Assembly (NCBI GenBank): GCA_021372335.1
Contig: JAJFUR010000036.1
Span: forward strand, 1-41,266
Direction: 5' to 3'
DNA: 41,266 bases
Origin: Methanobacteriota archaeon
Lineage (GTDB): Archaea; Thermoplasmatota; Thermoplasmata; Methanomassiliicoccales; UBA472
Below the pieces are notes generated by a model that was not told the DNA's origin, did no database searches, and was given only the letters and a program-made list of their open reading frames with translations. Of this stretch, positions 1 through 41,266 are shown one piece after another; within the stretch, counting starts at the first letter, position 1, and each line of letters opens with the position of its first letter. Both the position numbers and the translations under genes were made by a program.

Positions 1-360
1 CTGGCCGTTGGCCTTCCGGACCCCTTCCACCGCCCTCCGGAAGCGGTCCGCCTGATGCTCGGCCAGGTGCACCATGGCCACCTTGCCGGGGACGGAGCCG
101 ATGTCGCTCATGACCTGGGAGAGGCGGGCGGCCCGCCTCGAAGCCACCTCGCTGCCGTAGTGATGGGCGCAGTTCTCCAGGAGGCAGCCGACGAGGAGCA
201 CGCCGTCCGCCCCCTGCCGGAAGCTCCGCAGGACCTCTCCCGGCTCCACCGCTCCCGTGCAGGGGACCTCCCTCAGGAGCACGTCGTCCAAGCCCCCGTC
301 CTCCATGGCCCTGAGGGCTGCCGGCATCCCGGACCTTGCGCAGCAAAAGCAGACTATCAT
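1..360 (-). CDS. mvhD: MvhD-like hydrogenase/Hdr iron-sulfur linker subunit (partial, C-terminus outside window)
   Basis: Translating the minus strand from the ATG at 360 gives 120 open codons to the window edge, starting MIVCFCCARSGMP. The piece REVPCTGAVEPGEVLRSF, then ADGVLLVGCLLENCAHHYGS, matches the MvhD/FrhD delta family (usually about 140 residues), which holds a [2Fe-2S] cluster and passes electrons between a hydrogenase or other donor and HdrA. Conserved-type Cys are visible near residues 4, 6, 7, 36, 60 and 65. The start overlaps the stop of the upstream HdrA-like gene in an ATGA, so the genes are translationally coupled. Which hydrogenase or dehydrogenase partner it serves cannot be seen here; about 20 residues are missing. 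Confidence 0.82.
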   Translation of the reverse strand, partial: MIVCFCCARSGMPAALRAMEDGGLDDVLLREVPCTGAVEPGEVLRSFRQGADGVLLVGCLLENCAHHYGSEVASRRAARLSQVMSDIGSVPGKVAMVHLAEHQADRFRRAVEGVRKANGQ

Positions 361-1664
361 CCCATCCCTCCCATCCTGGTGGCCCTGACCTCCGCCCTCA
401 GGTCGGAGGGGGGCATCTCGATGGCCATGGCCGGGCACATGGCCACGCACAGTCCGCAGCCCTGGCAGCGTTCGACGGATACGACCACCTCCCCGTGCTC
501 CAGGGAAGGGGCCCCGTAAGGGCACAGCCGGAGGCAGGTCAGGCACTTCGAGCACCGTTCGCGGTCCACCCGGGCCTTCGGCGTTCTGGGCACGGGGGAC
601 CGCAGCTCCCTGGCCAACGAGACCGCCGCGGCCCTGGCCGCCTGCGTCTCCGAGCCGTCGCGATGCCCGGAGAGGGCGGAGCCGCAGAGGAAGACCCCCG
701 GGACCCCGCTGTCCCCCGGAGCGGGACCGAGGGGCCGGCGGGAGGGAGGGAGCCCGAAGACACCGAGCACCCTGTCAAGGGCCATCGGGCGATGGGAGGC
801 GATGGTCACGACCTCGCCCGCCTCGATGAGGACCGCCTCCCCCAGATGTTCGTCGTGGACCCTCACGCCCTCCGCGGATACCTCGGCCTCCGCCGCCCTC
901 AGGAACGTCGCCCCTCTGGCCTGGAGGGCGCGGTATACGCCCTCGGATGATCCGGAGAAGGGACTCTCCTGGGAAACGATGTACGCCTTCCTGCCCTCGG
1001 CTAAAGTCCCCTCCACCGCCCGGACGAGCGCCGGCCTGCATTCCTCGCCTCCGACCAGGAGCACCACGGAAGGCCCCTCCCCCAGTGTCTCCCTGGTCAC
1101 CTCCACCTGCAGGTCGAACGCGAGCAGGGCGGCTCCGAACCTGTAGATGATCTCCCCGGCCTCCAACGTAAAGGCCCCTGGCCCTCCGAGCAGGTGGACG
1201 GGTGCATCGAGCCCGTCGGGCGACAGCGCGATGGTGACGAGCCCCTCCTTGGCGGCCTGTTCGGCCGCCGCCTCGAAGGAGTGCCCCTCCCCGAGCAGGA
1301 GGAGGCGCTCGTCCCTCGCCTCCCTTGGGATGACCGGCTCCCTTCCGTCCAACGCCCGGGCGAGGGCGAGCTCGGCGGCGCTCGCCGTCCGCTGCTGGTA
1401 CGGGACGACGGCCACCCGGTCGGGCGAGACCCCGGCGGACGCGGCGACCTCCTGGTACCTCCCGAGCTCGGAGGCCCTGCACCCCAGCACCAGGAGCGCC
1501 TGCTCCTTCCCTCCGAGCAGATGCAGCCTGATCTGGTCCCGGCCCGCCTGGGAGCAGCAGGAGGGGAGCGCCTCCGAATGACCGACCAGGGGATGCTTCA
1601 TCAGCCCGCGGTAGGCCATGAGGTTCGCCCCGTGCGAGCGGCAGATAAACACCGCCGCCCTCAT
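357..1664 (-). CDS. HdrA-like protein: N-terminal HdrA domain, degenerate flavoprotein-type middle, C-terminal 2[4Fe-4S] ferredoxin
   Basis: The 435-residue product opens with MRAAVFICRSHGANL and continues with LPSCCSQAG and LLVLGCRASELGRYQ, the pattern of the N-terminal domain of heterodisulfide reductase subunit A. The middle (about residues 125-340) resembles the HdrA thioredoxin-reductase-like fold but lacks a GxGxxG dinucleotide motif; it ends with GVFLCGSALSGHRDG, equivalent to the HdrA segment GIFLAGCAQGP. The C-terminus has two Cys motifs, CSKCLTCLRLCP and CQGCGLCVAMCP, binding two [4Fe-4S] clusters. The start ATG at 1664 has GGTGA five bases upstream; an ATG at 1676 is also possible. 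It lies 4 nt after the FAD-core HdrA-like gene and overlaps mvhD. It probably forms a complex with both as an electron-transfer module. Confidence 0.75.
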   Translation of the reverse strand: MRAAVFICRSHGANLMAYRGLMKHPLVGHSEALPSCCSQAGRDQIRLHLLGGKEQALLVLGCRASELGRYQEVAASAGVSPDRVAVVPYQQRTASAAELALARALDGREPVIPREARDERLLLLGEGHSFEAAAEQAAKEGLVTIALSPDGLDAPVHLLGGPGAFTLEAGEIIYRFGAALLAFDLQVEVTRETLGEGPSVVLLVGGEECRPALVRAVEGTLAEGRKAYIVSQESPFSGSSEGVYRALQARGATFLRAAEAEVSAEGVRVHDEHLGEAVLIEAGEVVTIASHRPMALDRVLGVFGLPPSRRPLGPAPGDSGVPGVFLCGSALSGHRDGSETQAARAAAVSLARELRSPVPRTPKARVDRERCSKCLTCLRLCPYGAPSLEHGEVVVSVERCQGCGLCVAMCPAMAIEMPPSDLRAEVRATRMGGMG

Positions 1665-1668
1665 CGGC

Positions 1669-2853
1669 TCACCCATCGCCCCCCTCCAGATAGGCGATGG
1701 CATCTCTCGCCGCGCTGATCCCGTCCTCGATGCACCTTTCTATGTCCCGCGGACCGAGGCAGCTCCCGGCGAGGAACAGCCCCCTGTCCCCACACCCCTG
1801 ATCCACCAGGTTCCCCAGCTCGTCCCGGGGGACGCCCAGCTCGGTCAGGGTGCCGTCGTCCAGGGCGGGTATGAGCCCTATCGAGAGGATGACGACGTCG
1901 AAGGCCTCGCAGCGCACCGTCCCGTCCCCGGCGTAGCGGACGGCGGGGCGGCCCTCCTCCTCGACCACCTCCGCGGGACGGGCCCGCACCACCTGGATGC
2001 CCGAGCCCTCGAGCTCCCTGAGCAGGGCGTCCTCCCCGTCCAGCCCTCGCCAGTCCATGATGAACATCGTTATGCCGAGCGCGGACGCCCTCTCCCTCAG
2101 GGCAAGCGCCTGCCTCAAGGAGTACTTGCAGCACACCGCCGAGCACATCTGGGTTCCTGCTTTTGAGGTCCGGGAGCCCACGCACAGGACGAACGCCACC
2201 TTGCCCTTGGGCCCGAGGGCGATGGGCGAACGCCCCTCCAGATGGGCCTCCAGCTGCATGGACGAGATCACACCTGGCACCAGGCCCCAGCCGAGCCTCG
2301 GATCGGCTGCGGGGGGGAACTCGCGGGCCCCCGTGGCCACCACGACGGCGCCCCCGCTCACGCTCAGATGCTCCTCCCCGAACAGGTCGATGGCGCCCAC
2401 GGGACAGACGCTCACGCACCGTTCGCACTCCAACCCTTGCAGGGAGCGGCATAGGCCTCTGTCCAGCCGGATCCTGCCCCCTCGTTTGGCCATCGCCCCG
2501 GTGGGGCAGGCCTCCACGCATTTCCCGCAGCGGGAGCACCTCCCGCCATCGATGGCCTCCGTGGGGCGGCGGAGGGCGAAGCGATAGCGCCCGCTGCATC
2601 TCTCCACCTGTTCCAGCTCCACGCCGGTGAGGACCGTGACCGCCTCGGAGGCCAGCACCTGGTCTCGCAGGCGGTGCGCCCGGCACACGTCGCACTGTCT
2701 GCAGTGGACCGAACCCTTGCACGCCAGCTCCTGCGCCCTCCCCCCGAGCGCCTCGCGCCTCTCGATGATCGTGCAGCCGATGCCCCTGCCCGCCAGCTCC
2801 GCCGCGCAGGCCAGTCCGGCGGGGCCTCCCCCCACCACGATGACCTTGGCTAT
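1669..2853 (-). CDS. HdrA-like FAD core with inserted ferredoxin domain (start codon unresolved)
   Basis: From the presumed start the product is about 394 residues. It begins AKVIVVGGGPAGLACAAEL (FAD-binding Rossmann motif), then a CRQCDVC stretch, then Cys motifs CSRCGKCVEACP and CRSLQGLECERCVSVCP of an inserted ferredoxin domain. It continues with the HdrA signatures FVLCVGSRTSKAG and CSAVCCKYSLRQAL and ends GLFLAGSCLGPRDIERC. The HdrA N-terminal domain and C-terminal ferredoxin are absent and occur instead in the next gene. No ATG, GTG, TTG or CTG precedes the Rossmann strand in frame. The given start is an ATA at 2853 behind GGGGGGAGG, but a 1-base homopolymer error linking it to ATG 2930 is as likely. 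It leads the operon with the second HdrA-like gene and mvhD. Confidence 0.8.
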   Translation of the reverse strand: MAKVIVVGGGPAGLACAAELAGRGIGCTIIERREALGGRAQELACKGSVHCRQCDVCRAHRLRDQVLASEAVTVLTGVELEQVERCSGRYRFALRRPTEAIDGGRCSRCGKCVEACPTGAMAKRGGRIRLDRGLCRSLQGLECERCVSVCPVGAIDLFGEEHLSVSGGAVVVATGAREFPPAADPRLGWGLVPGVISSMQLEAHLEGRSPIALGPKGKVAFVLCVGSRTSKAGTQMCSAVCCKYSLRQALALRERASALGITMFIMDWRGLDGEDALLRELEGSGIQVVRARPAEVVEEEGRPAVRYAGDGTVRCEAFDVVILSIGLIPALDDGTLTELGVPRDELGNLVDQGCGDRGLFLAGSCLGPRDIERCIEDGISAARDAIAYLEGGDG

Positions 2854-2954
2854 CGCCCTCCCCCCTCGGGATCGACGTCTACGGCATCGAGGGGGGAGGC
2901 GCGCCCTTGAAGGTCGGGAACGGCGTCCATCGCTTGCTTGCCAGCATTGGCCAG

Positions 2955-2990
2955 ATATTAAAACCTTTGCGGGGACCGCACCCCTTAAGT
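2955..2990. promoter_or_regulatory. Divergent promoter region between the HdrA-like operon and the deacetylase gene
   Basis: On the minus strand TTTTAATAT (2963-2955) is a good archaeal TATA box; its centre lies about 29 nt before the ATG at 2930, consistent with a leaderless transcript starting there. On the plus strand a weaker CTTAAGT at 2984-2990 sits about 26 nt before the GTG at 3013. These are motif-based predictions only. Confidence 0.5.
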
Positions 2991-3012
2991 CATCGCCCCG
3001 GGATATCCCCTC

Positions 3013-3837
3013 GTGCGAGCGGTGGCCTTCACGGTGGACGTGGACCGGGATGTGAACCTGGCCTGCCAAGGGGATGTCTGCTCCATATCCAAGGGCGGGG
3101 GGGCGCCCCGCTTCGGGTCCTCCGCGCGGGGGCTCGAGCTGGTCCTGCAGGTGCTGGAGGAGATGGGGGTGAAAGGCACCTTCTTCTGGGAGGGCAGGAC
3201 GGCGGAGGTCCTGAGCGCGCGCATGGACCTGGCCGGGATGATGCGGGGGCATGAGGTGGCCCTCCATGGGTACGACCATGAGGACTTCTCGGGCAAGGAG
3301 AGCGGGCTCCCCCTGGACCGGCAAGGGACCAAGGAGGCTCTGGACCGGGGGGAGGGGGCCTTGGAGCGCGTGTTCGGCCGGGGGCCGAGGGGCTTCCGGG
3401 CACCCTATCAGAGGACGACCGAGGCCCTCCTGGACGAGCTGCGGGAGCGTGGCTATCTCTACGATTCCTCAGAGACCGCCCCCCTGGTCAACGGCGCCGT
3501 CAGCCCATACCTTTTGGGCAATGGGCTTCCGGAGGCCCCTGTATGCTGGGCGAGGGACCGCCGGGGAAGGAGGATCGTCTCCTACCTCTGGCCGTACCAT
3601 GAGGGGAAGCGGCCGATGGGGGACTACCTGGAGCTGATAGAGGGGTTCCAGGAGGGGCTGCTGGTGATCGCCACGCACTCCTGGCATCTGGTGGAGAGCT
3701 ATTGCGCAGGCCTCCGGCCGGAAGAGGAGGTCAGGCGGGGGACCGACGCCCTTCGAACGCTCCTCGAGGGGGCCGAGCGGGCGGGGGCGGAGCTGGTCAC
3801 CATCGCCGCGCACCTGCGGAGGGCGCATGCCCTGTGA
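3013..3837 (+). CDS. Polysaccharide deacetylase-like (NodB homology) protein
   Basis: The 274-residue product shows the carbohydrate esterase family 4 layout: TVDVDRDVN near residues 5-13 (catalytic base and metal Asp), HGYDHEDF near 84-91 (the metal-binding His pair), FRAPYQR near 129-135, and VIATHSWH near 216-223. There is no signal peptide or membrane segment, so it acts in the cytoplasm, perhaps on a nucleotide-linked sugar or glycolipid head group; the substrate is unknown. The start is GTG at 3013, consistent with a leaderless mRNA. Its 3' end overlaps the DUF3786 gene by 11 nt, implying co-transcription and coupling. Confidence 0.8.
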   Translation: MRAVAFTVDVDRDVNLACQGDVCSISKGGGAPRFGSSARGLELVLQVLEEMGVKGTFFWEGRTAEVLSARMDLAGMMRGHEVALHGYDHEDFSGKESGLPLDRQGTKEALDRGEGALERVFGRGPRGFRAPYQRTTEALLDELRERGYLYDSSETAPLVNGAVSPYLLGNGLPEAPVCWARDRRGRRIVSYLWPYHEGKRPMGDYLELIEGFQEGLLVIATHSWHLVESYCAGLRPEEEVRRGTDALRTLLEGAERAGAELVTIAAHLRRAHAL

Positions 3838-4426
3838 TCCCTCCCATCGGCAGGCAATGATGCTGGCCTGGGACGCCCTGGCCCGGGTGCCGGACGAAAG
3901 GCTGGCCGAGGCCTCGGGAGGGGAGCTGCGAGGCCGGGAGCTGGCGCTGACGACCCTGGGACAATGGACGATGGTGGACCTGGCCGATCGCACCGTCACC
4001 ACGCCTGACCTCCTGGGCGGGAGCTGGGGGCTCATCGCCCTCCACCACCTGAAAGGATGCCTCGCCTGGAAGGACGACGCGGAATGGACCTCCTATGACC
4101 AGGTGGCGGAGGGACGCCCCTTCGCCGCGGCCTTCCAGGCGAGGGGGATCGCACCCTTGGCGGACCGTTTCGGGGGGAGCCCCGGGGACCTGGTCCGCAC
4201 CGTAGGGGCGCTGGGGGGAAGGCCGATGGCGCTCGGGGACGCGGCGGCGGTGCTCCATGCCTTCCCCCGCCTCAAGGTGGCGGTGGTCGTATGGCGCGGG
4301 GACGATGAGGTCTCTGACAGGGCCGTCCTGCTTTTCGAGAGGGGAGGCGCCCGCACGCTCCCGGCAGAGGACCTTGCCGAGGCGGGGATAGCCCTGTCCC
4401 AGGCGCTGATCAGTAAAGCCCGGTGA
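3827..4426 (+). CDS. DUF3786-family protein
   Basis: This 199-residue protein has the C-terminal pattern of DUF3786: HAFPRLKVAVVVWRGDDEV, then AVLLFERGGARTLPAEDLAE, matching the family's typical line of a hydrophobic strand, WxGDDE and LFD...LptEDL. The family occurs mainly in strict anaerobes and its function is not established; links with corrinoid or C1 metabolism are only contextual. ATG 3827 follows GGAGGGCGC, an in-place ribosome site inside the end of the deacetylase gene. The 3' end overlaps the convergent fhs gene by 17 bp. No transmembrane segment or metal cluster motif is visible. Confidence 0.7.
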   Translation: MPCDPSHRQAMMLAWDALARVPDERLAEASGGELRGRELALTTLGQWTMVDLADRTVTTPDLLGGSWGLIALHHLKGCLAWKDDAEWTSYDQVAEGRPFAAAFQARGIAPLADRFGGSPGDLVRTVGALGGRPMALGDAAAVLHAFPRLKVAVVVWRGDDEVSDRAVLLFERGGARTLPAEDLAEAGIALSQALISKAR

Positions 4427-6083
4427 TCCTGCCGTCCTCGTCTATGTCGATCCCGAGGGCGGAGGGGCGGGACGGGAGGCCGGGGATCAGCATTATGCGC
4501 CCGCATATCGGCACCACGAAGCCCGCGCCCTGGGACACGAAGATCTCCCTCACGGTGAGCTCCCAGTCCGTAGGCGCGCCCTTCAGCTCGGGCTTGTCCG
4601 TGAGGGAAAGCTGGGTCTTGGCCATGCACACCATCATGTTCCCCAGCCCCGCCTCCTCGATGGTCCGGAGGTGCCTCTGGGCCGCGGTCTCGTATTCCAC
4701 GCGCTTGGCCCCGTACATCTCGGTGGCGATCCTGCTGATCTTGTCCTTCAGGGACATCTCCATGTCGTACAGGAAGCGGAAGGCGCAGGGGTCCTTCTCC
4801 ATGGCCTCGAGGACCTGGTCAGCGAGCTCGAGCCCCCCCTCCCCGCCCCTGGCGAAGACGTCGGAGAGGGCGGAGCGCACCCCCATCTCCCGGCAGTGCT
4901 CCCGCACCAGGGCGATCTCCGCCTCGGTGTCGGCGGCGAAGTGGTTTATGGCGACGACGATGGGCACCCCGAAGTGCCGGAGGTTATCGATGTGCTTGTC
5001 CAGGTTGGGAAGGCCGGCGCGGAGCGTCTCGAGGTCCTCGCATCCGACCGCCTCCAGGGGGCAGCCGCCGTGCATCTTAAGGGCCTTGATGGAGCAGACC
5101 AGGACTGCGCAGTTCGGCCGGAGGCCGTTGCTCCTGCATACGATGTCGAAGAACTTCTCTGCGCCGAGGTCGGCCCCGAAGCCGGCCTCGGTCACCACCA
5201 CGTCCGCCAGCTTCAGCGCGTACTTGGTGGCGATGATGGAGCTGTTGCCGTGCGCGATGTTGGCGAACGGGAAGCCGTGGATGAAGAAGGGCTGTCCCTC
5301 CAGGGTCTGGACCAGGTTGGGGTGGATGGCGTCCTTCAGAAGGGTGGCCATGGCCCCCACGCACCCCAGCTCCTTGGCGTGGACGGGGCGGTTGTCGTAC
5401 GTGTAGCCGACCAGGATCTCGCCCAGGCGCTCCTTGAGGTCGGTCATGGAGGTGGTGAGCGCCAGGATGGCGCTGATCTCCGAGGCCACCGTGATTATGA
5501 ACCCGCTCTCGTGCGGGATCCCTCCCTCCTTCCGCCCCCCGAGGCCGACCACTATGTTGCGCAGCTCGCGGCAGTTCATGTCGATCGCCTTCCTCAGGAA
5601 GATGCGGGTGGGGTCTATGTTCAGCCTGTTCCCCTTGGCGATGTGGTTCTCGAGGATCGCTGACAGGAGGTTGTGCGCCGCCCCCACGGCGTGGATGTCC
5701 CCCGTGAAATGAAGATCGATGTCCCACATGGGATAGACCTGGGCGAGGCCGCCGCCCGTCGCCCCGCCCTTGAGCCCGAAGGTCGGTCCGAGGGAAGGCT
5801 CGCGGATGGCCCCCATCACCCTCCGGCCCTGCTTCCCCAGCGCCTCGACCAACCCGATGGTCGTCACCGTCTTCCCCTCCCCGGCCGGCGTAGGGGTTAT
5901 CGCAGTGACCAACACCAGCCTTCCGTCCGGACAGCCCTCGTACCGCCTGAGCACCGGCAGGGGCACCTTGGCCATGTAGCGGCCGTAGGGGATCAGCTCC
6001 TCCTCTGCGATCCCGATTTGGGCGGCCACCCTTTCGATCGGAAGCGCCTTGGCCTCCTGGGCTATCTCGATGTTGCTCTTCAT
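4410..6083 (-). CDS. fhs: Formate--tetrahydrofolate ligase
   Basis: The 557-residue product is full length for 10-formyltetrahydrofolate synthetase, which joins formate to tetrahydrofolate using ATP. Clear family segments are TPTPAGEGKTVTTIGL (P-loop, residues 63-78), EPSLGPTFGLKGGATGGG, FTGDIHAVGAAHNLL, TEAGFGADLGAEKFFDI and FVVPICGRIMLIPGLPSRP. ATG 6083 is the family start. It is divergent from folD, which makes and uses the next C1-folate intermediates, so the pair supplies formyl and methylene units for purine and amino-acid synthesis. This suits a methanogen whose C1 biosynthesis uses folate rather than tetrahydromethanopterin, although that is inference. A minus-strand TATA-like CATTTAAGG lies at 6116-6124. 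Confidence 0.95.
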   Translation of the reverse strand: MKSNIEIAQEAKALPIERVAAQIGIAEEELIPYGRYMAKVPLPVLRRYEGCPDGRLVLVTAITPTPAGEGKTVTTIGLVEALGKQGRRVMGAIREPSLGPTFGLKGGATGGGLAQVYPMWDIDLHFTGDIHAVGAAHNLLSAILENHIAKGNRLNIDPTRIFLRKAIDMNCRELRNIVVGLGGRKEGGIPHESGFIITVASEISAILALTTSMTDLKERLGEILVGYTYDNRPVHAKELGCVGAMATLLKDAIHPNLVQTLEGQPFFIHGFPFANIAHGNSSIIATKYALKLADVVVTEAGFGADLGAEKFFDIVCRSNGLRPNCAVLVCSIKALKMHGGCPLEAVGCEDLETLRAGLPNLDKHIDNLRHFGVPIVVAINHFAADTEAEIALVREHCREMGVRSALSDVFARGGEGGLELADQVLEAMEKDPCAFRFLYDMEMSLKDKISRIATEMYGAKRVEYETAAQRHLRTIEEAGLGNMMVCMAKTQLSLTDKPELKGAPTDWELTVREIFVSQGAGFVVPICGRIMLIPGLPSRPSALGIDIDEDGRITGLY

Positions 6084-6115
6084 GCACTCCCTTCGGGACC
6101 GATATCCAGACGCGC

Positions 6116-6152
6116 CTTAAATGGTTTGCCGGGGGCCGGCAATTCTTTAATA
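6116..6152. promoter_or_regulatory. Divergent fhs/folD promoters
   Basis: The 100-bp gap holds TTTAATA at 6146-6152 on the plus strand, placing a start site about 26 nt later just before the folD ATG at 6184, and CATTTAAGG (6124-6116) on the minus strand, about 35-40 nt before the fhs ATG at 6083. Close spacing suggests shared control of the two C1 genes. Confidence 0.5.
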
Positions 6153-6183
6153 CGGCTAAGGCATCAAGAGCCCCGGGCCGGAC

Positions 6184-7089
6184 ATGGGCGCTAGGATCTT
6201 GGAGGGCAAGCAGGTCGCGGACGGGGTCAAGCGGGGCCTGAGGGAAAGGATAGCAGTGCTTGAGGCGCGGGGCGTGGTCCCCGGGCTTGCCGTCATCATG
6301 GTGGGCGACGATCCCGCCTCGGCCTCCTACGTGAACATGAAGGGCAAGGCCTGCCAGGAGCTGGGGCTGCGCTCCAGGGCGCTCCGCATGCCGGTCGACC
6401 TCCCGGAGGATGAACTGCTTAAACTGATCGACGGCCTGAACCATGACCCGGAGATCAACGGCATTCTGGTGCAGATGCCCGTGCCCAAGCACATAGACGT
6501 GGGCAAGGTCATAGCGGCCATCGATCCGGATAAGGACGTGGACGCCTTCCATCCGATCAACGTCGGTAAGATGCTCATCGGCAGCGGGGACGGCTTCCTT
6601 CCCGCCACCCCGCATGGTATCCAGGTCCTGCTCGCTGCGTACGGCATCGACGTCGCCGGGAAGCATGTGGTGATAATAGGCAGGAGCAACATAGTGGGGA
6701 AGCCCCTGGCGGCCATCCTCATGCAGAAGGGGAAGGGCGCCGACGCCACGGTCACCGTCTGCCACTCCCGGACCAGGGACCTGAGGGCGATCACCACGCA
6801 GGCGGACGTGCTGGTCTGCGCCGTCGGGAAGGCGGGCTTCGTGACCGCGGACATGGTCAGGGAGGGGGCGGTCGTGGTGGACGTCGGCTCCAACAGGATC
6901 GAGGACCCGGCCGCGCCCAGAGGCTACCGCTTCGTGGGGGACGTCGACTTCGAGGCCGTGCGGGAGAAGGCCTCGGCGATCACCCCCGTGCCCAAGGGGG
7001 TGGGGCCGATGACCATCGCCATGCTCATGTACAATACGGTGCTGGCTGCGGAGAGGGCCTTGGAGCGCCAAGGGGGGCCGAAAGTTTAA
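6184..7089 (+). CDS. folD: Bifunctional methylene-THF dehydrogenase / methenyl-THF cyclohydrolase
   Basis: The 301-residue product matches FolD over its whole length. Visible segments are VGDDPASASYVNMKGKAC (catalytic Tyr and Lys region, about residues 41-58), GILVQMPVPKHI, KDVDAFHPINVGK, VVIIGRSNIVGKPLAAIL (NADP-binding loop, about 161-178) and a C-terminal TPVPKGVGPMTIAMLM. It interconverts methylene-, methenyl- and formyl-tetrahydrofolate in the cytoplasm. It is divergent from fhs, the partner that makes 10-formyl-THF. The stop is TAA; a TATA-like AGTTTAAGTT at its very end serves the next gene. Confidence 0.95.
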   Translation: MGARILEGKQVADGVKRGLRERIAVLEARGVVPGLAVIMVGDDPASASYVNMKGKACQELGLRSRALRMPVDLPEDELLKLIDGLNHDPEINGILVQMPVPKHIDVGKVIAAIDPDKDVDAFHPINVGKMLIGSGDGFLPATPHGIQVLLAAYGIDVAGKHVVIIGRSNIVGKPLAAILMQKGKGADATVTVCHSRTRDLRAITTQADVLVCAVGKAGFVTADMVREGAVVVDVGSNRIEDPAAPRGYRFVGDVDFEAVREKASAITPVPKGVGPMTIAMLMYNTVLAAERALERQGGPKV

Positions 7090-7118
7090 GTTACCCCTTG
7101 CCCGTTCGAGGGGACGTT

Positions 7119-7778
7119 ATGCTGAGGGAATGTGGTGAGCACGGGTACTTTCGAGGGGACGCCTGCCCCGTCTGCGGGGAGCCGGGCAAGTTCCTGATGA
7201 GCGACCAGGAGCTGGACCAGCTGGGCCGCACCATGGCAGGGGTCCTCCGACACTTCCCGGAGCGCTTCGGGCTCGACATGGACGAGCAGGGCTTCGTCAG
7301 CATCCGGGAGTTCATAGCCGCGCTCCGGGAGAGCAACCGCCGCTACCACTGGTTAAGGCCGCATCACATCATCGCGATCATCGAGACCGATCCCAAGGGC
7401 AGGTACCAGGTAAGCAACGACCTGATGAGGGCCACCTACGGCCACTCGCTGGACCTGGAGCTAAGGCTGCCCACCGACAATATCCCGGACCGTCTTTACT
7501 ACCCCGCGACCCCGGAGGAGGCGGACATCATCCTCGAGACCGGTCTCAGGCCCTCGGACCGCAAGATGGTGCATCTCTCGAAGACGTACGAGGACGCCAT
7601 GAACGCCGGTAGGGTGAGGGTGGAGTCCCCGATAATCCTGAAGATCGACGCGGCGGCGGCCATCAGGGCTGGGAACGTCATCGCGCAAGCGGGAAGGACC
7701 GTATACCTGGCGCATGAGATCCCGCCAGAGTTCCTGACCCGTTCGGATGAGGAGCATGACGATCTAGAGGCGCCTTGA
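7119..7778 (+). CDS. kptA: RNA 2'-phosphotransferase (Tpt1/KptA family) with N-terminal Cys/His finger
   Basis: The 219-residue product matches KptA/Tpt1, which moves an RNA 2'-phosphate to NAD+ giving ADP-ribose 1'',2''-cyclic phosphate. Visible are HWLRPHHIIAIIETDPKGRY, IRATYGHS-like MRATYGHSL, LYYPATPEEADIILETGL and VHLSKTYEDAMNAG. The Arg-His-Arg-type catalytic residues are present in RPHH and RATYGH. An N-terminal segment CGEHGYFRGDACPVCGE (residues 5-21) looks like a zinc knuckle. ATG 7119 is chosen because AGTTTAAGTT about 30 nt upstream fits a nearly leaderless start. Its job in archaea without fungal-type tRNA ligation is not settled; RNA repair or removal of NAD-linked caps is possible. 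Confidence 0.88.
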   Translation: MLRECGEHGYFRGDACPVCGEPGKFLMSDQELDQLGRTMAGVLRHFPERFGLDMDEQGFVSIREFIAALRESNRRYHWLRPHHIIAIIETDPKGRYQVSNDLMRATYGHSLDLELRLPTDNIPDRLYYPATPEEADIILETGLRPSDRKMVHLSKTYEDAMNAGRVRVESPIILKIDAAAAIRAGNVIAQAGRTVYLAHEIPPEFLTRSDEEHDDLEAP

Positions 7779-7894
7779 GCGAAGGGCGTCGCCCTCAACG
7801 CCGATATCCTCTATCCTTTAAGGGACCCTTCACAGGAAAGGATCTTCGAGGACCAATGAAAAGATGGAAAAGGATGACGGGGCGTTGGGCGAAC

Positions 7895-8164
7895 TCAACC
7901 ACCTATCGTGCCCACTATCTCCAGGACCTGGAACACAACGGTCAGGGAGAAGACCACGAGCAGTGGGACTATGGCCGAGTCCAATGTGGCCAGCACTTTC
8001 TTTGAGCCTTTGCTGGAAGCGGAGATCAGCTCCCGGGAGGAGAGGAGCATGATGAGCAGGATGGCGATGATCGCCCCGCCCGCTCCTATCCCGATAGCAG
8101 TGGTGATGGATACGGCGCTGCTGGTGGCCGCCGTAGTAATTGCACTGACAGATATCACGGACAT
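7895..8164 (-). CDS. Small two-helix membrane protein, function unknown
   Basis: This 89-residue product has a Ser/Thr/Ala-rich N-terminus (MSVISVSAITTAATSSAVS), a hydrophobic segment at about 27-43 (GAGGAIIAILLIMLLSS), a basic loop with SSKGSKKV, and a second hydrophobic segment at about 64-86. I do not recognise the family. The gene is supported by GATATAAAT at 8188-8196 (minus strand TATA box) about 28 nt before the ATG, giving a leaderless mRNA, and by the clear membrane pattern in only this frame. It is monocistronic, between kptA and the DUF2797 gene. Confidence 0.65.
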   Translation of the reverse strand: MSVISVSAITTAATSSAVSITTAIGIGAGGAIIAILLIMLLSSRELISASSKGSKKVLATLDSAIVPLLVVFSLTVVFQVLEIVGTIGG

Positions 8165-8187
8165 TTAACTTACTTTACGGGCTATGT

Positions 8188-8196
8188 GATATAAAT
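8188..8196 (-). promoter_or_regulatory. TATA box of the small membrane protein gene
   Basis: ATTTATATC on the minus strand is centred 28 nt before the ATG at 8164, the spacing expected for a leaderless archaeal transcript. Confidence 0.6.
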
Positions 8197-8270
8197 GGTT
8201 TTTTCAAGCGGTCGCACTTTTGATACTGTGTTTGGACCGCTTCCTCATGATCGGCGGACCGTGCCACACG

Positions 8271-8277
8271 TATAAAT
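8271..8277 (+). promoter_or_regulatory. TATA box of the DUF2797 gene
   Basis: TATAAAT at 8271-8277 is centred 27 nt before ATG 8301, which decides that start over in-frame upstream codons at 8220 and 8247 that would precede the TATA box. Confidence 0.65.
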
Positions 8278-8300
8278 CGGCGTTCCTCGATGTTATTCCT

Positions 8301-9194
8301 ATGTTCGAGACCGCCGATGAACTCATGCGGCGGAAGGGGGCGATGGCCTTCGAGCGGCACGCCCTCTCCTGGACGTGGGAGGGGTTCCGGCCGTCCCTGG
8401 TGACGTATGACGTCAAGCGGAGGGAGGTCCAGGGGCTCTCCGCTCCCTTCCAGCCAGGCCAGGCGCTCGACCTTACCGTCTCCGAGGCCAGGCGCTGCGT
8501 GGGCTCCTTCGGCGACGCAGGGTACGCGCCCTGCATGCTGCGCCAGGTGGTCTCCGGCCAGTTCGACCAGTGCCCGATCTGCGCCTCCACCTGGATCCCT
8601 GTGCAGGCCTGCATCTTCGAGCCCACCTGCGACGGGGTGCACACTGAGTGCAAGGGGGGTAGCATCTGCGCCCGGGAGCATCACGTATATGCGGCGTTCT
8701 ACGGGGACCTGATCAAGGTGGGGATGACCCTCTCCTCCCGCTTCATGGAAAGGGCGGTGGAGCAGGGCGCGGACGCCATAGTCAAGCTCGGCAGCTACCC
8801 CAACCGGCTGGAGGCCAGAAAGGCCGAGAACGCCCTTTCGAAGGCCTTGCACGCCACGCAATGGGTCCGGAGGACCTCCTTCCTGCGGGCCCAGGGCGCG
8901 AGGCTGGACCGGGAGGCGTACCAGGAGAGGCTCGACCGCCTCCTCTCCGCCTTAGCTGGGGTGCGGGTCGAGCCGGAGGCGGTGCAGCCCCTGAATGAGT
9001 ATCCTCTCGCTCCCTTCGACCCTGCCAGCGTTTCCTTCGCCGAGGTGGCCGGGAGGCATCGCGGCGAAGTGCTGGGATGCAAGGGCAAGTGGCTCTTCTA
9101 CCGTCCGCGCGCCAGCGAGGTACTGATGCTGGAGATGGCCCGGGTCCCGTCGCGCTTCATCACCCTGAACCTTGGAAACCATAATATCTCGTGA
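8301..9194 (+). CDS. DUF2797-family protein (GIY-YIG-like core, Cys-rich centre)
   Basis: The 297-residue protein begins MFETADELMRRKGAMAF. A central Cys-rich part (CVGSFGD, APCMLRQ, CPICAST, CDGVHTECKGG, about residues 70-125) probably binds zinc. It is followed by HVYAAFYGDLIKVGMTLSSR and AVEQGADAIVKLGSYPNRLEARKAENAL, which is the DUF2797 signature and resembles a GIY-YIG nuclease fold (YxA..G..KVGxT..R). The family is found in archaea and actinobacteria and has no proven role; a nucleic-acid function is inferred from the fold resemblance only. It sits 43 nt upstream of mmp11 on the same strand and may be co-transcribed. Confidence 0.75.
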   Translation: MFETADELMRRKGAMAFERHALSWTWEGFRPSLVTYDVKRREVQGLSAPFQPGQALDLTVSEARRCVGSFGDAGYAPCMLRQVVSGQFDQCPICASTWIPVQACIFEPTCDGVHTECKGGSICAREHHVYAAFYGDLIKVGMTLSSRFMERAVEQGADAIVKLGSYPNRLEARKAENALSKALHATQWVRRTSFLRAQGARLDREAYQERLDRLLSALAGVRVEPEAVQPLNEYPLAPFDPASVSFAEVAGRHRGEVLGCKGKWLFYRPRASEVLMLEMARVPSRFITLNLGNHNIS

Positions 9195-9237
9195 CGATAT
9201 CCTTCCTTCTCGTTCAATCGGTCCAAGGGATGTCAGA

Positions 9238-10227
9238 ATGGTGCAAGTGCTCAAGCCGGAGGAGGTCACGGACAGATACGGAAGGATGTTCTGCCGTGGC
9301 GTGTACACGTTGGTGGACGAGAGGAACGGGGTGGCCCAGGTCAGGGAGGAGTGCTCGGCCAGGGGCCCGGTGGAATGGGACGCCTGCAACCGCAAGCGCG
9401 CGGGAGGGGCGATGACCAAGGTCACCGTGGAGGGCAACACCATCATCATGGACACTATCATTGGGGAGGGCGAGGTGCGCTTCGGTCCCGCCTCGAAGGA
9501 CCTGGGGGGGCAGGGGTTGCGCTCCCTCATCGTCGACGGGGACAAGGTCCGCACCACGTGGGTGGGCCTTGCGGGGGCCAGCGTAGGCATCGGCGCCTGC
9601 CTCCCCCAGGGCCCGGGCACCATCTCCGCTGAGTACCAGGACGAGGTCCACATCGGTGGCGCCCACCAGGTGGAGGTCACTATCGTAACGCCCAAGCTGA
9701 TGCGCGTGATCATCGCGGTGGACGACACGGACACGAAGCAGCAGGGGGCCTCGTGGTCCATGGTGCTGAAGGTCGCCCGGGAGTGCCCCGTCGGGACGCT
9801 CCTCGAGCATAAGATCGTGCAGCTAAACCCAAACGTACCGGAGAAGACCACCAACTGCGTCTCCGTGGGGGTCAGTTTCGCGGTCAGGGAGAAGGACCTT
9901 CCAGCCCTGCTCGCCTATTTCAAGGAGGCCCTGCGGAAGAACACCTTCTCCCAGGAGACCACCATGGCCTATTTCGTCGGCCTGCGGATCCCGAAGGAAC
10001 TTGAGGAGTATGGATGGAGGGCGAAGAGCGTCATCTATAACATCGGGCAGGCGAGGGACGTGGCCTCCCGGAACGGGGTGGAGGTGGTGGAGATCACTGG
10101 CCGCCGGGGCACCATCGGGGCGGTGGCGGCCATAGGGTGCTTCGACCTGGGCGTGAGGGCGGCGGGCCTGCCCGAGGACTTTGTAGAGCACAGAAATTAT
10201 TTCGCCACGATAGTTCCATCATCGTGA
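9238..10227 (+). CDS. mmp11: Methanogenesis marker protein 11 (C-terminus altered by IS insertion)
   Basis: The 329-residue product matches methanogenesis marker protein 11, found in methanogens and of unknown biochemical role. It has the acidic motif IAVDDTDTKQQGAS at about residues 158-171, as in the TiaS-like ATP-dependent family, followed by PNVPEKTTNCVSVGVSF and a Gly-rich GRRGTIGAVAAIGCFDLGVRAAGLPEDF. ATG 9238 follows in-frame upstream codons inside the preceding gene and is the family-like start MVQVLKPEEV. After PEDF the reading frame enters an insertion sequence and gains VEHRNYFATIVPSS; the original end, recovered from the other side of the element at 11200-11224, was LPEDFES and a TAG stop. 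The core is intact, so it is probably still functional. Confidence 0.88.
   Translation: MVQVLKPEEVTDRYGRMFCRGVYTLVDERNGVAQVREECSARGPVEWDACNRKRAGGAMTKVTVEGNTIIMDTIIGEGEVRFGPASKDLGGQGLRSLIVDGDKVRTTWVGLAGASVGIGACLPQGPGTISAEYQDEVHIGGAHQVEVTIVTPKLMRVIIAVDDTDTKQQGASWSMVLKVARECPVGTLLEHKIVQLNPNVPEKTTNCVSVGVSFAVREKDLPALLAYFKEALRKNTFSQETTMAYFVGLRIPKELEEYGWRAKSVIYNIGQARDVASRNGVEVVEITGRRGTIGAVAAIGCFDLGVRAAGLPEDFVEHRNYFATIVPSS
10167..10181 (+). repeat. Left copy of the 15-bp target-site duplication
   Basis: CCTGCCCGAGGACTT directly precedes the left terminal repeat and is identical to 11200-11214. It encodes the native mmp11 codons for LPEDF. Confidence 0.93.
10182..10205 (+). repeat. Left terminal inverted repeat of the IS
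   Basis: Begins TGTAGAGCACA and ends AATTATTTCGC. It differs from the reverse complement of the right repeat at three positions (A/T at base 4, GA/AG at bases 12-13). Confidence 0.9.
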
Positions 10228-11165
10228 CGAAGCTGAACGATACGAAGATACGCTTCATCTGCAGGCAGATCTCCGCGGGAACGATGAGCTGCCGGCAGGC
10301 GGCGGTCCTCTATGGCGTCAGCGTCAGAAGGGTGCAGCAATTGATATGCCAGTATCGTCAAGGAGGAGAACCTCCCAAGCTCTCCAAGGGGAGGCGCCCG
10401 AAGGCGCCTCCCCTCACGAACGATGAGCGGAAGCTCATCGATACGTACTGGGAGCGGTACCGCTTCGGGTCCAGGCATCTATTCAACCTCATGCGCTCTG
10501 AAGGAGTCCAGATACCTCATCACAAGGTGCGGGCGCACCTTGTGCAGACCGGACGCGTGCTGGACAGCCCGAACAAGCAGAAGAAGCGCAGCCGATGCCG
10601 TTACGAGCGGGAGCACTCCTTCTCGCTCATACACGGAGACTGGCACAGGACCTCGGAAGAGCACCCCCACGTCATCCTGTGGCAGGACGACGCGAGTCGG
10701 ATGATCCTCGCCGGTGGCGAGTATCCCGAGCGGTCGATGGAGCATTCCATCGACACCCTGAAGCAGGCAATGGAGGTGGCCAGATCGTTCAACTCGTTCA
10801 TTTGCGAGGTGAACACCGACCGGGGGTCGGAGTTCTTCTCCAATCATCCGAAGGATGAGAAGAGGACCAGGAACAACGCCGTTTCCAAGAACGGCTTCCA
10901 GCTGTTCCTGGAAGCGAACGGCGTACGGCACGTGGTCAGCCGGGTGAACAACCCGCAGACCAACGGGAAGCTGGAGCGACTGTGGCTGGAGTACGACCGC
11001 CACCGCTGGCGGTTCGCCAGCCTGGCGGAGTTCATCGATTGGTACAACGGCCGCATGCACGGCGGCCTGTGCTGGGAGATCGCCGAGACGCCGGCGATGG
11101 CCATGCAGCGCAAGCTGCGGCCAGAGTGCATCATTGGATTGTTCTGGAGGTGCGTGGAATGCTGA
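10224..11165 (+). CDS. IS481-type DDE transposase
   Basis: The 313-residue protein has an N-terminal helix-turn-helix (MSCRQAAVLYGVSVRRVQQL, about residues 17-36), a linker, and an rve integrase core. The acidic triad is readable as Asp in LIHGDWHRT, Asp in VNTDRGSEFF and Glu in NPQTNGKLERLWLEYD, followed by FIDWYNGRMHGGL. The GTG start at 10224 overlaps the stop of the altered mmp11 frame in a GTGA, so translation may be coupled to mmp11. The gene is intact, ends in TGA and lies wholly between the terminal repeats. The IS481 assignment rests on motif spacing and element ends. Confidence 0.88.
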   Translation: MTKLNDTKIRFICRQISAGTMSCRQAAVLYGVSVRRVQQLICQYRQGGEPPKLSKGRRPKAPPLTNDERKLIDTYWERYRFGSRHLFNLMRSEGVQIPHHKVRAHLVQTGRVLDSPNKQKKRSRCRYEREHSFSLIHGDWHRTSEEHPHVILWQDDASRMILAGGEYPERSMEHSIDTLKQAMEVARSFNSFICEVNTDRGSEFFSNHPKDEKRTRNNAVSKNGFQLFLEANGVRHVVSRVNNPQTNGKLERLWLEYDRHRWRFASLAEFIDWYNGRMHGGLCWEIAETPAMAMQRKLRPECIIGLFWRCVEC

Positions 11166-11175
11166 GAAAGAATGA

Positions 11176-11199
11176 GCGAAATAATTCTTGTGCTCAACA
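11176..11199 (-). repeat. Right terminal inverted repeat of the IS
   Basis: Read on the minus strand it begins TGTTGAGCACA and ends AATTATTTCGC, pairing with 10182-10205. The AAATAATTC within it is TATA-like on the plus strand and could give weak outward transcription toward the prenyltransferase gene. Confidence 0.9.
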
Positions 11200-11214
11200 C
11201 CTGCCCGAGGACTT
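11200..11214 (+). repeat. Right copy of the 15-bp target-site duplication
   Basis: CCTGCCCGAGGACTT, identical to 10167-10181, begins immediately after the right end of the IS. Confidence 0.93.
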
Positions 11215-11224
11215 CGAAAGTTAG
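11200..11224 (+). pseudogene. Displaced original 3' end of mmp11
   Basis: Read in the native frame from 11201 this stretch gives L-P-E-D-F-E-S and a TAG stop at 11222-11224. Joined to the upstream GVRAAG of mmp11 it restores the pre-insertion C-terminus. It has no start of its own and is a remnant only. Confidence 0.85.
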
Positions 11225-11252
11225 ATTATCACCGAGCGGATTGGTAACCTCG

Positions 11253-12035
11253 ATGTCCAATGAGATCACCCGCATTATCGCGAACACCGCCTATCAGACC
11301 TACGAGAAGCGGCTGTTCAAGGAGGTGATGGAAGGCACCATCCCGGAGCACGTGGCGATCATCATGGACGGCAACCGCCGCTTCGCCCAGGAGATCGGAC
11401 TGGCAGTGCATGAGGGGCATGTCAAGGGCAAGGATAAGCTCGAGGAGGTGATGGAGTGGTGCCAGGAGATGGGGATCAGGGTCCTCACCGTCTTTGCCTT
11501 CTCAACCGAGAACCTCCAGCGGGACGAGGGCGAGGTCCAATGCCTGATGGACCTGTTCGAGGAGAGCTTCCTGAGGCTGGCCGAGGATGAGCGCATCCAT
11601 GAGAACCGCATCAGGGTCACCGTGCTCGGGCAGCGGGAGCTGCTACCGGAGAGGGTGATCAGGGCCATCGAGGTCGCCGAGGGCAGGACCAGGGACTATG
11701 ACCAGTACTTCTACAATATAGCCATCGCCTATGGCAGCCGGCAGGAGATGATAATGGCCATCAAGCGCATCGCCGCCAAGGTCAAGGAGGGGGAGCTGGC
11801 CGTGGACGATATCGACGAGAAGGTGGTGTCCAGTTTCCTCTACACCGCGGACTTCAAGGACCCCGACCTCGTGCTGCGCACCTCTGGGGAGGAACGGGTC
11901 TCCAACTTCCTCCTCTGGCAGCTCGCGTACTCCGAGCTCTACTTCACCGATGTGTACTGGCCCGGGTTCCGCAAGGTGGACTTCCTCCGGGCTATTCGCA
12001 CCTATCAGGCCAGACAGCGGCGCTTCGGGAAATGA
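11253..12035 (+). CDS. uppS: Cis-prenyltransferase (undecaprenyl/dolichyl diphosphate synthase family)
   Basis: The 260-residue product carries the family hallmarks: HVAIIMDGNRRFAQEIG (catalytic Asp and IPP loop, residues 32-48), FAFSTENLQRDEGEVQCLMD, YFYNIAIAYGSRQEM and the C-terminal DLVLRTSGEERVSNFLLWQLAYSE split around Arg-x-Ser-Gly-Glu. It condenses isopentenyl diphosphate in cis, making the long lipid carrier for glycan transfer in archaeal membranes. ATG 11253 gives MSNEITRIIANTAYQ. Before the IS inserted, only 28 bp separated it from mmp11, so the two were probably co-transcribed; now the element intervenes. Confidence 0.93.
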   Translation: MSNEITRIIANTAYQTYEKRLFKEVMEGTIPEHVAIIMDGNRRFAQEIGLAVHEGHVKGKDKLEEVMEWCQEMGIRVLTVFAFSTENLQRDEGEVQCLMDLFEESFLRLAEDERIHENRIRVTVLGQRELLPERVIRAIEVAEGRTRDYDQYFYNIAIAYGSRQEMIMAIKRIAAKVKEGELAVDDIDEKVVSSFLYTADFKDPDLVLRTSGEERVSNFLLWQLAYSELYFTDVYWPGFRKVDFLRAIRTYQARQRRFGK

Positions 12036-12046
12036 CTGAGGCGCAG

Positions 12047-12054
12047 TTTAAATA
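12047..12054 (+). promoter_or_regulatory. TATA box of the B12-radical SAM gene
   Basis: TTTAAATA at 12047-12054 is a near-perfect archaeal TATA box about 37 nt before ATG 12088, leaving a short leader. Confidence 0.65.
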
Positions 12055-12087
12055 GCTCCGTGCGCGTCAGCGTGCCAGAGGACAGGT

Positions 12088-13800
12088 ATGCGCAAAGAGG
12101 ATATCATATTCCTGCACGCCCCCAGTGTCTACGACTTCCGGAAGGAGTTCCTATTCTATGGGCCAGTGAGCGACATGGTCCCGTCCACTCCGGTCTTCGA
12201 GATGTACCCCTTCGGCTTCACCACCATGGCTGCCCATCTAGCGAAGGGCGGCCACAGGGTCAGGGTCGTGAACCTGGCGAGCATGATGCTCAACGACCGC
12301 CGGCTGGACGTCGAGCGGCTGATCTCCAGGCTGAGGGCGGACGTCTTCGGCATCGATCTGCACTGGCTCCCCCATGCCCACGGGGCGCTGGAGGTGGCCA
12401 AGCTAGTCAAGCGCTATCACCCGGAGGCCAAGGTCCTCATGGGCGGGTTCTCGGCGACCTACTACCACGAGGAACTGCTGGGATATCCCCAGGTGGACAT
12501 GGTCCTGAAGGGCGACTCCACCGAGGAGCCGCTCCTGCAGCTCATGCAGGCCCTGCGGGACGGCACGCCGTTGGAGCGGGTCCCTAACCTGAGCTGGAAG
12601 GAAGGCGGCACGCACCATCACAATCCCATCACCCACGTGCCCGACACCCTGGACGACCAGGACATCGACTACGGATGGATCGTGCGCTCCGTGATCCGCC
12701 ACATGGATCTGGAGGGGCACAAGCCGTTCAAGGACTGGGACAGGTATCCCATAACGATGGCCCTCTCCATCAAAGGCTGCCATCTGAACTGCACGGTCTG
12801 CGGAGGCTCATGCCAGGCAATGCGCGGGTTCCTGAACAGGCAGCGCCCGGCCTTCCGGTCCCCGGAGAAGCTGGCCCAGGATGTGTTCAACATCCAACGA
12901 TACATCAAGGGCCCCACGTTCATCGTCGGGGACCCGCGCCGGGGAGGCGTGGACTATATGGAAAGATTCTTCAAAGAGGTGAAGCGGCTGGGCGTGACCA
13001 ATTCCCTCATCTTCGAGTTCTTCACCCCCCCGGACGAGGAGTTCTACCGGCTGGCGAGCGCCAACACCGAGGGGTTCGCGGTGGAGATCTCCCCGGACTC
13101 CCACGACCCGGAGGTGCGCGAGGCCCTCGGCCGGAGGTATTCGAACGAGGAGCTGGAGGCATCGATCAGGAACGCGCTGAGGTACGGCGCGGAGCGGGTC
13201 GACGTCTTCTTCATGATAGGCCTGCCCAAGCAGACCAGGGAGTCGGCGGTGCGGAGCGCCGGGTACGCCAGGCACCTCTATCTTCTGGCGGACAAGGACC
13301 CCCGGCTGTGCGTGTTCATCTCCCCGCTCGCCCCGTTCCTTGACCCGGGCTCGATGGCCTTTGAGGACCCGGAGAGATACGGATACGTCTCCTTCGCCCG
13401 CACGCTGGAGGAGCACCGCGCCCGCCTGCTGGCGCCCTCGTGGAAGCATGTGCTGTCCTACGAGACCAAATGGATGACCAGGGATGACATCGCCGAGGTG
13501 AGCTACGAGGCGGCCGACGTCATCAACAGGGCGCGCTTCGAGTGCGGCCTCATAGACAAGGAGGAGTTGGAGTTCCGTTTGAGGCGCTCCGCGGAGGCCG
13601 TGGACATGATGCGGAGGGTGGACGCGACCATGGCCCTCCCCGATCCCGAAGAGCGCAGGAAGGCGTTCCAAGAGCTGCAGCGGAGGTCGGAGGAGCTTAT
13701 GGAAAGCACCATCACCCACAAGCGGGAGATGGAATGGTCCGCGAAGGGGCTCCTGCGGAGCGTGCCCCGGGCCGCCTGGGCCGTCCTGAGGGGCGATTAG
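12088..13800 (+). CDS. B12-binding-domain radical SAM protein (resembles Ta0216 family)
   Basis: The 570-residue product has an N-terminal cobalamin-binding-type domain (FGFTTMAAHLAKGGHRVRVV, then DVFGIDLHWLPHAHG and KVLMGGFSATYYHEELLG with QVDMVLKGDSTEE) and a radical SAM core with the cluster motif CHLNCTVC near residues 231-238. YPITMALSIKGC precedes the cluster as in this superfamily. The later part has FFMIGLPKQTRES and a long helical C-terminus. The pattern recalls the archaeal Ta0216-type proteins of Thermoplasmata; the substrate is unknown. B12-dependent radical SAM enzymes often methylate unreactive carbons, so a lipid or cofactor methylase is a guess from its location beside the prenyl-lipid genes. 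It ends in TAG, overlapping the convergent reductase stop. Confidence 0.82.
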   Translation: MRKEDIIFLHAPSVYDFRKEFLFYGPVSDMVPSTPVFEMYPFGFTTMAAHLAKGGHRVRVVNLASMMLNDRRLDVERLISRLRADVFGIDLHWLPHAHGALEVAKLVKRYHPEAKVLMGGFSATYYHEELLGYPQVDMVLKGDSTEEPLLQLMQALRDGTPLERVPNLSWKEGGTHHHNPITHVPDTLDDQDIDYGWIVRSVIRHMDLEGHKPFKDWDRYPITMALSIKGCHLNCTVCGGSCQAMRGFLNRQRPAFRSPEKLAQDVFNIQRYIKGPTFIVGDPRRGGVDYMERFFKEVKRLGVTNSLIFEFFTPPDEEFYRLASANTEGFAVEISPDSHDPEVREALGRRYSNEELEASIRNALRYGAERVDVFFMIGLPKQTRESAVRSAGYARHLYLLADKDPRLCVFISPLAPFLDPGSMAFEDPERYGYVSFARTLEEHRARLLAPSWKHVLSYETKWMTRDDIAEVSYEAADVINRARFECGLIDKEELEFRLRRSAEAVDMMRRVDATMALPDPEERRKAFQELQRRSEELMESTITHKREMEWSAKGLLRSVPRAAWAVLRGD

Positions 13801-14885
13801 GGGAAGATCGGCCGGCAGCGGATGAGGTTGTTCATCCTGCGGGGGCCGAGGACCCGCATGGCCGCATCGGTGCGCCAGGCGCTTCCGAAGCACAGTTCCG
13901 CCAGTACCTTGGTGTGCGCCGCGGTCCTGAGGGGCTTGTAGACCTGCCGGCGCCATTCCCGCTCATACTCCGAGAGAGGAGTTCCATTCAGAACGTGGGC
14001 CGCAGCTGTCTTGCCGGCGACCTTGCCCACGATGCGGGCCATCGGGATCCCTCCCCCGTTGACCGCCATGACCTGGCCAGCGGCATCCCCCACGAGCATA
14101 GCCTGACCGGCCACGGTGCGCTTCACCGGCATCGCCATCGGGACCACCTTGCCCATCGGCCTTCCGGCCTGCAGCCCCTTCGAGCTCAGGAAAGCGTCGA
14201 AGTACTTACTGACCGGCATCCTGGCGAACTTCCTTGACACTCCCAGCCCCACGTTCGCCCCGCCCGCCTTGGGGATCACCCATGCGTAACCGCCGGGGGC
14301 CACCGTTCCGAAGTACATCTCCGGCACCGGCTCGAACTCCCCTGCCACCTGCGCGGTGACCGCAGGGCAGAGGTCCGCGGAATGGGGCAGCCCGAAGGCC
14401 TTGGCGACGATGGAGAGGGGGCCGTCCGCGCCGACGATCACCTTGGCCCTGACGTCCAGGTCCGCTGTGTGGACCGCTCCCGCCTCCACCCTTGTGACGC
14501 GCTGCCCCGTCAGCAGTTCCGCCCCCGCGGCTGTTGCCTGGGAGACGAAGAACTGGTCCAGACGGTCACGGTAGGTGGTGTACCCGCTGAAGGGCACCTC
14601 GTACCTTGTGCCCTTGGGGGAGAAGATGCGGATGGTGTTGAACCTCAGGGAGACCAGGGCGGGGGGGACCTCGAATATGTCCTCCATGTCCCCCGCCTTT
14701 GGGAACATGGCCCTCATCTCCTGCATGCTGGGCATGAGTTCGCCGCACCGGACCGGGACTCCCACCTTCGCGCGCCTCTCGAGCATCAGCACGCTTGCCC
14801 CGGCCTCCGCCGCGAACCGGGCGGTGGTGGACCCGGCGGGTCCCGCGCCCACCACGACCACGTCGTACCTCAGTTCCTTTGCCAT
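13797..14885 (-). CDS. Digeranylgeranylglycerophospholipid reductase family (geranylgeranyl reductase)
   Basis: The 362-residue flavoprotein starts MAKELRYDVVVVGAGPAGST (FAD motif, residues 9-20), followed by VGVPVRCGE, the central VIVGADGPLS, the substrate motif GGYAWVIPK (matching the PxxYxWxFP pattern of the family) and LVGDAAGQVMAVNGGGI (second FAD contact). It saturates the double bonds of geranylgeranyl chains in archaeal ether lipids. It lies 19 nt downstream of the geranylgeranyl diphosphate synthase on the same strand, so the pair forms a lipid operon. Its TAA stop shares bases with the TAG stop of the convergent radical SAM gene. Confidence 0.9.
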   Translation of the reverse strand: MAKELRYDVVVVGAGPAGSTTARFAAEAGASVLMLERRAKVGVPVRCGELMPSMQEMRAMFPKAGDMEDIFEVPPALVSLRFNTIRIFSPKGTRYEVPFSGYTTYRDRLDQFFVSQATAAGAELLTGQRVTRVEAGAVHTADLDVRAKVIVGADGPLSIVAKAFGLPHSADLCPAVTAQVAGEFEPVPEMYFGTVAPGGYAWVIPKAGGANVGLGVSRKFARMPVSKYFDAFLSSKGLQAGRPMGKVVPMAMPVKRTVAGQAMLVGDAAGQVMAVNGGGIPMARIVGKVAGKTAAAHVLNGTPLSEYEREWRRQVYKPLRTAAHTKVLAELCFGSAWRTDAAMRVLGPRRMNNLIRCRPIFP

Positions 14886-14904
14886 GCCCCTCCCCTTGCC
14901 GCGC

Positions 14905-15867
14905 TCAATAGTCGCGCTCGACGACCATGGTCGCCAACCTGATGAGGCCCTGCTTGTGCCCGCTGTCCTGGACCCCCTCCAGGGCCGCCAATGCCCTTTC
15001 CGCGTACCCCTTGGCCCTCTGCCTGGCCCGTTCCACCGTATCCGTCATCGCGATGAGCGCGGAGGCCTCCTCGATGTCCGCGTTCGTCTTCCGCTTCTTC
15101 CTGAAGAGCTTGGAAAGACGCGGGCCGACCTTGGGGTCCTCCATCGCCTGGATGAGGGGCAGGGTGGCCTTCCCCTCATGGAAATCGACCATGAGGGGCT
15201 TGCCGAGCGAACCCTGCTTTCCGATGATGTCCAATATGTCGTCCACGATCTGGAAGGCCATCCCGATGTTCAGCCCATACTCGCCCATGGCGTGGATGCG
15301 GTCCGGCCCCGCCTTGGCCAGGTACGCCCCTATGCGGGCCCCGGCCATGATCGGCCTTGCGGTCTTGCCCTCGATGATCCTGAGATATACGTCCAAGGGG
15401 GCGATCTGCCCCTCCTTTTCGAACTGGACGATCTCGCTCTCGGCTATGGCGGTGCAGGCGTCCGCCACCAAGCCCACTATCTCCTCGTCGAAGAAGCCGC
15501 CGATGGCGAAGGCCTTCACGAAAAGGAAGTCCCCGCCCACCAACGCTTGTTGCAGTCCGAACTTCTTGTACGCGGAGGGCCGTCCCCGTCTCATCTCCGA
15601 CCGGTCGTTTATGTCGTCATGGATCAATGTCGCGGAATGGATCATCTCGAAGGCTGCGGCGATCTTGACCACGTCGTCCGTCTCCCTGCCCCCATTCGCC
15701 AAATAGGAGAGGAGGGTGACCCCGGGGCGCATACGCTTGCCGCCGGATGAGATCACGTACTCGCAGATCTCGGTGAGTATGGGCTGCTCCGAACGGATGC
15801 TGCGGCGGATCTCCTCCTCCACCATCTGCAACTCGTCCTTTATAGAGGAGTCCCAGCACTCGGACAT
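14905..15867 (-). CDS. idsA: Geranylgeranyl diphosphate synthase (trans-polyprenyl synthase)
   Basis: The 320-residue product has both aspartate-rich motifs: LIHDDINDRSEMRRGRPSA near residues 80-98 and FQIVDDILDIIGKQGSLGKP near 202-221, plus SGGKRMRPGVTLL and HEGKATLPLI. It elongates allylic diphosphates to C20 for lipid synthesis. The residues before the first motif are small or medium-sized, so chain length cannot be fixed precisely. ATG 15867 lies about 22 nt after a TATA box and leads an operon with the reductase gene. Confidence 0.92.
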   Translation of the reverse strand: MSECWDSSIKDELQMVEEEIRRSIRSEQPILTEICEYVISSGGKRMRPGVTLLSYLANGGRETDDVVKIAAAFEMIHSATLIHDDINDRSEMRRGRPSAYKKFGLQQALVGGDFLFVKAFAIGGFFDEEIVGLVADACTAIAESEIVQFEKEGQIAPLDVYLRIIEGKTARPIMAGARIGAYLAKAGPDRIHAMGEYGLNIGMAFQIVDDILDIIGKQGSLGKPLMVDFHEGKATLPLIQAMEDPKVGPRLSKLFRKKRKTNADIEEASALIAMTDTVERARQRAKGYAERALAALEGVQDSGHKQGLIRLATMVVERDY

Positions 15868-15884
15868 CGTTCGCTCGATATGGT

Positions 15885-15893
15885 AAATTTATA
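15885..15893 (-). promoter_or_regulatory. TATA box of the prenyl synthase operon
   Basis: TATAAATTT on the minus strand at 15893-15885, centred about 22 nt before the ATG at 15867. The mRNA is probably leaderless or nearly so. Confidence 0.65.
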
Positions 15894-15942
15894 CTTAACC
15901 GTTACTGGCTTTGGTTAGCTCTAAAAGTCCAGCGTTCCCGCC

Positions 15943-15956
15943 AAGGAAAAAAAAGG
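15943..15956 (-). terminator. Oligo-T terminator downstream of fpoN
   Basis: The minus strand after the fpoN stop reads a pyrimidine-rich stretch with eight T in a row (15954-15947). T tracts end transcription in archaea without a hairpin. It closes the twelve-gene fpo operon. Confidence 0.55.
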
Positions 15957-15972
15957 AAAGGGGAAGGGGTTC

Positions 15973-17427
15973 TCAGGCGAACAGAGCCTGTGCGGCATTC
16001 TGGCAGAGCTGGATGAAGTATTCCGGGAACACCCCTATGCCGATGACCGCCAGCACGCAGATGGCCACCGCGGCGGCCATGCCCTTGGGCAGCTTCAGCC
16101 TCTCGGACGGGGCTCCCTCGTCCAATTCGTCCACGTACATGTACTTGACCACGCGGGCGTAGTAGTACAGGGATATGGCGCTGTTGATGATACCAGCGAC
16201 CGCCAGCCACACCATCCATTCCGAGCCGGCCACCGTCCCCATTATTGGGGAGGAGAACAGCACGACCTTGCTGGCGAACCCTGCCAATGGCGGGATCCCG
16301 GCCAGGGAGAACAGCAGGATGGTGATCGAGAAGGCCATGAAGTTCGATCTCTTTGCCAATCCCTTGTAGTCCGATATCCTGTCCCCTATGGCCACGGTGG
16401 CCAGGGTTGCTACCGCGATGAACGCGCCCCCCTTCATGAAGGCGTGGGTCAGGATATGGAATATCCCTCCGGTGACCGCGTACTCCGTTCCCACCGGCAG
16501 CGCCATCAAGATATAGCCCGCCTGGGCGATGCTCGAGTAGGCGAGCATCCGCTTGATGCTCGTCTGGTTCAGTGCAGCCAGGTTGCCCAAGGTCATGGTG
16601 ACTATGGACAGGATGGCGACCACCACGTCCCAGTCCGCCTTGATGGCGAGCATGCCGATCAGGAAGAACTTGAACATGGCCACGAAGCCCATCTTCTTGG
16701 AGCCCGCCGCGAGCATGGCGGTGATGGTCGTGGGTGCGCCCTCGTACACATCCGGGGCCCAGGAGTGGAACGGGACCATGGCCACCTTGAAGCCGAAGCC
16801 CACCATGACCATGACCAACGCCAGCCAGAGCATCTCCCTGTAGCCGTCCAGGGTGCCGACGAGGACGCCGACCTCCTGGAAGGAAGTCGTCCCGGTCAGG
16901 CCGTACACCAGGGATATGCCGAACAGGGTGAAGGCCGATGAGATGCCTCCGAAGATGAAGTACTTCGTGGCCGCCTCCGCCCCCTTTATGTCCTTCTTGC
17001 GGAAGGCCACAAGGGCATACGAGGACAGGCTCGTGATCTCTATGCCGATGTAAAGCACGAAGAGGTCGGTGGATGCGGCCACCAGCATCATGCCCACGGT
17101 CGCCAATAGGATCAGGGAGTAGTACTCCGCCTTATGCCGCTCGTCCTCTATGTACCTGATGGAAGCCAGGATGACGAGGAATGCCACCGTCAGGAACACC
17201 AGCATGAACAGGCCGCTGAAGTCGTCCAGGACGAGCAGCCCGGTGTCGAACACCACCCTGCCCGTGCCTTCGACGAAGTGCATGACCACTGCCAGCATGG
17301 ACAGACCCACCCCCGCGAGGGAGAACCCCGCAAGGAACCTGCTGTCCTTCACGAGGATGTTGACCGCGGGAACGGCGATGGCGAACAGCGCCAATATCAG
17401 CTCGGGATAGATCGCTGAGTAGTCCAC
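15973..17427 (-). CDS. fpoN: Fpo/Nuo complex membrane subunit N
   Basis: The 484-residue, highly hydrophobic product is the NuoN/FpoN antiporter-like subunit with about 14 transmembrane helices. The signature segment PFHSWAPDVYEGAPTTITAML with the following Lys pair in GSKKMGF, and KRMLAYSSIAQAGYIL, carry the proton-path residues. It pumps ions across the membrane as part of the complex. The GTG start at 17427 has GGGAGGGATC just upstream, next to the fpoM stop. It is the last gene of the operon; no fpoO or fpoF follows. Confidence 0.95.
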   Translation of the reverse strand: MDYSAIYPELILALFAIAVPAVNILVKDSRFLAGFSLAGVGLSMLAVVMHFVEGTGRVVFDTGLLVLDDFSGLFMLVFLTVAFLVILASIRYIEDERHKAEYYSLILLATVGMMLVAASTDLFVLYIGIEITSLSSYALVAFRKKDIKGAEAATKYFIFGGISSAFTLFGISLVYGLTGTTSFQEVGVLVGTLDGYREMLWLALVMVMVGFGFKVAMVPFHSWAPDVYEGAPTTITAMLAAGSKKMGFVAMFKFFLIGMLAIKADWDVVVAILSIVTMTLGNLAALNQTSIKRMLAYSSIAQAGYILMALPVGTEYAVTGGIFHILTHAFMKGGAFIAVATLATVAIGDRISDYKGLAKRSNFMAFSITILLFSLAGIPPLAGFASKVVLFSSPIMGTVAGSEWMVWLAVAGIINSAISLYYYARVVKYMYVDELDEGAPSERLKLPKGMAAAVAICVLAVIGIGVFPEYFIQLCQNAAQALFA

Positions 17428-18915
17428 TTAGATCCCTCCCAGTAGACCGATCACAGCGCCGAGCGCAGGCCGGATGTAGTCAAGGACCAGGGCCGGGAAC
17501 ATGCCGAAGAGCACGATGAACCCGGAGAGCACGGCCAGCGGCAGCGCCTCGAACCAGTACACGTCATGCAGGTGCTCGACGTCCACCTCCTTGGTCAGCG
17601 GGCCGAACAGGGTCCGCTGCATCGCCCAGATGTAGTAGCCGGCGGTGATGGCCACGCTTGTGATGGGGATCAGCAGCAGCCAACCGAAGGCATCGAAGGT
17701 CGCGGTGAAGACCGAGAATTCGGCCACGAACCCGACCATCCCGGGAAGGCCCAGGGATGCCAGGAACCCGATCATCATGAACGTGGCAGCGAACGGCATC
17801 TTGGCCGCGAGCCCACCCAGCCGGGGGATGTTCCTGGTGCCCGTCTTATGCTGCACCACCCCACACATCATGAAGAGGACGGCGGTGATGAGGCCGTGGG
17901 CGAACATCTGGAGCACGCCTGCGGCGATGCCCAGCTCCGTGAACGTGGCGAACCCGAGCATCACTATGCCCATATGGCTGATGGAGGAGTAGGCCACCAT
18001 CTTCTTGAGGTCCTTCTGCGCCAGGCACATTATGGCCCCATAGACTATGGACAGGATGGCGAGGGCGACCATGACCCATTGCCATTCGTGGGCGCCATCG
18101 GGCAGGGCCGGGAAGGCGATGCGGATGACCCCGTAGGAGCCCATCTTAAGCAGCAGGCCGGCCAGCAGGACCGACCCCCCGGTCGGCGCCTCGACATGCG
18201 CGTCCGGAAGCCACGTATGGAACGGGAACGACGGCATCTTCACGGCGAAACCGAAGAAGAGGGCGCCGAACACGATCACCTGGAACGTATTCCCGAAGAA
18301 GGGGGACACGGCGTTGATCGTCTCCATGCTGAAGGAATTGAACCCGTTCACGGAGGCCGCCTCGAAGTAGAGGGCGAATATCCCCAACAGCATGACGAGG
18401 CTGGCGACGTGGGTGTATATGAAGAACTTGATCGCCGCGTACCCCCTGCGGGGGCCGCCCCACACGTTGATCAGGAAGTACATCGGGATCAGCACGACCT
18501 CCCAGAAGATGTAGAACAGGAAGTAGTCCAGGGCTATGAAGACGCCCAGCACCCCCAGCTCCAGCACCAGCATCAGCCCCATGTACTGGTTGGTGCGGTG
18601 ATCGATGTCCCAGGAGAAGATGATCGCCAGGAACACCAACAGAGTGGTGAGGAAGACCATCGGGACGCTGATCCCGTCCACGCCGAGGATGTACGAGATC
18701 CCGAGGGACTCGATCCAGGTGAAAGATTCCTTGAACTGATAGCCGCCCGCGGTCTGCACATACTCGGTGAGCATGAGCAGGGACAGCACCAGCGGTATCG
18801 CGGAGAACACCAGCGCAGAGATCTTGGCCAGCTTGGGGTTCTTTCCCATCATGAAGGTGATCACAGCACCGATCAGCGGGAAGAGCAACAGTAGGGATAG
18901 TATCGGTAGTTCCAT
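17428..18915 (-). CDS. fpoM: Fpo/Nuo complex membrane subunit M
   Basis: The 495-residue NuoM/FpoM antiporter-like subunit shows FPFHTWLPDAHVEAPTGGSV, LKKMVAYSSISHMGIVMLGF and about 14 hydrophobic helices. TGGGYQ-type N-terminal loop FTWIESLGISYILGVDGIS is typical of the family. The ribosome site GAGGTGATC before ATG 18915 is a full match to the archaeal 16S end. It lies 4 nt after fpoL and abuts fpoN. Confidence 0.95.
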   Translation of the reverse strand: MELPILSLLLLFPLIGAVITFMMGKNPKLAKISALVFSAIPLVLSLLMLTEYVQTAGGYQFKESFTWIESLGISYILGVDGISVPMVFLTTLLVFLAIIFSWDIDHRTNQYMGLMLVLELGVLGVFIALDYFLFYIFWEVVLIPMYFLINVWGGPRRGYAAIKFFIYTHVASLVMLLGIFALYFEAASVNGFNSFSMETINAVSPFFGNTFQVIVFGALFFGFAVKMPSFPFHTWLPDAHVEAPTGGSVLLAGLLLKMGSYGVIRIAFPALPDGAHEWQWVMVALAILSIVYGAIMCLAQKDLKKMVAYSSISHMGIVMLGFATFTELGIAAGVLQMFAHGLITAVLFMMCGVVQHKTGTRNIPRLGGLAAKMPFAATFMMIGFLASLGLPGMVGFVAEFSVFTATFDAFGWLLLIPITSVAITAGYYIWAMQRTLFGPLTKEVDVEHLHDVYWFEALPLAVLSGFIVLFGMFPALVLDYIRPALGAVIGLLGGI

Positions 18916-18919
18916 GGGA

Positions 18920-20881
18920 TCACCTCAGCGCTCCTACGACATAGAGAAGGATCAGGACCACCGAGACCCCGAACAGGAGGAGGGTCGCATAGCTCTGTAC
19001 GAAGCCGTTCTGGAGCTTGCGCACCGTCCCGCCCGCCCTGATCAGGAAGGCGCTGATGCCGTTCACAATGCCGTCTATGATATAGCGATCGAACTTGTCG
19101 AGCAGCAGGGAGAAGCCGTACAGGCCTGCATAGCCTATCTTGTCATAGGCCACAGGGAACTTGTAGCGGTCCAGCAGCAGCTGGTGCATGGCCTTGGGGA
19201 AGCCCTTTGCCACGACCTTCTCGGCTGAAATCTTAGGCTTGTAGAAGCTGTAGTAGGCCAGCATTATGCCTCCCACCGCGGCCACTATCGATACATAGGT
19301 CAGCGGGGAGGTGAACACCTCCTCCAGGCGCTCGCCTATGCTCAGCACGTGCGCGTGCTCATAGTAGATCGCCCCGAAGAACCCGTCCCCTATGAAGAGG
19401 GAGAAGCCTGACCCGAAGGCAAGCGCGGCCAGGATGACCAATGGGGCGAGCATGGCGATCGGCGCCTCATGATGATGCCCGTGTTCGATGGCCTGTTTGC
19501 TGCCCTCCCTGGGCTGGCCCTTGAACACCATGAACCACATGCGGAACATGTAGAAGGCGGTCATGAAGGCCGTCAGCACCCCGAGCACCCAGAGGACCAT
19601 GAAGGTCAGGCCGGCGTCCCCGGCGTCGAACGTCACGGAGAGCACCTCGTCCTTGCTCCAGAAGCCGGAGAGGGGCGGGATGCCGGCGATGGACAGGCAG
19701 GAGATCAGCATGGTGATGCTGGTCACCTTCATGTACTTGCCGAGCCCGCCCATCCTGCTCAGCTCCTCCGTGTCCACGTAGTGGATGACCGACCCTGCGC
19801 CTAGGAAGAGCTGCCCCTTGAAGAAGGCATGGTTCATCAGGTGGAACAGGCCGGCCCCGAAGGCGATCGACGCCTCGACGTGGTAGCCTTTGTTCCATAG
19901 GAACGCCCCGGCACCCAGCCCAAGGATCATGTAGCCCAGCTGGGAGACGGTGGAGTAGGCGAGGACCCCCTTGATCTTCGGCGCGCAAAGGGCCATCGTG
20001 GCCGCGAGGAAGGCGGTGATGCCCCCTATGGCGCCGACGAAAAGGCTGACCTCCGCGCTCGTGGCGATGATCGGGAAGGCCCTTGCGACCAGGTACACAC
20101 CGGCGTTGACCATTGTGGCCGCATGGATCAGGGCGGACACCGTGGTCGGACCCTCCATCGCGTCCGGCAACCAGTCGTGCAACGGGAACTGGGCGCTCTT
20201 GCCTATCGCTCCGCCGAACAGGAAGAAGGCTGCGAAGGCCATCATGGCCGGGTCGGCGGTGTCGAGCGCAGCCCACACGCTCTCGTAATTCAGCGTGTGC
20301 AGCTCGGTGAACAGGATGAAGAGGCCGATCATGAACATGACGTCCCCCACCCTGGTGACCAGGAAGGCCTTCTTGGCAGCGCGGGCCGCGGAGGGCCTCT
20401 CGAACCAGAACCCTATCAGCAGGTAGGAGCAGAGGCCTACGAGCTCCCAGAATACGAACATCTGGAAGAAGTTGTTGGCCAGCACCAGGCCGAGCATGAC
20501 GCCTACGAACAGGCAGATCTCGGTGAAGTACCGGTGGCGCCTCGGCCCCTCATCGTGCATGTAGGCGGTGGAGTAGATGACCACCAGGAAGGAGATGAAG
20601 GAGACCACTATCAACATCATGGCCGCCACGCTGTCCAGGAAGATCCCCATCTCCAGGGAGTAGTCGGAGCTGAGGATGACCCATTCGAAGGAGTCCCTAT
20701 AGATCCGGCCGGTGGTGAGCAGTTCGTACGCGGACCACAGCGCGATGACCATTCCAGCCCCGACCCCGAGGATGGAGACGATGCCGCCCTTGTCCTTCAT
20801 CTTGCTGCCCAGGAAGCCTACGATGACGAAGGCGAGCAACGGCAGGACCGGGATCAACCAGGCATATTCCAGTATGTCCAT
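18920..20881 (-). CDS. fpoL: Fpo/Nuo complex membrane subunit L
   Basis: The 653-residue NuoL/FpoL subunit has the antiporter core with FPLHDWLPDAMEGPTTVSAL, IHAATMVNAGVYLVAR and KGVLAYSTVSQLGYMILGLG, followed by a long C-terminal region with several helices and the lateral amphipathic helix expected of L. A His-rich loop EHGHHHEAP sits near residue 472. The ATG at 20881 is preferred over an in-frame GTG at 20890 because GAGGTGG lies at proper spacing before it; the gap to fpoK is then 2 nt. Confidence 0.95.
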   Translation of the reverse strand: MDILEYAWLIPVLPLLAFVIVGFLGSKMKDKGGIVSILGVGAGMVIALWSAYELLTTGRIYRDSFEWVILSSDYSLEMGIFLDSVAAMMLIVVSFISFLVVIYSTAYMHDEGPRRHRYFTEICLFVGVMLGLVLANNFFQMFVFWELVGLCSYLLIGFWFERPSAARAAKKAFLVTRVGDVMFMIGLFILFTELHTLNYESVWAALDTADPAMMAFAAFFLFGGAIGKSAQFPLHDWLPDAMEGPTTVSALIHAATMVNAGVYLVARAFPIIATSAEVSLFVGAIGGITAFLAATMALCAPKIKGVLAYSTVSQLGYMILGLGAGAFLWNKGYHVEASIAFGAGLFHLMNHAFFKGQLFLGAGSVIHYVDTEELSRMGGLGKYMKVTSITMLISCLSIAGIPPLSGFWSKDEVLSVTFDAGDAGLTFMVLWVLGVLTAFMTAFYMFRMWFMVFKGQPREGSKQAIEHGHHHEAPIAMLAPLVILAALAFGSGFSLFIGDGFFGAIYYEHAHVLSIGERLEEVFTSPLTYVSIVAAVGGIMLAYYSFYKPKISAEKVVAKGFPKAMHQLLLDRYKFPVAYDKIGYAGLYGFSLLLDKFDRYIIDGIVNGISAFLIRAGGTVRKLQNGFVQSYATLLLFGVSVVLILLYVVGALR

Positions 20882-20883
20882 CT

Positions 20884-21186
20884 TTACCACCTCAGCAGGT
20901 TAATGTCGTCCACGTCCACGGTCTTCCTCAGCTTGTTGAGGTTCAGCAGGATCGCGAGCCCTATGGTCACCTCGGCCGCGGCGATGCCGATGGAGATCAG
21001 GGCGAAGCCCTGCCCCTTGGCATCCCCGAAATAGGTCGAGAAGGCCACCAGGTTGATGTTGGCCGCGTTGAGCATGAGCTCGATGGCCATCAGCACCTGG
21101 ATGGCGTTCTTCTTCAGAATGACCCCGGCCGCCCCGATGGCGAACAGGGCCGATGATACGATGAGCACGAACTCCAGCGGGATCAT
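20884..21186 (-). CDS. fpoK: Fpo/Nuo complex membrane subunit K
   Basis: The 100-residue product MIPLEFVLIVSSALFAIG... has three transmembrane helices and the NuoK motif AIELMLNAANINLVAFS with the conserved membrane Glu, and a second Glu in IAAAEVTIGLAILLNL. ATG 21186 overlaps the preceding fpoJ stop in an ATGA. It links the L/M/N pumps to subunit H. Confidence 0.93.
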   Translation of the reverse strand: MIPLEFVLIVSSALFAIGAAGVILKKNAIQVLMAIELMLNAANINLVAFSTYFGDAKGQGFALISIGIAAAEVTIGLAILLNLNKLRKTVDVDDINLLRW

Positions 21187-21428
21187 TCGTCGTCCTCCTG
21201 TGCAATGAACACGCCGCCAATGATGACGGAGAAGAGCATCAGACCCAGCATGAGCACCGCCACCCAGTACTCCTTGAACAGCATGGTCCCGATCTCCACG
21301 GTCTTCAGCACCGTGTCGCCGATGTCGCCCCATTCCAGGGAGAGCACCGAGTACAGCATGAGCTCGAGAAGCAGCCCGACGATCAGCACTTTGGCTATGA
21401 TCTTCTGTGTGGAATCGCCCTTCCTCAT
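21183..21428 (-). CDS. fpoJ2: Fpo/Nuo complex subunit J, C-terminal half
   Basis: This 81-residue protein (MRKGDSTQKIIAKVLIVG...) has two hydrophobic helices and ends in VFIAQEDDE. It corresponds to the C-terminal helices of NuoJ, which is split into two genes here as in Methanosarcina fpo clusters. It overlaps both neighbours by ATGA junctions, so the split is organised for coupled translation and is not a sequencing break. Confidence 0.85.
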   Translation of the reverse strand: MRKGDSTQKIIAKVLIVGLLLELMLYSVLSLEWGDIGDTVLKTVEIGTMLFKEYWVAVLMLGLMLFSVIIGGVFIAQEDDE

Positions 21429-21730
21429 GGGGACCGCCTCCTCTTGACGATATTCTGCTCGTACTCCTCGCAAGCGTCCTCCTTGCCCATCCGGCGCTTG
21501 GTGAGCATGATCCCGAAGAGGATGAGCACATTGATGGCGCCAACGTACACGAGGATCTGGATAAGGAACAGGTACTCCGCGTTCAGGAACAGGTAGAGTA
21601 TTCCCACGCCGAGGAAGGTGGCCGCAAGCCACACCACGCTCCGCACTATGTCCTTGGAGATGAGCACCATCATGGCGCATCCCACGGTGAGCGCGGCGAA
21701 TATTATGAAGAAGAACAGGGTTCCGTCCAT
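21425..21730 (-). CDS. fpoJ1: Fpo/Nuo complex subunit J, N-terminal half
   Basis: The 101-residue product MDGTLFFFIIFAALTVGCAM... contains the NuoJ core SVVWLAATFLGVGILYLFLN and EYLFLIQILVYVGAINVLIL, with the pi-bulge helix region that couples electron transfer to pumping. It overlaps fpoI as TGATG and the second J gene as ATGA. Confidence 0.92.
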   Translation of the reverse strand: MDGTLFFFIIFAALTVGCAMMVLISKDIVRSVVWLAATFLGVGILYLFLNAEYLFLIQILVYVGAINVLILFGIMLTKRRMGKEDACEEYEQNIVKRRRSP

Positions 21731-22485
21731 CACAACACCTCCTTGATGCTTAGCGCCGATTTGGGGCATACCTCGATGCATTGCTCGCACACCACGCACT
21801 TGGTGGTGTCGAACTTGGGGCGCTTGATCGGCTTCTTGGTCTTGGGGTTCAGCTCCCCAGTCTCCGCCATCTCGATCGCCCCCGCCGGGCAGGTCTTCGC
21901 GCACCTCGAGCACGAGATGCACTTGGGGGCGTCCAGGACCACGTTGTCATGGACGTTGGGATCGTTCTTGGCGTACGTCCTCACCTCCCCGCCCTTCTTC
22001 ATCTCGGACAGCAGGGCGAACTCATAGTTCACCTCGTAGCCCGGCTTGTGGGGGTACTGGAGCTTCACCGGATCGAAGATGAGGTCCGCCCTGCTATACG
22101 AGCAGAGTTCGAACTCTGGGGTGACGATCATGGCATTGACCGGGCACGTCTCGGCGCAATTGCCGCACATCATGCACCGGCCGACGTTGACCTGCGGACG
22201 CTTCGCCTTGCCCCCCGCGGGGAGCTCAACCTCGACCATCTCGATGCAGCGGTTGGGGCAGTCCCTGGCGCAGCGGGCGCAGCCTATGCACCGCTCCAGG
22301 ACGATGCCCGGCCGTCCCCGGTAATTGTCGGGGTATACCAGCCTCTCCCAGGGGTACAGGACCGTGCACGGCCTGTTCTTCGTTGCCCGCACAAGGCCCT
22401 TGAACGTGACGATAAGGGACTTGAGCACGTAGCCCGTGGGCCTGAGGTGGTCCGCCTTTGTGTAGGTCCTTTCCTCGATCCTCAT
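21730..22485 (-). CDS. fpoI: FpoI iron-sulfur subunit with duplicated 2[4Fe-4S] ferredoxin domain
   Basis: The 251-residue product has the NuoI/FpoI start (membrane-surface helix, then NRPCTVLYPWERLVYPDNYRGRPG) and two ferredoxin motifs, CIGCARCARDCP (Cys 66, 69, 72, 76) and CMMCGNCAETCP (104, 107, 110, 114). Unusually a second pair follows after a 74-residue linker: CISCSRCAKTCP (189, 192, 195, 199) and CVVCEQCIEVCP (230, 233, 236, 240). Common NuoI/FpoI proteins have only the first pair. The extra clusters could accept electrons from ferredoxin or an Hdr-type partner in a complex that has no FpoF. ATG 22485 overlaps fpoH as TGATG. Confidence 0.93.
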   Translation of the reverse strand: MRIEERTYTKADHLRPTGYVLKSLIVTFKGLVRATKNRPCTVLYPWERLVYPDNYRGRPGIVLERCIGCARCARDCPNRCIEMVEVELPAGGKAKRPQVNVGRCMMCGNCAETCPVNAMIVTPEFELCSYSRADLIFDPVKLQYPHKPGYEVNYEFALLSEMKKGGEVRTYAKNDPNVHDNVVLDAPKCISCSRCAKTCPAGAIEMAETGELNPKTKKPIKRPKFDTTKCVVCEQCIEVCPKSALSIKEVL

Positions 22486-23570
22486 CAGAACACCTCCGCG
22501 ACCTTGAGGGCGACTGCTATTAGCAGGTTGATCACCGCGAGGGGCAGGAGCCGCCTCCATCCGAGCTTCAGGATCTGATCGGTCCTGATCCTAACGGTGG
22601 CCGCCCTCACCCAGATGAAGAAGAAGAACACGATGAAGGTCTTCGCCAGGAACCAGGCTTCCGCCCAGATGAACTCGGGACCGGCCCATCCCCCTAGGAA
22701 GAGCATGGTGAACAGCGCGCAGAGGATGTAGGCGCGGAAGTAGTCGGAGGCCATCTGCAGGCCCCAGCGTATATCCCCATATTCAGTGGCCCACCCTTCG
22801 ACCAGCTCCGCCTCGGCCTCGGGGAGGTCGAACGGGATGCGCTCGGACTCTCCTATAGCCGCAATGAAGAAGGTGAGGGCGCCGATGCACAGCGGGAATA
22901 TGAGCCAGATGTTCTCCTCCTGCCAGGCCACTATTCCCACGAAAGAGAGGTCACCCGTCAGTACCACCACGGAGACGACGCAGAGCAGGAGCGGGATCTC
23001 GAGGGCGATGAGCTGGGCGGCAGCCCTCATGCCGCCGATCAAGGTGTACTTGTTGTTCGAGGCCCATCCACCGACCAGGATGCTGAACGGGCCGAAGGCG
23101 AAGATGGCGATCCCCAAGAGCACCGCAAGGTTGACATCGATCACATAGAAGTTGTCAGAGAAGGGAATGCACCCGAAGAGCATGAAGGTCGAGGCGAGAT
23201 AGGTGAAGATGGCCATCTCGAAGAGGGCGTGATCGGAGTCCTTGGGGACGATGTGCTCCTTCAGAACGACCTTGATCCCGTCCGCGAAGTTCTGGAAGAA
23301 CCCGAGCACCCCCACCTGGGTACCGCGCCGGTCCATGAACCTCCCGAGGAACTTCCGCTCTTGCCATATGAAGCATAGGGCGAACATCATGACGGTGATC
23401 AGGTAGATCACGGCCACCAGGAGCGTCGTGACGAAATCGACGACGGGGGCGGATTGGAGCCAGTCGCCGAGGTCGCTGAGGATCCCGAGCTTGGTCCAAT
23501 CGAGGATCGCAGCGATCAGGTCCATCAGCCACTGGGTGAAATCGGTCAATACGGTATAGAGGGTAGCCAT
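22485..23570 (-). CDS. fpoH: Fpo/Nuo complex membrane subunit H
   Basis: The 361-residue product has about eight transmembrane helices and the quinone-chamber loop typical of NuoH: GESERIPFDLPEAEAELVEGW followed by ATEYGDIRWGLQMASDYFRAY. FMDRRGTQVGVLGFFQNFADGIK is also conserved. It forms the membrane anchor beneath FpoB/FpoD where methanophenazine or another lipid carrier would bind. GGTGATC immediately before ATG 23570 is its ribosome site and also contains the fpoD stop. Confidence 0.95.
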   Translation of the reverse strand: MATLYTVLTDFTQWLMDLIAAILDWTKLGILSDLGDWLQSAPVVDFVTTLLVAVIYLITVMMFALCFIWQERKFLGRFMDRRGTQVGVLGFFQNFADGIKVVLKEHIVPKDSDHALFEMAIFTYLASTFMLFGCIPFSDNFYVIDVNLAVLLGIAIFAFGPFSILVGGWASNNKYTLIGGMRAAAQLIALEIPLLLCVVSVVVLTGDLSFVGIVAWQEENIWLIFPLCIGALTFFIAAIGESERIPFDLPEAEAELVEGWATEYGDIRWGLQMASDYFRAYILCALFTMLFLGGWAGPEFIWAEAWFLAKTFIVFFFFIWVRAATVRIRTDQILKLGWRRLLPLAVINLLIAVALKVAEVF

Positions 23571-23574
23571 TTGA

Positions 23575-24660
23575 TCACCGGTCCGTTTCTCCTATGCACA
23601 TGTCCATGACGCCCATAATGGCCGGGACGTCCGAGATCTTGAAGCCGACCAGCATCGGCGGGGAGGCGGACAGGTTCACGAAGTTCGGGGAGCGGACCTT
23701 GAGGCGGTACGGCCTCTCCGTGCCGTCGCTCACCATGTACATCAACGATTCCCCGCGCGGGTCCTCCACGCGACAGACCACGTTCCCCTTCGGCGGGCAT
23801 CGCGGGACCTTGACACGGACCGGGCCGGCCGGGGCCTCCGCCAACGCCTGCCTTATGATCTTCATGCTCTCCCGCATCTCGTCCATGCGCACCCGGTACC
23901 GGGCGTATACATCCCCATCGGTGTGGGTGCATACCTCGAACTTCATATCCGCATAGGCCTCGTACGGGTCCAGCTTCCGCAGGTCCATGTCGACGCCGCT
24001 TGCCCTCAGGATCGGCCCTGTCAGCCCGAGGTTCATCGCGGTCCTGCCGTCCATCTTCCCGATGCCCAGTGTCCTCATCAGGAACGGCTCGTTCTCATCC
24101 ATCAGGGCCTCGAGGTCACGGAGGCGCCTGTCGAACTCATCCAGGGTACGGTTCACATCGCGCTCATAGTTCTCCGGAAGGTCGTTCCTGACCCCCCCGA
24201 TGCGACAATAGTTATAGGTCATGCGCGCGCCGCTCAGTTTGCACAGGAGGTCCAGGAACAGCTCCCTCTCCCTGATCGACCATGTCATGATGGTGTAGCT
24301 TCCCAGGTCGGTCCCGACGGCCATGAGCCAGGTGAGGTGGGAGGTGATGCGCTGCATCTCCAATGCGGCCACGCGGATGTATTTGGCCCGGTCAGGGGCC
24401 TCGACCCCGAACAGCCTCTCGGCCGTCAGGCAGTAAAGGTGGTTCCAGGAAAGGGACGAGCCGTAGCAGAGGCGGTCCGCGAGCGGGACGATCTGGGGAT
24501 AGGCGCGGTTCTCCACCATCTTTTCCCAGCCCCTGTGCAGGTACCCGATGATCGGCTCGGCGGCCGTGATCGTCTCCCCTTTGAGCTTCACCCTGAGGTT
24601 CCACAGGCCGTGGTTGAATGGGTGCTGCGGCCCCATGTTGATCCACATCTCGTCCGTCAT
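23575..24660 (-). CDS. fpoD: Fpo/Nuo complex 49-kDa-type subunit D
   Basis: The 361-residue product starts MTDEMWINMGPQHPFNHGLW and has LCYGSSLSWNHLYCLTAERLFG, LEMQRITSHLTWL, FLDLLCKLSGARMTYNYCRIGGVRND and the C-terminal DVPAIMGVMDMCIGETDR, all diagnostic of the NuoD/49-kDa family. Ni-binding Cys of hydrogenases are absent. It forms the quinone-site side facing FpoB. ATG 24660 is preferred to an upstream in-frame TTG at 24678 because GGAGGG lies just before it. Confidence 0.95.
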   Translation of the reverse strand: MTDEMWINMGPQHPFNHGLWNLRVKLKGETITAAEPIIGYLHRGWEKMVENRAYPQIVPLADRLCYGSSLSWNHLYCLTAERLFGVEAPDRAKYIRVAALEMQRITSHLTWLMAVGTDLGSYTIMTWSIRERELFLDLLCKLSGARMTYNYCRIGGVRNDLPENYERDVNRTLDEFDRRLRDLEALMDENEPFLMRTLGIGKMDGRTAMNLGLTGPILRASGVDMDLRKLDPYEAYADMKFEVCTHTDGDVYARYRVRMDEMRESMKIIRQALAEAPAGPVRVKVPRCPPKGNVVCRVEDPRGESLMYMVSDGTERPYRLKVRSPNFVNLSASPPMLVGFKISDVPAIMGVMDMCIGETDR

Positions 24661-24661
24661 C

Positions 24662-25138
24662 TCAGACCCTCCTGCCAACGATGAAGTCCTTCCTCAAAGG
24701 ATGGAACCTGAACTCCTCCGGAAGCATGATGCGGCGGAGGTCGGGATGCCCCTTGAATACGATCCCCATAAGGTCATAGGCCTCCCGCTCATGCCAATTG
24801 GCACCCCCCCAGAGGGGGGCGATGGAGTCCACGGTCGGATCGTCCCGAGGCAAATCCACCTGGACCTCGGCGAGGATGTGATCGGTCCATGAGGAGATGT
24901 GATAGACGACCGTGAAATGGTCCAGGTAGTCGACCGGGGTCACACAGGAGGCGTGCTCGAATGCCAGTTCGTCCCGCATGAACTTGCAGAGCTCGAAGAG
25001 CGATTCGCGGGGCGCTCGGAAGTGCAGCCTGCGCGGGGCGACCTTGAGGAGTTCCACGGAGGGGAACTTGGCCCGTATGGCGCTGGCGACCTCTTCCTCG
25101 GACCGGTCGGGCTTGTCGTAAACGATGACTTGGCTCAT
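24662..25138 (-). CDS. fpoC: Fpo/Nuo complex 30-kDa-type subunit C
   Basis: The 158-residue product ends with the NuoC signature [33 protein letters not shown] and HPLRKDF. It is a peripheral subunit that packs on FpoD and, unlike in some bacteria, is a separate gene. ATG 25138 has AAGGTGG upstream and sits 9 nt after fpoB. Confidence 0.93.
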
Positions 25139-25147
25139 TATACCACC

Positions 25148-25711
25148 TTAATCGCCTAGGAAGCTGCCACGGTTCTCGGCGGTCAACTTTCGGTTGATCA
25201 TGGTAAAGGCCTGGATCAGGGCCTCGGGGCGGGAGGGGCATCCGGGGACGTACACGTCGACGGGGATGAACGTGTCCGCGCCCTGGATGACGTTGTATGC
25301 GTCATACCAGGGCCCGCCGGAGATGGTGCATTCGCCCATTGCGATGACCCACTTGGGCGCGGGCATCTGCTCGTAAAGGGTTCTCAGGATGGGACGGAGC
25401 TTTGCAGATATCCATCCGTTCAAAAGGAGTATGTCGGACTGCCTTGGCGAGGACCGGAACACGATCCCGAGCCGCTCAAGGTCGAACCGGGGGCCACCGG
25501 CCGCGGCCATCTCCAGGGCGCAGCAGGCGATCCCGAAGTGCAGAGGATAGACCGAGTTCCTCTGCCCCCATGACCATATGGGGGTGGTAAGCTTATCGAC
25601 GACCTTCTTGCCCCCCGTGGCCACCGTCGCTTCGCGCAGGAACGTCTTCGTCATATCGCCGAACTGCTTGACCGTCATGGTCATGGCGTTGAACGACAGG
25701 TCTAGATCCAC
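25148..25711 (-). CDS. fpoB: Fpo/Nuo complex subunit B (N2 cluster)
   Basis: The 187-residue product has the tandem-Cys motif FGIACCALEMAAAGGPRFD, then MGECTISGGPWYD and VPGCPSRPEALIQAF, giving the four Cys of the terminal [4Fe-4S] cluster N2. It hands electrons to the membrane carrier. The start is GTG 25711, inside the end of fpoA, with AAGGAGAGG upstream; an ATG ten codons later lacks a ribosome site. Confidence 0.93.
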   Translation of the reverse strand: MDLDLSFNAMTMTVKQFGDMTKTFLREATVATGGKKVVDKLTTPIWSWGQRNSVYPLHFGIACCALEMAAAGGPRFDLERLGIVFRSSPRQSDILLLNGWISAKLRPILRTLYEQMPAPKWVIAMGECTISGGPWYDAYNVIQGADTFIPVDVYVPGCPSRPEALIQAFTMINRKLTAENRGSFLGD

Positions 25712-26061
25712 AATATCCTCTCCTTCTTCAATGAATAGTAGACCCCGGCGAGCATGATGATCAGGAACGATATCGCGGCAATGTTCGCGATGTCGGAGAG
25801 CTGCTCAAAGGCCATGGCCCAGACGAGGAGAAAAACGGTAAGGATGTCGAAGGCTACGAAGATTATTGCATATATGTAGAATTGAACATGGAACTGGATC
25901 TGGGCCTCTCCTATGGGCTTCTCCCCGCACTCGTAGGTGGTATCTCTCATCGCCCCCCGCGTGGTCGGCCGGAATAGCTTCCCCGTGACAACGGCGATGA
26001 CGGGGACGAGCAAAGCTACCAGAGCAAATATTGCAACCGGGAAATAGTCGTCTACGAGCAT
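25702..26061 (-). CDS. fpoA: Fpo/Nuo complex membrane subunit A
   Basis: The 119-residue product has three transmembrane helices and the NuoA motif DTTYECGEKPIGEAQIQFHV, followed by QFYIYAIIFVAFDILTVFL. It is the first gene of the operon. The TATA box TATAAATAA lies about 26 nt before ATG 26061, so the mRNA is probably leaderless. It ends in TAG with an in-frame TGA seven codons further on, inside fpoB, and overlaps fpoB by 10 nt. Confidence 0.93.
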   Translation of the reverse strand: MLVDDYFPVAIFALVALLVPVIAVVTGKLFRPTTRGAMRDTTYECGEKPIGEAQIQFHVQFYIYAIIFVAFDILTVFLLVWAMAFEQLSDIANIAAISFLIIMLAGVYYSLKKERILWI

Positions 26062-26082
26062 TGAAGGGGGATAATGGTCCCT

Positions 26083-26091
26083 TTATTTATA
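26083..26091 (-). promoter_or_regulatory. TATA box of the fpo operon
   Basis: TATAAATAA on the minus strand (26091-26083) is centred 26 nt before the A of the fpoA ATG, predicting a leaderless operon transcript. No other clear TATA box was seen inside the operon. Confidence 0.7.
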
Positions 26092-26119
26092 CTTTTGAGA
26101 ATGTTGGGGGGCGATAATG

Positions 26120-26325
26120 AAGATTTTTTTAGCATGACCAGTTGGTTATATATTAACAATAATATAAATTATAAAAATCTTGCCTATGTCCGGTACTAGA
26201 CATACGCGCCATCGATGTCCTTGCCCCACCCCCGGGGACGAGCGGGGCCGAGCTAGGAGGAATTCCCGCTCCAACCATCACCCGGCGCAAGGGGGCGTTG
26301 CATTCGGGGAGGCCTACCAAATCGG
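26120..26325 (+). other. Non-coding region upstream of proC: AT-rich core in an inverted repeat, then a possible structured RNA
   Basis: There is no plausible gene in the roughly 310 bp between fpoA and proC. AAGATTTTT (26120-26128) and AAAAATCTT (26173-26181) form an inverted repeat around an AT-only core with TATATATTAAC and AATATAAATT, both TATA-like. After it comes about 140 bp of GC-rich sequence with possible stems, e.g. GAGCGGG (26240-26246) with CCCGCTC (26265-26271) and GCAA/TTGC around GGGGGCG (26286-26302 area). It could be a small RNA with its own promoter, but no known RNA family was recognised. Confidence 0.3.
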
Positions 26326-26333
26326 ATTAATAC
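26326..26333 (+). promoter_or_regulatory. Probable TATA box of proC
   Basis: ATTAATAC at 26326-26333 lies about 44 nt before ATG 26374, leaving a short leader that holds GGTGA at 26365-26369. Confidence 0.5.
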
Positions 26334-26373
26334 GAAGGATTCGATGGACGGTCATCCGAACATGGGTGAAAAT

Positions 26374-27180
26374 ATGAGGATCGGGTTCGTAGGCGCGGGG
26401 AACATGGCCGAGGCCATGATGAAGGGGATAATATCGGCTGGAGTGGCAACGAAGGAGGACATGATCGCCAGCGAGATCGTGCCCCAGCGCAGGGACTACA
26501 TCACCAGGACCCTGGGCGTACGGACCGTCTCCGACGCCATAGAGGTCGTGCGCTCCTCCGATGTGATCATCCTTGCGGTGAAGCCGCAACAGGTCGGCCC
26601 GGTGCTGGATGAGCTCAAACCCTATCTCAGCGGCGACCACCTTGTGATATCCATCGCCGCTGGGGTCAAGATATCCTTCATTGAATCCCATCTGAATTGG
26701 GGCGTGAGGGTGGTCCGGGTAATGCCCAACCAGCCCTGCTTTGTAGGGGCCTCTGCATCGGGGTTCGCCCTTGGCCGCTCGGCCAAGAAGGAGGACGGGG
26801 AGATCGTGCAGAGGATCCTGAACTCCGTGGGGGTGGCGTTCGCGTTGGACGAGAAGCTCCTGGACGCAGTCACGGGGCTCAGCGGAAGCGGGCCTGCGTA
26901 CATTTATCTGGTCATCGAGGCCATGGCCGATGGTGGCGTCCTGGTCGGCCTGCCCAGGGACGTTGCGCTGCAGCTCGCGGCCCAGACCGTCATCGGCGCG
27001 GGGAAGACCTATCTTGAGATGAGGAAGCACCCCGGGGAGCTGAAGGACATGGTGGCCTCCCCCGGGGGCACGACCATCGAGGGGCTGCGCGTGCTGGAGG
27101 AGGCGGGGGTGCGAGGCGCTTTCATCGACGCCGTGGAGGCCGGGGCCAAGCGCAGCGAGGAACTGGGGAACAAGGGCTGA
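26374..27180 (+). CDS. proC: Pyrroline-5-carboxylate reductase
   Basis: The 268-residue product begins [18 protein letters not shown] (NAD(P) Rossmann motif) and has [25 protein letters not shown] and the C-terminal family signature [20 protein letters not shown] plus [17 protein letters not shown]. It performs the last step of proline synthesis. ATG 26374 has GGTGA four bases upstream and gives the normal family length; ATG 26344 and 26362 are in-frame alternatives. Its stop abuts the stop of the convergent nob1 gene. Confidence 0.95.
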
Positions 27181-27645
27181 TCACCTTTTCCTGGTGGTCC
27201 GGAGAGGGGAGCCGCACACCGGGCAGTCCGGATGAGACTCCCGGAACACCCTTCCGCAACCGGTGCACAGGTAGTTCCACCTCACCACCTTGGCGATGCC
27301 CTTCATGTTCCGCGGAATATACTCCACCTTGAGGACGGCCGCCAGGTTCTGGATCGAGTAATCGTCGGTGACAAGGGGGGCCTTGAGTTCGTAGGCCAGC
27401 GCCAGAACCTCCATGTCAGTCCGGGAGAGGCGCGAGGAGTCCCCGGTCGCCCCTGCGGCCTCCCTCACGACCGCGAGCGAGCCGGAGGTGGCCTGGGAGA
27501 CCTTGAGCAGCGGGATGAGGGTCTCCGCCCTCCGGTCGCCGTATCTCCTGAGCTCCGCCAGCACGCCCTCCGTGACGAACGCCTCCCAATCCGGAGGGAG
27601 CTGCTCCAGCCCGAAGAGGCCTGACGTGTCCAATACCACCCTCAT
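27181..27645 (-). CDS. nob1: NOB1-like PIN endonuclease for 16S rRNA 3' end maturation
   Basis: The 154-residue product combines a PIN domain with a zinc ribbon, the archaeal Nob1 layout. Acidic active-site residues are seen in VVLDTSGLF (Asp 6), SRTDMEVLALAYEL and LVTDDYSIQNLA. The C-terminus WNYLCTGCGRVF and CPVCGSPLR provides four Cys for zinc. It cleaves precursor 16S rRNA to give the mature 3' end. It is convergent with proC with no gap. Confidence 0.9.
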   Translation of the reverse strand: MRVVLDTSGLFGLEQLPPDWEAFVTEGVLAELRRYGDRRAETLIPLLKVSQATSGSLAVVREAAGATGDSSRLSRTDMEVLALAYELKAPLVTDDYSIQNLAAVLKVEYIPRNMKGIAKVVRWNYLCTGCGRVFRESHPDCPVCGSPLRTTRKR

Positions 27646-27708
27646 GCCAAAGGGATTGCCTAAGGCGCTAGAAAACTTTGCGCAGGGCGAGGGTTCCTCC
27701 CGTGGAGG

Positions 27709-27717
27709 TTAAATAGC
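27709..27717 (+). promoter_or_regulatory. TATA box of the small CxxC protein gene
   Basis: GTTAAATAG at about 27709-27717 is centred 27 nt before ATG 27740, consistent with a leaderless mRNA. Confidence 0.6.
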
Positions 27718-27739
27718 AGCTCCTGCTAAACGGGACGTG

Positions 27740-28003
27740 ATGCCATCAATAGTTGTGGAGCAGGGCGTGATCGATTTCATCCTTCAGAACGGACAGGACT
27801 ATCGCATATGCACCTCGTGCTCCGGACCTGTCATGTTGCCCGTCGCCCTCAAGTCCCCCAAGACCAGCGACATCGTGATCGAGGTCGGGGAGAATAAGCT
27901 GTACGTTTCCAGGGTGCAGGCCAGGTACCTGCGCGCAATAACCTCGGACATGATCTACGACCCCGAGGTCGGGCTGTCCTGCCAGGCTTATCCCGGCCTA
28001 TAA
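27740..28003 (+). CDS. Conserved small protein with CTSC motif, function unknown
   Basis: The 87-residue product MPSIVVEQGVIDFILQ... contains one CxxC (RICTSCSGPVMLP, residues 22-34), then KSPKTSDIVIEVGENKLYVSRVQARYL and DMIYDPE. The compact layout and single CxxC suggest one half of a zinc or cluster site, perhaps completed in a dimer. I believe similar short proteins occur in other methanogens but cannot name the family. ATG 27740 is supported by its TATA box. Its 3' end overlaps the convergent ThiI-like gene by 16 bp. Confidence 0.7.
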   Translation: MPSIVVEQGVIDFILQNGQDYRICTSCSGPVMLPVALKSPKTSDIVIEVGENKLYVSRVQARYLRAITSDMIYDPEVGLSCQAYPGL

Positions 28004-28629
28004 TCCTTCAATGCCCTTTCCGCGGAGCGGGCTGCTATGCCCATCAGGTCCAGCCTCCCTTCCTCCGCCATCATGTCCCTGTAGGAAGCGTTGGTGACGA
28101 CCCGCAACGGGACCGCGGTGCAGTCCTTGCCCCCGTCGCTCATTATTGATATGTCATAGGTCCCGATCGTCTTGGCCAAATGCTCGATCTCCAGCTTGTC
28201 CAGTCCGATGAGCGGCCTCAGCACGGGCAGCTCCAGGCCATGCTGTTCCGCCCTTATGTTGCCCAGGGTCTGCGAGGCCACCTGCCCCAGGGAATCGCCC
28301 ATGACCATGCCCTCGGCTCCTATCCCCTTCGCCACTCCCTGCGCGGTGAGAAGCATGAGCCGTTTGCATAGCACGCACTGGTAGGCGCTCCTGCAGCCCT
28401 CTTTGATCAGGGCCTGGTTCTCCCCGTGGGGCGCGATGAGAAGGGGCATCTTCTGGCCGGTCGCCTCGCGGAGCGCCCCGGCGAGGAGCCCCGCCTTCCT
28501 CAACTGAAGGTCCCCGCAGAAGGGTCGATTGTCCATGTGGAGGAGGGCGACCTCCGCCCCCCTCTGCGCCATGAGGAAGGCCGCCACGGGGGAATCGATG
28601 CCCCCCGAGAGAAGAGCCACGAGCCTCAT
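27988..28629 (-). CDS. ThiI-like PP-loop sulfurtransferase lacking THUMP domain
   Basis: The 213-residue product starts MRLVALLSGGIDSPVAAFLM, the PP-loop ATP motif (SGGIDSP, residues 8-14) of tRNA 4-thiouridine synthase ThiI. It also has CVLCKRLMLLTA (the CxxCKRxM segment seen in ThiI), GMVMGDSLGQVASQTLGNI and VLRPLIGLDKLEIEHLAKTIG, all ThiI catalytic-domain lines. The N-terminal ferredoxin-like and THUMP domains that bind tRNA are missing, so length is about half of usual. ATG 28629 lies directly behind a short upstream gene. It may thiolate RNA with a separate RNA-binding partner, or serve another sulfur-transfer role. Confidence 0.85.
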   Translation of the reverse strand: MRLVALLSGGIDSPVAAFLMAQRGAEVALLHMDNRPFCGDLQLRKAGLLAGALREATGQKMPLLIAPHGENQALIKEGCRSAYQCVLCKRLMLLTAQGVAKGIGAEGMVMGDSLGQVASQTLGNIRAEQHGLELPVLRPLIGLDKLEIEHLAKTIGTYDISIMSDGGKDCTAVPLRVVTNASYRDMMAEEGRLDLMGIAARSAERALKDYRPG

Positions 28630-28633
28630 GCTC

Positions 28634-28807
28634 TCAATTATTGAGGCGCGGGATGTCCGCACCACCGGGAAGGATGCTATCCAGATCATCCTCCTCCGGA
28701 TCGTCGTTCTCGATGACGAGGGAGATCAGCAGGTCGATGAGCTCCTTCATCTGCCTGACCTCCTCGCGGAGGTCCTTGATCTCCCGCGCCAGGTCGGTCT
28801 CGGACAG
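28634..28807 (-). CDS. Short acidic coiled-coil protein, apparent CTG start
   Basis: Reading the minus strand from CTG at 28807 gives 57 residues: (M)SETDLAREIKDLREEVRQ, then KELIDLLISLV and an acidic tail NDDPEEDDLDSILPGG. The first half has heptad spacing and would form a helix. A strong ribosome site GGAGGGGATC lies 4 nt before the CTG, right after the csl4 stop, and no ATG, GTG or TTG is available there, so CTG initiation is the simplest reading. It sits between csl4 and the ThiI-like gene in one tight operon. Function unknown; it could be a partner subunit of a neighbour. Confidence 0.6.
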   Translation of the reverse strand: MSETDLAREIKDLREEVRQMKELIDLLISLVIENDDPEEDDLDSILPGGADIPRLNN

Positions 28808-28821
28808 GGCGATCCCCTCCT

Positions 28822-29403
28822 TTATTCCTTGCCGGTGAGCAGGATCGTCTCCACGAAGCCGTAGTCATCGGCGATCTTGCGCGATTCGAACGCCTCGCAA
28901 TGGTCGCAATAGAGCCCCTTCTCCACCCTGCGGAGATGGGAACGGCACGTCCGGCAAAGGGCCTTGACCACCCCGAAATGGGGATGTGCGGTGTTGAGCT
29001 GGATGGAGGGCTTCACCTGGATGACCTTGGCCCGGATGATATCGCTTGGCCTGTACTCCCTTCCGACGTCCTGCACGTAATCCTGGGAGATCTTGGACAC
29101 GTGGATGGTCCCGTTGGTGTCGCCCGTGATGTTGCGGGGCCGCCCCTCGACCGCCACGACCTCGCAGATGGCCATGGAGGGGCGGACGTCCGTGATCTCG
29201 CAGAACACGGAGTCGCCGATGGATAGGGAGACCATCGGGTTGTCCGCCTCCACGCTCACGGTCTTGTCCGAATCGTTTACCTTGAGCTCGCCGGCGAGGG
29301 CGGAGTAAACTATGCCGCCCTCCTCATAGGTGCCTTCGGCCGGGAGGTACTCCTCCGCCACGGCCACCTCGTCACCTGGTAATACCTTTCTCCTGTCGCT
29401 CAT
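28822..29403 (-). CDS. csl4: Exosome RNA-binding subunit Csl4
   Basis: The 193-residue product follows the archaeal Csl4 layout: an N-terminal barrel (VLPGDEVAVAEEYLPAEGTYEEGG), a central S1 domain (GDSVFCEITDVRPSMAICEVV, IHVSKI, YRPSDIIRAKVIQ) and a C-terminal zinc ribbon (ALCRTCRSHLRR and YCDHCEAF). It forms the RNA-entry cap of the exosome with Rrp41/Rrp42. Its start overlaps the upstream methylase gene by 4 nt (ATGA). Confidence 0.92.
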   Translation of the reverse strand: MSDRRKVLPGDEVAVAEEYLPAEGTYEEGGIVYSALAGELKVNDSDKTVSVEADNPMVSLSIGDSVFCEITDVRPSMAICEVVAVEGRPRNITGDTNGTIHVSKISQDYVQDVGREYRPSDIIRAKVIQVKPSIQLNTAHPHFGVVKALCRTCRSHLRRVEKGLYCDHCEAFESRKIADDYGFVETILLTGKE

Positions 29404-30011
29404 TCCAACACACCTGCCTTGAGAATGCGAAATAGCGTGACGTCGACTTCCTTCTTCGCCTTGCTATGGAACTCGAACATATACGGGATCCCGAATTTAT
29501 ACCTTTTTAACGGCTCGGCGGTGTACCCAGACCTCCTGGCGAACCGCTCGACGAACGCCTCCGTCTGGCTCAGATGGAGGGAATAGATGACGGGGGCGCA
29601 TCTCATGGCCGTGCTCAGGAAGGGCCTGTCGGCGCCCCTTCGCTGGGCCCCGAAGGGCGGGTTCATTATCACCGTGTCCCATGCCCCCCGGGCGTCCAGA
29701 ACGTCCGATTGGACGTACTCGACCTCCACCCCCGCCCGCGCGGCGTTGGCCTGCGCCTGCGCGAGGGCCGAGGGGTCGCTGTCCAGACCGGTGACGTGCT
29801 CCGCCCCAAGGAGCGCGGCCCCGATCCCCAGGGGCCCCGCGCCGCAGCCCAGGTCCAGGACCCTCCTTCCCTGCACATCCCCCCTGGCCAGGGCCTCGAA
29901 CAGCATGTCCGCGGCGATGACGGCGGGGGTAGCGTACTGCTCCAGCTCGGGCCTGGGGGAGGGGAAGGAGGGCAGGGCCTGCAGGATGATCTCCAGCTCC
30001 CTCTTCTTCAT
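29400..30011 (-). CDS. METTL5-like RNA adenine N6-methyltransferase
   Basis: The 203-residue class I methyltransferase has VLDLGCGAGPLGIGAALLGA (SAM site, about residues 51-70), GLDSDPSAL and the catalytic NPPFG in TVIMNPPFGAQRRGADRPF. N-terminal LEQYATPAVIAADMLFEAL matches the METTL5-type family, whose members put m6A on small-subunit rRNA. It is coupled to csl4 by an ATGA overlap, in line with an RNA-processing operon. Confidence 0.85.
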   Translation of the reverse strand: MKKRELEIILQALPSFPSPRPELEQYATPAVIAADMLFEALARGDVQGRRVLDLGCGAGPLGIGAALLGAEHVTGLDSDPSALAQAQANAARAGVEVEYVQSDVLDARGAWDTVIMNPPFGAQRRGADRPFLSTAMRCAPVIYSLHLSQTEAFVERFARRSGYTAEPLKRYKFGIPYMFEFHSKAKKEVDVTLFRILKAGVLE

Positions 30012-30045
30012 GGTCCACCGTCCTGACGGAATGCCCCCTAGCGCC

Positions 30046-30702
30046 TCACTGGTTCAGCCCCAGGTTCAGGAAGTCCGCGCTGGTGAGGATGCCGACTATG
30101 GCCCCCTTCCTGGAGACCAGTATGGCCTCCTCCCTTTGCAGATGGAAGGACGCCAGGTCGATCGGGGTGTCCTCGCTCAATATCGGGAAGGGGGCGTCCA
30201 TTATCTCCTCGATCCGGGTGCGCATGACCTCCTCATAGGTCTTCTTGCGGGCCTTGGTCTGCTCGATGGTGTAGTCCCGGATGGCGTCGTCCGTGAGCCC
30301 GCCGACGATGCGCTCCCCGACGATCACAGGCAACTGGGTGAACCGACCCCTCATCATCCTCTCCACGGCCTCGCCCACCGATTGGTCGGGGGTGACGAAG
30401 ACCACCCCACGGGTGGCCAGGTCTCCGACGGTGAGCTGGGTCCCGGACCGCACGCCCTCGACCTTGCGGCGTCGGATGACCTCCTCGAAGGCGTTGAGGA
30501 TCTTCCGAACGTTGCTGTAGGAGGGGTCGATGGTCCCCCTCTCTATCTTGGCTATGAGCGATTGGCTCACCCCCGCCAAGCTGGCCAGCTCCCTCTGGGA
30601 AAGGTTGAGGCGCTTTCTCATCTGGCGGATCTTGTCCAGGTCGGGCAATTGCGGCACCAAGGCCGTGCGGGAGGAGGTCATGTCGACTGCACCTTCGGTC
30701 AT
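30046..30702 (-). CDS. Transcriptional regulator with N-terminal HTH and C-terminal CBS pair
   Basis: The 218-residue product has an XRE-type helix-turn-helix (RKRLNLSQRELASLAGVSQSL and IAKIERG, about residues 29-57) and two CBS motifs, first around TVGDLATRGVVFVTPDQSV with FTQLPVIVGERIVGGLTDDAI, and second around ILSEDTPIDLASFHLQRE with SRKGAIVGILTSADF. CBS pairs commonly bind adenosine nucleotides, so it may sense energy state. ATG 30702 is used; ATG 30681 is possible. It may control itself or the genes across the divergent AT-rich region. Confidence 0.88.
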   Translation of the reverse strand: MTEGAVDMTSSRTALVPQLPDLDKIRQMRKRLNLSQRELASLAGVSQSLIAKIERGTIDPSYSNVRKILNAFEEVIRRRKVEGVRSGTQLTVGDLATRGVVFVTPDQSVGEAVERMMRGRFTQLPVIVGERIVGGLTDDAIRDYTIEQTKARKKTYEEVMRTRIEEIMDAPFPILSEDTPIDLASFHLQREEAILVSRKGAIVGILTSADFLNLGLNQ

Positions 30703-31161
30703 ATTTCAATAGTCATTACCTGATAGATATCATTTTCCAGATCTGTATATTGAATTTAATAGGAATCATCGGGACGGTATTAGGAATTGACCATTCGATT
30801 GAGCAATGGAGCTGTTTTTCTGCATTGGGCATATATATGGCCCGATAATCGTTCTGATTTTGATAATTTTCTACGATATTCGTGAAATATTTTACGATAA
30901 TAAACCGTTAACAACGGAAGGGATTTATACCACAACCTTTTTGCCCCTTTTGTAAATGGTCATTCATCTAATAGATGAAAAACAGATAGAAAATTGAGCG
31001 TTAATGATTGGATATAATAGATGTTTGTCCATTGAAAAAAGTAAAATATTGTGGCCGACCCCGGATGACCGCTCCGGGCGGGCCCAGGGTCGCACGGATG
31101 GGGCTGGGAAGGGATGATGCACATGGAGGGACGGGAAAGGGCTGAACGGGGGAGAACGCCG
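30703..31161. promoter_or_regulatory. AT-rich divergent regulatory region between the HTH-CBS gene and glx operon
   Basis: About 400 bp without a convincing gene, far more AT-rich than its surroundings. It holds TATA-like ATTTATACC (30924-30932) and GGATATAATAG (about 31009-31019) on the plus strand, TATTAAATT and AATATACAG on the minus strand near 30740-30762, three ACGATA/CGATAA copies between 30838 and 30900, a CCGTT/AACGG pair (30905-30917) and the palindrome at 30963-30979. Its length and density suggest multi-factor control. Confidence 0.5.
30963..30979. promoter_or_regulatory. Perfect 8-1-8 palindrome, candidate operator
   Basis: TTCATCTA-A-TAGATGAA is a perfect inverted repeat with one central base. 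It starts about 35 nt after the ATTTATACC TATA-like box, so a bound dimer would sit on or just past that start site. Confidence 0.5.
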
Positions 31162-32337
31162 ATGACCGGCGAGAGCTATGTTGCCACAAGGCCTCCGGGA
31201 TGGCAGGGGCAGCTGGGTGGCTGCGGGATCGCCTCATGCATCTCCCTCGATGGGAGGACCATCCCGGGGGACAGCATCGCCCGCATGCTCACCATCATGG
31301 AGGAGAGGGAGAACGGGCTGGGCGCCGGGTACGCCTGCTACGGTCTATTCCCCGAAAGGAAGGATCAGTACTGCCTGCAGCTCTTCTTCGATGACGAGGA
31401 GGGGAAGAGGAGCGCGGAGGAACTCATGGCCGGCCGATTGGACATCGTCCATGATGAGAAGGTCTTCATTAGACGGAACTCCACCGTCACGCCTCCCTAC
31501 CCCATCGTGTGGCGGTTTTTCGCCAATGTGCCTGAGAGGAGGGAATGGAGGGGAGCCCTGGACCTGAGCGAGGAGGACTACATGGTCGAACTGGTTCAGT
31601 ACATCAACGCGAGCGTTCCCAAGGCATTCTGCGTCTCCAGCGGCAAGGACATGGCGGTCTTCAAGGGGAACGGTTATTCCTACGAGATCGCCGACCTCTA
31701 CGACATAGGAAGGTACTCGGGCACGCTGTGGCTGTCCCATTCCCGCTTCCCCACCAACTCCCCGGCCTGGTGGGCGGGGGCGCATCCCCTCTCGCTCCTG
31801 GACTGGGGGGTGTGTCACAACGGCGAGATCACCTCCTACGGGGTCAACCGCAAATTGGTGGAGATGAACGGATACAGGTGCACGGTGCTCACGGACACCG
31901 AGGTCGTCGTCTACCTGTGGGACCTTCTTGTGCGCCGGCACCGGCTGCCGGTGGAGGTGGCGGCCTTCGCAATGGCCCCCTCCCCCTATGCAGAGATCGC
32001 CCTCCTTCCGCCGGCCGAGCGCCGCTTGGCCGAATGGGTGCGCATCGCGTACCGGGAGGCGTTCCTGAACGGGCCGTTCAGCATCATCGTCGGCCGCAGC
32101 CAGCCGGAGATATCCCTCATCGCCCTTGCCGACCGCAAGAAGCTCAGGCCGATGATCGCCGGCGTGTCCCCCGACGGGGGTCTCGCCTACTGTGCCAGCG
32201 AGGAGAGCGCCATCCGGATCGTGGAGCCGGAGGCCCGCACCTGGGCGCCAGGGGCGGGGAACCCCTTCATCGCCGCGGTCGGCAAGGGGGTCCTACGTAA
32301 GGGAACCGAGCCTTCCTTCCAGGGGGTGAGGCTGTGA
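31162..32337 (+). CDS. glxB: Glutamate synthase, class II glutamine amidotransferase subunit
   Basis: The 391-residue product is the glutaminase part of an archaeal three-gene glutamate synthase. The nucleophile region GGCGIASCISLDG is followed by NGLGAGYACYGLFPERKDQY, LWLSHSRFPTNSPAWWAGAHP and WGVCHNGEITSYGVNRK, the Ntn-hydrolase signature. Cys would be residue 21 from ATG 31162, so about 20 residues must be clipped off. GGGGGAG stands before ATG 31162; an in-frame ATG at 31114 would lengthen the leader peptide. It releases ammonia from glutamine for the FMN subunit. Its stop overlaps the next start as GTGA. Confidence 0.88.
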   Translation: MTGESYVATRPPGWQGQLGGCGIASCISLDGRTIPGDSIARMLTIMEERENGLGAGYACYGLFPERKDQYCLQLFFDDEEGKRSAEELMAGRLDIVHDEKVFIRRNSTVTPPYPIVWRFFANVPERREWRGALDLSEEDYMVELVQYINASVPKAFCVSSGKDMAVFKGNGYSYEIADLYDIGRYSGTLWLSHSRFPTNSPAWWAGAHPLSLLDWGVCHNGEITSYGVNRKLVEMNGYRCTVLTDTEVVVYLWDLLVRRHRLPVEVAAFAMAPSPYAEIALLPPAERRLAEWVRIAYREAFLNGPFSIIVGRSQPEISLIALADRKKLRPMIAGVSPDGGLAYCASEESAIRIVEPEARTWAPGAGNPFIAAVGKGVLRKGTEPSFQGVRL

Positions 32338-33869
32338 GCGAGGGTGCGGGCGCCGGTAAACGATTGGACCATCGCCTTCCCGAAAGGTTCGTTCCCACCA
32401 TAGACCATGACCTATGTCGGGCCTGTCAGCGATGCGTGAAGGACTGCTCATATCAGGCCCTTGAGTTCAGGGGCTCGAGGGTCGTCCCTGCCGGAGGATG
32501 CGTGGCCTGTGGCCGATGCATCGCCGTATGCCCGGCCAATTGCATAGAGGTCCGCCCGGTCCCCCCGCAGTTCGCCCCTCACGGGAACTGGTCGGAGAGG
32601 GCCCGCCGGGCGATCCTGGCCCAGGCCAGCTCTGGCGGGGTGCTGCTCTCGTCCTGCGGGGCGGACGACGACCGTCCGGCCATATTCGACGACCTGCTGC
32701 TGGACGCTGCCCAGGTCACCAACCCTTCCATCGACCCGCTGCGGGAGCCGGTGGAGACCGTCACCTACCTGGGAAGGCGCCCGGGAAGGCTGGAGGTGCA
32801 GGATGGACGGGTGGTCGTCCGGGAGGGCGACACGCCCCTCATCCGATTGGACATGCCCCTGATGTTCGGGCATATCTCCCTGGGGTCCATCAGCTACAAC
32901 GCCCAGAAGGCCCTGTTCATGGCCGCCAAGGAGCTGAACATCGTGGCCGGCAGCGGGGAGGGCGGGCTTCATCCAGATCTCTACGAGTACGCGGACCGGA
33001 TCTGTTCGGAGGTCGCCTCCGGCCGCTTCGGCATCAAGCCGGAGTACCTCAAGGAGGTGGCAGCGGTGGAGATCAAGATCGGCCAGGGGGCGAAGCCCGG
33101 GCACGGGGGGCACCTGCCCGGGGAGAAGGTCACCGCGATGATCTCCGAGACCAGGATGATCCCCTTAGGGACGGACGCGCTGTCCCCCTATCCCCATCAT
33201 GACGTGTACAGCATAGAGGACCTCGCCCAGCTGATCTCGGTGCTCAAGGAGGCCACCGAGTACCGGACGCCGGTGGGGGTGAAGATCGCAGCCGTGCACA
33301 ACGTGGGCGCGATCGCCTCCGGCGTGGTGCGGGCGGGGGCGGACTTCCTGACGGTGGATGGTTTCAAGGGGGGCACCGGGGCCGCCCCCAGGGTGATCCG
33401 GGACCATGCGGGGCTGCCCATCGAGGTCGCCATCTCGGCGGTGGATCAACGGCTTGTACGGGAGGGGCTCCGCAACAGGGTCACGGTCTGCGCCGGGGGC
33501 GGGGTACGCTCCTCGGCGGACATGATCAAGGCGCTTGCATTGGGCGCCGATGTGGTCATGGTGTCCACCGCGGCCTTGATCGCAATGGGATGCAGGGTAT
33601 GTCAGCAATGCCATCGCGGCCTATGTTCCTGGGGCATCGCCACGCAGAGGGATGACCTCGTCGCCCGCCTCGATCCCTACATCGCCTCGGCGCGCGTCGT
33701 CCACCTGTTCCATGCCTGGAACGAGGAGCTCAAAGAGGTGCTCGGGGCTATGGGCATCGATTCCGTGGAGAGCCTCGTGGGCAACAGGGACCGCTTGCGG
33801 TACCGCGGCCCGAACCCCAAGATCGCGGAGGTGATGGGGGTCAAGCATATAGGGGAGGGGTGGGGCTGA
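32334..33869 (+). CDS. glxD: Glutamate synthase, ferredoxin-domain plus FMN/glutamate-forming subunit
   Basis: The 511-residue product starts with two [4Fe-4S] motifs, CRACQRCVKDC and CVACGRCIAVCP (residues 28-65), then the glutamate synthase FMN barrel: MFGHISLGSISYNAQKAL, GSGEGGLHPDLY, KIGQGAKPGHGGHLPGEKV, TVDGFKGGTGAAPRVIRDH, VCAGGGVRSSADMIKALALG and the 3Fe-4S loop GCRVCQQCHRGLCSWGIATQ. It condenses ammonia with 2-oxoglutarate using electrons probably from ferredoxin. GTG 32334 overlaps glxB and the stop overlaps glxC (TGATG), so all three are coupled. Confidence 0.92.
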   Translation: MSEGAGAGKRLDHRLPERFVPTIDHDLCRACQRCVKDCSYQALEFRGSRVVPAGGCVACGRCIAVCPANCIEVRPVPPQFAPHGNWSERARRAILAQASSGGVLLSSCGADDDRPAIFDDLLLDAAQVTNPSIDPLREPVETVTYLGRRPGRLEVQDGRVVVREGDTPLIRLDMPLMFGHISLGSISYNAQKALFMAAKELNIVAGSGEGGLHPDLYEYADRICSEVASGRFGIKPEYLKEVAAVEIKIGQGAKPGHGGHLPGEKVTAMISETRMIPLGTDALSPYPHHDVYSIEDLAQLISVLKEATEYRTPVGVKIAAVHNVGAIASGVVRAGADFLTVDGFKGGTGAAPRVIRDHAGLPIEVAISAVDQRLVREGLRNRVTVCAGGGVRSSADMIKALALGADVVMVSTAALIAMGCRVCQQCHRGLCSWGIATQRDDLVARLDPYIASARVVHLFHAWNEELKEVLGAMGIDSVESLVGNRDRLRYRGPNPKIAEVMGVKHIGEGWG

Positions 33870-34702
33870 TGCGAGACGCGTGCAAGCCGAAGGGGCATTC
33901 CCATGAGTGCGACTGCGGGAGGGAGTGCATGGCCATTGCTGACGGCAGGGCGGTCATTGACCTGGACCTTTCCTCGGAACGGCCGATGCACTATACCACC
34001 CTCAACTGCGCCGTGCGCAAGGCGATGCGCCAAGGGTGCGGCTCTATCGAGATCCGAGGGGTCATTGGCCAGAGGTACCTTGCAGCGACCGCCTCTGTCC
34101 CGGGCCTGCACATAACGGTGCACGGGACCCCCGGCAATGACCTGGGGGCGTTCCTGAACGGCCCGACCATCGAGGTGTTCGGGAATGCGCAGGACATGAC
34201 CGGGAACACGATGAACGCAGGCCGAATCATCGTCCACGGCAACGCCTGGGATGTGACTGGGCTAGCCGCCCGCGGGGGGCAGATCCTGGTCAAGGGCGAT
34301 ACCGGCTACCGGGTGGGGATCCATATGAAGGAGTTCGGGGATGTGAGACCGACGCTGGTCATCGGCGGCACGGCCAAGGACCATCTGGGCGAGTACATGG
34401 CTGGCGGGACCGCACTGGTCCTGGGCATGGGAGGGGAAGGGGTGCCGGTGGGCCGCAACCTGGGGGCAGGGATGCATGGAGGCCGTATCTTCGTTCGAGG
34501 CGAGGTGCCCCCGGACAGGCTCGGCCCGGGCGCAGCGCTTGCCCCGGTGCTCCCCAGCGACACGAGGGAGATAATGGCGCTGTTGGACGATTTCGAGAGG
34601 GCCTTCTCCGTCAAGCCCCCTAGGAGCATGGACGGGTACGTCAAGGTCGTCCCCAGCTCCAGCAGGCCCTTCTCCGGATACTACGACAAGACGAGCGTTT
34701 AG
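33869..34702 (+). CDS. glxC: Glutamate synthase, GXGXG beta-helix subunit
   Basis: The 277-residue product shows the repeated GXGXG helix of the C-terminal glutamate synthase domain: GNDLGAFLNGPTIEVFGNAQ, DMTGNTMNAGRIIVHGNA, DVTGLAARGGQILVKGDTGY and GTAKDHLGEYMAGGTALVLG. It is a structural partner of the FMN subunit. An N-terminal HSHECDCGRECMA adds three Cys. ATG 33869 is preferred to an in-frame GTG at 33860. It ends TAG, sharing bases with the TAA stop of the convergent Lrp gene. Confidence 0.88.
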   Translation: MRDACKPKGHSHECDCGRECMAIADGRAVIDLDLSSERPMHYTTLNCAVRKAMRQGCGSIEIRGVIGQRYLAATASVPGLHITVHGTPGNDLGAFLNGPTIEVFGNAQDMTGNTMNAGRIIVHGNAWDVTGLAARGGQILVKGDTGYRVGIHMKEFGDVRPTLVIGGTAKDHLGEYMAGGTALVLGMGGEGVPVGRNLGAGMHGGRIFVRGEVPPDRLGPGAALAPVLPSDTREIMALLDDFERAFSVKPPRSMDGYVKVVPSSSRPFSGYYDKTSV

Positions 34703-35142
34703 GAACCTGGTAGTCGGTTGGCCGAGCTGGTGACCATCCGCAGCTCGGGGTCCTCCAGCCCGACCGGCAGGACCTTCGTTGTCAGCGCCTGCTCCAGGCC
34801 CGCCGGGTCCCTGGCCTGCAGGCGGACCATCACCCGGCGGGGGCCGGTGATCTGCAGCACTTCCTTGACCTCCTCGATGCCTTTGAGCTTGCGGAGTTCC
34901 TCCGCCATGACGCCTGGTCTGAGGTTGGCAAAGAGGACCGCGTCCGCCTTGATGCCCATGCGCTCGTTGTTGACCACGGCGAAGTAGCCGAGGATGATCC
35001 CGTCGTCCTCCATGCGCCGGATGCGGTCCCTCACCGTGGAGGGGGAGCGTTTCAGCTTGGCGGCTATCTCGTTATGGGTCATCCTGCAGTCGTTGACGAG
35101 GAGCTGCAGGATGCGCCGGTTCATCGCATCGACCACGGGCAT
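34699..35142 (-). CDS. Lrp/AsnC-family transcriptional regulator
   Basis: The 147-residue product has an N-terminal HTH (NRRILQLLVNDCRMTHNEIA and AAKLKRSPSTVRDRIRRMEDDGII, residues 8-50) and the ligand-binding RAM-type C-terminus (ADAVLFANLRPG, IEEVKEVLQITGPRRVMVRL). ATG 35142 gives the usual length; an upstream in-frame TTG at 35196 would add 18 atypical residues. It lies tail-to-tail with the glutamate synthase operon and may respond to an amino acid, although no target site was identified. Confidence 0.88.
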   Translation of the reverse strand: MPVVDAMNRRILQLLVNDCRMTHNEIAAKLKRSPSTVRDRIRRMEDDGIILGYFAVVNNERMGIKADAVLFANLRPGVMAEELRKLKGIEEVKEVLQITGPRRVMVRLQARDPAGLEQALTTKVLPVGLEDPELRMVTSSANRLPGS

Positions 35143-35262
35143 GTCGCCCTTCAAAGGGCCCCGGTTCCCATAATGATTCCGATGGAAGCACGGCAATTGA
35201 AGGGAAAAATGAAATAAAGCTGGGAATTATTGAAAAGATTGAGGGAACGGACGGAACCGGGC

Positions 35263-36366
35263 TCATTTCTTGAACATGGACGGGGTCTCAGGCCTGGGGG
35301 TGAAGCACGCCTCCCCCATCTCCGCGATCTGCGCGCCGGTCTCCCTCGCCGCCTCGTGGAGCGCCCTCTCCAATGCCCCCTTGAGTTCGTCAGGCGAGGC
35401 TGTGACCCGGGCGTTGAGGACGAGCTTACCCTCGCCGGTGAGGTAGCGGCCGCCCTTCAGGCCGTCCACCTGCATGCGGTCCCCCACCAGGCTCATCTTG
35501 GCCGAGGCGGTGGGGGAGGTGAGCATGGCCTTCACGTGCCCTATGGCCTCCGGAGGGAAGGATGTTGCCACGCCACGGATGAGCGCGGTCAGGAAGGCGT
35601 TGATGTCCAGTCGGCCTTCGGCAGCGACCTTGGCATAGGCGTTGAACCAGCCCATGGAGGCCTTCTCCACCGCGAACAGCCTTTGGTCCACCTCCTTGGG
35701 CTCCTTGGTGCTCACCTGGTCGGAGAGGATTATCTCCACGATCCTGTCCAGGTTCCTGCGGTCGAGGGCGGAGCAGGGGATCACCTGAGCATCAGGGGCC
35801 TCCTGGTGCACCAAGGTCTCCGCCCTTCTGATCTGCCCCTCGTCCAGGACGTCGGTCTTGGACAGCAGGACGTACTCCGCCTCCCGCACCTGGTGGACGG
35901 GGATGAGCTTCCCCCCACCGAGCCCGAGGCCCCCCGCTGATTCGAGGGTCTCCTCGGCCCTCGTGCCGTCCACCACGACGAAGAAGGGGGCGACCTGGAA
36001 CTCGTCGGGGTACATGCTGCGGAGGGGGGCGACCACCGAGCCGAGGATGGCGGTCGAGGTGCCTATGGGCTCGGCGATGATTATGTCCGGCCGGCCCATG
36101 GAGACCAGGGTACGGGCGTTCTTGACGAACTCTCCGAAGTTGGCGCAGAAGCAGCCGCCCAGCACGTCCCTGACGTCGAAGCCGGCGTCCCTCATGTACT
36201 CCGTGTCCACCAGCACGTTGCCCTGGTCGTTGGTGATTATCGCCACGGACCGCCCATGCTTGGCCTTCAGCTCCCTGCCGAGCGCGGCGGCCAGCGTCGT
36301 CTTGCCCGCGCCCAGGTAGCCGCCCAGCACCACGAACCGGGTGGGCGTCCTCCCTCCGGACTGCAT
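35263..36366 (-). CDS. CobW/G3E-family P-loop GTPase
   Basis: The 367-residue protein has Walker A GGYLGAGKTTLAAAL (residues 15-29), ITNDQGNVLVDTEYM, the metal-site segment DVLGGCFCANFGEF (CxC-type relative of the CxCC motif of the family), IIAEPIGTSTAILG and the guanine motif LLSKTDVLD. G3E proteins insert or supply metals, or activate B12-dependent enzymes. In methylotrophic methanogens such proteins often lie near corrinoid methyltransferase genes, but none is in this window. It is 49 nt downstream of the Cys-rich winged-helix gene. Confidence 0.88.
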   Translation of the reverse strand: MQSGGRTPTRFVVLGGYLGAGKTTLAAALGRELKAKHGRSVAIITNDQGNVLVDTEYMRDAGFDVRDVLGGCFCANFGEFVKNARTLVSMGRPDIIIAEPIGTSTAILGSVVAPLRSMYPDEFQVAPFFVVVDGTRAEETLESAGGLGLGGGKLIPVHQVREAEYVLLSKTDVLDEGQIRRAETLVHQEAPDAQVIPCSALDRRNLDRIVEIILSDQVSTKEPKEVDQRLFAVEKASMGWFNAYAKVAAEGRLDINAFLTALIRGVATSFPPEAIGHVKAMLTSPTASAKMSLVGDRMQVDGLKGGRYLTGEGKLVLNARVTASPDELKGALERALHEAARETGAQIAEMGEACFTPRPETPSMFKK

Positions 36367-36415
36367 GCCCCGGGTATCGCCCCTCCGGGCTTATACGTTT
36401 CCTGGGGCTCCAATA

Positions 36416-37012
36416 TTACAGTCCCTCGATGCGCACCGTCCGCCGCAGAAAGGCGCAGCTCTGACAGGGGATGTCGATGACGCACCTCTGCCCGGCCGGG
36501 ATCCCCTTGATGGCCGCCAGGAGCGCCAGGTCCATGGGGCGGTAGGGCGCCCTCCGGCCGTTGGCCGCCAGCACGCCCTGCTCCGCCTCGGTGAGCGGCT
36601 CGGAGTCGAACCGGGACTGGGCGAAGGCCATGCACCTCTCCGCCTCCTCCCTGCTGCACTGGTCGCACCGGGTCCCGACCTTGGCCACCGGCCCGTAGAG
36701 ATCGGCCAGCGGGTCCACCGAGAAGATGCCGTGGTCCTTCCCGATCGTCATGAAGACCGCGTACGGATAGGCGGCCTCTATGAGTTCCATGCGGGTCCCC
36801 CGCACCTTCTGCTCCTCCTTCACGGTCCAGAAGTCCCGTAGATGGTGGTTGAGCTGATAGACGAGCTGGTGATAGTCGATGCCGAGGGAATCGGCCAGCT
36901 CCTGCTTGCTGATGGGCGAGGTCCTTGTTGAGCGGTAGAGCTTGGTGAGGATGCGCTTGCGCAGATCGTGGTTGACGATCGACGTATACGTCTCTGGGTC
37001 GATGTACGCCAT
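36416..37012 (-). CDS. ArsR-like winged-helix regulator with Cys-rich C-terminal domain
   Basis: The 198-residue product begins MAYIDPETYTSIVNHDLRKR and has a winged HTH (RILTKLYRSTRTSPISKQEL with ADSLGIDYHQLVYQLNHHL). The C-terminal half holds CDQCSREEAERC and CQSCAFL, four to five Cys that could bind a metal or Fe-S cluster or sense redox. It leads the G3E GTPase gene on the same strand and so may regulate a metal-delivery unit. ATG 37012 is used; a TTG at 37036 coincides with the predicted start site and is an alternative. Confidence 0.75.
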   Translation of the reverse strand: MAYIDPETYTSIVNHDLRKRILTKLYRSTRTSPISKQELADSLGIDYHQLVYQLNHHLRDFWTVKEEQKVRGTRMELIEAAYPYAVFMTIGKDHGIFSVDPLADLYGPVAKVGTRCDQCSREEAERCMAFAQSRFDSEPLTEAEQGVLAANGRRAPYRPMDLALLAAIKGIPAGQRCVIDIPCQSCAFLRRTVRIEGL

Positions 37013-37056
37013 CTCAATGCGGCAATCGGCTGTCAACGCCTCTTGATTCCGTTCTC

Positions 37057-37066
37057 AAATATTTAA
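37057..37066. promoter_or_regulatory. Palindromic TATA element between divergent genes
   Basis: AAATATTTAA reads as a TATA-like element on both strands. On the minus strand it lies about 25 nt before 37036 and serves the winged-helix gene; on the plus strand it is about 68 nt before ATG 37130. Confidence 0.45.
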
Positions 37067-37129
37067 CCGTTGACGCCGCAGACTACCTGTATCGCTATCG
37101 GAGAAGGTCCCTCGACGGCATGCAGAGGC

Positions 37130-37846
37130 ATGGTGGGCGGAAAGGTCGTCTGCAAGGGGTGCGGGGCGCCCCTCAGGAAGGATTGGGAATACTGCAACAG
37201 CTGTGGGCTGCGGGCCGCGGAAGGAAGGGCGGGAGTCGCTGGGAAGAGGCCTGGGGCCCCCCGCATCCTTCCGTCCGGGGAGGGCGGGGCTCCGACGGGA
37301 CCGGTGTCATCGAGCGCGCCCGCCCTTCCGCCCCAGGAAAGGACGCCAAGGGCGGACATCAAGGGCGAAAAGGGGGCGCTGCCCCGGAGGGAGCTGCTGA
37401 TAGCGCTGGTGGCGATGCTCACCATGGTGCCGCTCAGTCCGTGGGTCACCACCTTCGGGGGCTTGATCGGGTGCTGCGCCCTCGAGAGCAGTGCCCTGTC
37501 CGGAAGGTACATCGCCCTCCTGGGCATCGGCGGCCTGGCCGTGCTCTTCTCCGAGCGCCTGGTGCCAGCCCTTGCGATGAGAAGGGCCGCCCTGCTCGGC
37601 GTCGGGGCGGGGGCGGTGGGATTGACCGCGATGGACATCGTGGACATAATTGGGTACAATGCCGATGCCTTCTCCTCCCTAGAAATGGCCGCACCTGGTC
37701 TGGGCATGTACATCGCCATCGCGCTCGGGGCGGGCGTGATCGTCGCCGTCCTGGTCCCTGCAAGGCATGGCAGCCCCTCCTCCCGGCGCGCGCATGCGCC
37801 CGTCAGACGAGGCTCTCCGGGTTCAGCCCTTTCAGCTCGTCGATGA
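37130..37846 (+). CDS. Zinc-ribbon membrane protein, function unknown
   Basis: The 238-residue product has an N-terminal zinc ribbon (VCKGCGAPLRKDWEYCNSCGL, Cys near residues 8, 11, 22, 25), a Pro/Gly-rich linker, and four hydrophobic segments (about residues 86-108, 127-141, 150-170 and 187-206). Such CxxC-ribbon plus membrane-helix proteins are common in archaea and have no defined role. The Arg-rich tail after the last helix runs over the convergent aminopeptidase gene by 44 bp, so its true end could be checked. ATG 37130 gives MVGGKVVCKGCG. Confidence 0.7.
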   Translation: MVGGKVVCKGCGAPLRKDWEYCNSCGLRAAEGRAGVAGKRPGAPRILPSGEGGAPTGPVSSSAPALPPQERTPRADIKGEKGALPRRELLIALVAMLTMVPLSPWVTTFGGLIGCCALESSALSGRYIALLGIGGLAVLFSERLVPALAMRRAALLGVGAGAVGLTAMDIVDIIGYNADAFSSLEMAAPGLGMYIAIALGAGVIVAVLVPARHGSPSSRRAHAPVRRGSPGSALSARR

Positions 37847-38918
37847 CGAAGCGGCCGTCCTTGCGCACCAGCCTTCCGTCGAAGTAGATCTCCCCGCCGC
37901 CCCATTCCGGGGTCTGGCACAGCACGAGGTCCCAATGGACGGTGGACCTGTTGCCGTTGTCGGCCTCCTTGTATGCGTTCCCGGGGGTGAAGTGGATGGA
38001 GCCGGCGATCTTCTCGTCGAAGAGGATGTCCAGCATGGCCTTGTTGATGAACGGGTTGACGCCGATGGCGAACTCCCCGACGTACCTGGCCCCCTCATCC
38101 GTGTCCAGGATCGCGTTCATGTCCTTGGTGTTGGAGCTGGTGGCCTCGACTATCCTTCCATCCTTGAACCTCAGGACCACGTTCTCGAACACCTTCCCCT
38201 GGTACAGGGTCTTGGTGTTGTAGCTTATGGTCCCGTTGACGGAGCCCTTCACGGGGGCGGTGTAGACCTCCCCGTCCGGAATGTTCCGCTCCCCGTCGCA
38301 CTTGACCACTGGAATCCCCTTGATCGAGAAGCCCAGGTCCGTGCCGGGGCCGACGATGCGCACCCTGTCCGTGCGTTCCATGAGTTCCACTAGGGGGTCC
38401 ATTGCCCGGGACATCTTGGAGTAGTCGAGCGTGCAGGTGTTGAAATAGAAGTCCTCGAAGCCCTCGGTGGACATCTGGGCCTGCTGGGCCATGGAGGCGG
38501 TGGGCCAGCGCAGCACCACCCACTTCGTGTTCGGCACCCTCCAGTCGGTATGCACAGGCCCGGACCAGTGCTTCATGTAGAGGTCCATCTTTTCCGCCGG
38601 GACGTCGGAGTTCTCGGTGATGTTGAACGATCCCCGGATCCCGATGTACGCCTGGGCCCTCTTCATCTTGGCCAGCTCGACCTCGCCTATCTGGGCGAGG
38701 GTCCTCTGGTCGGCGCCGAGGAGCAGTTTCCGCATCACCCTGGCGGACCTGAGGGCGACCATCGGCACCCCCCCGACCTCGTAGATCTTGCCGAGGAGGA
38801 CCTCGACCATCTCGTCGGGGACGTCGAACGCCTCGATATAGACCGTCTCCCCCTCCTTGAGGCGAATGGAATGGTCGATGAGCACGTCCGCCAATTTGCG
38901 CATCCTAGGGTCGTACAT
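37803..38918 (-). CDS. ampS: M29-family aminopeptidase
   Basis: The 371-residue product matches thermophilic aminopeptidase T/AmpS. Conserved segments are GETVYIEAFDVPDEMV, AYIGIRGSFNITENSDVP, and the metal site region RNIPDGEVYTAPVKGSVNG, YVGEFAIGVNPFINK, ILFDEKIAGSIHFTPGNAYKE and NRSTVHWDLVLCQTPEWGGG (Glu, His, His and Asp ligands). It removes N-terminal residues from peptides in the cytoplasm. The start ATG 38918 has a TATA-like TGATATACC about 27 nt upstream, so the mRNA is probably leaderless. Confidence 0.93.
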   Translation of the reverse strand: MYDPRMRKLADVLIDHSIRLKEGETVYIEAFDVPDEMVEVLLGKIYEVGGVPMVALRSARVMRKLLLGADQRTLAQIGEVELAKMKRAQAYIGIRGSFNITENSDVPAEKMDLYMKHWSGPVHTDWRVPNTKWVVLRWPTASMAQQAQMSTEGFEDFYFNTCTLDYSKMSRAMDPLVELMERTDRVRIVGPGTDLGFSIKGIPVVKCDGERNIPDGEVYTAPVKGSVNGTISYNTKTLYQGKVFENVVLRFKDGRIVEATSSNTKDMNAILDTDEGARYVGEFAIGVNPFINKAMLDILFDEKIAGSIHFTPGNAYKEADNGNRSTVHWDLVLCQTPEWGGGEIYFDGRLVRKDGRFVIDELKGLNPESLV

Positions 38919-38940
38919 TGGGACGCCTAATCCCGAGGAG

Positions 38941-38949
38941 GGTATATCA
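38941..38949 (-). promoter_or_regulatory. TATA-like box of the aminopeptidase gene
   Basis: GATATACCC on the minus strand is centred about 27 nt before ATG 38918. The remaining sequence up to 39128 shows nothing I can assign. Confidence 0.5.
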
Positions 38950-39128
38950 GCGTTGGGTAACTACGCTGGGAGGGACGGCGGGGGACCGCTCCCGGCATGC
39001 GGCGCGCGGGCCTGTGCCCCTTCGCAGGGCCGATGGGTGGGGGTTGGTGGCCGTGAGGGCGCCGCCGTCGATGCGGGCCTTTCTTTACCTTGGGGAAAAT
39101 GATAGGGGACGAGGTTCCGCCTTCCGCC

Positions 39129-39926
39129 TCATTCCCCGTTCCTGGGCCAGGCGAAGTACATGCCCTCGATCCTGCGGAGGCCTATCGGGCCGTCGTAAAG
39201 GATGGTGAGGTTCTCCTCGGTGAGGAGGTCCAGCCCTCCGTCCCGGAGCACCCTCCCGTCCTTGACCATGACCACCCGCCCGATCTCGGGGACGATGTCC
39301 GAGGGGTCGTGCGTCACCAGCACCAGGGAGCGGCCCTCCTGGGCGAGGGAGCGGATGGCCTGCCTGACCAGCCTCTTCCCGATCAGGTCCAGGGAACTCA
39401 TCGGCTCGTCCAGGACCAGGGCCTCCGGGGAGCCCACCAGGGCCCGCGCCATAAGCACCCGGCGCGCCTCGCCTGTGGATAGTGTATGGAAGCGCCGGCC
39501 GGCCAGATGGGCGGAGCCTACGGCCGCCAGGCTCTCCATGGCCCTTCGCCTCATCCCCCGGTCCACCTCCTGCGAGCGGTTGGTGCCCATCGAGCCGAAG
39601 AAGCCGGACAGCACGGCGTCCAGGCAGTCGATGTCCCTGGCGAGGTCGACCTGCAGGTCGGCGGAGACGAGCCCGAAGGCCTTCCGGACGTCGAAGAGGT
39701 TCCAGAGGTCCTTCCCTCTCAGCCTGACATACGCGCCGGGCACGGACGTGTCGTGCCTGAGCTCCCCCATCATGGTCTTGATCAGGGAGGACTTTCCGGA
39801 GCCGTTCGGGCCGAGGATGACCAGCCTCTCGCCCTGCCGGACCGTGAGGTCCATCCCCCTGAGGAGCGTGGCGCTGCCCTTGGTCACGGTGACGTTCCGC
39901 ATCTCGACGATCGGTTCCCCCGGCAT
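39129..39926 (-). CDS. ABC-type ATP-binding protein
   Basis: The 265-residue ATPase has Walker A LGPNGSGKSSLI (residues 38-49), signature LSTGEARRVLMARAL, Walker B EALVLDEPMSSLD and switch His in LVLVTHDPSDI. No permease or binding-protein gene adjoins it, so the transported substrate is unknown; it resembles the stand-alone ModF/YlmA-type ATPases. The minus-strand TATA box GTTTATATT near 39946-39954 sits about 25 nt before ATG 39926, again predicting a leaderless mRNA. Confidence 0.88.
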   Translation of the reverse strand: MPGEPIVEMRNVTVTKGSATLLRGMDLTVRQGERLVILGPNGSGKSSLIKTMMGELRHDTSVPGAYVRLRGKDLWNLFDVRKAFGLVSADLQVDLARDIDCLDAVLSGFFGSMGTNRSQEVDRGMRRRAMESLAAVGSAHLAGRRFHTLSTGEARRVLMARALVGSPEALVLDEPMSSLDLIGKRLVRQAIRSLAQEGRSLVLVTHDPSDIVPEIGRVVMVKDGRVLRDGGLDLLTEENLTILYDGPIGLRRIEGMYFAWPRNGE

Positions 39927-40072
39927 TCGGGACCGTATCTTCCAGGGAATATAAACGAGATCGCTGAGGCAGGGCCGCGCCTGATGCTTTAGAACATAAT
40001 GGAGAAAGGGGCCGTCGTCCTCTTAGGAGCGGCGGAGAGCGGCCATCGCGGGCCGGAAGGCCTGAGGAATGC

Positions 40073-40177
40073 CTATTTCTTCTTCCCCTTCGCCGGGGCG
40101 GCCTTGTCGGCAGCGGCCGCCTTCTTCTCCTCGTTCCTTCTCTTCTGCTTCTGCAGGTCCTTCTTGGACATCGCCAT
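40073..40177 (-). CDS. Very small Lys/Ala-rich basic protein (34 residues)
   Basis: The minus strand from ATG 40177 reads MAMSKKDLQKQKRRNEEKK, then AAAADKAAPAKGKKK and a TAG stop. The start lies 6 nt after the DNA glycosylase stop, with GTGAGG as a ribosome site, so it is the second gene of that unit. Composition resembles basic tails of nucleic-acid-binding proteins. It is too short for a domain call. The tidy operon position and uniform Lys codon use (AAG) favour a real gene, yet chance is not excluded. Confidence 0.5.
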   Translation of the reverse strand: MAMSKKDLQKQKRRNEEKKAAAADKAAPAKGKKK

Positions 40178-40183
40178 GGGCCC

Positions 40184-40849
40184 TCACATCGGCGGACCCC
40201 TACTTAACGATGATCGTCGTACCGCCTTCCTGGAGACCCCGGGGCCGTTCCGTTCCTGGTCCAGTTCCCAAATGTATAACGAGGCGACCGTGCCATACGG
40301 GGAGTAGGTCTGCCGGATCCTCAGGAAGTCCTCCCTGCTCAGCCCCTCCGATCCGTAGAGGGTGGCCATCCCCCGGCGGATGGCAAGGTCCCCCCAGCTC
40401 ACCACGTCCTTCCGGCCCAGGGAGAAGATGAGCATCATCTCCGCGGTCCATTCCCCTATCCCGCGGAGGGAGCGGAGGGCCCTCACCACCTCCTCGTCCG
40501 TCATGGAACGGAGGGCGTTGAGGTCCAAATCCCCACTGAGGCAGGCGTCCGCTATTCCCTTTATATACTCGGCCTTGCGGAGGGACGTTCCGCACGATCG
40601 TATGTCCTGGGGGCTGGCCTTCGACAGCCCTTCGGGGGTGATCTCGAAGCGCTCGCACATCCGACCCATGACCGTGGCCGCGGCCTTCCCCGAGACCTGC
40701 TGGCCCACCACGCTCGTCACGAGGCCTGTGAATAGGTCGGGGTACAGCTCAGCGTTGAGCATTCCCATGCGCTCGATGACCTCGCCCAGCCTCATGTCCC
40801 GGCGTCGCAGATGACCGATCTCCTCCTGGCCGTACTCAAAGTAAAGCAT
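40184..40849 (-). CDS. HhH-GPD DNA glycosylase (DNA-3-methyladenine glycosylase II type)
   Basis: The 221-residue product matches the AlkA/HhH-GPD superfamily: FTGLVTSVVGQQVSGKAAATV (N-terminal helices), LRSLRGIGEWTAEMMLIFSLG (helix-hairpin-helix, about residues 120-140) and DVVSWGDLAIRRGMATLYG with the catalytic Asp, then YSPYGTVASLYIWEL. It removes alkylated bases in base-excision repair. ATG 40849 gives MLYFEYGQEEI and the family length; an in-frame TTG at 40945 would add 32 atypical residues but lies nearer to a TATA-like TTATATGG at 40961-40968. Confidence 0.9.
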   Translation of the reverse strand: MLYFEYGQEEIGHLRRRDMRLGEVIERMGMLNAELYPDLFTGLVTSVVGQQVSGKAAATVMGRMCERFEITPEGLSKASPQDIRSCGTSLRKAEYIKGIADACLSGDLDLNALRSMTDEEVVRALRSLRGIGEWTAEMMLIFSLGRKDVVSWGDLAIRRGMATLYGSEGLSREDFLRIRQTYSPYGTVASLYIWELDQERNGPGVSRKAVRRSSLSRGPPM

Positions 40850-41118
40850 TGGCGTCCCGCCCCCGTTCCCTGGGCCGCGTTCGGGAGGGCGTCCGTCGAT
40901 TCGAATAGGGAGACATCCCTCCTTGGTGCTCAAGGCCGCTTCCAATAGCTATTTTTGCCATATAAGAGCGCTGTTTGCCGGGATCCGATCCCTTCATGCA
41001 CGGGAACGCCGTCGATGGCCGCGGGCAGCGGCATCCGCCCTTCCAGAGCCCGGGTCTCGCCCAGTGGCGGAAGGCCCTTCGTATGGGCGTTCCGATGCGC
41101 TGTCGTCCTTTGGGCGGA

Positions 41119-41266
41119 TCACTTGAGCAGGCCCGCCGCCTTCAGCTCCTCGGTGATCTTGTCGACCGCTGCGCCCACGTCCTCCACGTGCTTGGCGCCG
41201 GTGCACACCAGCTTGCCGGAGCCGAACAGCAGGACGACGACCTTCGGGGAGTCCAGGCGGTAGACG
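41119..41266 (-). CDS. tbp: TATA-binding protein, C-terminal fragment (N-terminus outside window)
   Basis: The minus strand from the right edge gives VYRLDSPKVVVLLFGSGK, then LVCTGAKHVEDVGAAVDKI and a short helical tail ending LKAAGLLK. This is the end of the second TBP repeat, with the DNA-contacting FGSGKLVCTGAK strand pair. About 48 of about 180 residues are present. TBP starts transcription at the TATA boxes seen throughout the window. Confidence 0.93.
   Translation of the reverse strand, partial: VYRLDSPKVVVLLFGSGKLVCTGAKHVEDVGAAVDKITEELKAAGLLK

Follow-up and report, generated by a model that had tools for sequence, protein, structure and literature searches.

The fpo operon and its surroundings

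We analyzed a 41,266-nucleotide stretch of DNA from a member of the Methanomassiliicoccales (contig JAJFUR010000036.1, hereafter the window). A complete and intact fpo operon lies on its minus strand, from 26061 down to 15973, in the order fpoA, B, C, D, H, I, J(N), J(C), K, L, M and N. The eleven subunits expected of a headless complex I (A, B, C, D, H, I, J, K, L, M and N) are all encoded within this one operon. It begins with fpoA (25702..26061, recognized by NuoA-type models), followed by fpoB for the N2 subunit (25148..25711; Oxidored_q6, and TIGR01957 above its cut-off), fpoC (24662..25138; TIGR01961 above its cut-off), fpoD (23575..24678; Complex1_49kDa and NuoD models) and fpoH (22485..23570; NuoH models). 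Then comes fpoI (21730..22485), the main subject of this study. The next subunit, FpoJ, is split into two separate open reading frames (ORFs) whose starts are not fixed, one for the N-terminal half (21425..21727) and one for the C-terminal half (21183..21446). Both were taken from the ORF list, as was fpoK (20884..21186), and all three have homologues in the operons of relatives, at the same place in the case of the N-terminal half of fpoJ. The operon is completed by fpoL (18920..20890), fpoM (17428..18915) and fpoN (15973..17427), which score above the cut-offs of TIGR01974, TIGR01972 and TIGR01770, respectively. All of these genes are on the minus strand. The gene fpoO is not adjacent to fpoN; polyprenyl synthase and geranylgeranyl-reductase-like genes are found there instead.

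Several other genes of the window were recorded. Two adjoining ORFs lie at 360-3324 (minus strand). The first encodes an HdrA-like FAD and 4Fe-4S protein, and the second a 448-aa protein whose C-terminal part holds a Fer4 pair. The HdrA-like ORF scores 169.9 bits, far under the HdrA2 cut-off of 1100, and together the two ORFs resemble an HdrA that is divergent or has been split. A formate-tetrahydrofolate ligase (minus strand) and a FolD-type protein (plus strand) are divergently encoded at 4410-7089, in what is a methanogen genome. An ORF at 10137-11165 (plus strand) resembles an integrase-core transposase by eye and matched no Pfam family at E 1e-8.

The genome from which the window comes is 94% complete and encodes McrA, HdrB and HdrD-like proteins. 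No FrhB/FdhB-type protein (PF04422, PF04432) was detected in it, so it has no recognizable FpoF, and no NuoF was detected either. Judged on NuoF, on FrhB/FpoF and on fpoO beside fpoN, the complex is headless, that is, devoid of NuoEFG, FpoF and FpoO. It also differs from the type modeled by NF040612, which works with an F420H2-oxidizing FpoF, as the genome holds no PF04422 or PF04432 protein. An initial annotation of the window had described an fpoA to fpoN cluster without fpoF or fpoO, and this description agrees with the intact operon, the lack of any FrhB/FdhB-type protein in the genome and the lack of fpoO beside fpoN.

A second dicluster module in subunit I

Translation of 21730-22485 on the minus strand gives a 251-aa FpoI (NuoI) with zero internal stops. 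Among its 19 cysteines, 16 fall within four full CxxCxxCxxxC motifs (Cys 66/69/72/76, 104/107/110/114, 189/192/195/199 and 230/233/236/240), and the spacing between C114 and C189 is 74 residues. The coordinates, the four motifs and the 74-residue gap had been reported correctly in the initial annotation. Shuffling the protein at the same composition yielded more than two motifs in 0 of 100,000 trials.

The first two motifs, which hold the N6a and N6b ligands, belong to the NuoI core (residues 1-143; 22057..22485). This part matches the NuoI subfamily model TIGR01971 at residues 35-141 with 140.6 bits (curated cut-off 113.05) and aligns at residues 13-147 with the NdhI of structure 6hum. The score against NF040612, the model for FpoI of F420H2 dehydrogenase, is 106.8 bits, below the curated cut-off of 180. 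A linker (residues 144-184; 21934..22056), which occupies part of the C114-C189 gap, leads to an extra C-terminal 2[4Fe-4S] module (residues 185-251; 21733..21933). This module carries two more complete CxxCxxCxxxC motifs beyond the NuoI core, and residues 188-244 match Fer4 dicluster models (Fer4_7).

Comparison with four relatives gave a dN/dS of ~0.11-0.15 for residues 185-251, which indicates that the second module is under purifying selection. An AlphaFold2 model built from seven alignment rows reached a pLDDT of 40.8, and its geometry is unusable for cluster distances. We also asked whether the charge of the hairpin between motifs points to a docking site for ferredoxin. The mean net charge is +1.2 in the second module and +0.4 in the first; as two-motif relatives are also basic, this feature does not discriminate.

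Distribution of the second module

The four-motif protein occurs in 20 of the 22 genomes of the same family and, across the order Methanomassiliicoccales, in 128 of 147 genomes, including 73 of the 74 with a completeness of 90% or more. Apart from a few shortened matches, the alignments across the order reach the FpoI C-terminus. Every full-length member that was read keeps the extra module, and all 16 ligands are retained across the order. The initial annotation had stated that known NuoI and FpoI proteins have one motif pair. This is true of every solved subunit I that we matched and of the 135-position FpoI model, but a whole order carries two pairs.

Outside the order, we read subunit I in 40 nuo/fpo regions of Thermoplasmatota. 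Seven more families have a four-motif subunit I (f7, f13, f18, f20, f23, f26 and f40), and twelve have two motifs (f8, f9, f10, f19, f24, f25, f27, f33, f34, f41, f49 and f50). In one further family (f11), subunit I has six motifs in one genome (L064, G339) and five complete motifs plus one short of a ligand in another (L089, G445), so that the module has gained a third pair. One genome of family f7 (G356) carries two separate nuo operons (L096 and L097), each with a four-motif subunit I. The distance between C114 and C189, 74 residues in the window, is 50-74 residues across 49 relatives. Beyond Thermoplasmatota our coverage consisted of solved structures, plasmids and one pattern scan. A bacterial plasmid-borne relative (83% query cover, 29.5% identity) was set aside because it lies in an apparent rnf cluster, not in complex I. 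The four-motif subunit I is a real, old and shared trait.

A probable single origin in Thermoplasmatota

We built a tree of the complexes from subunits B, D and H, leaving out subunit I. All complexes whose subunit I has at least four motifs fall into one clade (bootstrap/SH-aLRT 100/99), together with one two-motif row, L063. A strict clade of complexes with at least four motifs, without L063, was not rejected (p-AU 0.695), and the constrained tree was 8.4 lnL better; therefore, L063 represents either a loss of the module or an early branch. In a separate analysis limited to 71 columns, the second modules formed one clade apart from the first modules (SH-aLRT 96), so lineage-by-lineage duplication of the first pair is not supported. 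The simplest account of these trees is a single gain of the second module followed by vertical inheritance, with the module passed most simply to the Methanomassiliicoccales and to non-methanogens alike.

The exceptional subunit I (L063:5654-7276, plus strand; G160, family f27) has only two motifs, and its C-terminus is a low-complexity tail of the KEPAKEA type. Two NuoF-type genes are located elsewhere in this genome. The complex can thus do without the module in a lineage within or bordering the clade, as would be expected if the extra clusters were present as a structural or electron-storing domain off the catalytic path. We regard this reading as very improbable because all 16 ligands are retained across the order, and the expansion to six motifs suggests that electron transfer matters.

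The second module and the missing head

None of the operons examined with a subunit I of at least four motifs contains an FpoF or NuoF gene. The two-motif operons of related Thermoplasmatota are equally headless (FpoF/NuoF not in the operon), and the headless Fpo of Methanothrix is described as ferredoxin-dependent in PMC7374477. The module is therefore not required when the head is missing, and the proposal of the initial annotation that it replaces FpoF is not supported.

We also looked for FpoF elsewhere in the order. PF04432 matches were found in 16 of the 147 genomes; in none of the six inspected does the protein lie in an fpo operon. Five of these six proteins are FrhB-like, with an HdrA-like ORF as their neighbor; the sixth is a large fusion protein. 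At L100-L104 (families f3 and f1 of the order), a 377-382 aa FrhB-like protein adjoins an HdrA-like C-terminal ORF and a small ferredoxin-like ORF; this gene group, which stands apart from the fpo operon, is possibly a module linked to F420 or ferredoxin. A protein matching PF01512 is encoded by 3 of the 29 sampled genomes with at least four motifs, compared with 10 of the 16 two-motif genomes, and never near the nuo operon. We do not take this contrast as a link between the second module and loss of NuoF, because the trait arose about once, so the contrast is not an independent one.

A fixed ferredoxin relay as the proposed role

The simplest role for the second pair is a relay on the ferredoxin side. 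In NDH-1, ferredoxin binds NdhI and feeds the chain N6a-N6b-N2 (PMC6992706, PMC7021789), and ferredoxin is the accepted donor of the complex in Methanomassiliicoccales according to PMC4153887 and PMC7374477. Studies of Methanomassiliicoccus luminyensis reviewed in PMC7374477 lead us to expect that the present complex likewise oxidizes ferredoxin and pumps protons. In family f18 the linker shrinks to 50 residues and is partly alignable with the ends of two-motif NuoI proteins, so the module cannot roam far. Docking of ferredoxin at the tip of subunit I in NDH-1, together with a tether of 50-74 residues, therefore favors a fixed input relay. On balance we lean towards the C-terminal 2[4Fe-4S] module being a fixed ferredoxin-like relay on the N6a input side of a headless, ferredoxin-linked complex I.

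By analogy with cyanobacterial NDH-1, whose two-cluster NdhI receives ferredoxin at N6a, the module would be the immediate neighbor of this cluster. A soluble carrier of low potential, most probably ferredoxin (which HdrABC-MvhADG would reduce in these methanogens), would deliver electrons to the two extra clusters, from where they would pass to N6a, N6b and N2 and drive proton pumping. The second ferredoxin-like domain probably lengthens the electron-entry wire of the pump, and the third pair in L064 fits such a role, as a wire could be extended further. The effect of the module would be a wider or longer input port; it would not substitute for FpoF as a catalytic head. Two points speak against this reading: NDH-1 accepts ferredoxin at N6a without such a module, and about half of the sampled carriers are probable oxygen users.

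The extra clusters could instead take electrons by direct contact with one dedicated partner enzyme, such as an HdrA-type protein, a 2-oxoacid:ferredoxin oxidoreductase or another flavoprotein, and not from free ferredoxin. The C-terminal halves do resemble the enzyme-linking polyferredoxins VhuB, FwdF and MvhB, and an HdrA-like gene pair is present in the same window. Nevertheless, we consider this unlikely: there is no fused partner gene, none was identified in the operons examined, and the metabolisms of the carriers are so different that a single common partner is hard to expect. Of the 29 sampled genomes with at least four motifs, only six encode McrA, all of them Methanomassiliicoccales; the 23 without McrA comprise all those sampled outside the order. 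A haem-copper oxidase is encoded by 15 of the 29, and about half of the sampled carriers are thus probably oxygen users. Because the module is not tied to methanogenesis, an Hdr-type partner, which the initial annotation had suggested, is not supported as its general role. The earlier entry-port idea is reasonable, given a real second pair under purifying selection in complexes without FpoF or an operonic NuoF; its parts concerning FpoF replacement and Hdr docking are not supported.

The oxidases raise a further alternative, in which the proton motive force of oxygen-using carriers drives the complex backwards and the module gives electrons to ferredoxin. Although sequence does not fix the direction, this could apply to part of the clade only, and forward ferredoxin oxidation in Methanomassiliicoccales is backed by the biochemistry reviewed in PMC7374477. 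We rate it a little lower than a dedicated partner. The module might also serve as an exit in Methanomassiliicoccales, which have no HdrE, handing electrons straight to HdrD. Direct contact between Fpo and HdrD has been proposed (Lang 2015 as cited in PMC7374477; PMC10804542), and HdrD-like proteins are encoded in the genome of the window. Such an exit is highly unlikely, as electrons leaving before N2 would bypass the pumping site and the module occurs in the sampled genomes that have no McrA.

Electron entry into a headless complex I matters to the energy conservation of gut and wetland Methanomassiliicoccales, and to archaeal respiration generally. Because the module is found in methanogens as well as in probable oxygen users, our results suggest that this mode of electron entry predates both lifestyles in the group. 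The fused module, with its eight extra ligands, is a defined target for the study of electron entry, and nature offers variants that have zero, two or four extra motifs to compare it with.

Comparison with known systems

The complex itself is already known. The headless Fpo-like 11-subunit complex of Methanomassiliicoccales (Borrel 2014, PMC4153887; Kroninger 2016 and 2019, via PMC7374477) is the same complex, with fpoA to fpoN, without FpoF and FpoO and with ferredoxin as the proposed donor. The available text of these sources does not mention a four-motif FpoI, and in that of PMC4153887 FpoI appears merely as a table entry. We found no description of the second motif pair in the open papers searched; as this covers the open literature, we do not assert priority. 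The feature described here is the second motif pair of subunit I, which a whole clade shares. We consider it about as likely as not that the pair amounts to a third type of complex I input, distinct from the NuoEFG/FpoF heads and from the bare ferredoxin site of NDH-1. On this view, core subunit I acquired a fused ferredoxin wire a single time in Thermoplasmatota, and both methanogens and oxygen users have retained it; one family has expanded it to six motifs, and one lineage within or bordering the clade lacks it.

The FpoI of Methanosarcina, compared here through the 135-position model NF040612 only, is homologous to the N-terminal half, and the operon order is alike. It has one motif pair, whereas the FpoI of the window is almost twice as long. 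For every subunit I chain from a solved complex I structure that gave a match, the match is confined to the NuoI part and goes no further than residue 176. Among these chains, the NdhI of cyanobacterial and chloroplast NDH-1 (6hum, 6khi) belongs to a complex I that is likewise headless and that ferredoxin enters at N6a of subunit I. There, ferredoxin is a separate protein and the small subunits NdhV, NdhS and NdhO surround the site, while in the FpoI of the window a dicluster module is fused. The polyferredoxins MvhB, VhuB and FwdF are of the same 2[4Fe-4S] type as the C-terminal module, but they are separate subunits of other enzymes, whereas the FpoI module is part of a core subunit of complex I.
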